From positions 112,367 through 162,829 of the forward strand of contig MELC01000041.1 in NCBI GenBank assembly GCA_001767455.1: a DNA stretch of 50,463 nt, read 5' to 3'. Below the pieces are notes generated by a model. It worked only from the letters and a program-made list of their open reading frames with translations. It was not told where the DNA came from and did no database searches. Made by a program: the position numbers and the translations under genes. Numbering within the stretch: position 1 is the stretch's first letter; each line of letters begins with the position of its first letter. Shown piece by piece: positions 1 through 50,463 of this stretch. Source of the DNA: Acidobacteria bacterium RIFCSPLOWO2_12_FULL_66_21. GTDB lineage: Bacteria; Acidobacteriota; Vicinamibacteria; Vicinamibacterales; 2-12-FULL-66-21.

Positions 1-1
1 T

Positions 2-541
2 GAGACCTTTGCGCGGGACAACGGGCTGTCACCCGATCAACCCGGACGGCTGGGGACTTTTTTGGGTTTCACTGAGGACACGGTCCGGCACGACCTCTTG
101 TCCGCCCTGCACGCGATCGGATCGCCAGCGGTGGTCACGGTGGTCATTGAGAAGCTTCACCCCTCCGACGGGCAGACGCCGAGAGAAGGGTGGACAGGCC
201 CGCATGTTTATTGGCGGCAGGTCGGCGGCGGGGATCTCTGGTCGCTTCTGTTGCAAAGCAACGCGGTCGTAGGAATGCGCTCTATGGCGCTTCTGGAGGC
301 GGGCCTGTTGGGATGTCGGGTCGCCTCCTACCAGCCGAACCTGATCGGTGACCGCCAGAGTGCGGCAGTTCGCTTCGGGGTGGCGCAGCGGTTGGACCGA
401 GCGCAAGACCTGCAGGCCTGGCTCCTGACCAGTCTATCGGCTGAGACGCGATACCTCTCACCGCCGCGGGACCTCCCGTTCATCCGATCTGATGCGGCCG
501 AGCGAGTGGCGGATCTTGTTCTGTCCGGAAGCGACGTATGA
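2..541 (+). CDS. C-terminal part of a GT-B-like protein, 5' end outside window
   Basis: The reading frame is open from base 2 to the TGA at 539-541, so the start lies upstream; 179 residues are visible. The segment VVGMRSMALLEAGLLGCRVASY followed by Q-P-N-L resembles the C-terminal donor-binding half of GT-B proteins such as UDP-GlcNAc 2-epimerases and capsule proteins, where a conserved 'M/S-T..LEAL.LGKPV.SYQP' element sits. This is a pattern match, not a firm family call. The stop overlaps the ATG of the cytidylyltransferase (ATGA), which implies translational coupling and a role in the same sugar pathway. Confidence 0.55.
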   Translation, partial: ETFARDNGLSPDQPGRLGTFLGFTEDTVRHDLLSALHAIGSPAVVTVVIEKLHPSDGQTPREGWTGPHVYWRQVGGGDLWSLLLQSNAVVGMRSMALLEAGLLGCRVASYQPNLIGDRQSAAVRFGVAQRLDRAQDLQAWLLTSLSAETRYLSPPRDLPFIRSDAAERVADLVLSGSDV

Positions 542-1290
542 AGATTGCCGCCACCATCCAAGCTCGCACCGGCTCGAGCCGTTTGCCGCGCAAGGTGCTG
601 TTGCCTATCGTCGGGAAGCCGATGCTGGCTCATCAGGTCGAGCGCATCAAGCGCTCGCAGCTCATCGACGAAGTCATCATTGCCACCACCACGAATCCCG
701 ATGACGATCCCCTCGTGGAGTTGGCGGATCAACTCGGGGTTCGCTGCTTCCGCGGTAGCGAAGACTTGGTGCTCGACCGTATCGTCTCGGCCCTACAGCG
801 GTTCGAAGTAGACGTCAATGTGGAATCTTATGGCGACAGCCCGTTGGTTGACCCGACGATCATCGACATGATCATCGGCCTGTACCTCAAACACCAGGAC
901 GCGTACGACTACGTTACGAGCGGTGTAAAGACCACGTTTCCTCCTGGTCTGGAGGTCATCGTTTACCCCTCTAGAGTCCTGTACGATGCCCAGGCCGTCG
1001 CGCGACCGGAAGAGCGGGAGCTCGTCTCGGTGAATATTATCTCGCGTCCGGAGCGGTACAGGATCCTCAATGTCGAAGCTCCGCCGTGGTACCGGTATCC
1101 CGACCTCCACCTGGAGGTGGATACGGCGGAAGACTTCAGAGTCATCAGCGCCATCTATGAGGCCTTGTACCCGTCCAACCCGTATTTTGTTTTGTCCGAC
1201 GTCATTGATTTTTTGAAGCAGAATCCAGCACTCGCTGAGTCAAACCGCCACGTCCCGCGCCGCTGGAAAGCGTACCGCCAGGATGATTGA
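538..1290 (+). CDS. SpsF-type cytidylyltransferase
   Basis: A 250-residue nucleotidyltransferase of the SpsF / acylneuraminate cytidylyltransferase family, which activates sugars as CMP or related nucleotide derivatives in the cytoplasm. The N-terminus has the family signature IQARTGSSRLPRKVL (residues 7-21) with the basic Arg10, Arg15 and Lys19 that bind the nucleotide. Further on, YGDSPLVDP carries the metal-binding Asp region. Length is normal for the family. The ATG at 538 overlaps the upstream stop. Neighbouring aminotransferase, oxidoreductase and NeuB-type synthase genes suggest that the product is a CMP-activated nonulosonate-like sugar, although the exact substrate cannot be read from sequence. 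Confidence 0.88.
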   Translation: MKIAATIQARTGSSRLPRKVLLPIVGKPMLAHQVERIKRSQLIDEVIIATTTNPDDDPLVELADQLGVRCFRGSEDLVLDRIVSALQRFEVDVNVESYGDSPLVDPTIIDMIIGLYLKHQDAYDYVTSGVKTTFPPGLEVIVYPSRVLYDAQAVARPEERELVSVNIISRPERYRILNVEAPPWYRYPDLHLEVDTAEDFRVISAIYEALYPSNPYFVLSDVIDFLKQNPALAESNRHVPRRWKAYRQDD

Positions 1291-1308
1291 AGCCTGCACC
1301 CCCCGGAC

Positions 1309-2658
1309 ATGTTCCCCTGTAACGATCCGAAACTAGCCATCAATGGCGGCGCGCCCGTGCGCGTGGCTCGCTGGGCTGAGAACCTCACCTTGGGGGAGGA
1401 GGAGACGCGAGCGGCTTGTGAGGTCCTGGCCGGCGGCCGGCTCTCCCTGTTTGAGGGCAGTCATCAGCCCGAACCACCTTTCAGTTTCTGGGGAGGTCCG
1501 TGGATCCAGCGGCTGGAGCAGGCATGGTGTGACTACTACGGCTGCCGTTACGCAGTCACCGTCAACAGCGCGACGTCGGGTCTCTACGCAAGCGTCGGCG
1601 CCTTGGGGATCGGCTACGGCGACGAAGTCATTGTGTCGCCCCATACCATGTCGGCGTGTGCGGCATGTGCCTTGGTCTACGGGGCTGTGCCGATCTTTGC
1701 TGACGTGCAGCTAGACACCGCTTGTCTGGACCCGGACTCGATCACCGCGCACATCACACCCCGCACGAGGGCCATCGTCGTCGTCCATCAGTTCGGCACG
1801 CCGGCGGACATGGACCCGATCATGGCGCTGGCGAGACAGCACGGCCTCAAGGTAATCGAGGATTGCGCTCAGGCTCACGGCGCCAGGTACAAAGGCCGCT
1901 ACGTCGGGACGATCGGCGACATTGGGGTGTTCAGCCTGAACGTCAACAAAACGATTCAGACGGGCGAAGGCGGCCTGTGTACCACCAACGATCCGGAGCT
2001 GCGTTACCGTCTCGCGCTGATTCGCAACCACGGCGAGGCCGTCGTGGAAGCGGCAGGGTACGAGGACATCACCAACATCGTGGGCTTCAACTATCGATTG
2101 ACTGAATTGCAGGCCGCCATCGGCTTGGAGCAGCTTAGGCGCCTTGACTATTTCAATCGCGCCCGGATCCAGTACGCAGATCTCCTCAATACAGCCCTGT
2201 CTCGATATTCATGTTGTGTGCCGATGGTTCCCGGTTATGGGGACGCGAAGTCGGTGAGCACGTTTTACGTGTTCAACTTCCGCTATCTGGACGAAGGGCT
2301 CGGCGTGCCGCGCGCGGCTCTCATCGCGGCGCTCAATGCGGAAGGCATGTGCTTCGGTCCAGGCTATACGGCCCCGCTGTACCTGCAGCCGTTGTACCAA
2401 CGCAAGCTGGCCTTCAAACATGGCTATCCTTTCGCGGCTCCCGAGAACCAGCTGATCGAGACCAACTACTTTCCCGGCGCTTGCTCCAAAGCCGAGCTGC
2501 TTGCCGGCCAGGTAATTTCCTGCGAAGCGGTCAGGTTGCCTCATACCCTGGCTGACATGCACCAGATCGTCGAAGCGGTGGATAAGGTCCTGAGCTGCCT
2601 TTCAAATGTTGCTCCTAGCTTAGCTAGAAAGCAGGCGTCCGGGAGTCCCGCTGCGTGA
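1309..2658 (+). CDS. DegT/DnrJ/EryC1/StrS aminotransferase
   Basis: A 449-residue PLP-dependent sugar aminotransferase that converts a keto-sugar nucleotide to an amino sugar. The PLP-binding lysine is Lys214 in the motif VNKTIQTGEGG. The segments EDCAQAHGARYKGR and the NYRLTELQAAIGLEQL stretch are typical of the fold. It is longer than the usual 370-400 residues because of an N-terminal extension of about 40 residues and a tail after the last helix. The ATG at 1309 is 18 bases after the cytidylyltransferase stop. It belongs with the SpsF, Gfo and NeuB-type genes around it. Confidence 0.9.
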   Translation: MFPCNDPKLAINGGAPVRVARWAENLTLGEEETRAACEVLAGGRLSLFEGSHQPEPPFSFWGGPWIQRLEQAWCDYYGCRYAVTVNSATSGLYASVGALGIGYGDEVIVSPHTMSACAACALVYGAVPIFADVQLDTACLDPDSITAHITPRTRAIVVVHQFGTPADMDPIMALARQHGLKVIEDCAQAHGARYKGRYVGTIGDIGVFSLNVNKTIQTGEGGLCTTNDPELRYRLALIRNHGEAVVEAAGYEDITNIVGFNYRLTELQAAIGLEQLRRLDYFNRARIQYADLLNTALSRYSCCVPMVPGYGDAKSVSTFYVFNFRYLDEGLGVPRAALIAALNAEGMCFGPGYTAPLYLQPLYQRKLAFKHGYPFAAPENQLIETNYFPGACSKAELLAGQVISCEAVRLPHTLADMHQIVEAVDKVLSCLSNVAPSLARKQASGSPAA

Positions 2659-2670
2659 ACGATAAGACAA

Positions 2671-3693
2671 ATGGGTGTACGGATGGAGACTGATCCCGTG
2701 CTTCGTGCAGCGATCATCGGTTGCGGTCAGATCGCTGGCGCTTGCGATGAGTGGACCGGTCCAGACGAAATCTACACCCATGCCAAGGCCTACCAACTGC
2801 AGCGAGCGACGAACCTGGTGGCCGTCGCGGATGTTGACGAACGACGAGCCAGGGCTTTCAGCGCCAGGTGGGGTCATCCCGCGCCGTACGCCGACGTGTC
2901 TCGGATGCTGGCTGTCGAAGCTCCGGACATCGTCAGCATCTGCACGCCGGACGAAACACATCTGGCGATCCTCGACCTCTGCCTGGACGCCCGCGGGCTC
3001 AAGGCGGTCTGGTGTGAGAAGCCGTTGGCTACCGAGGCCGACGCGGCGGAGGCCCTCGTAGTCGAGTACGAGCGACGCGGCATCGTCCTCGCGGTCAATT
3101 ACCAGCGCCGTTGGGACGCTCTCGTGGGGCGTGTCAAGGCGGCGCTGGAGCGGGGAGAGTTGGGGACGGTCCAGAAAGTCGTCGTCTACTATTCCAAGGG
3201 TATCGCTCACAACGGCTCCCACGCTCTCGACCTGCTCTTGGACTGGTTTGGGCCCTCGAGCAACGTGCAGGTGCTTGGGAGTCACTTGGACTTTACTGCC
3301 GACGATCCCACCGTGGACGCCCTCCTGCGGTTTGGAAACGTCCCGGTCTATCTGATCGGGCTGGACGAGAGGGCCTACGGCATCTTCGAGCTGCATCTGC
3401 TAGGCACACGAGGTCGCATGAGCCTGACGGCGTTTGGGCGCGAGATGCAATGGCACGTGCCGCAACCCGATCCGCGCGCGCCAGCCTCCCAGGAGTTGGG
3501 CCCGCCCGCGAGCGTCACTCACGACAACCATCAGAGGCCGGCCCTTGCCGCGGCCCTCGAAGACATCATCGCTGCGATCCACTGCGGGCAGCAGGTCCGC
3601 TCGAGCGGGCGCTCAGCCCTTGCAACGCTCAAGATATGCCGCCACCTCGCGCTGCAGGCGGCAGAAGGTCGGATTCCGACCACGTCGAGGTGA
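2671..3693 (+). CDS. Gfo/Idh/MocA family oxidoreductase
   Basis: A 340-residue NAD(P)-dependent sugar oxidoreductase. The N-terminal Rossmann motif is AIIGCGQIAGA, and the signature Glu-Lys-Pro is at residues 116-118 (WCEKPLATEA), where the lysine is the usual catalytic residue. An ATG at 2683, four codons in, is an alternative start. The gene follows the aminotransferase by 12 bases. Oxidoreductases of this family commonly oxidise C3 or C4 of nucleotide sugars before transamination, which fits the neighbour. Substrate is unknown. A change in codon use begins just after its stop. Confidence 0.88.
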   Translation: MGVRMETDPVLRAAIIGCGQIAGACDEWTGPDEIYTHAKAYQLQRATNLVAVADVDERRARAFSARWGHPAPYADVSRMLAVEAPDIVSICTPDETHLAILDLCLDARGLKAVWCEKPLATEADAAEALVVEYERRGIVLAVNYQRRWDALVGRVKAALERGELGTVQKVVVYYSKGIAHNGSHALDLLLDWFGPSSNVQVLGSHLDFTADDPTVDALLRFGNVPVYLIGLDERAYGIFELHLLGTRGRMSLTAFGREMQWHVPQPDPRAPASQELGPPASVTHDNHQRPALAAALEDIIAAIHCGQQVRSSGRSALATLKICRHLALQAAEGRIPTTSR

Positions 3694-3796
3694 CTCGCCG
3701 ATTTCACCGTCCGCGTCCGAAGAAGACATCGATTACGTGCCCGAAACGATGCGGATCGCATCCAAGAACGGCTTTCAAGACCCAAAAACAGCATGA
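3694..3796 (+). pseudogene. Possible 3' remnant of a lost gene before the neuB-like block
   Basis: Between the oxidoreductase stop and the synthase start, one frame reads EEDIDYVPETMRIASKN and then ends at TGA 3794-3796, which overlaps the ATG at 3793 as ATGA. The tail therefore looks like the 3' end of a gene that was once coupled to the synthase. No start and no recognisable domain remain. Codon choice resembles the block downstream rather than the oxidoreductase. The assignment as a remnant is inference. Confidence 0.38.
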
Positions 3797-4785
3797 AGCG
3801 TTTCCTTCCGAACGAAAACGAAACGCCGATCGTGATCGCCGAAATCGGTGGCAACCATGGCGGAAACCTGGCGCTCGCGCAGCAGATGGTGATCGAAGCG
3901 ATCTCAGCCGGCACGCGCCATGTTAAATTTCAAACGATCGTTCCCGAGCGCCTGGTATCGTCGTTGGATCCCGATTTCGAAGGTTTCTCGAAAGAAACGT
4001 TATCGTTTGAAGAGTTTGAGGAATTGAGCCGGTTTTGCCGAGAAAACGGGGCCGTGTTTCTTTCGACGCCTTTCGACGCCGGCTCCGCAGATTTTTTGGA
4101 GCGGTTGCAGGTTCCCGCCTTCAAGATCGCGTCAGGCGATCTGACCTATCTGCCGTTTATCAAACATATCGCTAGCAAAAACCTCCCAATCCTGTTGTCG
4201 ACCGGGGCCTCCGAATTCGTCGACATCGACCGTGCGGTCCACCTAGTCCGGGGGATAACGGATGCGGAGCTTATTCTGATGCATTGCACCGCAGCCTATC
4301 CGTGCCCAGACGAAGAGGCCAATCTGCTGTTGATCCCAGAACTGCGCCGGCGCTACCAGTGCCCGGTTGGCTTTTCCGACCACACGCTCAACGTCGACAT
4401 TGCGCTGGCCGCCGCGGCGCTCGGCGCGGCCGTGATTGAAAAGCATTTTACGGTTGATCGGAATCTGCCGGGAGGCGACAACGCCTTGTCGGTGGTGCCC
4501 GATGAGTTAAGAGCGCTTTGCCGGGGCGTGAGCCGCATCGGGCGGGCCCTGGGCTCCGGTGTCCGGAAGAAAACAGTTTCCGAATTGAAAATCGACTGCC
4601 GGATGCATCGAAGTCTTGTCGCGCGCCGTTTCATGAAAGCGTCGGAAACGCTGGCGGCCGATGATATCGACGGGCTGAGGCCTGCCGGCGGCATCTCGCC
4701 GGTCGAGACGGACCGACTAATCGGAAAAACACTTCGAGTTGATGTTTCTAAAGGCGAGAAGTTTTTGCCGGAACATTTTCTTTGA
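3793..4785 (+). CDS. NeuB-type nonulosonate synthase with SAF domain
   Basis: A 330-residue member of the N-acetylneuraminate / pseudaminate / legionaminate synthase family, which condenses phosphoenolpyruvate with a six-carbon amino sugar. The N-terminal TIM barrel opens with VIAEIGGNHGG, followed by KFQT, then the DLTYLPFIK and STGAS stretches and GFSDHTL, all characteristic of NeuB. The last ~55 residues (from RRFMKASETL) match the antifreeze-like SAF domain. Length is normal. Codon use is visibly more AT-rich than in the flanking genes. The SpsF-type cytidylyltransferase upstream would be the activating enzyme; whether the product is sialic-like or another nonulosonate is open. Confidence 0.92.
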   Translation: MKRFLPNENETPIVIAEIGGNHGGNLALAQQMVIEAISAGTRHVKFQTIVPERLVSSLDPDFEGFSKETLSFEEFEELSRFCRENGAVFLSTPFDAGSADFLERLQVPAFKIASGDLTYLPFIKHIASKNLPILLSTGASEFVDIDRAVHLVRGITDAELILMHCTAAYPCPDEEANLLLIPELRRRYQCPVGFSDHTLNVDIALAAAALGAAVIEKHFTVDRNLPGGDNALSVVPDELRALCRGVSRIGRALGSGVRKKTVSELKIDCRMHRSLVARRFMKASETLAADDIDGLRPAGGISPVETDRLIGKTLRVDVSKGEKFLPEHFL

Positions 4786-4797
4786 AGGGCGTTTCGA

Positions 4798-5535
4798 ATG
4801 AAGGCGATGCTGCTCCAGCCGTTTTATTTTCCGTGGATCGGAATGTTCGACATGATGGACCGTTGCGATCTGTTCCTCCTGTATGATGACGCGCAGTTTG
4901 TCCGTCAGTCCTGGCAGACTCGCAACCGGCTTAAGACGCCGACGGGAGTCCGGTGGATGTCGGTCCACATCGACGCCGATTACCGTTTGGGCACGCCGAT
5001 TCGCGAAATCCGGGTGGACCGTCGTTCCCCATGGGCGACGAAGCATCTGAACCAAATCTGCGAGTCTTATCGGAACGCAAAGTACTTCGACGTTTACTAT
5101 CCGCTCCTTGTCTCATTTTTTCAAAAACGATCGGAATGGCTCGTCGATTATGCGCGGGAAAGCATCATTTTGGTCGCGCATCTGCTCGGCATCACAACAC
5201 GGATCGGTTTGAGTTCGGATTTCGGCGTACGAAAAAGCCGCGGCGTCCAAAAAGTGGTGGATTTATGCCATGCGGCCGGAGCGGAAGAGTATTTGGACGG
5301 TGAAAGCGGCCAAGAATTGTACGATCCGCAATTGTTCAGAGATCAAGGCCTGACGATTTCGTTTCACCGCTATGTGCATCCGGTTTACCGCCAACTGCAC
5401 GGCGAATTCGTCTCGCACCTTTCGGTGTTAGACCTTTTGATGAACGAAGGAACGGCTTCCCGACGCATCATGCTGAGCGGACGCGTGCTGAACGACGAGG
5501 AAATTCCGGTCGCGCATCGGGCGGGGAACCGATGA
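4798..5535 (+). CDS. WbqC family protein
   Basis: A 245-residue WbqC-like protein. The N-terminal MKAMLLQPFYFPWIGMFD is the family hallmark (a Q-P-Y/F-F-P-W-x-G-yF pattern), followed by the D-DAQFVRQSWQTRN region and the later SSDFGV and YLDGESG elements. WbqC proteins sit in O-antigen and nonulosonate clusters and are thought to act in sugar modification, but the reaction is not established to my knowledge. The gene lies 12 bases after the synthase and overlaps the next gene by four bases (ATGA), so the three genes form one unit. Confidence 0.85.
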   Translation: MKAMLLQPFYFPWIGMFDMMDRCDLFLLYDDAQFVRQSWQTRNRLKTPTGVRWMSVHIDADYRLGTPIREIRVDRRSPWATKHLNQICESYRNAKYFDVYYPLLVSFFQKRSEWLVDYARESIILVAHLLGITTRIGLSSDFGVRKSRGVQKVVDLCHAAGAEEYLDGESGQELYDPQLFRDQGLTISFHRYVHPVYRQLHGEFVSHLSVLDLLMNEGTASRRIMLSGRVLNDEEIPVAHRAGNR

Positions 5536-6359
5536 AAGTTTCTGCGGTTTTCACCGGCGCGAATCTTCGCGTGCTGGGGCATTTGGCTTCGCGCCGCGAC
5601 GTCCGGCTCGTGCACTGTTGTTTTCACAAGAAAGCCGGCGACAGTGCGGATTTTGTCAGTCTGTGTCACCGGCGGCGCCTGGCGCATTCGATCGTCCGCA
5701 GCAACGACGAAATCGTTAAGGCGCTTGCCGACGCCGGCGACATCGATGTCGGCATCGCCGCGAGTTTTGAAATGCTTTCGCCTGAAGTGTTCAGCCGCCC
5801 GCGGCTCTTTTTGAATGTGCACCCGTCCTGGTTGCCGCAATATCGGGGTGCTAATCCGTTCTATCACATGCTTCTCAACGGTGAAAAATTCGGCGGCGTG
5901 AGCGTGCATAGTATTACGGGCCGTGTGGACGGCGGTCGGATCTTCTGTCGAGGAAGATACCCGATTCGGTTGACCGACGATATCGCAACATTGATTCGCA
6001 AAGCCGATCGAGTTGCCGTGAGATTGCTCAGACGTCACCTGCGGTCGATACTCGAAGGCCGGTGCAAAGGCGTCCGCAATGTCGGCGGGTCGTATTATCC
6101 GCCTGTCCGCGAGCGGCAGTTTATCGATTTGGCAATGTCGCCAGAGAGAATTTACAACCTAATCAGAAGCCAAACCATTTACGGCGGCTGTTTGCTGAAT
6201 CTCGACGATCGTGTCGTCTGTATCAAAAAGGCGGCGTTGTGCCGAAAATGCTTCCCGATCCGCTGCGAAGCCGGGCCGGTTGACCTCGGGTCCGAAATCC
6301 GCTTGCCGTGGAACAGCCGGAGGGATCTTCTGCTAAAGATCGAAGAGGCGGGACGATGA
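5532..6359 (+). CDS. Formyltransferase-like protein (sugar N-formyltransferase candidate)
   Basis: A 275-residue protein of the methionyl-tRNA formyltransferase fold, which uses 10-formyl-tetrahydrofolate to formylate an amine. The catalytic triad of the family is visible: Asn95 and His97 in LNVHPSWLPQYRGANP and Asp133 in GRVDGG. The C-terminal ~90 residues (ERQFIDLAMSPERIYNLIRS) resemble the accessory domain of this family rather than a tRNA-binding domain. Context with a NeuB-type synthase and WbqC suggests N-formylation of a sugar amine. Enzymes acting on amino sugars such as Qui4N are the closest known analogues. Confidence 0.82.
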   Translation: MKVSAVFTGANLRVLGHLASRRDVRLVHCCFHKKAGDSADFVSLCHRRRLAHSIVRSNDEIVKALADAGDIDVGIAASFEMLSPEVFSRPRLFLNVHPSWLPQYRGANPFYHMLLNGEKFGGVSVHSITGRVDGGRIFCRGRYPIRLTDDIATLIRKADRVAVRLLRRHLRSILEGRCKGVRNVGGSYYPPVRERQFIDLAMSPERIYNLIRSQTIYGGCLLNLDDRVVCIKKAALCRKCFPIRCEAGPVDLGSEIRLPWNSRRDLLLKIEEAGR

Positions 6360-6376
6360 AACTGTGCGTGCGATGA
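6356..6376 (+). pseudogene. Possible severed gene start after the formyltransferase
   Basis: The formyltransferase TGA (6357-6359) overlaps an ATG at 6356 that opens MKLCVR and then meets TGA at 6374-6376. ATGA coupling is used between the preceding genes of the block, so this may be the first codons of a lost fourth gene, cut where the GNAT gene now begins. Six codons cannot identify a family. The GNAT start at 6373 lies inside this stretch. Low confidence. Confidence 0.25.
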
Positions 6377-6984
6377 GTGAAGCCATGACAGAACTGTATC
6401 ATCCGTTTCTGGTCGGGGCGTCGGTCTACCTGCGAAGAGTAGAGCGGCAGGATCTCGAGACGGAGTACTTTCAATGGCTTAATGATTCCGATGTTGTGCG
6501 GTACATGTCCAACGGCACGTTTCCCAACTCGTTGGAGAACATGCTGGCATACTACGAAAGCTCGACGCGCTCGCAAACGCAGATCAACTTGGCGATTGTC
6601 ACCATCGAGGACGGTCGCCACATCGGCAACATCGGCTTGAACAACATCAACTGGGTGGATGGGACCGCCGAACTGGGCCATTTGATTGGGGTCAAGTCGT
6701 ACTGGGGAAAAGGCGTTGCGGCCGAGGCCGTCGAGCTGATCACCGGGTACGCGTTCGACCGTCTCAACCTGAGACGGTTGACGGCAGGCATGCACGCGCC
6801 AAACGTTCCGGTCGTCATCCTTTTCAAGAAGCTTGGGTGGGTTCAAGAAGGGCGGCGGCGCGAGCACGTCTTGCGAAACAATCAAGCGTATGACGTGATC
6901 CAATTCGGTCTGCTTCGCCGTGAATACTACGAGCGCCGGAAGGAGGAGGAACCGAGGGAGGTGTCGGAGTGGAAGCCACTCTAA
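6373..6984 (+). CDS. GNAT acetyltransferase, RimJ/RimL-like
   Basis: A 203-residue GNAT N-acyltransferase. The acceptor and donor regions follow the RimJ/RimL layout: YLRRVERQDLETEYFQWLND near the N-terminus, NIGLNNINWVDGTAELGHLIG in the centre, and the acyl-CoA loop YWGKGVAAEAVELI with the R/Q-x-x-G-x-A pattern. It ends KKLGWVQEGRRREHV, typical of sugar-modifying GNATs. ATG 6373 is preferred; GTG 6364 and ATG 6385 are alternatives. The 3' end overlaps the FkbH-like gene by 16 bases. Together with that gene and the ACP it probably forms an acylation module for an amino sugar. Confidence 0.85.
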   Translation: MSEAMTELYHPFLVGASVYLRRVERQDLETEYFQWLNDSDVVRYMSNGTFPNSLENMLAYYESSTRSQTQINLAIVTIEDGRHIGNIGLNNINWVDGTAELGHLIGVKSYWGKGVAAEAVELITGYAFDRLNLRRLTAGMHAPNVPVVILFKKLGWVQEGRRREHVLRNNQAYDVIQFGLLRREYYERRKEEEPREVSEWKPL

Positions 6985-8801
6985 GCACGGTGGCGGGCCT
7001 CTTGGCCACCCTGTCGAAGACGCCATCGTACGCCGAGGTTCAGCGGGTCGGCGGACAGCTTCTGGAGTTGGGCCAGCCTCCGACCGGATGGGCGAGCGCT
7101 GCCACCATTCGAATCGGAATCGTTTCGTCCTTTACGGCGGCGCCGCTCGCTCCACCGCTGGCTGTCGAGTGTCATCGACTCGGCATCTGGCCCTCGGTGT
7201 ATGTGGGCGGCTATGGCCAGTTCCGCCAGGAAGTACTGGACCGCGACAGCGAGCTCTATCGCGGCGAGCCGGACATCGTGTTTTTGATCGCAGAGCTCGA
7301 GGCGGTCGTGCCCGTGGAGGACGATTCGCGAGCGCCGGCCGCCATCGTCAACAGGGCTGTGGCCGAGTTGGTGACGCTCGTGGACGCGTTCAAGTCACGG
7401 TCTCAAGCGCTGCTGGTCTTGTTCGATTTCAATGTACCAGTGCGATTCCCGTTCTCAATCGGGACGGATCCCTCTGGAGTACTGCATCAGGAAGTCAATG
7501 CCAAGCTGAGGGAGGCGCTCGCAGGAGATCCACAGGTTCGCATATTCGCGTATGACGCCTTATGTGCTCATCACGGCAAGGAACGCAGCAGCAACGCGAA
7601 GATGCGCCGCTTGGGTGATATCAGGATCAGCGACTCGCTGCTACCAGCGGTGGCGCGGAAATGCGCGGGATATGTGCGCGCGTTGAAGGGGATCGTGGCG
7701 AAATGCCTGGTGCTGGACCTCGACGGCACCTTGTGGGGCGGCACCGTGGGCGAGGACGGCCCGCATGGGGTTCGTCTTCAGGATAGAGGCTCCGGTAGCG
7801 AGTACTACGAGTTTCAGCGTGCCATCGCGGAGCTCCGGCGACGCGGTGTTCTTCTGGCAGTGAACAGCCAAAACCACATCGAGGACGTACGGCCGATTCT
7901 GCGTGATCATCCGTACTGCGTGCTTCGTGAAGCGAGCTTCGCTGCTGTACGCGTGAACTGGCTCGACAAGGCCGTGAATCTTCGCTCTATCGCCGAGGAG
8001 CTTGACCTTGGCCTCGACAGTCTCGTCTATCTGGATGACGATGCCGTTCAGCGTGCGTGGATCCGGCGGGCGCTCCCGGAGGTGGCCGTCTACGACCTGC
8101 CCGACGATCCAGCGGAGTACGTTGCGTTTCTGTGGGAACTGGTCGACTTCGAGAGCCTGACGGTCACGAACGAAGATCGGGCGCGCGCCAGCTTGTATGC
8201 CGACGCCCGGAAACGAAAGGATCTGGCGGCAACGGCTCCAAGCCGCGAGGACTTCATCGCCAGCCTGTGCGTTCACCTCGTCATCGGCCGCATGACGGAG
8301 AGGGAAATAGGCCGCGTGGCGCAGCTGACGCGGAAGACGAATCAGTTCAACCTCACAACCAGGAGGTACAGTGATGCGGAAATAGCAGCGCTCATGCGGC
8401 GCCCGAACATGCTGATCTATACGCTGGAGGTGGCCGATGTTTTTGGTCACTGCGGTTTAGTGGGCGTGATCATCATCGAAGTACGCGACGACCGCGCGGC
8501 AATCGACACATGCCTCCTGTCGTGCCGCGCGCTGGGCCTCCGCATCGAGCACGTATTCCTGGGCGAGGTGGCTGAGGACGTCAAGCGGGTTGGTGTGAAG
8601 ACGCTGACGGGTGAGTACCTGCCGAACAACAGGAACAGCGCCGCCGCGACGTTTTTCGAGAGCTGTCACTTCCAGCAGGCGGGTGAATCTTGCCTCGGAA
8701 GGAGTCGTTGGATGCTGTCTCTCGTCCAGTGGCACCATGATCGGTCCGCCCTGCATCGAGTCACGTGGAGAAACGAGGATGACAGAGGGCAGTGTCTATG
8801 A
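6969..8801 (+). CDS. FkbH-like HAD-superfamily protein
   Basis: A 610-residue FkbH-type protein. Residues 1-230 form an SGNH-like N-terminal region, residues 245-400 the HAD domain with the nucleophile pair Asp250 and Asp252 in LVLDLDGTLWGG, and the C-terminus a GNAT-like domain with FGHCGLVG and LLSCRALGLRIEHVFLGE. Family members load a D-glyceryl unit from 1,3-bisphosphoglycerate onto an acyl carrier protein. The gene starts with GTG inside the GNAT gene and its TGA overlaps the ATG of an ACP, so the three are translationally coupled. The inference is that an ACP-bound hydroxyacyl group, possibly glyceryl, is made here and transferred to a sugar. Confidence 0.9.
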   Translation: MEATLSTVAGLLATLSKTPSYAEVQRVGGQLLELGQPPTGWASAATIRIGIVSSFTAAPLAPPLAVECHRLGIWPSVYVGGYGQFRQEVLDRDSELYRGEPDIVFLIAELEAVVPVEDDSRAPAAIVNRAVAELVTLVDAFKSRSQALLVLFDFNVPVRFPFSIGTDPSGVLHQEVNAKLREALAGDPQVRIFAYDALCAHHGKERSSNAKMRRLGDIRISDSLLPAVARKCAGYVRALKGIVAKCLVLDLDGTLWGGTVGEDGPHGVRLQDRGSGSEYYEFQRAIAELRRRGVLLAVNSQNHIEDVRPILRDHPYCVLREASFAAVRVNWLDKAVNLRSIAEELDLGLDSLVYLDDDAVQRAWIRRALPEVAVYDLPDDPAEYVAFLWELVDFESLTVTNEDRARASLYADARKRKDLAATAPSREDFIASLCVHLVIGRMTEREIGRVAQLTRKTNQFNLTTRRYSDAEIAALMRRPNMLIYTLEVADVFGHCGLVGVIIIEVRDDRAAIDTCLLSCRALGLRIEHVFLGEVAEDVKRVGVKTLTGEYLPNNRNSAAATFFESCHFQQAGESCLGRSRWMLSLVQWHHDRSALHRVTWRNEDDRGQCL

Positions 8802-9034
8802 TCGATTCATTGAACGGCCGACTCCGAGATGTGTTCAAGGAAGTGTTTGGCGTGGATGACATAGACGACACCGTATCGGTCGGCACCTTGGCACGCTGGG
8901 ACTCGCTGGCTCATATTACGCTCATGCTGGCAGTCGAGACCGAGTTTGACGTCAGGATTACCACGGACGAGGCAATCGGGATGACGGACGTCAAAGCCAT
9001 TCGTGCAGTCTTGCGCGAAAAGCTCTGCGTGTGA
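8798..9034 (+). CDS. Acyl carrier protein
   Basis: A 78-residue acidic acyl carrier protein. Ser36 in RWDSLAHITLMLAVE is the predicted 4'-phosphopantetheine attachment site (D-S-L motif), followed by the usual helix III DVKAIRAVLREKL. ATG 8798 is chosen because it overlaps the FkbH stop; GTG 8792 is two codons upstream. It is the natural partner of the FkbH-like protein. No ketosynthase or other fatty-acid gene is nearby, so it is likely a dedicated carrier for the sugar-acylation module rather than a housekeeping ACP. Confidence 0.9.
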   Translation: MIDSLNGRLRDVFKEVFGVDDIDDTVSVGTLARWDSLAHITLMLAVETEFDVRITTDEAIGMTDVKAIRAVLREKLCV

Positions 9035-9049
9035 TCGCAAGGTAATCGC

Positions 9050-10810
9050 ATGCCTCAACGCCTCCGAATGCAGATAAGAAGAATGGGATGCATTGTGGCA
9101 TTGAAGGCGTATAAGGCTGCCCGTTGGTTTCGGATACGCGCGTACGGACTGTTTCGCCGAGTCATTCCCATCCCGCTGTCAGTCGACCAGCAGGAATTTC
9201 TGCAGGCTAACGCAACCTTTTGGCGGGCTCTTTCCAACGGCAACGAAGGAGGAGACCGAGCAGGGTATGTGCTCGTCCCGGTGGAGAATCATCCTATTAT
9301 TTGCATGAGCGATGCGTCCTTTGCATCCATTGTCGCCCGCGCCAAGCACTTGAGAATGCTTTTTCTCGTCAACGCCCAACCGACGAGTGTGGCTGCGCGC
9401 CTGCTGGAATCCTATCCAGACGCCACACTCGTCTATCGCCGCGGATGGCGCTACCTCTTCGTGAAACTATTGGCACTCCTGCCGGCGCTGAGGGCGTATC
9501 GCAAGATCAAGACGCCCGCCGATCTGCTGCACTTCCGGGTGGACGGCGTCCGTTTCGGCGATGCGATCTATGACGCGGTGTTGGCGGGCGGATACGCCAC
9601 CGTGAATGCCATAGATCGTCGGGTCCTGTGGACGTTGTGGGAGTTCTACTTCCTGCGTCTCGTCATCGAGGATGTGATCGGACGGTATCCGATCCGGACC
9701 GCCGTATTGGCTCATCTGGTCGGCCTGCCAGGCTCGACCATTAGCCGGCATTTGTTACGGCATGGCATTGAAGTGCTCAGCCGGGTCGGTTCACATCAAA
9801 TCCTGATCAAGCGGTACCGCTCCCTAGTCGATGTGGGGATCTACCCGGCCAAGCCGGAGCGAGGTTACTTCGAGCTGATGATGGCGAATGAGGACGGCAG
9901 CATTCTGCGACCGGCCGAAGAGTACATCGAACGTCGCTTTGATCACGACGTGGACGATGTGGCTGCCGGGCTCGCCTTCAACGCGGCGAAAAGGACCTTC
10001 AGCGATCGGCAGTCGTTCTGCGCTCAATACGGGCTGGATGTCCGTAAGCCCGTCGTCTTCGTGATGCTGCATGCGTTCAACGACTATCCTCACTCGCATT
10101 TCGCGAGGCCGATGATTTTTCAAGACTACTATCATTGGTTCATGCGAACTCTGCAAATCGCGAAGATAACCGATGACGTTAATTGGATCTTCAAAGATCA
10201 CCCCGCTGCCTGGTTCTATCCAACCAAGGATCTGCACGTCGAAGCGCTCTTCGCTCAAAACAGGTACAACCACATCCGGTTCCTCAGGAGCGATGCAGAT
10301 TTCAACGCTCGCTCACTCCGGCATCTGGCCCACGCAGTGCTGACCTGCATCGGCACGGCGGGCCTCGAGTACGCCACGGTCGGGATTCCATGCGTGCTGG
10401 GGGGCGAGAGCGCGTACAGTGGCTTTGGATTCACGATCGAGCCGGAGGACGAACATGAATACGAAGCATGTCTGAAAAACATCCGGGCGCTGAAGCCTCT
10501 AAGCGGCGCACAAGTCAAGGCCGCCAAGATCGTGGCATACTTCTATTTCTGCATATTGCAGGGGGCGGTGTATCACTTCTGCCCATACTTTAGCGATGAC
10601 GAGGTGTCAAAGTGGAACAAGGCGAGTGACAACAGGCTGTGGAGGCTCCTTGTTGCCCAATTGCGTAATGAACAGCATGTCGACTTGATGCGAAGGCAGG
10701 CGGGGAGGCTGAGCGACTTTATCCTCGACCCATCTTGGACTCAATACGTGGATCTAGAGAAATTCCCGTTCTTGAGACCGAGCGTGCCCGCAAGGAGTTT
10801 TGGCGGGTGA
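9050..10810 (+). CDS. Large GT-B-like protein, capsule-synthesis type
   Basis: A 586-residue protein. The C-terminal third resembles the capsule polysaccharide (KpsS/poly-Kdo transferase-like) GT-B domain: NWIFKDHPAAWFYP, then VLTCIGTAGLEYATVGIPCV and SGFGF, the pattern where a nucleotide-sugar donor is held by 'T..GTA.LE....G.P'. The N-terminal half shows basic and hydrophobic stretches but no clear signal peptide, and I do not recognise its family. The ATG at 9050 follows a possible ribosome site (AAGGTAA). It probably transfers a sugar in the cytoplasm; donor and acceptor are unknown. Confidence 0.6.
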   Translation: MPQRLRMQIRRMGCIVALKAYKAARWFRIRAYGLFRRVIPIPLSVDQQEFLQANATFWRALSNGNEGGDRAGYVLVPVENHPIICMSDASFASIVARAKHLRMLFLVNAQPTSVAARLLESYPDATLVYRRGWRYLFVKLLALLPALRAYRKIKTPADLLHFRVDGVRFGDAIYDAVLAGGYATVNAIDRRVLWTLWEFYFLRLVIEDVIGRYPIRTAVLAHLVGLPGSTISRHLLRHGIEVLSRVGSHQILIKRYRSLVDVGIYPAKPERGYFELMMANEDGSILRPAEEYIERRFDHDVDDVAAGLAFNAAKRTFSDRQSFCAQYGLDVRKPVVFVMLHAFNDYPHSHFARPMIFQDYYHWFMRTLQIAKITDDVNWIFKDHPAAWFYPTKDLHVEALFAQNRYNHIRFLRSDADFNARSLRHLAHAVLTCIGTAGLEYATVGIPCVLGGESAYSGFGFTIEPEDEHEYEACLKNIRALKPLSGAQVKAAKIVAYFYFCILQGAVYHFCPYFSDDEVSKWNKASDNRLWRLLVAQLRNEQHVDLMRRQAGRLSDFILDPSWTQYVDLEKFPFLRPSVPARSFGG

Positions 10811-10835
10811 GTCACTCAGAAGAAACTGCCGGCCG

Positions 10836-11672
10836 ATGCAACTACAGGCTATGAAGCTCTGTGTCCCCTTGAGCGACGCCTTCCGGATACGCCAAGACGC
10901 GTTGTTGCCCATCGTAAACGCTATCAGCTTCAAGCGCCCGGGCCCAGAGCTCTTTCGGGGCAAGACCCACTTCCTCGAGTGCTCGTACAATATCGCGGAC
11001 CCGGACCTCCCTACAGCACTCGAACGCTCGGGATTCCTGACAGCGCTGAAAAGCGGCAAGTACACGTCATTCGCGTGCGACATCGGACCCAACTGCGAAT
11101 TCGTGGCGGTCTACACCGCCAACGGCCTACCGCGCTCCGCGCCGGCGTCAAGCCTGGTCTCCGACGAGGAGTATCTGGAGCGGTGCGCGAGAAACGCGGA
11201 GTGGTTGCGAGGCCACTTCTCGGGCTACATCCAACTGGAGAATCTGAACTACTTTCCCACAGGGGCGTACGAGCACGTGTGCGAGCCGGCCTTCGTCCAC
11301 CGGATCGTCGAGTTCACCCGCATCCCACTGCTGCTCGATGTGGGCCACGCCATGGTCAGCGCCCACTACATGGGCTATCGCGAGCCGATGGACTATATTC
11401 GCGAGTTACCCCTGAAGGGAATCCGCGAGGTCCAGTTGAGCCGAGCCGGCATGCTCAATGGAATTTTTGAAGACCTTCACGAGCCACCTGGCGAGAGCGA
11501 GCTCGCGATAGTGGAAGCGCTGACAGCGCTTGGGGCGCCTATCCAATACCTCACCGTCGAGTACTACCGCGACGCCGCGACCCTCTTGCAGGTTTATCAA
11601 TCCCTGGCCAAACGTGTGACCGAAGACGGCGTGAGGACCGAGATCGTGACGATCCATGATGAGCGATTTTGA
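10836..11672 (+). CDS. DUF692/MNIO-like TIM-barrel protein
   Basis: About 278 residues. Several stretches match the multinuclear iron oxidase family formerly DUF692: IQLENLNYFP (family 'ENVSSYL'), LLLDVGHAMVSAHYMGY (family 'LLLDVNNVYVNA.N.G'), VQLSRAG (family 'IHLAGH') and DLHEPPGESELAIVEAL (family 'DTHG.PV....W'), then the TVEYYRD strand. Some metal-ligand positions are altered, for example Ser/Arg where the family has Gly-His. A xylose-isomerase-like sugar isomerase is the alternative. ATG 10836 is used; ATG 10851 gives MKLCVPLSDAF. No RiPP precursor or partner protein is visible, so its role in a sugar cluster is open. Confidence 0.65.
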   Translation: MQLQAMKLCVPLSDAFRIRQDALLPIVNAISFKRPGPELFRGKTHFLECSYNIADPDLPTALERSGFLTALKSGKYTSFACDIGPNCEFVAVYTANGLPRSAPASSLVSDEEYLERCARNAEWLRGHFSGYIQLENLNYFPTGAYEHVCEPAFVHRIVEFTRIPLLLDVGHAMVSAHYMGYREPMDYIRELPLKGIREVQLSRAGMLNGIFEDLHEPPGESELAIVEALTALGAPIQYLTVEYYRDAATLLQVYQSLAKRVTEDGVRTEIVTIHDERF

Positions 11673-12387
11673 AGAGCGCAACCGCACGACGATCGCGCAA
11701 ATGCATGGCGATGTCGCACTCGAATCGCTCACGCGCGACTGGTTTGTCGCCAGCGTGAAGCACGGATACGCCCATCACTTCACGTGGCTGGGTCGCCCGA
11801 TCATCCAGTATCCGCAAGACATCATCGCGATGCAGGAGATCATCTGGCGCACGCGGCCCGACTTGATTGTCGAGACCGGCGTGGCGCATGGCGGCTCATT
11901 GGTCTTCTATGCGTCGATGCTCGAGCTGCTGGGTGGCGACGGCCTGGTGGTCGGCGTCGACGTCGAGATCCGATCGCACAATCGCGCCGCCATCGAAACG
12001 CACCCGATGTCGAAGCGGATTGGTCTAATTGAGGGTTCGTCGACGGACGAAGCAGTGCTGAGACAGGTCCGTGAGCGCGCCCGGGGACGTCAACGGGTGC
12101 TCGTGACCCTCGATTCGAGCCACACTCACGAACACGTGCGTCAAGAACTGCAGGTCTATTCGCCGCTGATCAAGAAGGACGGCTATCTGGTCGTGTTCGA
12201 CACGGTGATCGAGGAGATGCCGGACGGGTCGATTCAGGATCGTCCGTGGGGAAGGGGTAATAGCCCGGGGACGGCAGTGCAGGCGTTCCTCTCTTCCAAC
12301 GACCGCTTTGTCGTCGATCGAGAGATTGACGGAAAGCTGTTGATTACGGCGGCACCGGGAGGCTACCTGAAGTGTGTGGCGGACTGA
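11656..12387 (+). CDS. CmcI-type SAM-dependent methyltransferase
   Basis: A 243-residue protein of the cephalosporin hydroxylase / CmcI / rhamnosyl O-methyltransferase family. The SAM-binding motif is IVETGVAHGGSLVFYASM near residue 72, followed by GVDVEIR, the VLVTLDSSHTHEHV metal-binding segment with clustered Asp and His, and YLVVFDTVIEEMP. Members of this family in polysaccharide clusters methylate sugar hydroxyls. It starts inside the 3' end of the MNIO-like gene (tandem ATGs at 11656 and 11659), so the two are coupled. Confidence 0.88.
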   Translation: MMSDFEERNRTTIAQMHGDVALESLTRDWFVASVKHGYAHHFTWLGRPIIQYPQDIIAMQEIIWRTRPDLIVETGVAHGGSLVFYASMLELLGGDGLVVGVDVEIRSHNRAAIETHPMSKRIGLIEGSSTDEAVLRQVRERARGRQRVLVTLDSSHTHEHVRQELQVYSPLIKKDGYLVVFDTVIEEMPDGSIQDRPWGRGNSPGTAVQAFLSSNDRFVVDREIDGKLLITAAPGGYLKCVAD

Positions 12388-12389
12388 AC

Positions 12390-13346
12390 GTGAAAGACGG
12401 GCCGCTTGTCAGCATCGGCATGCCGGTCTACAACGGGATGCCACACCTGCACGGGGCTGTGACGTCGTTACTGGACCAGGAGTACACGAATTTCGAGCTC
12501 ATCATCTCCGACAACGCGTCGACAGACGGCACAGCGGCAGTCTGCCTCGATCTCGCCCGACGCGACGGGAGAATTCGGTACTACCGGCAGCCGGCCAACA
12601 TCGGAGCCGTGGCGAACTTCAACACGGTATTCGCGTTGGGGCGCGGCCGCTATTTCATGTGGGCGTGCCATGACGACTGGTGGGCGCCTGGCTACGTTCG
12701 GGCGTGTATCGACGCGTTCAGTCTTTCCGAGCGGCTCATCCTGGCGGGCACACGTGGCGAGTGGGTGGACGGCGAGACCGGCAGACAGATCCTCGTTGAT
12801 CGGGGATTCAGCACCATTGGTCTGCCGCCCGCCGGGCGATATGCGCGCTACAAGAGCACGATTCACGACGGAAACCATGTTGGTGTCATCTTCTATGGTC
12901 TCTACAAGAGGGAAGCGCTGGCCAGCGCGGTGCCGATGCCGAACGTCATCGCGACCGATCACCTCGTCCTGGCCAAACTCTGCCTCATTGGCGAGTTCGT
13001 CGTCGTCCCGGAAACGTTGATGGTCAAGAGGTGGGGAGGAACGTCGACCAGTTACGCCAACATGGCACGCGTTATGGGGATCAAGAGCCGACTGGCGGTG
13101 AAGTATCCCATGCTCGTGCGGGAGGCCTTTCTGCAGCGGATCATCGCGACGACGCCAGAGCTGAGCGTGTTTCAGAAGCTGCGGCTCTCATGTTGGTCCG
13201 CCGCGAATTACCTCCACGTGCATGCCCGTATCGCCATCATCAACGGGGTTCGGCGGCAAGGCGGGCGGTTGTTGCGCGCCCTGAGAGTCGGCCGGTGGCG
13301 GCCGTCGGCCCAGCGACCGGCGTCGGGTCGGCGAGCCGTCCCCTGA
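12390..13346 (+). CDS. Family 2 glycosyltransferase
   Basis: A 318-residue inverting GT2 (GT-A fold). It opens with VSIGMPVYNG, followed by the nucleotide-binding SDNASTDGTAAV and a CHDDWWAPGY segment where Asp-Asp serves as the metal-binding DXD. The C-terminal ~80 residues are basic and may contact the membrane. GTG 12390 is preferred as it starts at the conserved domain; GTG 12372 would add six residues and overlap the upstream stop. It is cytoplasmic, and the sugar transferred is unknown. Confidence 0.88.
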   Translation: MKDGPLVSIGMPVYNGMPHLHGAVTSLLDQEYTNFELIISDNASTDGTAAVCLDLARRDGRIRYYRQPANIGAVANFNTVFALGRGRYFMWACHDDWWAPGYVRACIDAFSLSERLILAGTRGEWVDGETGRQILVDRGFSTIGLPPAGRYARYKSTIHDGNHVGVIFYGLYKREALASAVPMPNVIATDHLVLAKLCLIGEFVVVPETLMVKRWGGTSTSYANMARVMGIKSRLAVKYPMLVREAFLQRIIATTPELSVFQKLRLSCWSAANYLHVHARIAIINGVRRQGGRLLRALRVGRWRPSAQRPASGRRAVP

Positions 13347-13364
13347 CAGTCGTCCTTCCACGAG

Positions 13365-14201
13365 ATGCACGGGTTGATCGAGTCCGCCAAACGTCAGGTG
13401 CGCATTGGACGTTACATCGCTGGCGGCCGCAAGCCCTGGGCTATCGGGTACGCGGAATACAAGAATCGTGCGCTCCGCCGGATTCTGCGCGATGAGAGCC
13501 TGCTCGATCGTTTTCGACGCCGGGCGGCGTTGCCCGACGGATATGGATCCCGGCTCGACGAGCGCTTGGTCGAGTATCCCTGGCTCGTTGCGAGGCTCGG
13601 AGTCGCGGCCGGCCGGCTGCTTGACGCCGGATCGACATTGAACGACCGGGAGGTTCTCGCGCTTCCTGCGCTGCGGGCGCGTTCGGTCGTGATCTCCAAC
13701 CTGACAGAAGAACCGGTCATTCTCGGCGAACATGTGTCGTACGTCCGGGGAGATCTCCGGCTTGCGAGCTTTCGGGACGGCTGCTTCGACGAGGTCGCGT
13801 GCATCTCGGTACTCGAACACATCGGGATGAACAACACCTTCATCTATTCCCCCGACTCACGGCGCAACGAGTCTCGACCTCAGGACTACGTGAAGGCGGT
13901 GCGTGAACTCAAGCGCGTGCTGAAGCCCCGCGGCAGGTTATTGCTCACCGTGCCGTACGGACGTTACGAAAACCACGAGTGGCTGCAGCAGTTCGACAGG
14001 GACCATATCCGCGCCGTTTGCGACACCTTTGATGGTACCGCGTGCAACGTCGACTATTACAAGTATGCCGGGAGCTGGCAGATTGCCGACGAATCGGCCT
14101 GCACCGAGAGCCGGTATTTCGACATTCACCGCCGCGGCGCGCTCGAGCCTGACTATGTCGCGGCTGCTCGCGCGGTGGCCTGTGTCGAGCTGGTCCACTA
14201 A
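13365..14201 (+). CDS. SAM-dependent methyltransferase, paralog A
   Basis: A 278-residue methyltransferase of the type 11 class. The SAM region is LLDAGSTLN, the post-motif is FDEVACISVLEHIGM, and motif IV/V is LKPRGRLLLTVPYGRYENHEWLQQ. The ~80-residue N-terminal part (GGRKPWAIGYAEYKN and LDERLVEYPWLVARL) is shared closely with the gene at 28556 but I do not recognise it elsewhere. The SAM loop GSTLN lacks the usual GxGxG pattern. It ends two bases before the next methyltransferase start. The acceptor is probably a sugar. Confidence 0.8.
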   Translation: MHGLIESAKRQVRIGRYIAGGRKPWAIGYAEYKNRALRRILRDESLLDRFRRRAALPDGYGSRLDERLVEYPWLVARLGVAAGRLLDAGSTLNDREVLALPALRARSVVISNLTEEPVILGEHVSYVRGDLRLASFRDGCFDEVACISVLEHIGMNNTFIYSPDSRRNESRPQDYVKAVRELKRVLKPRGRLLLTVPYGRYENHEWLQQFDRDHIRAVCDTFDGTACNVDYYKYAGSWQIADESACTESRYFDIHRRGALEPDYVAAARAVACVELVH

Positions 14202-14202
14202 C

Positions 14203-14931
14203 ATGCCGCAGGAAGAGCAGGCGGGCAAGCGGCTGGAAGAGATCTTCGGGGGCTGTAAGGACAGCGTCGAGGTCCGGCTCGAGAATTTCCCCAAGTACGC
14301 GCGCCGGAAAACTGTGACGCGATTCATCACGCTCTACGAGCTGTTCAAAAAAGTGGTCGAGACCAAGGGCTCCGTCGTCGAGTGCGGAGTGTTCCGCGGC
14401 TTCGGGCTCATGACGTGGGCGCACTTGAGCGCTGTCCTCGAGCCCGCGAATCTGACGCGGCGGATCTACGGGTTCGACAGCTTTGAAGGGTTTCCGTCGG
14501 TGTCTGACAGGGATCTGAACGAAAACAAGAACCCGGCGACAGGCGAACTCCGAGCGGACTCCTTCGACGAGTTGCAGGACATCATTTCGGTTTACGACCA
14601 GGACCGGTTCCTGGGCCACATCGACAAAGTCCACCTGATCAAAGGGGATGTCACCAAGACGATACCCGAGTTCGTCCGCCAACAATCGCACCTCGTGGTC
14701 AGCCTCTTGTTCCTCGATCTGGATCTCTACGAGCCGACAAAGATCGCGCTCCAGGCATTTCTTCCGCGCATGCCGCGCGGGGCAATACTGGCCTTCGACG
14801 AACTGGACGATCCCATCTGGCCGGGCGAGACACTCGCGGCGCTCGAGACCGTTGGGCTCGGACAGTTGAAGCTGCAGCGGTTCCCGTGGGACCCGTACAT
14901 CGGATACGCCGTGATCGGAGAACACGCGTGA
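14203..14931 (+). CDS. TylF/MycF-type macrocin O-methyltransferase family
   Basis: A 242-residue SAM-dependent O-methyltransferase of the TylF (macrocin O-methyltransferase) family, which methylates sugar hydroxyls in a Mg-dependent way. The motifs are VVECGVFRGFGLMTWA, IYGFDSFEGFPSVSDRD, LIKGDVTKTIPEF, and VVSLLFLDLDLYEPTKIAL with the metal-binding aspartates. The open frame extends upstream to 14029 but that part is the shadow of the preceding gene; ATG 14203 directly follows the upstream stop and starts MPQEEQAGK. It is one of four consecutive methyltransferase-type genes in this region. Confidence 0.92.
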   Translation: MPQEEQAGKRLEEIFGGCKDSVEVRLENFPKYARRKTVTRFITLYELFKKVVETKGSVVECGVFRGFGLMTWAHLSAVLEPANLTRRIYGFDSFEGFPSVSDRDLNENKNPATGELRADSFDELQDIISVYDQDRFLGHIDKVHLIKGDVTKTIPEFVRQQSHLVVSLLFLDLDLYEPTKIALQAFLPRMPRGAILAFDELDDPIWPGETLAALETVGLGQLKLQRFPWDPYIGYAVIGEHA

Positions 14932-14998
14932 ACGGGGACGGTGGCGTGCGGAGTGAAAACGGTCCTCACCGCCTCACGGCCTGTCCATTGGGGCGAGG

Positions 14999-15597
14999 AT
15001 GAAGACAGCGCCCCGCGATTTCACCAGCATCACCGAGTTGCCGGGAGGGAGGGCGACGCGGGAACAGTTATCGATGATTCGCACCCGCTACGACGAGGCT
15101 GCGAAGCGCGCGGCCGGAAAGCGCGTCCTCGAAGTGGTGTGCTGGCCCGACATGCGTCGTTCGTCGTGGGTGGCGACATCACACTCGACCTCGTTCGCCG
15201 CGCTAGGGCACACTATCCGCGATTGCTCGAACGTCTTGCAGATGAACGCGCGGGGGATGCCGTTCGCGAACTCCAGCTTCGATCTCGTCGTGCTGTTCGA
15301 GGCCCTGTACAACCTGCCCGACGCCGAGTTGTTCATGTCGGACTGTCGGCGGGTGCTCAGCCCGGGAGGAACGGTTCTGCTCAGTTCCGTCAACCCGGAG
15401 TGGCGTGGCGGCTCGCCGAGTCCGATGAGCACGCGGTACTTTTCCGTGCTGGAACTCGAATTGCTGCTTCGGCGCCACAGCTTCGAGCCCGAGCCTTCGT
15501 CCAGGAGATCTTCACGGGGCTGCTATTCGTCAGTCGCCCTCGATACATGCAGTGGATGAAGCAAGCCGAACAGCGGTTTCGTCAACTGCGGATCTGA
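14999..15597 (+). pseudogene. Frameshifted SAM methyltransferase
   Basis: The methyltransferase is spread over two frames with three switches. Frame A (from ATG 14999) gives the N-terminus to GKRVLEV. Frame B supplies FVVGGDITLDLVRRARAHYP (about 15160-15225). Frame A resumes at NVLQMNARGMPFANSSFDLV and runs through EALYNLPDA and LSPGGTVLLSSVNPEW. After about 15490 frame B again gives AFVQEIFTGLLFVSRPRY and ends at TGA 15595-15597. Each frame alone loses conserved motifs, so the gene is a pseudogene or contains sequencing indels. The joined protein would be a ~199-residue type 11 methyltransferase with a plausible continuous motif order. Confidence 0.72.
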
Positions 15598-15624
15598 CAA
15601 AGTCGTACTAATCGTACTAATTAG

Positions 15625-16839
15625 ATGATCAGACCTACGCAAGCGGTCATTCTGGCGGGAGGCCGGGGCGTCCGTCTTCGGCCGCTGACCGATCATCGGC
15701 CCAAGCCGATGATCGAGTTTCACGGCCGTCCATTTTTGGAGTACGTCATCGAACTGCTGCGTTCGCAAGGCTTCCGTCGTGTGCTGCTTCTGCTCGGATA
15801 CATGCCCGAAGTCATTCAGAAGTACTTCGGCGACGGCAGCCGGTGGGGTCTCGAAATCAGCTACGCGATCACCGACGCCGAGGACGACACCGGATGGCGG
15901 ATCAAACAGGCGGCGTCGCTTCTGGACCCGGTGTTCATGCTGCTCTACTGCGATAACTACTGGCCGATGCGCTTCGAACCGCTGTGGAACCACTTCGTGT
16001 CGAAGAACGTTCCGGCGCTGGTCACGGTGTATCGCAACCGAGACCGCTACACACGCGACAACCTCATCGTCGATGCCGACGAGTACGTCACGGCGTACGA
16101 CAAGGGTCGAACGATGCCTGGGTTGGGAGGCGTCGACATCGGATTCTTCATTCTGCGGCGGGAGGTCTTGGATTTGCTGCCGGCTCAAAACGTGTCGTTC
16201 GAGGGCACGGTCTACCCGCAGTTGGTAGCGCGCCGTCAGCTGTGCGCATATCTCACCGATCACCGGTACTACAGCGTCGGGTCGCACGAGCGGCTGCCGC
16301 TGACCCACCAGTTCCTGAGACGCGATCCGGCGATCCTCCTCGATCGGGACGGCGTGCTGAATCAAAAGCCGCCCCGCGCCGAGTACGTGCGGAGCTGGGA
16401 CGACTGGGTCTGGCTGCCTGGCGCGAAGGAGGCCTTGCGGCTGTTCAAGGACGCGGGCTATCGCGTGATTCTCGTGTCGAACCAGGCGGGCATCGCGCGC
16501 GGCGTGATGACCGAGGCTGCGCTTGCCGAGGTGCATGAGCACATGAAGGCGGAAGCCCGCGCGGCCGGGGGCGACATCGACGCCGTTTTCCACTGCCCGC
16601 ACGGGTGGAACGAAGGCTGCGAGTGCCGCAAGCCCAAACCCGGGATGTTGTTTCAGGCTCAACACGCCTTCCAACTCGACCTCACGCGCACGTGGTTCAT
16701 CGGCGATGACGAGCGGGACTCCGAAGCGGCGCGGGCGGCGGGATGCCCTTCGATTCTGGTCGACGAAACGCGCAGCTTGCTGGACGTCACGCGCGAGATG
16801 CTCCACGCGGCACCAGCAACCGTCAGCGCGCTGAAATGA
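15625..16839 (+). CDS. Fused HddC-like nucleotidyltransferase and GmhB-like heptose phosphatase
   Basis: A 404-residue two-domain protein. Residues 1-230 are a sugar-1-phosphate nucleotidyltransferase ([27 protein letters not shown]) like HddC, which makes GDP-D-glycero-D-manno-heptose. Residues 235-404 are a HAD phosphatase like GmhB: Asp240 and Asp242 in [18 protein letters not shown], the zinc loop [14 protein letters not shown] (from Cys324) and [10 protein letters not shown]. The two domains catalyse consecutive steps, heptose-1,7-bisphosphate to heptose-1-phosphate and then to the nucleotide sugar. No clear ribosome site precedes the ATG; a 9-base tandem repeat lies at 15604-15621. Confidence 0.88.
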
Positions 16840-17879
16840 AGCGAGTCCTTATCACCGGCCACCTGGGCTACCTCGGCTCGGTCATGACGCCCATCGTCCA
16901 GGCGCGCGGCTTCGATGTCGTCGGCTTCGACACCGGCTACTTCGAGGAGTGCACGCTCGTCGACGACGCGCCGGCGGTTCCGGCGATCCGCGCGGACCTG
17001 CGTGATTTACAACCGGCCGATCTCGAGGGGTTCCATGCGGTCGTGCACCTCGCCGCGTTGAGCAACGATGCCGTCGGCAGTCTCAAACCGGAGTGGACCG
17101 ACGACATCAATTGCCGGGCATCCGTGCGGCTGGCGGAGCTGGCGAAGGCAGCGGGTGTCCGCCGCTTCCTGTTTTCCTCGTCTTGCATCATGTACGGGCA
17201 GGCTCAAGCCGAGGTCGTGACCGAAGAATCGACGCTCGATCCGAAGACCGACTACGCCCGGTCCAAGGTGAGGGCTGAGCGCGCGATCGCTGCCCTGGCG
17301 GGCAACGGCTTTTCACCGACGTTTCTGCGAAACGGCACCGTGTACGGCGTTTCACCGCGCATGCGTTTCGATACCGTGCTGAACAATCTCGTCGGCCAGG
17401 CGGTGACCAGCGGCAGAGTCGTCCTTCAGGGTGACGGCCGGCCCTGGCGGCCGGTGGTCCACGTCGAAGACGTGGCGCGCTCGTTCGTGCACGTCCTCGA
17501 AGCTCCCATCGAAGTCGTGCACAACCAGGCATTCAACAACGGCCGGGACGACATGAACCACCAGATCATCGAGCTGGCCGAGGCGGTCATTGACGCGCTC
17601 CCCGGAAGTGCGCTCGAGCGCCTGGCGCGCCCCGATGCCGATCGACGGACCTACAAGGCTTCCTTCGAGAAGTTCGCGCGCGCGTTTCCGGACTTCCGGT
17701 TCCGCTGGACGGTGAAGGATGGCGCGCGGGAACTCTGCGGGGCCTTCAGACGGATCGCGCTGACACACGAGCGTTTCACCGATCCGCGGTTCACGCGTCT
17801 GACCTGGCTCCGGAGCCTGTTGGACCGGGGACGGCTCGATGGGTCGTTACGTTGGAGCGCGGCGGCACTACGAACATGA
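16836..17879 (+). CDS. NAD-dependent epimerase/dehydratase (extended SDR)
   Basis: A 347-residue extended SDR acting on nucleotide sugars. The NAD motif is [12 protein letters not shown], the catalytic set is SSSCIMYG with Tyr and Lys in TDYARSK, and the substrate segment is [19 protein letters not shown] 16836 is chosen because it overlaps the preceding TGA; the frame continues upstream only as a shadow. It lies between the heptose nucleotidyltransferase fusion and an RmlC-like cupin. This order resembles the modified-heptose genes of Campylobacter capsule clusters, so oxidation or epimerisation of GDP-heptose is a reasonable inference. Confidence 0.87.
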
Positions 17880-18325
17880 TTGACGGCGTCAGGATCGTTC
17901 CCCTCCGACAGATCGTCGACGAGCGGGGCAAGATCATGCACATGTTGAAGGCGACGGATCCCATTTTTCTGGGGTTCGGCGAGATCTATTTCTCCTGCGC
18001 CTGGCCTGGCGCGATCAAGGCGTGGCACATTCACACGCGGATGACGGTGAACAACGCGGTGATTGTCGGCCGCGCCAAACTTGTCATGTACGACATGCGG
18101 GATGGGTCGCCGACGCGGGGGGAAGTGCAGGAGGTCTTTCTGGGTGAGGACCAGTACTGTCTCGTGCAGATTCCACCCGGGATCGCCAACGGATACAAGG
18201 CCTATGGCGATCGGATGGTCGTGCTCGCGAACTGCGCCACGCACCCTCACGATCCGGCGGAGATGCTCCGGCTCGACCCACACTCCCCTGAGATCCCGTA
18301 CGACTGGTCGCTGAAGCATGGCTGA
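17876..18325 (+). CDS. RmlC-like cupin (NDP-4-keto-sugar 3,5-epimerase family)
   Basis: A 149-residue cupin related to dTDP-4-dehydrorhamnose 3,5-epimerase. The His-rich segment [13 protein letters not shown] replaces the usual 'RGLHYQ', with His available as base. [14 protein letters not shown] matches the family 'IP.GFAHGF..L.D', and the C-terminus [11 protein letters not shown] matches 'DP..I.W'. It is shorter than typical RmlC (~180). It overlaps both neighbours by short coupling stretches (ATG 17876 over the SDR stop). It probably epimerises a 4-keto-heptose intermediate; the deviations leave open a non-epimerase role. Confidence 0.8.
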
Positions 18326-19340
18326 TTCCTTCAACGGCAAAAAGCCCGGCTTGATCGTTACGCGCACGCCGCTGCGGATCAGCTTCGCCGGCGGCGGCAC
18401 TGACCTGGCGGTCTTCTACGAGCGTGAGGGCGGCGCGGTGCTGAGCACGACGATCAACAAGTTCGTCTACGTCACGGTCCGGTGCCACAGTGAGCTGTTC
18501 AACGAAGCGTATCGCGTGAACTACTCCGAGACCGAGCATGCCGATCGGCTCGATGACATTCGGAACGACATCGCCCGCGAATGCCTGCGGCTGCTCGAGG
18601 TCCATCCGCCCATCTATATCAGTACGGTCGCGGATCTTCCGGCCTTCTCGGGGCTCGGCTCTTCCAGCAGCTTTGCCGTCGGTCTTCTGAACGCGCTGCA
18701 CGCGTACCGGGGAGAACGAGTCACTGCGGGCCAGCTCGCGCAGGAGGCCTGCCAGATCGAAATCGACGTGTTGAAGCGTCCGATTGGCAAGCAGGATCAG
18801 TACGCTGCGGCGTTCGGCGGGCTGAATTTGTTTACCTTCTGCCCCGATGGAAGCGTCACGCTCGAGCCCCAGCGGCGCCATCAGAACGGCACCATCGAGG
18901 ATCTGTTCAGACACCTGATGATGTTCTGGACGGGTATTCAGCGCAGCGCCGGCAGCATCCTCACCGAACAGCGGGAGAACGTCGCGTCGCGACTGCCGGC
19001 ACTGAGGTCGCTCCGTGACCACGCGCACCGCCTCAGAGGAATCCTGCACGATCGCGTGGATCCCATCGAGATCGGCCGCACACTTGACGAGACGTGGCGC
19101 GTCAAGCGCGTCCTTGCGAGCGGCATCAGCTCCGATCGCATCGACGTGTGGTACGAACGGGCAATCGATGCAGGCGCCGCGGGAGGAAAGCTGTGCGGCG
19201 CTGGCGGCGGCGGATTCCTGATGCTGATTGTGGACCCGGACCGCCAGGCGGCCGTGCGGCAAACATTGCACGACATGACCGAGGTCGAAGTCGGCTACGA
19301 GACGCACGGATCGCGGCTGCTTCTGCCCGCGCCGGAATAG
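18318..19340 (+). CDS. hddA: GHMP kinase, D-glycero-D-manno-heptose-7-phosphate kinase (HddA-like)
   Basis: A 340-residue GHMP-family sugar kinase. The N-terminus RTPLRISFAGGGTDLAVFY is the HddA hallmark. The ATP loop is AFSGLGSSSSFAVGLL (about residues 108-123), and the C-terminal GGKLCGAGGGGFLM is motif 3. It phosphorylates C1 of D-glycero-D-manno-heptose 7-phosphate to the 1,7-bisphosphate that the GmhB domain upstream would use. It starts eight bases inside the cupin gene. Length and motifs are normal for HddA. Confidence 0.9.
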   Translation: MADSFNGKKPGLIVTRTPLRISFAGGGTDLAVFYEREGGAVLSTTINKFVYVTVRCHSELFNEAYRVNYSETEHADRLDDIRNDIARECLRLLEVHPPIYISTVADLPAFSGLGSSSSFAVGLLNALHAYRGERVTAGQLAQEACQIEIDVLKRPIGKQDQYAAAFGGLNLFTFCPDGSVTLEPQRRHQNGTIEDLFRHLMMFWTGIQRSAGSILTEQRENVASRLPALRSLRDHAHRLRGILHDRVDPIEIGRTLDETWRVKRVLASGISSDRIDVWYERAIDAGAAGGKLCGAGGGGFLMLIVDPDRQAAVRQTLHDMTEVEVGYETHGSRLLLPAPE

Positions 19341-19344
19341 AGCG

Positions 19345-19424
19345 GTGTCCTTCGTGCGGCCGCGTGCGCTCGTCACAGGCGCTTCCGGAATGGTCGGCGC
19401 CATGCAACAACGCTCAGGCGCCTG
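19345..19424 (+). pseudogene. 5' remnant of an SDR gene, fused to a methyltransferase tail
   Basis: GTG 19345 opens VRPRALVTGASGMVGA, the Rossmann start of a nucleotide-sugar SDR, and then the homology ends near 19401. The frame reads a few more residues and stops at TGA 19422-19424. The start sits five bases after the hddA stop, where a coupled gene would be expected. The rest of the SDR is missing, and the DNA continues directly into the C-terminus of a different protein. This is the trace of a deletion that joined two genes. Confidence 0.7.
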
Positions 19425-19730
19425 AAGGCAGAAGGCAAACGGCTCGTTGGCTACGGCGCGTCGGCCAAGGGAAACACGCTGCCAGCGTTCCTCGACATCG
19501 GACCCGACGTGCTCGAGTACATCGCCGATCGAAGTCCACTAGAGCGGGGGCTTTACACCCCGGGAATGCACATCCCGGTCGTGGCCACATCGCGCTTGAT
19601 CGAAGACCAGCCTGACTACGTGTTGATTCTCGCTTGGAATCTTGTCGACGAGATCCTCGAGCAACCGGCCGCCTACCGGACGCGTGGCGGGCGTTTCATC
19701 GTGCCAGTCCCACAACTTGTGATGCTGTGA
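19404..19730 (+). pseudogene. 3' remnant of a sugar C-methyltransferase
   Basis: One frame reads LKAEGKRLVGYGASAKGN, then LEYIADRSPLERGLYTPGMH, VLILAWNLVDEI and GGRFIVPVPQ up to TGA 19728-19730. This is the C-terminal domain of the NDP-hexose C-methyltransferase family (TylC3-like), with the characteristic GYGASAKGNTL and LAWN motifs. The N-terminal zinc-binding and SAM domains are absent. There is no good start codon; GTG 19509 would give only 73 residues. The stop overlaps the ATG of the next SDR, showing that the lost gene was coupled to it. Confidence 0.82.
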
Positions 19731-20608
19731 TGAGAGTCGTCATTACCGGATGCGAGAGCTTCATCGGCCGCGAGCTCATCAAGCAATGCTGTGTGAGCGG
19801 CATCCAATACGTCGGCATCGATGTGTCGGCGTGTTCGGCGGCCGGCCATATCCCTATGGATATTCGTTCGCCGGACATCGATGAGGCGATTCCGACCGGT
19901 GCCGACGTTCTGATCCACCTTGCAGCGATATCGCGGGACGAGGATTGCCGCAGAGACACACTGGCGGCATTCGACGTAAACGTCGGCGGCACGATGAACC
20001 TGATACGCGCGGCCCGCGCGCGCGCCGTTCGCCAGTTCGTGTTCGCATCCAGCGAATGGGTCTATGGCGAAGTGGCGAATGACGCCAGCCAGTCCGAAGA
20101 GGCGGTCATCGACGTCAACCGGATTTCCTCGGAGTACGCGCTGACCAAGATCGTCGGCGAACGCACCCTCACCCTTGCCTTCGCCGGCGGTCCATGTGCG
20201 GCGACGGTCTTGAGGTTTGGGATCGTGTACGGGCCGCGGCTGGCGAATTGGTCCGCCGTTGAAGCGCTGTTCGATGCAGTCGCGACGAAAGACGTGGTGG
20301 AAATCAAGGGATCGGCGCGAACCGCCCGGCGCTTCATTCACGTAACCGACGTGGCCGCCGGGATCCTGGCGGCGCTCGGTCGCCAGGGACATGAGACGTT
20401 CAATCTTTCAGGGGACACGCTTGTGTCTCTGGGTGACATCATCAAGGAAAGCGCGGCGATCCTGGGCCGATCTCCGAAAGTCGTTGAACGCGATCCGTCG
20501 GCAATCAGTATTCGTAATCCTTCGAATACCAAAGCCCGCGACGTACTCGGATGGCGGCCGGCCATCGGCTTGAGGCAAGGCTTGATGACGCTGCTGCCTG
20601 CAAACTAG
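19730..20608 (+). CDS. NAD-dependent epimerase/dehydratase (extended SDR)
   Basis: A 292-residue extended SDR. The NAD motif is VVITGCESFIGRE, unusual in having Cys-Glu in place of Gly-Ala. The catalytic set is FASSEWVYG and SSEYALTK. RRFIHVTDVAAGILAAL and FNLSGDTLVSLGDII are typical nucleotide-sugar SDR elements. ATG 19730 overlaps the stop of the methyltransferase remnant. It lies directly upstream of the thiamine-dependent E1 alpha gene, so it could prepare the 4-keto sugar that the E1 pair or the lost C-methyltransferase used. Confidence 0.86.
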   Translation: MRVVITGCESFIGRELIKQCCVSGIQYVGIDVSACSAAGHIPMDIRSPDIDEAIPTGADVLIHLAAISRDEDCRRDTLAAFDVNVGGTMNLIRAARARAVRQFVFASSEWVYGEVANDASQSEEAVIDVNRISSEYALTKIVGERTLTLAFAGGPCAATVLRFGIVYGPRLANWSAVEALFDAVATKDVVEIKGSARTARRFIHVTDVAAGILAALGRQGHETFNLSGDTLVSLGDIIKESAAILGRSPKVVERDPSAISIRNPSNTKARDVLGWRPAIGLRQGLMTLLPAN

Positions 20609-20613
20609 AGACG

Positions 20614-21534
20614 ATGACTCTGAGAGCACCGCGGATGCAGGGAAAGAGCCTGGAGCTGGCGAGAAGGGTGTTGCGGTTGCGCTACTGGCAGTTGCTCATC
20701 AATGAAGACCTGAAACAGAAGCTCTTTGTCGTTCCCGTTCATTGCGCCATCGGCCACGAAGCGATCGCGATCGCCGTCAGCGACTCGATGGGGCCCCTGG
20801 ATCAGCTTGTCCTCTCCCATCGGAATCTCGCGTACAACCTCGCGCGAGCCGACGGACTCGACGGCATCCGCGATGAGTTCCTCCACCGCGGAGCCGGCCT
20901 CTGTCACGGTCATCTCGGATCGATGAATCTCGTGAATCGGGCGCGCGGCATCGTATATTCATCCAGCATTCTCGGCAACAACATTCCGGTTGCCTGCGGA
21001 TTCGCGCTCGCCAAGCAGGTGCGTGGATTGGGCGGCGTCGTCATCGTTCTCACCGGTGATGGGGCGATGGAGGAAGGGCCCTTTTATGAGGGTCTCGTGT
21101 TTGCCAAGTCTCACAACTTGTCCCTCGTGATCGTGGTCGAGAACAACAATCAGTCCATGGCGTCGACAATCAGCGAGCGCCGGTGCTCGATTTCACTCGC
21201 TGACCTGTGTCGGTCCTTGGCCATTCCCTTCGCCACGCTGTCGGGCAACGATGTCATGGATTACACCGTGGAGGTCAAACGCCTGGCAGAGCGGGCAACG
21301 GATGCGTCGACACCGGTGTGCCTGGAGGTCCATTTGGCCGCTCTGAATCAACATGCGGGCCCCACGCCCGGATGGCCAACCGATCCGAAGACGATCAGCA
21401 TCGACAACGGGCTGACCGTCGAACCGACCACCAGCGACCCCGTGTTTGTCCTGCGACGCCAACTGGGGCCCGATCTGTTCGACGAATTGATACGAGAAGT
21501 GACACCGGGACCGGCCCAGTCATCGCGTGCCTGA
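20614..21534 (+). CDS. Thiamine-diphosphate-dependent E1 component, alpha subunit
   Basis: A 306-residue E1-alpha-like protein of the pyruvate/2-oxo-acid dehydrogenase or split transketolase type. The thiamine-diphosphate motif runs from LTGDGAMEEGPFYEG to VVENNNQSMAS (about residues 147-180), and GLCHGHLGSMNL and SSILGNNIPVACG are family elements. ATG 20614 is chosen; the frame upstream overlaps the SDR. No E2 or E3 genes are nearby, so it is not a normal dehydrogenase complex. Avilamycin-type and branched-sugar pathways use such pairs to add a two-carbon unit to a keto sugar. Its beta partner is at 25278, displaced by an insertion. Confidence 0.85.
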   Translation: MTLRAPRMQGKSLELARRVLRLRYWQLLINEDLKQKLFVVPVHCAIGHEAIAIAVSDSMGPLDQLVLSHRNLAYNLARADGLDGIRDEFLHRGAGLCHGHLGSMNLVNRARGIVYSSSILGNNIPVACGFALAKQVRGLGGVVIVLTGDGAMEEGPFYEGLVFAKSHNLSLVIVVENNNQSMASTISERRCSISLADLCRSLAIPFATLSGNDVMDYTVEVKRLAERATDASTPVCLEVHLAALNQHAGPTPGWPTDPKTISIDNGLTVEPTTSDPVFVLRRQLGPDLFDELIREVTPGPAQSSRA

Positions 21535-21654
21535 CTACATCACAGCCGGCTCATCGTCGATCACGCGTCGATGATGGCGGTGCGGTGCTGTACGGGGAGA
21601 ATACAAGCACCGGCTCGTGCATTTCCGGCCTGACGAAGAACCTGGGGGCCCCTT
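21471..21654 (+). repeat. Duplicated E1 alpha/beta junction, copy 1
   Basis: This stretch covers the 3' end of the E1 alpha gene and the 5' start of an E1 beta gene. It matches 25222-25413 with scattered substitutions and small indels, beginning with the shared string CGATCTGTTCGACGAATTGA. A third related copy without the alpha part starts near 30606. Copies 1 and 2 bracket the 3.6 kb insert that carries the WD40 membrane protein and a GT2. Confidence 0.85.
21527..21654 (+). pseudogene. 5' remnant of the E1 beta gene
   Basis: GTG 21527 opens MPDYITA exactly as the intact E1 beta gene at 25278 does, then a deletion of about eight bases shifts the frame and TGA follows after 15 codons. In another frame the text continues VLYGENTSTGSCISGLTKNL and stops at TAG near 21656. 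The remnant overlaps the E1 alpha stop as the original beta start would. It shows where the beta gene used to begin before the insertion. Confidence 0.82.
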
Positions 21655-21660
21655 AGACTA

Positions 21661-24231
21661 GTGACCGGAAGGATGATCGGTTTCCTCAAGCCTGCACGTC
21701 GCAATCCAGCCATTCTGTACGGAGTCGTCTGTGGCTCGGTCTTGAGTTCCGCCTGGATACTCCGATCATCCAGGCCGATTCTATTCCCACAGTCTACCAT
21801 CCTCCAGTTTACACTCGTCGCGGCATGGATCTGTGTAGCTGCGGTACTCGCGGTTCGGTGTCTGATTCGACGCTGGGCTCAACCCTCGGGCCGGCCAGCA
21901 ACCTCGCTGACGGCCCTCGTGGATGTTCTGACGATACTGGGCTTTATCCTCTTGTCGATGCGCTCCTTCAACACCGCCTCGCGAGCTTCGTTGAATACTG
22001 AGAGCTACAGAAGTTGCGGCGCTCCGACCGATGACTTCGATGGCTATACGACGTTGGCGTTGTACTTTGCAGGCAAGCCTTATTATGGCTTTGAAGAGAC
22101 GAGGCGCTTCAAGATCACGCCTGGATATAGTCCCTTTTTGACGCGAGTCACAGTAGCCTTCAGCCCAGGGAGCAATCTCCTCGCCTCGGCGGGCGGCGAC
22201 GGGATGTTGAAGTTCTGGACGCCCTCGAATCACACACTGCTCGGTCCTACGCATCAGTCGGAGACCGGGCAGGGCGGTATCACCAGGATTGCATTCACTG
22301 AGGACGGCTCTGAACTCGCTGTCGCGGGCCGAGACGGGTCGGTCGTTTTCTATTCAACAAAGACCTTCTTGCCGATCCGCCATTTTGCGACTCATCACGC
22401 GCATATCACAGCAATGGCGCTCAGCCCGGACGGTCGACATGTACTCACCGGTGGCTTTGAAGGCACCATTCGTCTATGGACAAAGGACGGCATCCCAGCC
22501 AGCGAGCCGCTCTGGAAGCATGAAGGATCGATCACCGCCGTTGACTTCAGCCCGGATGGGGACTTGTTTGCGGCATCCAGCTCAGACTGGCAGGTATCCC
22601 TCTGGAGGAGAGACGGTACGTTCGTGGCGATTCCAGGCCACGATCGGACGGCTATTTCTGGGATCTCTTTCTACCGCCCGGATCGGTTCGCGGCGAGCCT
22701 GGTTGGAGGCGGAACCCTCGTCTGTACCTCTCAGGGAGAGCACTGGGGCTGTGAACACCGCGGTTCCAGACACACTGCAGCAACTGCCATTGCCGTCTTC
22801 CCATCGTCCGAAAGACAAGCAACAGGCAGCGGGGTCGGGACGCTCGACGTGCAGGATCCGGACCGAGAGCCGCGAGTCTTTCCGGTTCAAGGCGCCGCCG
22901 TGACGAGCCTGGTGTTCACCTCAGCAGATGAAGTCGTCACTGCAGGCCGGAATGGAAGACTTGTCGTAACCAACCTGACTTCGGCCGAGAGCCCGGTGCC
23001 TGTCGCGGCGCACCGAGGTTTTGTGCCAGGGCGAGATCAATTCGGTTTGCCTGATTACGTTCGCCAGCCTGGATATCCGTATCTCCTATATCTCTACATG
23101 CGGCTGACCGGCGCTTATAACTCGTGCGCCGCGCTCATAGTTCAACCGCTTCTACTACTTGCGTTTGTCTTAGTCGGCCTCATTTGGATGCGGATGACGT
23201 TCGGATCCTTCCATGCTTTCTTCGCGCTACTTCCCCTGCTGGACAAGTCGAACTGGGCCTATTGGGCTGCGACCATCGATATGACAGAGTTTACTCAGGC
23301 CTTGTTCTATCCCGTCATGATCCTGCTGTTCATGGTTGCGTTGTTCAGGCCGAAACGACGAGCAATAGCTCTCTTTGGCTGGACTTTAGCGCTCTTGATC
23401 ATAAGCCAGGTAAAGGTACTGGTGAGTATGTTCTTTGCCATACTGGTGGGAACGAGCGCGCTATGCATCGCCGTCCGTGCGATTGTGCGGCGGGACTATC
23501 ATGAGCTAAAGAACCAGCTCATGTTGCTTTGCGCGATGGGAGTGCTGGCAGCTCTTTGCCCGTTGGTCCTCGGCGTTCTTCAGCCAGAGCCAGCGTTATT
23601 CAACCAGCGCAACGTCTGGCGAAAGCTACTTTCGGTTCCGGTGACCAAAACGGACGATGCTCTACTCTTGCGCTACAAGGACTTTCAGGCCTTCCTCGGT
23701 AGGCGCCATGAAAGACTTACGGGACAAAGCGATCCCGATCACCTCGTACCGCCAGGTGAAATCGAGGATGAGATCGCGTTGGCAAGCAGCATGGACGAGC
23801 TAGCTGTTGTCGATCCAGAAAACCGGGTAGTCTACAAATTCTCAACGCAGGAGTATGCACGGCTGGCGCATGAATTGCCCCGTCAAAACCCGCGCGGATT
23901 CCTCAGACGGGCAATCACCGATCCGAGAAATCATCGATCTACTATTCTGCTCGCGTCGCCGCTGACGATCTATCCTATGATTCGTCTGATCTGGCTGATT
24001 GGCTTGGGATTGGGATTCATTGTCTTGTGCTCAAATTACGGCTGTGCTGCTTGGATGAGTTTCTTGTCGATGGCGATCTTCGGGTTGTTCCTTGCCATCT
24101 TTCATTTTCTTGACGTAAGGTACTGGGTCCCCTTCTCTTTCATCTATTACTTCACGTTCGGTGCCGGCTACGACGGCCTCGTTCGCAAGGCGATTGAAAG
24201 ATGGTCTGTTGCGAGTCGCCAAGAGGCCTGA
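21661..24231 (+). CDS. GT-C-like membrane protein with an inserted seven-bladed WD40 propeller
   Basis: An 856-residue protein. Three hydrophobic segments (about residues 17-38, 48-68, 82-98) are followed by DDFDGYTTLALYFAGKPYYG, a GT-C-like first-loop motif with acidic residues. Residues ~160-440 are seven WD40-type repeats, each starting V/I-T-x-hydrophobic-x-F and carrying SPDG and IRLW-type strands. After them comes GLPDYVRQPGYPYLLYLYMR, which resembles the R-x-PGYP element of GT-C glycosyltransferases, and then about eight further membrane segments. The propeller thus sits inside the large loop between segments 3 and 4, probably outside the cytoplasm. GTG 21661 or ATG 21673 starts it. 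GC is lower than the flanks. Function is inferred only: lipid-linked sugar transfer. Confidence 0.72.
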   Translation: MTGRMIGFLKPARRNPAILYGVVCGSVLSSAWILRSSRPILFPQSTILQFTLVAAWICVAAVLAVRCLIRRWAQPSGRPATSLTALVDVLTILGFILLSMRSFNTASRASLNTESYRSCGAPTDDFDGYTTLALYFAGKPYYGFEETRRFKITPGYSPFLTRVTVAFSPGSNLLASAGGDGMLKFWTPSNHTLLGPTHQSETGQGGITRIAFTEDGSELAVAGRDGSVVFYSTKTFLPIRHFATHHAHITAMALSPDGRHVLTGGFEGTIRLWTKDGIPASEPLWKHEGSITAVDFSPDGDLFAASSSDWQVSLWRRDGTFVAIPGHDRTAISGISFYRPDRFAASLVGGGTLVCTSQGEHWGCEHRGSRHTAATAIAVFPSSERQATGSGVGTLDVQDPDREPRVFPVQGAAVTSLVFTSADEVVTAGRNGRLVVTNLTSAESPVPVAAHRGFVPGRDQFGLPDYVRQPGYPYLLYLYMRLTGAYNSCAALIVQPLLLLAFVLVGLIWMRMTFGSFHAFFALLPLLDKSNWAYWAATIDMTEFTQALFYPVMILLFMVALFRPKRRAIALFGWTLALLIISQVKVLVSMFFAILVGTSALCIAVRAIVRRDYHELKNQLMLLCAMGVLAALCPLVLGVLQPEPALFNQRNVWRKLLSVPVTKTDDALLLRYKDFQAFLGRRHERLTGQSDPDHLVPPGEIEDEIALASSMDELAVVDPENRVVYKFSTQEYARLAHELPRQNPRGFLRRAITDPRNHRSTILLASPLTIYPMIRLIWLIGLGLGFIVLCSNYGCAAWMSFLSMAIFGLFLAIFHFLDVRYWVPFSFIYYFTFGAGYDGLVRKAIERWSVASRQEA

Positions 24232-24487
24232 ATCTCATGGTCGACGGCTGTGGCTGGGAGAGGCGCGCGTGCGTGAGGACAGGTCGTTCGTGTTTACTGA
24301 TCAGCTGGGCGCTGATCGCCTCGTGGTACTTCGATCGTGGGTCGAGGGTTCAGTGACGGCGAAGGTCAGGATTGCTTCCCCGCAAGCTCGGCCCGGATTG
24401 AGGTACGAGCACTCGATGGGCGAGGGAGCCAATGAGGGCCTGCCCACGTACCTCCTCTCCCTGCCTTCCGGAGATGCTCTCTCGTGA
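24232..24487 (+). other. Short unidentified frame, possible C-terminal remnant
   Basis: After the WD40 protein's stop, one frame stays open and reads LWLGEARVREDRSFVF, VVLRSWVEGSVTAKVRI and EGLPTYLLSLPSG before TGA 24485-24487. That stop overlaps the GTG of the GT2 gene. The alternating hydrophobic pattern suggests a beta-rich domain. GTG 24269 could start a ~72-residue protein. Because the coupling overlap is present but no start domain is, it may be the tail of a truncated gene. I do not recognise the family. Confidence 0.4.
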
Positions 24488-25200
24488 AGCTCACCGTTCT
24501 TGTTCCCGTCCACAACGAGGAATCGACGATCATCCAGATCCTGGAACTTGTTCGGACGCAACAGATTGCGGACGTCGAATTAGAAATCATCGCCGTGGAC
24601 GACGGGTCCACTGACCGTACTCCTGAGCTGTTACGGTCACGTGCAGAACTCTATTCCAAGATGATTCGGTTGGAGCACAACGGTGGAAAGGGAGCCGCCG
24701 TTCGGGCAGGCCTGGCGGTGGCGACCGGCGAGTACGTTTTGTTTCAGGATGCCGATCTGGAATACGACCCGGCCGAGTATTCGAAACTCGTGCGTCCCGC
24801 CATAAAGTATGGTGCCGACGTTGTCATTGGCAGCCGGACCCTGGCGCCGTCGTGCCGGAGGATTCACTATTTGTGGAACAAAGTTGGGAATGGGCTTGTC
24901 ACGTTCACGTTCAATTGTCTGTTTAACACGACCTTCTCCGACACATATAGTTGCTACTTGATGTTCCGCCGGGGCCTGGTTCAACCAGGAGCGCTCCGGA
25001 GCCAGGGGTTTGACCAGCAGGCAGAGATTCTTGCCAAGTGCGTCAAGCGAGGCAAAGTATTTTACGAGGTGCCCATCGACTACCACGGCCGGACCTATGC
25101 CGAGGGAAAGAAGATTCACACTTGGCACGTCGCCGGTGTGATTTGGACTATGTGCCGTGAGCGATTCAGCTCTGCGGGCCCTCGACGATTCCGCACCTGA
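24484..25200 (+). CDS. Family 2 glycosyltransferase, DPM1/GtrB-like
   Basis: A 238-residue GT2 of the dolichol/polyprenyl-phosphate sugar synthase type. The motifs are VLVPVHNEESTI, VDDGSTDRTPELL, GGKGAAVRAGL, the metal-binding DADLEYDP and GSRTL, and the C-terminal VPIDYHGRTYAEGKKI that is typical of DPM1/GtrB. There is no C-terminal membrane pair. Such enzymes make polyprenyl-phosphate sugars, the donors used by GT-C membrane transferases, so a functional link with the WD40 membrane protein upstream is plausible. GTG 24484 overlaps the upstream stop. Confidence 0.88.
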   Translation: MKLTVLVPVHNEESTIIQILELVRTQQIADVELEIIAVDDGSTDRTPELLRSRAELYSKMIRLEHNGGKGAAVRAGLAVATGEYVLFQDADLEYDPAEYSKLVRPAIKYGADVVIGSRTLAPSCRRIHYLWNKVGNGLVTFTFNCLFNTTFSDTYSCYLMFRRGLVQPGALRSQGFDQQAEILAKCVKRGKVFYEVPIDYHGRTYAEGKKIHTWHVAGVIWTMCRERFSSAGPRRFRT

Positions 25201-25221
25201 CCTGAGCCGACGAAGAGGTCG

Positions 25222-25413
25222 CGATCTGTTCGACGAATTGACACGAGAAGTGACGACGGCGCGCGCCGAGCCATCGCATGCCTGACTACATCACCGCCGT
25301 GAACCAGCTCATCGTCGACCACGCGTCGAGGATGGCGGGTGCGGTGCTGTACGGAGAGAATATCAAAAGCGGGTCGCGCATCTCCGGCCTGACGAAGAAC
25401 CTGCGGGCCCCTC
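25222..25413 (+). repeat. Duplicated E1 alpha/beta junction, copy 2
   Basis: Bases 25222-25277 are the last codons of an E1 alpha gene (CGATCTGTTCGACGAATTGA and onward) without the rest of that gene. They lead straight into the intact E1 beta start at 25278. The match to 21471-21654 covers about 185 bases with small differences. The alpha fragment has no open frame of its own, so it is only the scar of the duplication. Confidence 0.85.
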
Positions 25414-26246
25414 AGGCTGGACGGATCCTGAACGTTGGCAACTGCGAGTCAACCCACTGCGGCGTCGGGTTCGGATTGATGATGGCGGGGGTCCCGGCGA
25501 TTCTGTTCGTGAAGCAGCTGGATTTCATGCTGCTGGGAATCGACCACTTTGTCAGCACGTACAACGTGGTTCGAAGCCATCCGCACCTGGATGACCTCGG
25601 AAGCTTCACGATTATCACGATCGTCTGCGATCAGGGGTGGCAGGGTCCACAGTCCAGCTTCAACGCGCTCGGGGATCTGTGCTCGCTGGCGCGCGTTCCC
25701 GGCTACAGCATCACCAACGCTCAGGATACGCGGCACGTCCTCGAACGGCAGTTGCCATCGCCCGGGTTTCGGATCATCGCGTTGAGCCAGCGGTTGTTTT
25801 CCACGGAGTTTCTCGAACCTCCGCTGGTGTACGCGGCCCACGACTCATCGGTGTTTCAGTACACGGCCGGAGACGACGTCACGATAGCGTGCTTCAATTT
25901 TGCTTTTCCACAGGGACAGATCCTCTCGGATAAGCTCGCCGCTTGCGGAATAACCGCTGACCTGTTTTCAATCAATGCCGTCGTCAATCCTGATTGGACG
26001 AGAATCGTCGAGAGCGTCGCGCGAACCAAGCGCATCGTGCTGATCGACGACACTAAGGGTGCTAGGACCGGATGTGACGAGCTGCTGCGGAGCCTGGCGC
26101 TGCCAGTCTGCGGTCACGACGCCATCGTTGTCACGAGACCGGCGGATATCCCGCTCGGCGTGTGCCCTGACTCGCTGGACATCGACTACGAGCGTCTCAT
26201 TGCGCAATTGGGCCGGCCGAACATCAGAGGGCGTGTCACCACATGA
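25278..26246 (+). CDS. Thiamine-diphosphate-dependent E1 component, beta subunit
   Basis: A 322-residue E1-beta-like protein. GRILNVGNCESTHCGVG corresponds to the conserved glutamate region that activates the thiamine ring in the alpha partner, and FVKQLDFMLLGIDHF matches the 'Q..DF....DQI' element. The C-terminal transketolase domain follows (TIACFNFAFPQG, RIVLIDDTKGARTG). It is the intact partner of the E1 alpha at 20614, and the two were adjacent before the insertion. The ATG start aligns with the remnant GTG at 21527. It probably forms a heterotetramer that transfers a two-carbon unit. Confidence 0.84.
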   Translation: MPDYITAVNQLIVDHASRMAGAVLYGENIKSGSRISGLTKNLRAPQAGRILNVGNCESTHCGVGFGLMMAGVPAILFVKQLDFMLLGIDHFVSTYNVVRSHPHLDDLGSFTIITIVCDQGWQGPQSSFNALGDLCSLARVPGYSITNAQDTRHVLERQLPSPGFRIIALSQRLFSTEFLEPPLVYAAHDSSVFQYTAGDDVTIACFNFAFPQGQILSDKLAACGITADLFSINAVVNPDWTRIVESVARTKRIVLIDDTKGARTGCDELLRSLALPVCGHDAIVVTRPADIPLGVCPDSLDIDYERLIAQLGRPNIRGRVTT

Positions 26247-27148
26247 TCGGCGAAGGCAGCACGTTGGTGATCGGAGGCTCCGGCCAGATCGGGCAATCCT
26301 TGGTGCGATCGCTGGCACGCCGTGGACGACACGCGACGAGCACGTTTTGTCGCAACGCGAGGCTGGGCGGAGTGCACTTGGATGCCTCGGACCCGCGCGA
26401 GGTAGCGGCTGTGTTCGGGCGGATCGGGCCGGCCGTCGTCATCAACGCTGTCAACACGCCAGGTGGGGCAGATGCGTGCGAGCGGGACCCCGCACTGGCG
26501 CACCGGTATCACTTCGAAAGCGGCCGGCATCTCGCGGATGCCGCGCGCGGCCGCGGCGCCAGATTCGTCCAGATCTCGACCGACTACGTTTTTGATGGGA
26601 CCGGCGGGCCGTATGCCGAGTCGGATCCGACATGGCCCTTGTCGCAGCTTGGGCGGGCGAGACGCGATCTCGAGAAGTACGTCAGCGAGCATGCCGATGA
26701 CGCACTCATCGTTAGGACGTCTTTCGTGTTCAGTTGGACACTTGAATCGAAGACCAGCAACTTCGTGATGCAGATCATCGACAGCGTGCGCGACCAGTCG
26801 CCGATCAGAGTGCCGCTCGATCAGATCGGCAACGTCACGTATGCGCCGAATTTCGCGGATGCGCTCGTAGAACTGATCGAAAAGCGCGTAACGGGGCTCT
26901 TCCACCTCGCCGGGGTAACCCGGTGCTCGAAGTATGAATGGGCGATGAAGGCAGCCGACACGTTCGGGTTGGATTCGTCATTGATTCGTGGCGTGACGAC
27001 CGCCGAGCTCGGACAGGCTGCGCCGCGGCCGCTCGAATCCGGATTCATGCTCGACAAGGTGCGTCGAGTGCTGGAGAGAACTCGCCTGATGTCGCTCGAC
27101 GAGGGCCTGGCCGCCATGAGAGATCGTATGCTTTCGGCGTCTGAGTGA
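26243..27148 (+). CDS. RmlD-like SDR with altered catalytic dyad
   Basis: A 301-residue protein of the dTDP-4-dehydrorhamnose reductase family. The NADP motif is VIGGSGQIGQSL, and QISTDYVFDGTGGPYAESDPTWPL is a clear RmlD stretch. The following 'NVYGRSK' of the family reads SQLGRAR, so the catalytic Tyr and Lys are Leu136 and Arg140. NVTYAPNFADALVELIEK and GLFHLAG are normal family elements. The gene overlaps E1 beta by four bases (ATGA). Either it uses another mechanism, or it serves as a structural partner, or it is inactive. Confidence 0.82.
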   Translation: MIGEGSTLVIGGSGQIGQSLVRSLARRGRHATSTFCRNARLGGVHLDASDPREVAAVFGRIGPAVVINAVNTPGGADACERDPALAHRYHFESGRHLADAARGRGARFVQISTDYVFDGTGGPYAESDPTWPLSQLGRARRDLEKYVSEHADDALIVRTSFVFSWTLESKTSNFVMQIIDSVRDQSPIRVPLDQIGNVTYAPNFADALVELIEKRVTGLFHLAGVTRCSKYEWAMKAADTFGLDSSLIRGVTTAELGQAAPRPLESGFMLDKVRRVLERTRLMSLDEGLAAMRDRMLSASE

Positions 27149-27150
27149 CT

Positions 27151-27825
27151 ATGTCGCCACCCCTGATCAAGGCGTCGATGATACGGGCGGAACTGGGCTA
27201 TCTCGCGGACCAGATCGGTCGCCTGGAAGCCGGTGGCATCGACGCACTACACTTCGATGTCGAGGACGATGGCGACAATCAGACGATTCTGATCGGTCCG
27301 GCGTTTATCCGCGGCCTACGCAAGTACACAAAGCTGCCGTTCGATGTTCACGTCCGGTTCGGCCAGCCAGATCGATCGGTGGATCAGTTTCTCGACGCCG
27401 GCGCGGATTGTCTCATGCTTCAACTGGAGATGTGTGTAGCTCCGGAGGTTGCGTTGTCCCACATTCGGGATCGGGGTTGCCGAGCGGGTCTGGCGATCTA
27501 TCCCGACACCGCGGCCACGGCGCTCGCTTCACTGCTTGACTTATGCGACGAAATTAACGTCATGACCGTGGCGCCCGGCAGGCCGGGCAGGCTTATCGAG
27601 AAGGGAGTAGACAGTGTGCGGGCCGTGACCGACATGGTGACTGACCGGGGGCTCAAGCTGCTCGTGCAGGCCGACGGCGCGGTTTCCATGGAAACTCGGG
27701 ATGTACTCGTCCGGGCGGGAGCCGCCGCTCTGATTGCGGGCTATCCGATTTTCTCGCGCGCCGACTTCGGCGCGGCGATCGCCGAGCTGCGGCATGGCGT
27801 GCCGGACATCTCCCTTTTGCGCTGA
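27151..27825 (+). CDS. Ribulose-phosphate 3-epimerase-like protein
   Basis: A 224-residue TIM-barrel protein of the RPE family. LHFDVEDDG corresponds to the metal-binding 'HxDVMDG' strand, KLPFDVHVRF to 'LPLDVHLM', and LLVQADGAVSMET to the 'DGGI' strand. The phosphate loop 'GFGGQ' is replaced by APGRPGR, a marked change. GTG 27145 is two codons upstream. Next to gmhA, it may interconvert pentose or heptulose phosphates feeding sedoheptulose-7-phosphate, but the altered loop suggests a different substrate. Confidence 0.78.
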   Translation: MSPPLIKASMIRAELGYLADQIGRLEAGGIDALHFDVEDDGDNQTILIGPAFIRGLRKYTKLPFDVHVRFGQPDRSVDQFLDAGADCLMLQLEMCVAPEVALSHIRDRGCRAGLAIYPDTAATALASLLDLCDEINVMTVAPGRPGRLIEKGVDSVRAVTDMVTDRGLKLLVQADGAVSMETRDVLVRAGAAALIAGYPIFSRADFGAAIAELRHGVPDISLLR

Positions 27826-27855
27826 GTCAGATAGCCGCCTGTTCATTCATCGCAT

Positions 27856-28440
27856 ATGGAACACTGGCCCGACTACCTCGAGGCGGTCTTCTCAGGGTTG
27901 CGTGATCTAGTCGTTACCGACATTGGTGGCGCTGTGTTGACACCGGAGGAGGGGTTTCGTCGGTGGGTCGAGACCACGCATGATGTCGATGAGCGTGGGC
28001 AACACATCTACCTCATCGGGAACGGCGGCAGCGCCACGATGGCGAGCCACATGGCGGCGGATGCCTGCAAGAACGGCCGACTTCGCGCGCTGGCCTTCAA
28101 CGACTCGTCGCTGCTCACCGCCACCGGAAACGATCTGGCGTTTGACCAGCTCTTTGCGTTGCCGCTGGCCCGCTGGGCTCGGCCACAGGACCTGTTGATA
28201 TCAGTCAGCAGCTCGGGCAACTCGCCGAACATCGTGCGAGCACTCGAGCTCGCTCGATCGATGCCGATGCGGGTTGTTACCTTGTCCGGAAAGGGCGCAG
28301 ACAACCGGTCGCGAGCGTTCGGTGATCTCAATTTCTACGTTCCGTCCGGACGCTACGGCTGGGTTGAGTGCGCCCACCAGGCGATCCTCCATTTTTGGCT
28401 CGATCAGTACATGAATCTCCATCGTCAAGGTGCCATATAG
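27856..28440 (+). CDS. gmhA: Phosphoheptose isomerase (GmhA-like)
   Basis: A 194-residue SIS-domain protein that isomerises sedoheptulose-7-phosphate to D-glycero-D-manno-heptose 7-phosphate, the first step toward GDP-heptose. The motifs are IGNGGSATMASHMAADACK, SVSSSGNSPNIVRALELA and VECAHQAILHFWLDQ, all GmhA-like. Length matches E. coli GmhA. With HddA at 18318 and the HddC-GmhB fusion at 15625, the full GDP-D-glycero-D-manno-heptose route is present. A decayed copy of its 3' end lies at 31139-31387. Confidence 0.9.
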   Translation: MEHWPDYLEAVFSGLRDLVVTDIGGAVLTPEEGFRRWVETTHDVDERGQHIYLIGNGGSATMASHMAADACKNGRLRALAFNDSSLLTATGNDLAFDQLFALPLARWARPQDLLISVSSSGNSPNIVRALELARSMPMRVVTLSGKGADNRSRAFGDLNFYVPSGRYGWVECAHQAILHFWLDQYMNLHRQGAI

Positions 28441-28555
28441 CTGAGAAAGCTGATCGGCACTCGGGCTTTATCGCCATGCCGTTTTCGGGTGCACAGCTCC
28501 TATAACGAACCTCTCAATCTGTCGTTCCAATCAAGCGGCAACTGAATTGCGCGCG

Positions 28556-29395
28556 ATGCCAGGAGCCAGAAGTCGCGAAGAGACCCGCCGCACGCTTCGC
28601 ATACTCCGGTATCTGTGCTGCGGCCGCCGGCCGTGGTCGGTTGGCTACGACGAGTTCAAGCGGCTGCGGCGAGTCCTCCGGGATCGCGTCGTGCTGGGCT
28701 GGTTCCGCGCCGTCGACGCGCTCCCGCGCGGGTACAGCCGCCGACTCGATGAGCGGGTGATCGAGTACCCGTGGCTGGTGGCGCGGCTGGGCGAGGGCCG
28801 GTCGCTTCTGCTCGACGCCGGCGGGGCCCTGAACCATGGTTTCCTTCTAAAATCGTCCGCGCTGCGGCGTCGCACGATGGTCGTCTGCACGTTGTCGAAC
28901 GAGCGGCCGACGGCAGGCACGCACGCGTCCTGCGTCAGAGCCGACTTGCGTCGCGCCGCCTTGAAGGACGAGGTCTTCGACGAGGTCGTCTGTATCTCGA
29001 CGCTGGATCACGTGGGGCTGGACCAGACCCGTGTGTACTTGTCGGACGAGCGGTGGCGGGAGTCGCACCCCGAGGACTACACCGGTGCGGTGCGCGAGTT
29101 GCGGCGCGTTCTCAAGCCTGGTGGTCGCTTGTTCGTAACGGTGCCCTACCTCCGTTACGAGAACCTGGGCTGGATGCAGCAGTTCGATGCGGAGCGGCTG
29201 GCGCGGATTGCAGACGTCTTCGCGCCGGCGTCGTACACCGCGACTTTCTACCGGTGTTGCGCGTCCGGGTGGCAACTGTCCGACGCGGCGGAGTGTTCCA
29301 CCTGCGCTTACTTCGACATCCACACGACGCGTCAGTACGGCGAAGACTACGCGGCCGCGGCCCGTGCCGTGGCGTGTCTGGAGCTCGTCACGTGA
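28556..29395 (+). CDS. SAM-dependent methyltransferase, paralog B
   Basis: A 279-residue paralog of the methyltransferase at 13365. The shared elements are RRPWSVGYDEFKR, GYSRRLDERVIEYPWLVARL, FDEVVCISTLDHVGLDQT, LKPGGRLFVTVPYLRYEN and a C-terminus EDYAAAARAVACLEL. As in paralog A, the SAM loop is degenerate (LLDAGGALN). ATG 28556 is used; TTG 28547 is an alternative. A decayed third copy (3' part) lies at 31501-31726. The 115 bases upstream hold no gene. It is probably a sugar methyltransferase. Confidence 0.8.
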   Translation: MPGARSREETRRTLRILRYLCCGRRPWSVGYDEFKRLRRVLRDRVVLGWFRAVDALPRGYSRRLDERVIEYPWLVARLGEGRSLLLDAGGALNHGFLLKSSALRRRTMVVCTLSNERPTAGTHASCVRADLRRAALKDEVFDEVVCISTLDHVGLDQTRVYLSDERWRESHPEDYTGAVRELRRVLKPGGRLFVTVPYLRYENLGWMQQFDAERLARIADVFAPASYTATFYRCCASGWQLSDAAECSTCAYFDIHTTRQYGEDYAAAARAVACLELVT

Positions 29396-29649
29396 GCGTT
29401 ACCGTGGGGATCGTCGCGGACTATTTCAGAGACAACACAGTAGCGGGAGCAGAAACCGCAGTGCTTCGCAGTGGGGCACGCATGTTCTCGGAATACCGCC
29501 CGTCGATCTATCTCGCGCTACACGCCGAGCGCCAGCGCAACGAATGTCGCTCGCCGCTGAACGGATGGGGGTATCGATTGTTCTCGCTAGAGAAGAAACT
29601 CGGACTCGGACTCGATTCGAGCAGCGAGTGGTTGACGGAGCCCGCCTGA
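29392..29649 (+). pseudogene. Chimeric remnant: GT4 start joined to FkbM methyltransferase tail
   Basis: GTG 29392 opens MSVTVGIVAD, identical to the start of the intact GT4 at 31723, and then homology ends. From about 29440 the frame reads AGAETAVLRSGARMFSEYRP, ALHAERQRNECRSPLNGWGY and stops at TGA 29647-29649, which matches the C-terminus of FkbM methyltransferases. The 85-residue frame is therefore a fusion of two gene fragments across a recombination joint. A functional product is unlikely. Confidence 0.75.
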
Positions 29650-29672
29650 AGCCCAATTCAAGAGGCCGGGAA

Positions 29673-30389
29673 GTGACGATCAAGCAGCGGGCGGGCCAAT
29701 GGCTATTTCCGAGGATGCCCATCACGCGTTTCCTGTTCGAGCAGCTTCGTGTGGAGGCGAATGCGATTTGGGTGTCGCTGGGCAATGCCACCATTCCTGG
29801 GCGTCGCCGCCTCCTCAAAGAAATACGGCGCGGTCGCGATTTACGCGTCAACATCGCATGCGGCCCGCGCATCCTCCATGGCTTCATCAATATTGATCTA
29901 TACCCTTTGGATCCCGCCGTCGTGAGATGGGACTGTCGTTGGGATCTTCCCCTCGCAGACTGCAGTGCCGCGGGCATTCGGGTGGAACAGTTTCTCGAAC
30001 ACCTCGAAACTCGCGAGGAACTGCCGACTTTCCTGAAAGAGTGCCTTCGCGCACTGCGGCCGGGAGGTGTTCTGCGGGTTATCTTGCCAGACGCCGGGCG
30101 ATACTTGCAGGCCTACTGTCGCGACGATCTTGTCGGCTTCCGTGAGCTCGCTGTACCCGACCCTTTCCCAGACGACTTGCCAACCCGGATGGACGTCATC
30201 AATCACGTCTTTCATCAGTGGCACGAGCATCGCTGTGGGTACGACTTCGAGACGTTGGCTCACCGGCTTCGAGCCGCGGGCTTCGGTCACGTCGCCCAGA
30301 TGGCGTACAAGCAGTCTCTCGACCCGCTGCTGGCTCAAGACCTGGACGAGCACGCCCCCTATTCGCTGTACGTAGACGCGGTGAAATAG
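29673..30389 (+). CDS. SAM-dependent methyltransferase
   Basis: About 238 residues. LRVNIACGPRILHGFINIDLY is a variant of the 'LNIGCG....GWINID' SAM motif of small type 11/predicted SAM methyltransferases in polysaccharide clusters. Then come EQFLEHLETREELPTFLKE, LRPGGVLRVILPDAGRYLQA and FHQWHEHRCGYDFETLAHRL, typical of that family. GTG 29673 is chosen; the open frame upstream is a shadow. It follows the chimeric remnant and precedes a glycosyltransferase fragment, so it is an island of intact gene within a scarred region. Confidence 0.78.
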   Translation: MTIKQRAGQWLFPRMPITRFLFEQLRVEANAIWVSLGNATIPGRRRLLKEIRRGRDLRVNIACGPRILHGFINIDLYPLDPAVVRWDCRWDLPLADCSAAGIRVEQFLEHLETREELPTFLKECLRALRPGGVLRVILPDAGRYLQAYCRDDLVGFRELAVPDPFPDDLPTRMDVINHVFHQWHEHRCGYDFETLAHRLRAAGFGHVAQMAYKQSLDPLLAQDLDEHAPYSLYVDAVK

Positions 30390-30393
30390 CGCG

Positions 30394-30600
30394 ATGCCGT
30401 ACGTGTTGATGGTAAGCCCCTGCTTCCCACCCGACACGAATGCGGGTGCCCATCGCGTGCGGCTCTTGGAGCCCCGCACCCGCCGCGACACGCCTGGGAG
30501 CCAACTGTCGTGAGCGTGGACCCCGCCGACTATGATGGCTTCGTGAGTTCGTCTTATTTCAACGTCTGTGCTCCGCGACTAGGGCGGATTGGCCAATACT
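30394..30600 (+). pseudogene. 5' remnant of a GT4 glycosyltransferase
   Basis: ATG 30394 opens MPYVLMVSPCFPPDTNAGAH, a typical GT4 N-terminus, and then the frame meets TGA 30511-30513. In the next frame AWEPTVVSVDPADYDG continues the family text, so there is one frameshift. After about 30550 homology ends and the sequence runs into an E1 beta copy. The start is similar in kind to the GT4 gene at 47743. The rest of the gene is missing. Confidence 0.72.
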
Positions 30601-30605
30601 CAACA

Positions 30606-31138
30606 TCGGATCGCACGCCTCCTGACTACATCACAGCCGTCAACCAGCTCATCGTCGATCACGCGTCGAGGATGGCGGTACGGTGCTGTACGGGGAGGAC
30701 ATCAACACCGGGTCGCGCATCTCCGGCCTGACGAAGAACCTGCGGGCCCCTCAGGCTGGACGAATCCTGAACGTTGGCAACTGCGAGTCAACCCACTGCG
30801 GCGTCGGGTTCGGATTGATGATGGCGGGGGTCCCGGCGGTTCTGTTCGTGAAGCAGCTCGATTTCATGCTGCTGGGAATCGACCGCTTGTCAGCACGTAC
30901 AACGTGGTTCGAAGCCATCCGCACTTGAACACCCTTGGGAGCTTCACGATCGTCACGATTGTCTGCGATCAGGGGTGGCCGCGTCCACAGTCCAGCTTCA
31001 ACGCGCTCGGGGATCTCTGGTCGCTGGCGCGCGTTCCCGGCTACAGCATCACCAACGCTCAAGATACGCGGCACGTCCTCGAACGGCTGTTGCCATCGCC
31101 GGGGTTCCGAATCATCGCGTTGAGCCAGCGGTTGTTCT
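30606..31138 (+). pseudogene. Decayed copy of the E1 beta gene, 5' part
   Basis: This stretch matches 25269-25797 of the intact E1 beta gene closely, with substitutions and indels. The start codon is lost (CCTCCTGAC where the gene has ATGCCTGAC). Frameshifts occur near 30678 and 30886, so the text moves through three frames: DYITAVNQLIVDHAS, then ISGLTKNLRAPQAG to QLDFMLLGID, then VSTYNVVRSHPHL to ALSQRLFS. At 31138 it joins directly to gmhA sequence. Confidence 0.88.
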
Positions 31139-31387
31139 CGTTGATATCAGTCAGCAGCCTCGGGCAACTCGCCGAACATCGTGCGAGCACTCGAGCTGGC
31201 CCGATCGATGCCGATGCGGGTTGTCACCTTGTCCGGAAAGGACGCGGACAACCGGTCGCGAGCGTTCGGCGATATCAACTTCTACGTTCCGTCCGGACGG
31301 TACGGCCGGGTTGAGTGCGCCCATCAGGCGATTCTTCATTTCTGGCTCGATCAGTACATGACTCTCCATCGTCAAGGTGCCATATAG
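31139..31387 (+). pseudogene. Decayed copy of the gmhA 3' end
   Basis: The sequence matches 28195-28440 with few changes, including ELARSMPMRVVTLSGK, FYVPSGRYGRVECAHQAILH and the stop. One extra base near 31157 breaks the frame with what precedes. The N-terminal catalytic half is absent. The match continues past the stop for about 50 bases into the spacer that follows gmhA at 28441, which shows that a DNA segment was copied, not just the gene. Confidence 0.88.
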
Positions 31388-31500
31388 CTGAGAAGGCCGG
31401 TCAGCACTCGGGTTTTAGGGCCAAGCCGTTTTCGGTGGCCGTTCACCCCCGGCACCCCCGGGCCAGCCGCCACGCAGCGTGTCCAATTCGCCGATAGCTG

Positions 31501-31726
31501 GGAACTTGGGCCCGATGCAGCAGTTCGATGCGGAGCGGATGGCCCGGATTGTCGACGTGTTCGCGCCGACATCGTGCACCGCGACTTTCTACCGGTATCG
31601 CGGCAACTAAGCGGCGCGGCGGAGTGCTCCACCTGCACTCACTTCGACATCCACATGACGCGTCAGTACGACGAGGACTACGCCGCCGCGGCCCGTGCGG
31701 TGGCGTGTCTAGTGCTGGTCACGTGA
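31501..31726 (+). pseudogene. Decayed copy of the methyltransferase 3' end
   Basis: Bases 31501-31726 correspond to about 29162-29395 of methyltransferase paralog B: the MQQFDAERMARIVDVF segment, the TFYRYR region, and the ending AAAARAVACLVLVT. An internal deletion near 31605 and a TAA break the frame. The 5' two thirds of the gene are missing, with the joint lying in 31440-31500. The stop still overlaps the GTG of the next glycosyltransferase, as in the original order. Confidence 0.85.
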
Positions 31727-32964
31727 GCGTTACCGTGGGGATCGTCGCGGACCTCGCGGCGGGTAACTTCGGTGGCGTCAGCCGGTTCGCGGAGGGTCTT
31801 TTGCAGTCGCTGCTGGCACAGCCCGGCGACGGGTTGCGCTACGTGCTCTTTCTGGCCGACGATCGGCGGACGTGGCCGGATTCGCAGCGTGAGGATGTGA
31901 GGGCGGTGCCGGTAGGGCCGCATGGGTTGCCGCATGGCTGGAGGCAATGGGTGGAGCGTCTCGACCGGTACGGGGCAGTGGCCCTCTGTGCGGCTCGAGG
32001 CGATCTGCAGGCGGCGCGGATTGCTCGTCTGTGGCGCGCAAGGCAGCGGAGGCTGGCGCGTGCGCTCGCCTGTTCGCCGTGGAAGCTGGACGTCCTGCAC
32101 TTCCCGTTTCAGGATGTCGTGCCGACGCGCACCCGATTCATCTACTCGCCATGGGACCTGCAGCACATTCACCTCGGTGACATGTGGCCCGCACCAGCGG
32201 CCCGGGCACGTGATGCCTTGTTTCGCAGAGGTTGCCGGCGGGCAAGCTGCGTGGTGCTCGCGTCGGAATGGTCGAGGGAGGATGTGATACGCCAGTACGG
32301 GGTCCCTCGTGAGAAGACGGCACTCATCCCCGTAGCGGCCCCGACCCGACTGACTCGGCAGGTCGATCCGGAGTTCTGCAGCAGCGTGCGGGCGAAATAC
32401 CAGTTGCCTCGTCGATTTGCCTATTGTCCGGGCGCTACCTGGAAACACAAAAACCACATCCGCGTCGTGAGCGCTCTGGCGAAGGTGAGCGCGACAGCGC
32501 CCGAACTCGAGTTGCACCTCGTCTGTTCGGGTCTCCACGGCAGGAACCTCGATGAAATCCTCGATCATGCCGGGAGGCTGGGCGTGCGCGGCCGCGTCCG
32601 TTTTCTAGGGCGCGTGGAGCCTGCGGAGGTCCGGGCCCTATATCGTCTCGCAGAATTCTGCGTCTACGCGAGCCTGTTCGACGGCGCTGGACTGCCTGTG
32701 CTCGAGGCCTTCGAGGAGGGCTGCCCCCTGGCCGCGTCAAATGCCACGTCGATTCCTGAATACGCAGGGGACGCGGCTGTTCTGTTCGATCCGTGGAGCG
32801 TGGACAGCATCGCAGGTGCGCTGCTGTCGCTCGCCAAGTCGGAATCCCTGCGCCGTGAGCTCGCGGCGCGCGGGAGGGAGCGGGCGCGGAGTTTCTCGTG
32901 GGAGCAGGTGGCGACCGACTACAACGACCTGTACCGTCGTGTGGCAAACGCTGGAGGGAGCTAG
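31723..32964 (+). CDS. GT4 family glycosyltransferase
   Basis: A 413-residue retaining glycosyltransferase (GT-B). The N-terminus MSVTVGIVADLAAGNFGGVS is followed by IYSPWDLQHIHLGDMW in the acceptor domain, then FAYCPGATWKHKNH and the donor-site FDGAGLPVLEAFEEGCPLAA, which holds the E-x7-E motif. GTG 31723 overlaps the methyltransferase remnant stop; the frame upstream is a shadow. Its first ten codons are repeated at 29392. The TAG stop lies within the left end of the palindromic element. Its closest functional class is a mannosyl- or hexosyltransferase of O-antigen synthesis. Confidence 0.9.
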   Translation: MSVTVGIVADLAAGNFGGVSRFAEGLLQSLLAQPGDGLRYVLFLADDRRTWPDSQREDVRAVPVGPHGLPHGWRQWVERLDRYGAVALCAARGDLQAARIARLWRARQRRLARALACSPWKLDVLHFPFQDVVPTRTRFIYSPWDLQHIHLGDMWPAPAARARDALFRRGCRRASCVVLASEWSREDVIRQYGVPREKTALIPVAAPTRLTRQVDPEFCSSVRAKYQLPRRFAYCPGATWKHKNHIRVVSALAKVSATAPELELHLVCSGLHGRNLDEILDHAGRLGVRGRVRFLGRVEPAEVRALYRLAEFCVYASLFDGAGLPVLEAFEEGCPLAASNATSIPEYAGDAAVLFDPWSVDSIAGALLSLAKSESLRRELAARGRERARSFSWEQVATDYNDLYRRVANAGGS

Positions 32965-33125
32965 TGTCCCGTCCCAGTGGTTCGCGACACAATTCCCGGG
33001 CGGGGCATCCCGCCTCGCGGCGTTGCTCCTCGCTCACATACGGCCTGTATGCTCGCTCGTCGCGCCTTGCGATCCGGGCGCCGCGCCCGGGACTTATGCC
33101 ACGATCCACTGGGACGGGACACTAG
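32961..33125. mobile_element. 165 bp palindromic MITE-like element
   Basis: The ends are a perfect 20-base inverted repeat: 32961-32980 (CTAGTGTCCCGTCCCAGTGG) and its complement at 33106-33125. Inner sequence continues as an imperfect inverted repeat toward an apex CATAC-GGCCT-GTATG at 33037-33051, whose centre coincides with the centre of the element. There is no open frame of note. The CTAG at each end may include target-site bases. The left end supplies the stop codon of the upstream GT4, and the next gene starts three bases after the right end. No related transposase is visible in the window. Confidence 0.8.
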
Positions 33126-33128
33126 GCC

Positions 33129-34085
33129 GTGTTGGAAGGGAAGCGGGTACTCGTCATTGGCGGTGCGGGATTCGTCGGATCCCACGTCGTCGATCAGCTG
33201 ACGGCGGAACCCGTGTCCGAGATTCTGGTCCTGGACGACTTCGTTCGCGGAACGCGCCGGAACCTGAGCGACGCGGCGCGGGACGGCCGAGTCCGGATCG
33301 TCGAAGGCACGATTCGGGACACCGACCTGCTGCGGCGGGTGATGGGCGGAGTGGATTACGTCTTCCACCTGGCAGCGCTATGGCTTCATGAGTGCGTCGA
33401 GCACCCGCGGGCGGCACTTGAAGTCAACGTCGTCGGAACATACAACGTCGTGGAGGCCGCTCATCAGGCGGGCGTGGAGAAAGTGGTTTACTCGTCGTCG
33501 GCGTCGGTTTACGGTGACGCCGTCTTCACCCCGATGACGGAGGACCATCCTTTCAACAACCGGACGTTCTATGGCGCGACGAAAATCGCGGGGGAGCAGT
33601 TCCTCCGGGCCTTTCATGAGCAGCACGGCCTCCAGTACGTCGGACTTCGCTACATGAACATCTACGGTCCGCGGATGGATGACCGGGGCGCGTACGTGAG
33701 CGTCATCATGAAGGTACTGGACCGCCTCGAGCGCGGGCAACCTCCCGTGATCCATGGCGACGGCACGCAGTCCTACGATTTCATTCACGTGGAGGACGTC
33801 GCACGCGCCAACATCCTGGCGCTGGAGAGCGAGGCCACCGATGACTTCTTCAACGTCGGGACCGGGATCAAGACGAGCATCAACGAGCTGACGGAGTTGC
33901 TCCTGCGAATTACCGGGTCGGATCTGCGCCCGGCGTACCGGCCGAACGAGCAGATGTTCGTGACCCATCGTGTGGGCGGCACCGAGAAAGCGGACCGAAT
34001 GCTGGGGTTCCGCGCGCGGACGCCGCTCGAGGAGGGGCTTCGCTCCGTCGTCGACTGGCGTCAGGATCAGCAGGGACCAAGCTAA
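33129..34085 (+). CDS. NAD-dependent epimerase/dehydratase (extended SDR)
   Basis: A 318-residue UDP-glucose-4-epimerase-like SDR. The NAD motif is VLVIGGAGFVGSH, the catalytic residues are in SSSASVYG with Tyr148 and Lys152 in FYGATK, and LRYMNIYGPRMD and SYDFIHVEDVARANILAL are substrate-side motifs. The GTG start lies immediately after the palindromic element, which therefore supplies its upstream sequence; I see no clear ribosome site. It converts a nucleotide sugar, substrate unknown. Confidence 0.88.
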   Translation: MLEGKRVLVIGGAGFVGSHVVDQLTAEPVSEILVLDDFVRGTRRNLSDAARDGRVRIVEGTIRDTDLLRRVMGGVDYVFHLAALWLHECVEHPRAALEVNVVGTYNVVEAAHQAGVEKVVYSSSASVYGDAVFTPMTEDHPFNNRTFYGATKIAGEQFLRAFHEQHGLQYVGLRYMNIYGPRMDDRGAYVSVIMKVLDRLERGQPPVIHGDGTQSYDFIHVEDVARANILALESEATDDFFNVGTGIKTSINELTELLLRITGSDLRPAYRPNEQMFVTHRVGGTEKADRMLGFRARTPLEEGLRSVVDWRQDQQGPS

Positions 34086-34108
34086 ATTAAACGGTTACCG
34101 ATCTGGGA

Positions 34109-34939
34109 TTGCGAACATTGCCGACATACTCGATCGAAAACTACAGATTTCTGCTGCGGACGGCGCTCGACCAGGGTTACCAATTCGTCGGGTTCCTCGA
34201 TCCCGACGACGGAATCGGTCGACGCATCTACCTTCGACATGACGTAGATTATTCTCTGGAAATGGCGGTTGAATTGGCGCGAGTTGACGCCGAATTCGGG
34301 ATTGCCAGTACCTTTTGCTTATTGGTTCGGTCTCAGATTTACAATTTACTTAGTAAGTTCTCACTCCAGCATGTGGACGAGATTCTCACCCTTGGCCACT
34401 CCGTCGCCTTGCACTATGCAGCCCCTGCCGTCCTCCCCAGTTCGGACGCGGAATTGGCAGCGCTTGTGTTGGAGGACTTCAGTATTGTTCAGCGAAACGT
34501 CACAGCATTGGTACTGCCGGCCTTTGCCTGGCACAACGTGACAGCCGAACTTATCAGCCGGGGCTTGAATCTGGAGATACCCGGCCTGGCGAACATCTAC
34601 GGCCGGAGCTTCATTCGTGATATTCCGTACTTTTCCGATAGCAACATGCGGTATTCGGTGGGGGAGTTCGAGGAGATCATAGGCCACGGTCGTCACCGAT
34701 CCCTACACCTGCTCTTTCATCCACTGAACTGGGTCGCTGGGGGCGGGGACATGATGCAGATTTTGGTGAGGACCTGGCCATATGTCATCCGTGAGCGGGA
34801 ACTCGACATGCGCCTAAATCGCGAATGGGCCAAATACGCCGCTACTGGAATACCAACAGGAGTGCTCGACGATTTTGTCACCGGTCTCGAGCGATCGCTC
34901 AGGAATAGCGGGCCGACGTCGCACGGAAGCCAGGGGTAG
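34109..34939 (+). CDS. Polysaccharide deacetylase-like protein
   Basis: About 276 residues. YLRHDVDYSLEMAVELARVD is like the first NodB motif (the HDVD of carbohydrate esterase 4-type proteins), followed by STFCLLVRS. The second motif appears as GHSVALHYAAP where H-x-x-x-H is usual; only a single His is clear, so metal binding may be altered. LHLLFHPLNW near the C-terminus is also family-like. It has no signal peptide, so it probably acts in the cytoplasm on an N-acetyl sugar. TTG 34109 or TTG 34118 must be the start; no ATG or GTG is suitable. GC is lower than upstream. Confidence 0.68.
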   Translation: MRTLPTYSIENYRFLLRTALDQGYQFVGFLDPDDGIGRRIYLRHDVDYSLEMAVELARVDAEFGIASTFCLLVRSQIYNLLSKFSLQHVDEILTLGHSVALHYAAPAVLPSSDAELAALVLEDFSIVQRNVTALVLPAFAWHNVTAELISRGLNLEIPGLANIYGRSFIRDIPYFSDSNMRYSVGEFEEIIGHGRHRSLHLLFHPLNWVAGGGDMMQILVRTWPYVIRERELDMRLNREWAKYAATGIPTGVLDDFVTGLERSLRNSGPTSHGSQG

Positions 34940-34942
34940 CCG

Positions 34943-35896
34943 ATGGCGCGAATCGAGATTCGCACGGCGCTGCAGCTGCTGGGCGACGAGGTCATACGGG
35001 TCGTGGGCCGACAGGAAGGAACGCTGACTCATGCAGCGTCGATCTGGGACGCCCACAATGAACAGGCGATGACCTTTTGCAGCAAGAGCGGAACTCAAGC
35101 GGCAGATTCCATACGATCAACCAAAGCGGGCGTAGTGCTCTGCGCAGATGACCCATTGCTTGATACTTTGGCTCATAGCGGGAAGACACTTGTCGTTGTC
35201 AGGGATCCACGACTGTCTTTTCTCCGCCTAGTCGCAGCTTTGTTCACGGAACCTGGCCCGCGCGGGATTCATCCGACCGCCGTCATCGATTCAGAAGCGA
35301 TCATTCACCCGGACGTCTACATTGGTCCGTTCGCGACCCTCGGTCGATGTGAGATCGGACAGGGAACCGTCATCCACGCACATGTTCACATCTATTCAAA
35401 AACCAGGATAGGCCGCGAGGTCGTTATTCACGCTGGGACAGTCATTGGAGCAGACGGCTTCGGGTACCAGCGCAATGAGGCCGGCGAATTCGAGAAGTTT
35501 ACGCACGTGGGCGGGGTTGTCATAGAGGACAACGTCGAAATTGGAGCGAACACTTGCGTCGACCGAGGAACGCTCGGAGACACCATCATCCGCGTGGGCG
35601 CAAAGATCGACAACTTGGTACACATCGCCCACAACGTGGTGGTAGGACGTCATACGGCGGTCATCGCGCACGCCATGGTTGGCGGCAGTACACGGATCGG
35701 CGACCATGCTTGGGTCGCACCGTCGGCTTGTCTGCGGGATGGCATCTCGATCGGGAATAGCGTGACGATCGGACTCGCAGCGCTGGTTGTGTCCGATGTG
35801 CCCGACGGTGCGATCGTGATGGGGGCTCCGGCTAGACCCAGTAATGAGTACAAACGGTTGATCAGCGCTCTGAAGCAATTGGCGGGTATCCAGTGA
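34943..35896 (+). CDS. LpxD-like hexapeptide acyltransferase
   Basis: A 317-residue protein resembling UDP-3-O-acylglucosamine N-acyltransferase. An N-terminal uridine-binding-like region (~100 residues) precedes left-handed beta-helix repeats (HPTAVIDSEAIIHPDVYIG and so on). The LpxD hallmarks VIGADGFGYQR and DNLVHIAHNVVVG are present; the His in HIAHN corresponds to the catalytic base. It follows the deacetylase-like gene by three bases, so a deacetylate-then-acylate pair on an amino sugar is plausible. No lipid A genes are adjacent, which argues for a polysaccharide-specific paralog rather than the housekeeping LpxD. Confidence 0.84.
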   Translation: MARIEIRTALQLLGDEVIRVVGRQEGTLTHAASIWDAHNEQAMTFCSKSGTQAADSIRSTKAGVVLCADDPLLDTLAHSGKTLVVVRDPRLSFLRLVAALFTEPGPRGIHPTAVIDSEAIIHPDVYIGPFATLGRCEIGQGTVIHAHVHIYSKTRIGREVVIHAGTVIGADGFGYQRNEAGEFEKFTHVGGVVIEDNVEIGANTCVDRGTLGDTIIRVGAKIDNLVHIAHNVVVGRHTAVIAHAMVGGSTRIGDHAWVAPSACLRDGISIGNSVTIGLAALVVSDVPDGAIVMGAPARPSNEYKRLISALKQLAGIQ

Positions 35897-35928
35897 AATC
35901 GGCCATCCCACCCCCTGCTGCCTCTTCA

Positions 35929-35956
35929 TTGACAAGCTGCTGTTGCGATTCATAAC
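35929..35956 (+). promoter_or_regulatory. Candidate sigma-70 promoter
   Basis: In the 143-base gap between the LpxD-like gene and the next glycosyltransferase, TTGACA (35929-35934) matches the -35 consensus and CATAAC (35951-35956) matches four of six -10 positions, with a 16-base spacer. The start codon at 36040 is 84 bases downstream, and TAGGAG at 36022-36027 may be the ribosome site. This is one of the few gene-free gaps in the window. Pattern only. Confidence 0.4.
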
Positions 35957-36039
35957 TGCCCCTGAGTTCTGCGCCGACCTACTCCCTCCGGGACGGGCCG
36001 GATCCAAGCATCGATACCGATAGGAGTTAGCGCGCTTTC

Positions 36040-37305
36040 ATGCGAATTCTGCGAGTCGTGCAGGACTATTGGCCCTCAACGGGCGGAAACGAACGGTGGG
36101 GTTTTCAGCACGACCGCTGGTTCACCGAAACCGCCGGCGACGAGGTACAAGTGCTCGTCCTCAGACCGGAGTGGTACTTCAACACACCACGATTCCGCGA
36201 TCTGATGAAGGGGTTCACCTTTCCCGGGCCATTCGACGTTCCGGATCTCCCGAAGGTACGGGCCTATCAGGAGATCTTTCCAAACTGCGGAAGCTGGCGG
36301 AAGGCCCGCGCCTACTACAAGTGCATTCGGCCGTGGCTGAATGAATCGGTCGATGTCGTGATCACGCAGCTATTCCAGCGCCATGCGTACCTGAGTTGGA
36401 AAGACTGGCCGGTGGCCTTCGAGGCACCGTGGCTTCTGGCATGCACCTACTCGTACCACAACCCCGGCTGCCGGCGGAGCGCACTGATGTGCGCAGCATG
36501 TTTCCGCCAAGGCGGACCGCGTTGGTGGTTGGGTGATCAGATGAAGCTCGCGCTGTATCGTCGATTTGACCTGATTCTTGGCGATGAATTGATAGCAAGC
36601 GACCTGCGAAAGGTAGGCATGCAGGATCGCGTGCATATCATTCGGCACATCGTGACAGCAGGTGAGACGACGTGCAGGGCAAGCGAGGCGACTCAAGGAG
36701 AAGAGAAGGCCATGGTGGATCGGTTCGCGCGCCGGTTCAGATTCGTGCTGATGCAGCTCAATCGGCTGCATCCGGCGAAGCATCCCAGTCTGCTGTTGGA
36801 CACCCTAGAACGGCTTCCGCCCGACCACGGCGTGGTGTTCGCGGGCGATGGTCCGGAGCGGCCGGCGTTGGAGGCACGAGTGAATGCCTCGGACGCCCTG
36901 CGAGACAGGGTTCTGTTCCTAGGCGCTGTCGATGCAAACTGTATCGGTTCGATCGCGGAGCACGTCTCTGCGTTTGCTCTGACATCGAAGGTGTCCAATC
37001 ACAATACCGCTCTATTCGAGACGATGGGTTTCGGCATCGGGCCGGTAGTCGCCGTGGACTGCCTCGATTTCCCCGACGAGTTTCAAGAGATGGAGTTGAT
37101 CCTCAAAGTGCCTCCCGATCCAGAGCAGATGGCGAGAGATATACGTCAACTGCTCGAGAACCGGCAACGCTGCGCGGCCATGGTGGCGGCGGCGAAGACG
37201 TACGTGGAGCTCCACCACTCACCAAGCCAAATGTGGGCCTACCGCGAGCGGTTGCTGGAGCTGGCGGACCGCTACCACAGCAGGCGCCGGTCGTCGGCGA
37301 CGTGA
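36040..37305 (+). CDS. GT4 family glycosyltransferase with cysteine cluster
   Basis: A 421-residue GT-B retaining glycosyltransferase. The N-terminus is ILRVVQDYWPSTGGNERWG, the donor-binding region NRLHPAKHPSLLLDTLERL and FAGDGPERPAL, and the C-terminal motif NHNTALFETMGFG. Cys135, Cys144, Cys151 and Cys154 with His140 form a CxxC-type cluster in the acceptor domain, as in a subset of GT4 enzymes that may bind a metal. ATG 36040 follows the candidate promoter, so this may be the first gene of a separate transcript. Confidence 0.87.
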   Translation: MRILRVVQDYWPSTGGNERWGFQHDRWFTETAGDEVQVLVLRPEWYFNTPRFRDLMKGFTFPGPFDVPDLPKVRAYQEIFPNCGSWRKARAYYKCIRPWLNESVDVVITQLFQRHAYLSWKDWPVAFEAPWLLACTYSYHNPGCRRSALMCAACFRQGGPRWWLGDQMKLALYRRFDLILGDELIASDLRKVGMQDRVHIIRHIVTAGETTCRASEATQGEEKAMVDRFARRFRFVLMQLNRLHPAKHPSLLLDTLERLPPDHGVVFAGDGPERPALEARVNASDALRDRVLFLGAVDANCIGSIAEHVSAFALTSKVSNHNTALFETMGFGIGPVVAVDCLDFPDEFQEMELILKVPPDPEQMARDIRQLLENRQRCAAMVAAAKTYVELHHSPSQMWAYRERLLELADRYHSRRRSSAT

Positions 37306-37336
37306 TGGCTTCATCGGCCTCACTGGTGCGACAGGT

Positions 37337-38506
37337 GTGACCATTCCCATTACGCGCCCATGCTTCGGGCCCGAGGAGCTCCGGGCCGTCCAACTTCCGC
37401 TCGAGAGCGGTTGGGTGGTTCAGGGTCCGTTCGTGCGCTCCTTCGAAGAGAAGTTTGCCGCGTACACCAGCGCGCGATTCTCTATTGCCGCCACGTCGTG
37501 CACTACTGCGCTCCATCTCGCCGTCCGGGCGGTCGGGTTGGAGCCAGGAGACGAGGTGGTCGTTCCAGCTTTCACCTGGATTTCGACGGCTAACGTGGTT
37601 GAGTACTGCGGTGGCCGACCGGTCTTCTGCGACGTGGACCTGCAGACCTTCAATGTGAATCCCGCCGCGGTCGCCGATGCGGTGACCGATCGAACGGTAG
37701 GCCTGCTGCCCGTACATCTCTTCGGACTGTGCGCCGAGATTGAGCCGCTGCTCGACCTCGCCCGCCGCCGCAGTCTCTGGCTGGTCGAGGACGCCGCCTG
37801 CGCTCTGGGTGCCCGTTACCGGGGTCGACACGCCGGAACTTTCGGGGACGCTGGATGCTTCAGCTTCCATCCCCGCAAATCGATCACGACGGGCGAAGGT
37901 GGGATGATCACGACGGACCGCGCTGACGTGGACGCCGCGGCCCGCGCCCTCCGCGATCACGGTACGTCGCGCTCTGACCTCTCACGCCACCAAGGCCAGG
38001 GTGGATTCCTGCTCGGCGACTACGAGCATCTTGGCTACAACTACCGGATGACCGACATACAGGGCGCGCTGGGCGTAGCGCAGATGGATCGCGTCGCGTG
38101 GATTTTGGCCGAGCGAGCCCGGCGCGCTCGCCTCTACGACGAGATGCTGGCCGATGTCGAGTGGCTCTGCCGACCGGTCGTGCCGGATGGCCATGAACAC
38201 GGTTACCAGGCATACGTCTGCCTGTTCCGGCCTGAGGATCCGGGGTGGCACAACGTGGACCGGCTTCACGAGCGCCGGAACGGCGTCATGGCCTGCCTCG
38301 AGTCCGCCGGCATCGCCACGCGGCAGGGAACGCACGCCGTCGTCATCCAGCGCTACTACGCCGAGAAGTACGGTCTTCGGAAAGAGGACTTCCCGAACGC
38401 CTACTTCGCGGACCGTCTCAGCCTGGCGGTGCCGCTTTACCCGCAGATGACGGATGCGGAGCAGGCCGAGGTCTGCGACCGGCTGCGGGAGGCGCTGGAT
38501 GGATAG
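37337..38506 (+). CDS. DegT/DnrJ/EryC1/StrS aminotransferase
   Basis: A 389-residue PLP-dependent sugar aminotransferase. The PLP lysine is Lys181 in FHPRKSITTGEGGM; VVVPAFTWISTANVVEYCGG, EDAACALGARYRGRH and NYRMTDIQGALGVAQ are conserved. Length is typical, unlike the longer paralog at 1309. GTG 37337 is used. Its TAG overlaps the start of the methyltransferase at 38499. It makes a second amino sugar for the polymer, probably using a 4-keto product of one of the SDRs. Confidence 0.92.
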   Translation: MTIPITRPCFGPEELRAVQLPLESGWVVQGPFVRSFEEKFAAYTSARFSIAATSCTTALHLAVRAVGLEPGDEVVVPAFTWISTANVVEYCGGRPVFCDVDLQTFNVNPAAVADAVTDRTVGLLPVHLFGLCAEIEPLLDLARRRSLWLVEDAACALGARYRGRHAGTFGDAGCFSFHPRKSITTGEGGMITTDRADVDAAARALRDHGTSRSDLSRHQGQGGFLLGDYEHLGYNYRMTDIQGALGVAQMDRVAWILAERARRARLYDEMLADVEWLCRPVVPDGHEHGYQAYVCLFRPEDPGWHNVDRLHERRNGVMACLESAGIATRQGTHAVVIQRYYAEKYGLRKEDFPNAYFADRLSLAVPLYPQMTDAEQAEVCDRLREALDG

Positions 38507-39554
38507 GTCGCTGGTGGAGCTGCTGGTCGACCCGGTCTCTGCAGCGCCTCTCGCGCTGGAGGTCGAGGCCGAGGGACCCGAAGGCGAAATCCTGGAGGGA
38601 TCGCTGAGCAGCGGCGAAGGCGAGCGCTACGACATCCGCAACGGGATTGCCCGGTTCGTCACCGTCTCCGACAGCGGGCAGGCCCAGACCTCGGCCACTT
38701 TTGGCCTCAAGTGGCGGCGGCGCGACAGTTACGATTCCCCGGCGATGCGCGGTGCTTTCCAGGACTGGATGGTGAAGCGGTACGGCTTCGGCGAGCTTCG
38801 CGATATGCAGGAATTCTTTGCGTCCCGCTCCCGCGTGCTCGACGCTGGATGCGGGAGCGGGTTCAGCACCTGCCTGTGGCTGACCCCTTCCTGGCGCGTG
38901 CGATCGACGACGCTGGTGATCGGCGCTGACGTGTCGGATGCCATCGATGTTGCGCGGGAACGAATCGGAGAGACTCCTCTCACGCAGTTCGTACAGAGCG
39001 ACCTGATATCCCTGCCATTCGGGGGCGCGTTCGATGCCATCATCGCTGAGGGCGTCCTGCACCACACCCCGTCCACCCAACGGGCACTGGAACGCCTAGT
39101 ACGGCATCTCCACCCGGGCGGTGAACTGCTGTTCTACGTGTATCGCAAGAAGGGCCCTGTGCGGGAGTTCACGGACGATTGTGTCCGCGAACGAATTTCG
39201 TCGTTTCCGCCAGAGGAAGCGTGGGAAGCTCTCCGACCCCTGACGCGCTTGGGTCAGGCGCTTGCCGAGCTGAAGACTGAGGTCGAGGTGCCGGAAGATG
39301 TCCCGTTGCTCGGAATTCGTGCGGGACGCTACGACATCCAGCGGCTCGTCTACTGGAATTTCGCGAAGATGTTTTGGAACGACTCTCTGACGTTCGAGGA
39401 GAACCACCACGTCAACTTCGACTGGTACGCTCCCCGCTATGCGCACCGGCACACGGAGGAAGAGATCCGTGGGTGGTGCGACGAGCTGGCCCTCTCGGTC
39501 ATCCATTTCGACCGGGAAGAGAGCGGGTTCACGGTGCGCGCTCTGAAGGGTTAA
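38499..39554 (+). CDS. Methyltransferase with Trm112-like N-terminus
   Basis: A 351-residue protein. Residues 1-60 (LVELLVDPVSAAPLALEVE to YDIRNGIARFV) have the layout of a Trm112-like domain but without the zinc cysteines. The SAM domain follows with RVLDAGCGSGFSTCLWL, GADVSDAIDVARERI and FDAIIAEGVLHHTPSTQRAL. The C-terminal ~120 residues contain YDIQRLVYWNFAKMFWND and NFDWYAPRYAHRHTEEE, common in sugar or bactoprenol-type methyltransferases of polysaccharide clusters. ATG 38499 overlaps the aminotransferase stop. Confidence 0.85.
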   Translation: MDRSLVELLVDPVSAAPLALEVEAEGPEGEILEGSLSSGEGERYDIRNGIARFVTVSDSGQAQTSATFGLKWRRRDSYDSPAMRGAFQDWMVKRYGFGELRDMQEFFASRSRVLDAGCGSGFSTCLWLTPSWRVRSTTLVIGADVSDAIDVARERIGETPLTQFVQSDLISLPFGGAFDAIIAEGVLHHTPSTQRALERLVRHLHPGGELLFYVYRKKGPVREFTDDCVRERISSFPPEEAWEALRPLTRLGQALAELKTEVEVPEDVPLLGIRAGRYDIQRLVYWNFAKMFWNDSLTFEENHHVNFDWYAPRYAHRHTEEEIRGWCDELALSVIHFDREESGFTVRALKG

Positions 39555-39567
39555 GGGGAACGAGCTG

Positions 39568-41508
39568 ATGTGCGGAATTGTCGGCGTGTGCAACCTGAAT
39601 GGAGAGCCAGTGGCGGAGGGACTCCTCCGGCGCATGACCAACGCGATCGCCCACCGCGGACCCGATGGCGAGGGGCACTACACGGACGGTCAGGTCGGGT
39701 TGGGGCACAGGCGGCTGGCGATCATCGACCTCACGACGGCGGCGCACCAGCCGATGGCCAACGAGACCGGGAAGGTCCTCCTCACGTACAACGGCGAGAT
39801 CTACAATTTTCAGAAGCTGCGCGTCGAACTGGAGGCGTTGGGGCACCGCTTCCATTCGAGCACCGACTCCGAGGTGGTGGTCCACGGCTGGGAGGAGTGG
39901 GGAGAGGAATGCCTACTCCGTTTCAACGGCATGTTCGCGTTCGCGATCTGGGACCGGACCCAGCGACGCCTCTTTCTTGCCCGAGACCGTTACGGCGTGA
40001 AACCTCTGTACTGGTACCTCCGGGACGGCCTGTTCCTGTTCGGCTCCGAGATCAAGGCCCTGCTGGTTCATCCGCGAGTGTCCGTGAACGTGTGCCGCCT
40101 CACGCTCGATGAATACTTCACTTTCCAGAACGTTTTCACAGACCGGACGCTCTTCGAGGGAATCCGACTGCTTCCCGCGGGCTGCAGCCTGACACTGGAC
40201 CTGATGAAAGGCGGCGACGCGACCGTTCGGCGCTACTGGGATTTCCCTGTGCCCGACGAGGGTCTGGACGTCGACGACGAGGAAGCGGGGCGGCGCATCC
40301 ATCACCTGTTCCAGGAGGCGGTCACACGCCAGCTCGTGAGCGATGTGCCGATCGGCGGCTACCTGAGCGGCGGGATGGATTCCGGCTCCATCGTGGCGGT
40401 CGCCGTTCGTCACCTGCCTCGCCTCATGACGTTTACCGGCGGATTCGATCTCACATCCGCGTCAGGTCTTGAGCTTGGATTCGACGAGCGACGGAACGCG
40501 GAGATGCTCGCGAATCTCTTCAAGACCGAGCATTACGAGGTCGTGCTTCATGCTGGAGACATGGAGCACGTGCTCCCGAAGCTGACCTGGCACCTGGAGG
40601 ATCTCAGGGTCGGGCAGTGCTACCCCAACTACTACGTGGCGCGCCTGGCAAGCAAGTTCGTGAAGGTCGTACTTTCCGGCGCGGGGGGCGACGAGCTTTT
40701 CGCGGGGTATCCGTGGAGGTACTACCAAGGCCTCGATAGCGCCAGCCCCGAGGCGTACTTGGAGCGCTACTACTCGTACTGGCAGCGGCTGGTGCCGGAC
40801 GACGACAAGAGACGGCTCTTCAATACCGATACGCAGCGTGCTATCAGCGGGCATTCGTCCTTCGACGTCTTCCGGAGTGTGTTCGAGGCCTGGCTGGCTC
40901 CGCTGCGAGGGAACGCCGACTACCTGGCGGTGTCCCTCTACTTCGAGCTCAAGACCTTCCTGCACGGAGTCCTTATGGTCGAAGACAAGTTGAGCATGGC
41001 CCACTCCCTGGAGACGCGGGTGCCATTCCTCGACAACGACCTGGTGGATTACGCAATGCGGATCCCCGTGCGACACAAGCTCGGAGATCTCGAGTCAGGG
41101 GTTACGATAGATGAAAATCTCCCAGGCAAGCGTCGGCTCTACGAGCAGCGGACCAACGACGGCAAGGCAATCTTGCGGCGCGCGATGCTGCCCCTCATCC
41201 CTCGAGAAGTCACCGAGCGTGCGAAGCAGGGTTTCAGCGCTCCGGACGCGAGCTGGTTCCGGGGAGAGAGCATCGACTACATCAACCGGCTCCTGCGCGA
41301 CCGCAAGGCCCGGCTCTACGAGTTCATTCAGCCGGCGTATGTGGAACGCGTGCTCGATGAGCACTGCTCAGGGCGTGTCAACAGGAGACTCCTGATCTGG
41401 TCCTTCCTGAGCTTCGAGTGGTGGTGCCGCACGTTCCTGACCGGCGAATTCGATGGCCGAAGCGCTTTTGCTGCCGACGGAGCGGTTCTGCACACTGGCC
41501 GGGTGTGA
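39568..41508 (+). CDS. asnB: Glutamine-dependent asparagine synthetase-like amidotransferase
   Basis: A 646-residue AsnB-type enzyme. Cys2 (MCGIVGVCN) is the glutaminase nucleophile, with RRLAIIDLTTAAHQP and YNGEIYNF. The synthetase domain has the PP-loop GGYLSGGMDSGSI near residue 265, LSGAGGDELFAGYPWRY and MVEDKLSMAHSLETRVPFLD. AsnB paralogs in polysaccharide clusters amidate uronic acids. A clear ribosome site (AAGGGGAA) lies about ten bases before the ATG. It ends six bases before the formyltransferase start. Confidence 0.92.
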   Translation: MCGIVGVCNLNGEPVAEGLLRRMTNAIAHRGPDGEGHYTDGQVGLGHRRLAIIDLTTAAHQPMANETGKVLLTYNGEIYNFQKLRVELEALGHRFHSSTDSEVVVHGWEEWGEECLLRFNGMFAFAIWDRTQRRLFLARDRYGVKPLYWYLRDGLFLFGSEIKALLVHPRVSVNVCRLTLDEYFTFQNVFTDRTLFEGIRLLPAGCSLTLDLMKGGDATVRRYWDFPVPDEGLDVDDEEAGRRIHHLFQEAVTRQLVSDVPIGGYLSGGMDSGSIVAVAVRHLPRLMTFTGGFDLTSASGLELGFDERRNAEMLANLFKTEHYEVVLHAGDMEHVLPKLTWHLEDLRVGQCYPNYYVARLASKFVKVVLSGAGGDELFAGYPWRYYQGLDSASPEAYLERYYSYWQRLVPDDDKRRLFNTDTQRAISGHSSFDVFRSVFEAWLAPLRGNADYLAVSLYFELKTFLHGVLMVEDKLSMAHSLETRVPFLDNDLVDYAMRIPVRHKLGDLESGVTIDENLPGKRRLYEQRTNDGKAILRRAMLPLIPREVTERAKQGFSAPDASWFRGESIDYINRLLRDRKARLYEFIQPAYVERVLDEHCSGRVNRRLLIWSFLSFEWWCRTFLTGEFDGRSAFAADGAVLHTGRV

Positions 41509-41514
41509 GTGCAC

Positions 41515-42480
41515 ATGCGCGTCCTCTTCTTCGGCGCGACCGAAATCGGGCACCGGTGCTGTCGACAGCTCCTCGAGATGGGCGAGGAAGTCGTCGGGAT
41601 CTTTTCGATCCCAGAACGCTTTCAGATTTCCTACTCGATCGGTCCGGTTCGCAACGTGATGTTTCGCTCGTTCGAGGGTCTCGCGGCTGACGCTGGTGTG
41701 CCGCTGATTTACGTGACCGGGAACATGACCGATCCTGGCTGCGAAGAGGCAGTCCGGAGGTTGGAGCCCGATTTCGGTCTGGTCATCGGCTGGTATTATC
41801 TGATCCCGAAATCATTACGGCAGGTCTTTTCTCGCGGCGTGGCGGGGATTCATGCGTCGCTTCTGCCTCGCTACCGGGGCGGCGCTCCGTTGGTCTGGGC
41901 GATTATCAACGGAGAGTCGGCTACTGGCGTCAGTCTGTTCTACCTGGCCGACGGAGTCGACGATGGTGATCTCATCGCGCAGCAGAAGTTCCCGATTGGC
42001 TCCGATGATGACATTCGTGCCGTCCATGACCGGGCCGCCGAAGCTTCAGTTGAGCTGATCAGTCAATACACGCCAATGATCCGGCGCGGGAACGCGCCAC
42101 GGATTCCGCAAGATAACACTCAGGCTGAGCGCTTCCCGCAACGCAGTCCCGAGGATGGCCTGATCCCTTGGGAGACGAAGTCGGCCCGACAGGTCCACGA
42201 CTGGATCCGGGCGCAGACTCGGCCCTATTTCGGCGCCTACTCGTGTCTTGAAGGAGAACGCATCGTCGTGTGGCGTTCCTTGCTGTCGGATGCTACGGCC
42301 CCTCCGACAGCCGGCCCCGGCACGCTGGTGGTGAACGGTGACGCGCTAAGCGTCTCGTGTCGCGACGGCCGCCTCTTGGAGCTTCGAGAGGTCGGCCTGG
42401 AGGACGGCTCTGTGGCCACGGGGTTCGAGTTCGCCAAGATCCGTGGCCTCGGAACCGGGCAGTCGTTCGATGCTGCTTGA
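41515..42480 (+). CDS. Formyltransferase-like protein
   Basis: A 321-residue protein of the methionyl-tRNA formyltransferase family. GIHASLLPRYRGGAPLVWAI and DGVDDGDLIAQQ are core motifs with His113 and Asp149/Asp150. The usual Asn two residues before the His is Gly111, a change also seen by me as a recurring variant in such sugar-cluster proteins but not verified. The C-terminal domain (IPWETKSARQVHDWIRAQTRPYF) resembles that of ArnA/FMT. ATG 41515 is preferred over GTG 41509. It may N-formylate an amino sugar made by the aminotransferase at 37337. Confidence 0.85.
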   Translation: MRVLFFGATEIGHRCCRQLLEMGEEVVGIFSIPERFQISYSIGPVRNVMFRSFEGLAADAGVPLIYVTGNMTDPGCEEAVRRLEPDFGLVIGWYYLIPKSLRQVFSRGVAGIHASLLPRYRGGAPLVWAIINGESATGVSLFYLADGVDDGDLIAQQKFPIGSDDDIRAVHDRAAEASVELISQYTPMIRRGNAPRIPQDNTQAERFPQRSPEDGLIPWETKSARQVHDWIRAQTRPYFGAYSCLEGERIVVWRSLLSDATAPPTAGPGTLVVNGDALSVSCRDGRLLELREVGLEDGSVATGFEFAKIRGLGTGQSFDAA

Positions 42481-42492
42481 CGCATCCAGACT

Positions 42493-43716
42493 GTGAACGT
42501 CTATCTCTGCTGCCTCCAAAGTCCGAATCGGTGGAATATCCCGAGCTACGGTTTCTGGCTCCGGAACTTCAAGCCCGCGTTGGAGGAGATGGGATGCCGG
42601 GTCTTCGAGCCCTCGAATATCGACCTGGCCGAACCGCTGGCGCGCTGCTTCGACCCGGACTGGCTCGAACACGGGCGCGCGCGTCTCGGCGAGGCGCTAC
42701 TGCAAGCCGTGAAAGAGGCGCACCGGCGCTTCGGGATCCAACTCTTCTTCTCCTATTTCTATTCGGCGCACGTCGAGCCGGGCATCCTCGAGGCGATCCG
42801 CGATCTCGGCATCCCCGTCGTCAATTTTTTCTGCGACAACCTGCGCCAGTTTGAATCGGTGCGGCCCCTGGCGCGATCGGTGACGCTGAACTGGGTGCCA
42901 GAACGGGAGGCACTGCCGCTCTATCGGAGTCTCGGTGCGCCGGCGCTGCACTTGGCGATGGGCGTTCATCCGGGAGCATACCGCGTCACCGGCAGCGGGG
43001 AATTGCGCCAGGTGACCTTCGTCGGCTCGGGCGACCACTTGAGAATGCAGCTTCTCGAGCCGGTCCTCGAGACGGCGATTCCCCTTCGGATCTACGGGCA
43101 GGGTTGGGGCCGGCAGTCGCCGTCTGGCGATCGTGGTCCTCATACCCCGGGGTCGCCGCACGAAGCACTTCGCGAGCCGCCGCCTCTCCCCTGGTCGTGG
43201 CGGCGCCGGCTTTCGGCGAGACAGCACTTGCGCCGTCTGCGAGACTACGGGCTGGCCGGAGAATGGCGGTACTTCGAAGCGCGGCGGATGCGTGCGCGCC
43301 AGGCGTCGAGGTTCGATGGCGTTTCATTCCCGCCACTGCCGCACGACGACTTCGTGGCGGTGACGGCGCGAAGCGCGGTCACGCTGGGGATCAATCGCTG
43401 TCCGCACCCCGGTTACCCCTTCAGCCGACCTCTGGTCTACTCACGGCTACGGGATGTCGAGGCGCCCTCCATGGGTGCATGCTATCTCACCGAGTCGTGC
43501 GTCGATCTCGAGTCGATGTACGACCTCGGCACGGAAATCGAAACCTATCGCGACGCGGAGGAGCTCGTGGCGAAGGCGGAGGCGCTTCTGGGCGACGCGC
43601 CGCGCCGGAGAGGTCTCCGATCCGCCGGGCGCCAGGCAGTGCTGTCTCGACACACATGGGGACATCGCTTCCGCGCGCTCTTTCGCGAGCTGGGACTTCA
43701 GGATCCTCTGCACTGA
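42493..43716 (+). CDS. CgeB-like glycosyltransferase family protein
   Basis: A 407-residue GT-B-type protein of the CgeB/DUF3880 class. FFSYFYSAHVEPGILEAIRD and VNFFCDNLRQFESV are the 'D.........WF.DN' part, VPEREALPLYRSLG and HLAMGVHP the middle, and TLGINRCPHPGYPF to EAPSMGACYLTE the C-terminal donor region, ending in the D-tyr-lys-like loop LGTEIETYRDAEELV. GTG 42493 starts it. Family members are glycosyltransferases or spore-maturation-type proteins; the sugar is unknown. Confidence 0.78.
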   Translation: MNVYLCCLQSPNRWNIPSYGFWLRNFKPALEEMGCRVFEPSNIDLAEPLARCFDPDWLEHGRARLGEALLQAVKEAHRRFGIQLFFSYFYSAHVEPGILEAIRDLGIPVVNFFCDNLRQFESVRPLARSVTLNWVPEREALPLYRSLGAPALHLAMGVHPGAYRVTGSGELRQVTFVGSGDHLRMQLLEPVLETAIPLRIYGQGWGRQSPSGDRGPHTPGSPHEALREPPPLPWSWRRRLSARQHLRRLRDYGLAGEWRYFEARRMRARQASRFDGVSFPPLPHDDFVAVTARSAVTLGINRCPHPGYPFSRPLVYSRLRDVEAPSMGACYLTESCVDLESMYDLGTEIETYRDAEELVAKAEALLGDAPRRRGLRSAGRQAVLSRHTWGHRFRALFRELGLQDPLH

Positions 43717-43720
43717 AGAC

Positions 43721-44779
43721 GTGCACATTGCGCTGACGGCCGATCCAGAGCTTCCCGTTCCGCCCGGGCTGTACGGCGGGATCGAGCGGATGATCTTCGC
43801 CCTCGCGACAGGCCTGGTCGAACGCGGCCATCAGGTGCGCCTGTTCGCGAACCGCGACTCGAAGGTGCCATGCGCGTTGCATCCGTACCCAGCCGACCGG
43901 AGCCGGGGAGGGCTGGCCGTGTTGCGCAACACGTGGCACGTCTCGGCCGGCGTGCTGGGGAAGGGGGTCGACATCGTCCACAGCTTCGGCAGGCTGGCCT
44001 ACATCGCCCCGTTGCTCCCAGTCGGCGTCCCTGTGTTGATGAGTTATCAGCGGCCGATCACAGCGAGTCGAGTGAAGTGGGCGATCCGGCTATCAGGGGG
44101 GAAGATTGGGTTTGCGGGCTGCAGCCGTTATCACATGATGGCTCCCGCCGCTGAAAACGGGAAATGGTTCCTCGTCTACGACGGAGTTTCCGAGAGCTCA
44201 TACCGGTTCGAGCCACGGATCGCCGCTGACGCTCCTCTAATTTTCCTGGGACGCATCGAGCGCATCAAGGGACCTCATCTTGCCATCGAGGTGGCCCGGC
44301 AGACCGGGCGCCGCTTGTGGCTCGCCGGGAATGTGCCGAGCGCAAAGGAACACCAGGAGTACTTTGCCACCCATATCCGCCCCTTCATCGACGGCGACCG
44401 GGTCCGCTATCTCGGCCCTGTTGACGATCGAGCGAAGAACGAACTTCTCGGCGCTGGTTTCGCGCTGCTGATGCCTGTCCTTTGGGAGGAGCTCTTTGGA
44501 ATCGTGATGGCGGAGGCACTCGCGTGCGGTCTGCCCATCATCGGATTGAACCGAGGAGCCGTGCCGGAGATAGTCCAGCAAGGCGTGAACGGCTTCGTGT
44601 GCGATTCGGTGGAGGAGATGATCGCTGCCGTTCACCGCATCCCTTCCATCGATCGGCGCGCCTGCCGGCAGATTATGGAAGAGCGGTTCAGCGATCGAGT
44701 CATGGTCGACAAATACGAAGCGCTGTACCTCCGACTCGTGGATGCCGGCCGGTCAGATGGATCCAGGCGAGAATCTTGA
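43721..44779 (+). CDS. GT4 family glycosyltransferase
   Basis: A 352-residue GT-B glycosyltransferase that is short because the N-terminal domain is compact. LPVPPGLYGGIERMIFALA is the N-terminal glycine loop, APLIFLGRIERIKGPHLAIE the donor-domain start, and WEELFGIVMAEALACGLPII the E-x7-E motif. GTG 43721 lies four bases after the previous stop; the open frame upstream is a shadow of that gene. It is probably a hexosyltransferase of the chain. Confidence 0.9.
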   Translation: MHIALTADPELPVPPGLYGGIERMIFALATGLVERGHQVRLFANRDSKVPCALHPYPADRSRGGLAVLRNTWHVSAGVLGKGVDIVHSFGRLAYIAPLLPVGVPVLMSYQRPITASRVKWAIRLSGGKIGFAGCSRYHMMAPAAENGKWFLVYDGVSESSYRFEPRIAADAPLIFLGRIERIKGPHLAIEVARQTGRRLWLAGNVPSAKEHQEYFATHIRPFIDGDRVRYLGPVDDRAKNELLGAGFALLMPVLWEELFGIVMAEALACGLPIIGLNRGAVPEIVQQGVNGFVCDSVEEMIAAVHRIPSIDRRACRQIMEERFSDRVMVDKYEALYLRLVDAGRSDGSRRES

Positions 44780-44781
44780 CA

Positions 44782-45543
44782 GTGGTTCAAACGCCGCGGG
44801 CACACGATTTTGCGAATATGTGGCGGGTGCTGAAGGGGTCCATTCGTCAATATCTGGCGCGGCGGCTGGAGCTTCCCGAAATCCCTGTCGCACTGGAGAG
44901 AATGGCGCGTCTCGGCTTGACACCGCGCTTGATTTTCGATGTCGGGGCATACCGGGGCGATTTCGCCCGCTTGTGTCTTTCTCTGTGGCCGGATGCGAAG
45001 GTGGCCTGTTTCGAAGCACAGGAGGGCGTGCTGCCTGAGCTCGATCGAATGGCTGCGAGTGAGCCCGGGATCACGGTCATTCGCACACTGTTGGGATCGG
45101 AGCGATGTCAAGAAGTAGCGTTGCACGAGGCTCGGATGGCCTCCTCCGTCCTCAGGGAAAAGGCCGGCCCCAGGCATCCTGCAAATCTCTACAAGATGAC
45201 CACGGTCGACGACATCGTCGAGACGGTCTTTTCAGGAGAGACTCCGAACGTCTTGAAGATAGACGTTCAGGGTTACGAGCTGGAGGTGCTGAAGGGAGCC
45301 GCCGCAAGTTTAGCTTCTGTCGACGTCATTCTGGCCGAAATAAGCCTGCTGGATCTCCACGAAGAGGTCCCACTCCTGGCGGACATCGTCGGGTGGCTGG
45401 AACGTCGCTCTTTCGTGGCGTATGACATTTGTGGTCTCACGCGCCGGCCTCTCGATCGTGCGCTCTGGCAGTGCGACATGCTGTTCGTGCCTGCCGGGAG
45501 CCGATTTCGACAGGACAAACGGTGGAATATCGGAACCACATGA
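44782..45543 (+). CDS. FkbM family methyltransferase
   Basis: A protein of about 253 residues of the FkbM SAM-dependent methyltransferase family. The motifs are LIFDVGAYRGDFARLCLSLW, VACFEAQEGVLPELDRM, VLKIDVQGYELEVLKGAA and VDVILAEISLLDLH, all FkbM hallmarks. The start is uncertain: TTG 44776 overlaps the upstream stop, GTG 44782 is used here, and ATG 44818 would shorten it. It probably O-methylates a sugar of the polymer. The chimeric tail at 29440-29649 belongs to the same family. Confidence 0.88.
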   Translation: MVQTPRAHDFANMWRVLKGSIRQYLARRLELPEIPVALERMARLGLTPRLIFDVGAYRGDFARLCLSLWPDAKVACFEAQEGVLPELDRMAASEPGITVIRTLLGSERCQEVALHEARMASSVLREKAGPRHPANLYKMTTVDDIVETVFSGETPNVLKIDVQGYELEVLKGAAASLASVDVILAEISLLDLHEEVPLLADIVGWLERRSFVAYDICGLTRRPLDRALWQCDMLFVPAGSRFRQDKRWNIGTT

Positions 45544-45616
45544 ATGCGTTGGACCGCCCGTGACGAGCGTGGGGCTGCGGACTCGAGCTGGTAGCGTAGG
45601 CCATGCCGGTGCAGCC

Positions 45617-46885
45617 ATGACGGCGCGGGTTTGCCTGATCACGACTGGCCAGCCATCGACCAATCCCCGCCTGGTAAAGGAGGCGGATGCCCTGGCCGCC
45701 GCGGGTTATGACGTCCGGGTGGTCTGCGCCTACTGGGTGGACTGGGCGTTCGAGGCGGATCGACAGATGCTCCGGCCCCGTAGCTGGTCACCGATGTACG
45801 TTGGAGGACTGGGAAAGGCGGGCCTGCGCCATCTGTGGACGCGCGCGCGTCACCGGGCGAGTTGCAGAGCCCTGAGTTTCAGGCCCGACAGCCCCACCCT
45901 TCAGGAACAGTCGGTCTCCCGCGTCATGCCGGAGCTGCGGCGCGCCGCGCTGCGCATCCCTGCTGACCTCTACATAGCCCACAATCTCGGCGCACTCCCC
46001 GCTGCGGTCGCCGCGGCTGCGGCACATGGGGCGCGGGCGGGATTTGACGCCGAGGACTTTCATTCCGGGGAATGTCCTTACGGAGCGCCGGTTACTCTGT
46101 CTGCTGCGGCCGCCGAGGCCATCGAGCGCCGCCACCTGCGCTGCTGCGACTACGTAACGGCCGCGTCGGCCGGCATCGCGGACGCCTATGCATCGAAGTA
46201 CGGCATACGCCGGCCGGTACCGATCCTGAACGTTTTTCCGCTTGCGCAGCGACTCTGCGGTCTCGGTGAGACCCACACGGACGGACCATTCAGACTGTAT
46301 TGGTTTTCCCAGACGATTGGGCCGGATCGTGGGCTGCAGGACGCGATTGACGCCATGGCGCGCCTGCGCGAGATTCCTCTCGAGTTGCATCTTCGCGGCT
46401 CCTGGCAGCCTGGATACCGGGAATTCGTCCTCGCACGCTGCCGGGCGCTTGGCGTCGATCCCGCCCGCATCGTGTCCCACCCGCCGGGATCGCCAGACGA
46501 GATGGTGCGTCTCGCAGCGCCGTACGATGTGGGGCTGGCCTTGGAACAGCCCGTCTCGCGAAACCGGGAGATCTGCCTGACCAACAAGATCTTTACGTAC
46601 CTGCTCGCCGGAAACGCGATCGCCGGCACGGCCACCGAGGGGCAGGCGCCAGTCCTGGCGCGGCTGGGCGATGCGGCGTTCTCTTACCAACCGGGTGATG
46701 GCGCCGCACTCGCCGCGGGACTTCGTCGCTGGTGGGTGGATCGAGACCGCCTCGAGGCGGCGCGCCGCGCAGCCTGGCGGTGGGGAGAGCGAGAGTACAA
46801 CTGGGACGCGGAGAAGGACAAGTTCCTGGATCTGGTTGCGGCCGTGCTGGGACACCATTCGACTGCGGCAATGGCTGCGTCCTGA
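45617..46885 (+). CDS. GT4-like glycosyltransferase
   Basis: A 422-residue GT-B protein. VCLITTGQPSTNPRLVKEAD is a typical N-terminus of a GT4 subgroup, FDAEDFHSGE and RRHLRCCDYVTAASAGIADAY follow, and RLYWFSQTIGPDRGLQDAI with NKIFTYLLAGNAIAGT forms the donor side. The last motif replaces the usual E-x7-E with an NK-x-F/Y-L-G pattern seen in GT4 relatives. ATG 45617 is used; GTG 45560 would add 19 residues. It probably transfers a sugar onto the lipid-linked chain. Confidence 0.82.
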   Translation: MTARVCLITTGQPSTNPRLVKEADALAAAGYDVRVVCAYWVDWAFEADRQMLRPRSWSPMYVGGLGKAGLRHLWTRARHRASCRALSFRPDSPTLQEQSVSRVMPELRRAALRIPADLYIAHNLGALPAAVAAAAAHGARAGFDAEDFHSGECPYGAPVTLSAAAAEAIERRHLRCCDYVTAASAGIADAYASKYGIRRPVPILNVFPLAQRLCGLGETHTDGPFRLYWFSQTIGPDRGLQDAIDAMARLREIPLELHLRGSWQPGYREFVLARCRALGVDPARIVSHPPGSPDEMVRLAAPYDVGLALEQPVSRNREICLTNKIFTYLLAGNAIAGTATEGQAPVLARLGDAAFSYQPGDGAALAAGLRRWWVDRDRLEAARRAAWRWGEREYNWDAEKDKFLDLVAAVLGHHSTAAMAAS

Positions 46886-46909
46886 GCGGAATGGGCAGGG
46901 CCATCCGCG

Positions 46910-47746
46910 ATGTCCATTCGCTTGATCACCCGCTCCATCTGGGCGAACCCCGGGAATCGGGGCCGTCGGCTGCAGAAGACTCTCGCCGCGGTGGCCTGGC
47001 AGATCCGCAAGCGGACCGTCGGGAGCACCCGCCTTCTCCGGCTTCCCAACGGGATGTTGTTTCGAGCACACCCGGACTGCGTCGTGTCTTCGGCGCTCAT
47101 CTATGCGAATTGGCCCGAGTATCGGGAGTTGATGTTTCTCCGGAGTTCCCTGAGCCGCGGTGAAGTGCTCCTCGACGTGGGCGCCAACGTGGGACATATC
47201 TCACTCCTCCTGGCCGACTGCGTCGGCCCCGCCAACATCTTCGCGTTCGAACCGGCGCCGACTGCATTCGAGCGACTGACGGAGAACTGGCGGCTCAACG
47301 GCTGGGACACGCTACGGCTCGTCCAGGCAGCCGTGGGCGGAGAGCCGGGCTGGGCGTACGTCGATGATGTCCCCCACCCGACGACGACGAACCGCGTTTA
47401 CGCCACCGCGCTCGCGGATTCATCGGTGAGGGTGCCTCTCGTGCGGCTCGATGATTTTCGTGAACACCTAAAAGGCCGACCCGTTGGGCTGCTCAAGATC
47501 GACGTGGAGGGATTCGAGGGTTCTGTTCTTCGTGGTGCCTACCGGCTGCTTCTCGAGGATCGCCCGCGCATCGTGATGTTCGAATCCCTGGATGCTCAGC
47601 CCACGCCCGCAGTCGAGACCATCCTGAAGGAAGCGGATTACGTGATCTTTCAGCTCGATTCGGGGGGGCGTCCCGATTTCTCCACATTGTCGAATCAGAA
47701 CCTCTTCGCCATCCCCGCCGAACTCCGAGGTTCGCTCGCCGGATGA
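46910..47746 (+). CDS. FkbM family methyltransferase
   Basis: A 278-residue FkbM methyltransferase. LLDVGANVGHISLLLADCVG is the SAM motif, IFAFEPAPTAFERLTENW the acidic loop, LLKIDVEGFEGSVLRGAYRLL and RIVMFESLDAQPT the C-terminal half. The N-terminal ~75 residues are basic. ATG 46910 follows the GT4 gene by 24 bases, and the stop overlaps the next gene (ATGA). It is the second intact FkbM gene in the window. Confidence 0.9.
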   Translation: MSIRLITRSIWANPGNRGRRLQKTLAAVAWQIRKRTVGSTRLLRLPNGMLFRAHPDCVVSSALIYANWPEYRELMFLRSSLSRGEVLLDVGANVGHISLLLADCVGPANIFAFEPAPTAFERLTENWRLNGWDTLRLVQAAVGGEPGWAYVDDVPHPTTTNRVYATALADSSVRVPLVRLDDFREHLKGRPVGLLKIDVEGFEGSVLRGAYRLLLEDRPRIVMFESLDAQPTPAVETILKEADYVIFQLDSGGRPDFSTLSNQNLFAIPAELRGSLAG

Positions 47747-49104
47747 TCGATGCACCCAGGAGGCTGCTCATCGTTTCGCCGCATTTTCCGCCGATCAACG
47801 CCGCGGACATGCACCGGGTTCGCATCAGCCTGCCGTTCTTCCGCGAGTTCGGTTGGGAGCCGGTGGTACTTGCGGTGGAGGCTGACGCCGTCGAGGGGGT
47901 GAGAGACCCGCTCCTCTGCCAGACCGTACCTGCGGACGTGCTGCTGCGATCGGTCGGAGCGCTTCCAGCCGCCTGGACACGCCGGGTCGGCGTCAGCAGT
48001 CTCGCCGTGCGGGCCTTGCCTTTCCTGTACTCGGCCGGAACTCGACTCATTCTCGAAGGCGGCATCGACCTGGTCTACTTCTCAACCACCCAGTTCCTCC
48101 TGATGCCGCTCGGTCGGGTCTGGAAGCGGCGCCACGGCGTGCCATTCGTGATCGATATGCAGGATCTCTGGCTCGCCGAGTATCACGCGCTCGAGCCCCA
48201 GTTGGAGCGACTGCCAAAGCGCGCTCTCATGCGACGTCTGCACGGGATCCTGGAGCCCTGGACCATGCGAGAGGTAGACGGGCTCATCGCAGTGTCTCCC
48301 GGCTACATCGAGATTCTCCAGTCCCGCTATCCGTGGCTCGAGAGCCGGCCCGCGGACGTCCTGCCGTTTGGGGCGGCGGAGGAAGATCTCCGGGTGCTGC
48401 GTAGCAACCCCCAGCCAAACAGGCTCTTTCGTCCGGGCGACGGTGCGCTCCATGGCGTCTACGTGGGTCGCGGTGGTTCCGACATGGCTCCCGCGTTGAG
48501 GATTGCCTTCGGCGCGCTGGCGCGCGGGCTCCACGAGCGCCCTGACCTGTTCGAAAAGGTCCACCTTCACTTCGTGGGTACTTCCTACGCCACCGGCGAT
48601 CGGGCGTCGAAGAGCATCGAGCCGCTGGCGGCGGAGGCGGGTGTCTCGGTGCGGGTAACGGAGCACACCGCACGGGTTCCCTACTTCGAGGCGCTGCAGC
48701 TCCTGGTGGACGCCGACTTCCTTTTCGTTCCGGGTTCGGATGATCCCATGTACTCTCCCTCGAAGATCTACCCCTACGTCCTTGCCCGCCGTCCTCTGAT
48801 TGGGGCTTTCTGCGCGGGCAGCCCAGCGGTGGAAGTCATCCGCGGCCTGAAGGCCGGAGAGGTCGTGGAGTTCGAAGTTGGAGGCGGTCTGGGGTCCGCG
48901 GTGATGCGCTTCCAGCGGCTGTGGACCTCTCTGCTGGAGGGCCTCCACGACAGCCCGGAATGCCCGGAACTCGATCGCGACGCGTTCGGCCCGTACACCG
49001 CCCGAGAGATGACGCGCCGGCAGTGCGCTCTCTTCGACAAGGTTCTCGCCGAAGCGCGCGGGGCGGACGGCGTCGAGGCGATGGCTCGGAGGGCTCAGGC
49101 ATGA
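47743..49104 (+). CDS. GT4-like glycosyltransferase
   Basis: A 453-residue GT-B glycosyltransferase. LLIVSPHFPPINAADMHRVR is the N-terminal loop, PFVIDMQDLWLAEYHAL and DGLIAVSPGYIEIL follow in the acceptor domain, and YSPSKIYPYVLARRPLIGAF is the donor-side motif of the subgroup that lacks a classical E-x7-E. It overlaps both neighbours by four bases. The remnant at 30394 is the start of a similar protein. Sugar and linkage are not predictable. Confidence 0.83.
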   Translation: MIDAPRRLLIVSPHFPPINAADMHRVRISLPFFREFGWEPVVLAVEADAVEGVRDPLLCQTVPADVLLRSVGALPAAWTRRVGVSSLAVRALPFLYSAGTRLILEGGIDLVYFSTTQFLLMPLGRVWKRRHGVPFVIDMQDLWLAEYHALEPQLERLPKRALMRRLHGILEPWTMREVDGLIAVSPGYIEILQSRYPWLESRPADVLPFGAAEEDLRVLRSNPQPNRLFRPGDGALHGVYVGRGGSDMAPALRIAFGALARGLHERPDLFEKVHLHFVGTSYATGDRASKSIEPLAAEAGVSVRVTEHTARVPYFEALQLLVDADFLFVPGSDDPMYSPSKIYPYVLARRPLIGAFCAGSPAVEVIRGLKAGEVVEFEVGGGLGSAVMRFQRLWTSLLEGLHDSPECPELDRDAFGPYTAREMTRRQCALFDKVLAEARGADGVEAMARRAQA

Positions 49105-50348
49105 CCGGACAGGCCGCAGCCCACATACCGGAACTGAAAATACCGCTGGCACGATCGGCCGAGCCTGTCTCCTGCCCCCAAGACCTGCGTGGCACCCGCA
49201 TCCTGGTCGTCATGCCCTCAATTCCAGTCCTCGGGATGGAGCGGGCGAACCTCCAGATCATGACGATGATGCGGGAGCGAGGCGCCGACGTGCTGTTCGT
49301 GGTGAACGCGCTCCCCGGCGAGAAGGTCGCAAGGGAAGTCGAGCGAATCGGGTTTGCCTGGGCCGCTGCCCCGGTGACCGAGCGGCCGCGCATCCCTCGG
49401 ACCCCGCAAGAGGGGTTTGCCTTGATGGCGGCCTGGGCGAAGGGTGCGCGCGCCATCAGCCGGATCTATCGGAAGTACCGGCCGACTCACATTCACCTGA
49501 CCAGCCTCGCTTATGTTCTCTACGCCGCTCCGACGCTTCTTGGCGCCCGAAGCCACGTCGTTTTCCGGCTGCCGAACCCGCCGGATCGCCATCTGTCCCG
49601 GCGAAAGCGAGCCGTCTCCAATGCGCTCTGGAGGCGGATTGTGGATCCCCTCTGCGATACCATCGTCTGCAACTCGCGTTTCTCGTACGAAGAGCTCTGC
49701 GCCACGGGGCTACAGGGTGGGAAGCTGAAGATCATTCACAACTGCGTCGCTGGCCGTCCGTCCGGGATCAATAGAGATGCACCGACCCTCGATCCCGCGC
49801 ATTTCAACATCGTCTTCGTGGGCCAGCTGACGCCAGCCAAGGGGATCGAGGCTCTGTTGTGCGCCGCCCGGGACCTGGTCGGCGAGCACGGAGAGATGCG
49901 GTTCTATCTCGCGGGATGGCGCAGTCCCTACGCCGAGGGCCTGGCGCGGGACATTGAAGACAGGGGACTCGGTTCCAGCATTCGCTTCATCGGCGAGATC
50001 GAAGACGTCCTCGGTCTCCTGGCGAAGGCGGATCTCCACGTCTGTCCTTCGATCTTCGAAGATCCGTTTCCAAACGTGGTGTTGGAGGCCAAGAGTCAGG
50101 GAGTGCCGTCCGTGGTTTTCTCGTCCGGCGGGATCCCGGAGCTCGTGCGGCATGGCGTCGATGGATACGTCTGTGCAGAGAAGACTGCGGACGCCCTCCG
50201 TCAGGGTATCCTCTACTTCCTCAGGGATCGGGATGCCCTGCGTTCCGCAGGTGACGCGGCTCGGCAGTCGCTGACCCGCTTTTCGCCGGAGAGGATCTCG
50301 TCGCAATGGGCGGCCGTGTTCCACGCTTCGGGAGTCCCAAGCGAGTGA
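49101..50348 (+). CDS. GT4 family glycosyltransferase
   Basis: A 415-residue GT-B glycosyltransferase. ILVVMPSIPVLGMERANLQI is the N-terminal loop, NIVFVGQLTPAKGIEALLCA the donor-domain start, and FEDPFPNVVLEAKSQGVPSV the E-x7-E-type motif, followed by GIPELVRHGVDGYVC. The N-terminal ~33 residues before the domain are an extension of unknown role. ATG 49101 overlaps the upstream stop, and the TGA overlaps the sulfotransferase GTG, so the operon continues. Confidence 0.9.
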   Translation: MTGQAAAHIPELKIPLARSAEPVSCPQDLRGTRILVVMPSIPVLGMERANLQIMTMMRERGADVLFVVNALPGEKVAREVERIGFAWAAAPVTERPRIPRTPQEGFALMAAWAKGARAISRIYRKYRPTHIHLTSLAYVLYAAPTLLGARSHVVFRLPNPPDRHLSRRKRAVSNALWRRIVDPLCDTIVCNSRFSYEELCATGLQGGKLKIIHNCVAGRPSGINRDAPTLDPAHFNIVFVGQLTPAKGIEALLCAARDLVGEHGEMRFYLAGWRSPYAEGLARDIEDRGLGSSIRFIGEIEDVLGLLAKADLHVCPSIFEDPFPNVVLEAKSQGVPSVVFSSGGIPELVRHGVDGYVCAEKTADALRQGILYFLRDRDALRSAGDAARQSLTRFSPERISSQWAAVFHASGVPSE

Positions 50349-50463
50349 CCCTTCCCAACCTGATCGGCCTGGGTGCCCCGAAGGCGGGGACCACCTGGCT
50401 GTTCCGCTGCCTGAGCGAACACCCTGAAGTCTTCATGGCGCCGAGAAAGGAGACGAACTTCTT
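50345..50463 (+). CDS. Sulfotransferase, N-terminal part, runs off the window
   Basis: GTG 50345 opens LPNLIGLGAPKAGTTWLFRC, which contains the PAPS-binding loop PKAGTTWL of sulfotransferases, then LSEHPEVFMAPRKETNFF continues the family pattern to the window edge. Only 39 residues are visible. It overlaps the GT4 stop. It predicts sulfation of the polysaccharide or of a lipid-linked precursor. Confidence 0.85.
   Translation, partial: MTLPNLIGLGAPKAGTTWLFRCLSEHPEVFMAPRKETNF

Follow-up and report, generated by a model that had tools for sequence, protein, structure and literature searches.

On the forward strand of the window, the whole 50,463-nt stretch of DNA that we analysed, a gene at 21661 to 24231 encodes a protein of 856 residues, in which three hydrophobic segments are followed by a WD40 propeller and then by a polytopic C-terminal half. 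The frame begins with GTG, its exact start being uncertain because it stays open for 9 further codons upstream. The gene sits in a glycan cluster and is followed by a gene for a GT2 enzyme, and an Rfam scan of the window gave no match at gathering scores. The features are these:

21661-24231, forward strand: GT-C-like membrane glycosyltransferase with an inserted WD40 propeller (open reading frame, WD40 and GT-C profile matches, topology)
21706-21855, forward strand: TM1 and TM2 (residues 16-65), extra relative to the usual GT-C core (hydropathy)
21898-21960, forward strand: TM3 (residues 80-100), putatively TM1 of the GT-C core (hydropathy)
22030-22065, forward strand: DDFDGYTTLALY (residues 124-135), DD motif and putative JM1 helix, with the candidate catalytic Asp D125 (4-row alignment, low-confidence model)
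22147-22980, forward strand: WD40 propeller of about seven blades (residues about 163-440; Pfam, AlphaFold2 model, Foldseek)
22723-22752, forward strand: C355 to C364, possible disulfide (predicted hairpin, with the pairing deduced from the strand limits)
23047-23085, forward strand: LPDYVRQPGYPYL (residues 463-475), second half of loop 1, putative JM2 (profile match, conservation)
23116-23580, forward strand: TM block of the C-terminal half (residues 486-640), including E543 and K584 (hydropathy, profile, alignment, topology)
23581-23961, forward strand: large extracytoplasmic loop (residues 641-767; alignment, topology prediction)
23962-24183, forward strand: C-terminal TM block (residues 768-841) with the conserved R820 (alignment, topology prediction)
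24484-25200, forward strand: GT2 enzyme like dolichol- and undecaprenyl-phosphate sugar synthases, candidate donor supplier (Pfam, structure-database matches)

The WD40 domain stands far above chance. Pfam PF00400 matches with E = 5e-27 and 93.6 bits, the cut-off being 27, which four stretches also exceed individually; about seven repeats can be counted by eye between residues 163 and 440. Hydropathy places the domain between hydrophobic segments 3 (80-100) and 4 (490-508). An AlphaFold2 model of residues 105-485, built from an alignment of 14 rows (13 of them taken from the 38 WD40 loci that one scan of viral contigs yielded), has a mean pLDDT of 68.0 and a pTM of 0.69. In ten-residue blocks the pLDDT is 91-96 over residues ∼205-324, 63-86 over 325-374 and just 48-64 over ∼375-444, so that confidence in the final two blades of the model is low. 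The top Foldseek match of this model is the seven-bladed 7bie (E = 8.3e-17, target TM-score 0.83). At rank 4, and thus among the nearest folds, comes the likewise bacterial and seven-bladed WD40 domain of PkwA from Thermomonospora (5yzv), which differs in belonging to a protein kinase. The frame, the Pfam matches, the fold matches and the hydropathy therefore agree with the first-pass annotation, which had described seven WD40 repeats between the third and fourth hydrophobic segments; its observation is confirmed, and its interpretation as a whole is supported, none of the outcomes that it named as counter-evidence having come up. The propeller's only two cysteines, C355 and C364, lie one on each beta-strand of a single predicted hairpin (352-358 and 361-367).

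By profile comparison, the C-terminal half is a divergent GT-C glycosyltransferase. A GT-C profile built without the window protein matched residues 441-856 with 32.3, 35.9 and 35.6 bits over three rounds. In round 3 the 35.6 bits correspond to E = 2e-10 (Z = 1000), the best of 500 shuffles reaching 6.4, and among 500 shuffled plus 500 locally shuffled controls the best score in any round was 7.7. The match spans residues 448-628, starting just before the PGYP motif of the first loop. Searching the halves separately against GT-C profiles thus identified the C-terminal half through the window-free profile, with neither flank giving a direct match to the GT-C models of Pfam or NCBIfam. Residues 441-856 match no Pfam family at E ≤ 1, and Pfam PMT_2 (PF13231) gave no direct match above its cut-off, the link to it running only via intermediates such as L016, which, like L027 and L029 of the same family, matches PMT_2 above cut-off. 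The 24-row profile weakly matched AglB (3waj, E = 0.0059), by that match a solved relative, and a four-row profile had no match in the PDB.

Homologues that have no propeller, on whose existence the idea of an insertion depended, were found: 24 of the 28 listed GT-C ORFs form our alignment A3 (L042, L048, L004 and L007 being left out), at only 16-20% identity to the window protein. These PMT_2-like proteins, for example L016 and L020, have in common with it the TM pattern, the loop-1 motifs (D..GY or D...Y, and RxPGYP), the E of the TE motif and a conserved R near the C-terminus. In the 25-row alignment P470, Q495, E543, G573 and G785 are invariant and R820 nearly so, and the loop residues P470, Y472 and P473 are conserved. 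The homologues differ in retaining the R of 'RP' and the W and N of 'PWxxxN', (nearly) invariant among them and absent from the window protein, whose activity could consequently be altered or lost.

The N-terminal flank is the weak link in reading the protein as a GT-C enzyme with an insertion. DDFDGY, just before the propeller, aligns with the loop-1 motif of the homologues (D..GY), aligning the joined core with three homologues (4 rows) puts D125 and G128 in invariant columns, and a low-confidence single-sequence model predicts a helix at 127-135, after the motif. The spacing from D..GY to RxPGYP is 345 residues in the window protein versus 34 in the propeller-free L016. Alone, however, the flank (residues 1-155) scored 4.1, 3.4 and 2.7 bits, less than the best local shuffles (10.8, 10.2 and 10.1). 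Joined to the C-terminal half at residue 148, it lay at the 95th-99th percentile of shuffled joins, below the 99th in all three rounds. Joins at residues 140 and 160 scored worse, and shuffled N parts likewise raised the score above that of the C part alone, by a mean of 3.6 to 4.5 bits. Of the proposal that the two flanks are halves of one GT-C first loop, the C-terminal part is thus borne out by the window-free profile, while for the N-terminal part there is little independent evidence.

Searches of 162 genomes from the order and 396 from the phylum gave no orthologue; outside the phylum, the search covered genome contigs and plasmids. The whole protein matched 218 plasmid records, with no single place reaching 80% query coverage. 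The 20 matches listed fall mostly within the propeller, although two joined places among them, H1 and H2, begin at query residues 12 and 90. The C-terminal half was found in one of 60 relatives, this being the gene itself, and in 2/162 genomes of the order, its own and G254 (E = 3.4e-4). The joined core was matched in 8/396 genomes of the phylum: its own and, at E = 7.7e-4 to 9.6e-3, seven others, where two of the matches contain internal stops and another (L015) reads as an unrelated protein. At E ≤ 1e-20 the propeller was matched in 3/396 genomes, its own and two with the ORFs L054 and L055, whose available parts read as ordinary WD40 proteins. From 20 places chosen by eye as long GT-C frames among the matches listed, 21 GT-C-matching ORFs were obtained: none matches the propeller at E ≤ 0.01, the seven scanned with Pfam contain no WD40, and 20 of the 21 matches extend to loop 1, none with a propeller-sized break. 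One of these places, L056, turned out at 468 aa not to be long, and L073 carries about 48 additional residues inside the matched stretch. Two scans of genome contigs matched 10 and 21 stretches, none of which was confirmed, and scans of viral contigs for a relative gave none. A literature search for WD40 together with GT-C glycosyltransferase gave no paper, and a term search of a survey of prokaryotic WD40 proteins (PMC5587647) found neither 'glycosyl' nor 'periplasm'.

Many WD40 domains are cytoplasmic, and it is conceivable that this propeller, too, senses a cytoplasmic signal, but we consider this very improbable. A simple script gave 10 TM helices at a stricter and 12 at a looser threshold (one of the 12 falls inside the propeller and was treated as false), in the range of 7-13 used for GT-C proteins. 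The positive-inside calculation favours N-in (145.7 vs 33.6, and 104.7 vs 22.0), which predicts that the first loop and the propeller lie outside the cytoplasm, as the first-pass annotation had proposed from simple topology. The same script places the motif loop outside in 18 of the 24 homologues, gives the opposite orientation for 4 and leaves 2 undecided. The predicted facing cysteine pair would fit an oxidising compartment, and the GT-C enzymes covered in PMC12041525 and PMC12041299 have loop 1 outside the cytoplasm. A single-sequence AlphaFold2 run of the whole protein (pLDDT 40.7) was too low to show a fold. An assembly chimera or sequencing artefact might likewise account for a layout that has no orthologue in the genomes searched, yet a single open frame crosses both junctions, searching the own genome with the whole protein returned, besides the gene, just WD40 matches in one other ORF, and third-position GC is similar in the three parts of the gene (0.63, 0.65 and 0.62); an artefact is hardly to be expected. 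The similar third-position GC also gives no sign of a recent acquisition of the propeller, and we discarded that idea.

A fusion would explain the layout differently. A membrane-anchored WD40 protein, with three TM helices and a propeller, would have been placed in front of a GT-C gene truncated at its N-terminus. This gene would have lost its original TM1 and catalytic Asp, and the product would be either a scaffold without catalysis or a GT-C that borrows its first helix. By itself the N-terminal flank scores no better than shuffles, and when joined little better; the C-terminal match begins inside loop 1, as expected for a truncated gene, and two extra TM helices precede. But the D-x-x-G-Y motif before the propeller aligns with that of the homologues and is followed by a helix predicted at low confidence, and TM3 is positioned where the core TM1 is needed. 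We judge a fusion unlikely, though worth keeping in mind. It is less probable still that the protein is a pseudo-enzyme that transfers no sugar, its GT-C fold being a platform in the membrane from which a WD40 scaffold is offered to other glycan enzymes. The loss of R, W and N and the low identity to the homologues speak for this; the retained DD motif, E543 and R820 and the adjoining DPMS-like gene speak against it, as does K584, which could stand in for the missing basic residue.

Our preferred reading, which we hold to be probable, is that of an inner-membrane GT-C enzyme dependent on a lipid-phosphate sugar, with a propeller that would bind an acceptor or partner inserted between JM1, bearing the catalytic Asp, and JM2, bearing RxPGYP, of the first extracytoplasmic loop. 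The neighbouring GT2 enzyme (PF00535, E = 6.5e-32; 5mlz, E = 1.5e-15; 9hwj, E = 9.1e-13) resembles DPMS and ArnC and is a plausible supplier of the sugar donor. According to this model, it would load a sugar onto polyprenyl phosphate and, after flipping, the GT-C part would transfer the sugar to a glycan or protein, with D125 as the putative catalytic base. WD40 propellers have a shape that usually serves to hold partner molecules, and one beside the active site may set specificity by binding the acceptor or a partner in the periplasm. By analogy with the carbohydrate-binding modules (CBMs) of Emb and GT136 enzymes, such docking would be its most likely role.

Bacterial surface glycans are the work of GT-C enzymes, which also modify lipid A and glycosylate proteins, and it is often not clear how these enzymes choose their acceptors. 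The modules for acceptors or partners that we found described for them are CBMs, MIR domains and TPRs, at other sites. Mycobacterial EmbB resembles the window protein in its extracytoplasmic binding domains, two extra N-terminal TM helices and active-site DD pair, but the domains added to it are CBMs of the beta-sandwich type, of which the N-terminal one is described as anchored by the two extra helices, ahead of the GT-C core and thus outside the JM1-JM2 loop (PMC7341804). The GT136 enzyme ORF12 of Citrobacter youngae is similarly fed by a polyprenyl-phosphate sugar and has an additional domain outside the cytoplasm that is reported to bind the acceptor glycan, but this is a CBM after TM11 near the C-terminus, with no propeller (PMC11127046). 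The WD40 propeller of the window protein thus sets it apart from Emb, AftD and GT136, whose extra domains are beta-sandwich CBMs. Eukaryotic PMTs carry MIR domains in external loop 4 of a GT-C core (PMC12331936), and TMTC1-4 and bacterial GT-C proteins carry C-terminal TPRs (PMC7801869); in the descriptions available, none of these modules was found to split loop 1. In mycobacteria, the WD40 protein MMAR_1667 (Rv3035) co-purifies with FecB and AftB, and the authors of that work suggest a CBM-like role for it, although tagged AftB failed to co-purify with tagged FecB, for which they blame the tags (PMC12802301). This extracytoplasmic partner of AftB is a separate lipoprotein, predicted to be eight-bladed and outside the enzyme chain (PMC12802301). 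The first-pass annotation had called a WD40 domain outside the cytoplasm unusual and knew of no GT-C protein of this layout. The former has to be qualified, as extracytoplasmic bacterial WD40 proteins are described (PMC12802301). The latter stands in that the layout turned up in none of the other genomes searched, and is tempered by published GT-C enzymes that have additional binding domains outside the cytoplasm (PMC11127046, PMC7341804) or a WD40 partner (PMC12802301).

One may speculate, somewhat doubtfully, that the propeller does more than dock ligands on a tether and acts as a regulatory clamp of an acceptor-gated GT-C enzyme. Because it joins JM1, with the putative catalytic Asp, to JM2, with the donor-side motif, an acceptor chain or partner bound to it would then displace the two catalytic elements relative to one another, by which sugar transfer could be switched or metered; glycan specificity would have been built by domain insertion at the active site. 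In the window protein, the loop of the catalytic residue appears to be split by a propeller of a partner-binding type. As a natural one-chain version of what in mycobacteria is AftB's separate partner, it would help to find out which ligands such propellers take and in what way they work.

We also considered a duplicated loop motif (N-side ITPGYSPFL, C-side RQPGYPYLL, with the common DNA part GCCTGGATAT) as a trace of the insertion and rejected it. At the protein level its score was reached by 854 of 5000 shuffles; at the DNA level by 53 of 2000 shuffles, yet also by 397 of 6441 real window pairs of the gene, and another near copy lies at 21750. The counterpart of the large loop at residues 641-767 is long in many homologues too.

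The plus-strand frame at 21661-24231 is open over 856 codons and contains WD40 repeats that Pfam detects at E 5e-27; four repeats also pass individually. About seven repeats can be read by eye (residues 163-440), and the top Foldseek matches of a propeller model are seven-bladed propellers (7bie, TM-score on target 0.83; PkwA chains, 0.80-0.83), bearing out the seven WD40-type repeats of the first-pass annotation. The model, which covers residues 105-485 and used 13 WD40 proteins of viral contigs as alignment rows, has a mean pLDDT of 68.0 and a pTM of 0.69; blocks reach 91-96 at residues ∼205-324 and 48-64 at ∼375-444, and both end linkers fall below 50. The propeller is thus an ordinary WD40 domain; the model is poor over its last two blades. 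Its two cysteines, C355 and C364, lie opposite each other in a predicted hairpin and would suit an extracytoplasmic disulfide.

Neither Pfam nor NCBIfam gave a GT-C family when the flanks were scanned directly, and Pfam PMT_2 membership was rejected on this ground. Joined, the flanks weakly match other genomes, including ORFs of 459-523 aa (L016, L020, L021) aligned around an RQPGYP motif; L016, L027 and L029 match PMT_2 above the cut-off, and L020 does not. Against a profile iterated from the propeller-free homologue L016, with the window protein excluded, the C-half (residues 441-856) scored 32.3, 35.9 and 35.6 bits in three rounds (last round, E 2e-10 at Z=1000), matching from residue 448 to 628; among 500 shuffled and 500 locally shuffled sequences, the highest score in any round was 7.7 bits. 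Judging by sequence, the protein is thus a divergent GT-C relative connected through intermediates. Among the 45 window ORFs only this one scored above 0 (34.0), a weak control because the others have at most three hydrophobic segments. P470, Q495, E543, G573 and G785 are invariant in a 25-row alignment and Y472, P473, G484, P634 and R820 nearly so; there, MAFFT misplaced the window protein's N-flank. The 24 homologues alone have eight invariant columns, six of which are kept by eye in the window protein (Y129, P470, Q495, E543, G573, G785); the W and N of PWxxxN, invariant in the homologues, and the nearly invariant R of RP are absent from it. The 24-row profile weakly matches the archaeal oligosaccharyltransferase AglB (E 0.0059).

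Hydropathy places three segments before the propeller (∼16-36, 47-66 and 80-100), and the protein is polytopic from residue 490 onward. A simple script combining hydropathy with positive-inside bias preferred N-in at both thresholds (145.7 vs 33.6; 104.7 vs 22.0), in agreement with the earlier proposal of a propeller outside the cytoplasm. The stricter threshold gave 10 helices with the propeller loop outside; the looser one called an extra helix on a 21-residue stretch within the propeller, which we take as false. In the 24 homologues the motif loop was predicted outside in 18, inside in four and undecided in two, with ORF starts untrimmed and a neighbouring match picked by pattern in four.

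In L016, 34 residues separate the loop-motif D from the first P of PGYP; in the window protein D125 and P470 are 345 residues apart, with the propeller between them. For GT-CA enzymes, the tip of JM1 is described as the site of the catalytic Asp, and JM1 and JM2 as lying between TM1 and TM2 (PMC12041299, PMC12041525). In TMTC proteins, the JM1/JM2 loop is described as carrying a DD motif, and a motif that ends in RP, close to the loop's second helix, has been assigned to donor contact (PMC7801869). By analogy, the DD and RQPGYP of the window protein would fit these places, which would put the propeller between JM1 and JM2.

Joining the flanks into one loop is the weakest step of this sequence argument, and on it rests the alternative that a membrane-anchored WD40 protein was joined to an N-terminally cut GT-C gene. 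The annotation's view of the flanks as two halves of one GT-C loop stands for the C-half, by its profile match, and is favoured by D125 and G128, which occupy invariant columns when the joined core is aligned with three homologues; beyond these, sequence support for the joined loop is modest. Taken alone, the N-flank (1-155) scored 4.1, 3.4 and 2.7 bits, less than the top-scoring of its 500 local shuffles in each round (10.8, 10.2, 10.1). Residues 76-175 gave 7.3, 4.6 and 3.0 bits (790-836 of 1000 local shuffles reported; 99th percentiles 0.6, 1.4, 1.7; maxima 2.9, 6.2, 6.1), not clean evidence because the stretch extends into the first blade. Joining 76-148 to 456-856 raised the score of the C-part alone from 30.3, 32.6 and 31.0 to 39.9, 40.9 and 39.5 bits; joins with a shuffled N part averaged 33.9, 36.8 and 35.5, with 95th/99th percentiles of 37.4/40.7, 40.1/43.3 and 38.7/42.0. 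Cutting the N part at 144 was better, and at 140 or 160 worse.

No second case of an inserted propeller appeared in the genomes of the order and phylum searched. The C-half was found in one of 60 relatives (the own genome, 6.48 Mb in 91 contigs) and in two of 162 genomes from the order (own plus a weak GT-C match), the joined core in eight of 396 genomes of the phylum (all seven others weak), and the propeller in three of 396 at E<=1e-20. Twenty places picked within the order for long GT-C frames gave 21 matching ORFs: none has a WD40 match, and none of the 20 whose match reaches loop 1 has a propeller-sized break there. Five of seven scanned with Pfam carry C-terminal TPRs. In four of these frames (L060 1172-6298, L065 2652-6716, L057 2300-4984, L074 2114-5668; at most 895-1709 aa, measured between stops) long stretches precede the GT-C core, and L060 and L065 also have C-terminal TPRs. 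As the annotation had supposed, a literature search covering few subscription journals found no WD40/GT-C glycosyltransferase fusion among the titles and abstract openings listed. Sequence thus far suggests that an established type of enzyme and an established module are joined at a site for which we found no other case, in a single gene without orthologues in the genomes searched, with thin N-flank evidence and a putative function.

The gene lies within a large glycan cluster that also has epimerases, methyltransferases and Pfam group-1 and family-2 glycosyltransferases (the Pfam scans covered ORFs up to 41508).

Features of the glycan cluster
538-4785: consecutive genes for a cytidylyltransferase, a DegT aminotransferase, an oxidoreductase and NeuB
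15625: nucleotidyltransferase/HAD fusion, heptose-type set
18318: HddA-like kinase, heptose-type set
24484-25200: GT2 gene without hydrophobic segments, next downstream of the GT-C/WD40 gene
27856: SIS, heptose-type set
6969-8801, 9050-10810, 14941-15597, 29187-30389, 30589-31314, 34109-34939: six ORFs of 218-610 aa without a Pfam match at E 1e-5

Among solved structures, the GT2 protein best matches dolichol-phosphate mannose synthase (5mlz, E 1.5e-15), the putative glycosyltransferase 3bcv and ArnC entries (E ∼1e-12). Such synthases are described as loading polyprenyl phosphate with sugars for GT-C enzymes (PMC11127046). No flippase gene was recognised among the other 44 window ORFs; all have at most three hydrophobic segments. 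Building on the WD40 domain, the GT-C homology and the predicted topology, we propose that the GT2 enzyme makes a polyprenyl-phosphate sugar, that the GT-C part transfers this sugar outside the cytoplasm using D125, and that the propeller binds an acceptor or partner beside the active site; taken whole, we consider this reading somewhat favoured. There are precedents: acceptor glycans are reported to be bound by CBMs of GT136 and Emb enzymes (PMC11127046, PMC7341804). The WD40 protein MMAR_1667 and FecB were linked to the GT-C enzyme AftB by co-immunoprecipitation, although tagged AftB failed to co-purify with tagged FecB, and a CBM-like role was suggested by the authors (PMC12802301). EmbB is described as starting with two extra helices that anchor an N-terminal CBM, after which the core follows (PMC7341804); the window protein likewise has two extra N-terminal helices, but no domain between them, and its insertion site differs.

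The row at 538-4785 resembles a nonulosonic-acid set. An E1 alpha-like TPP-dependent gene (20551-21534) and a weakly matching E1 beta-like gene (25278-26246), below curated cut-offs, flank the GT-C/WD40 and GT2 genes, as if these had been placed inside a former E1 alpha/beta pair. The cluster also contains, at 10800-11672, a homologue of the RiPP-modifying MbnB/TglH/ChrH enzymes (PF05114, E 3.3e-9).
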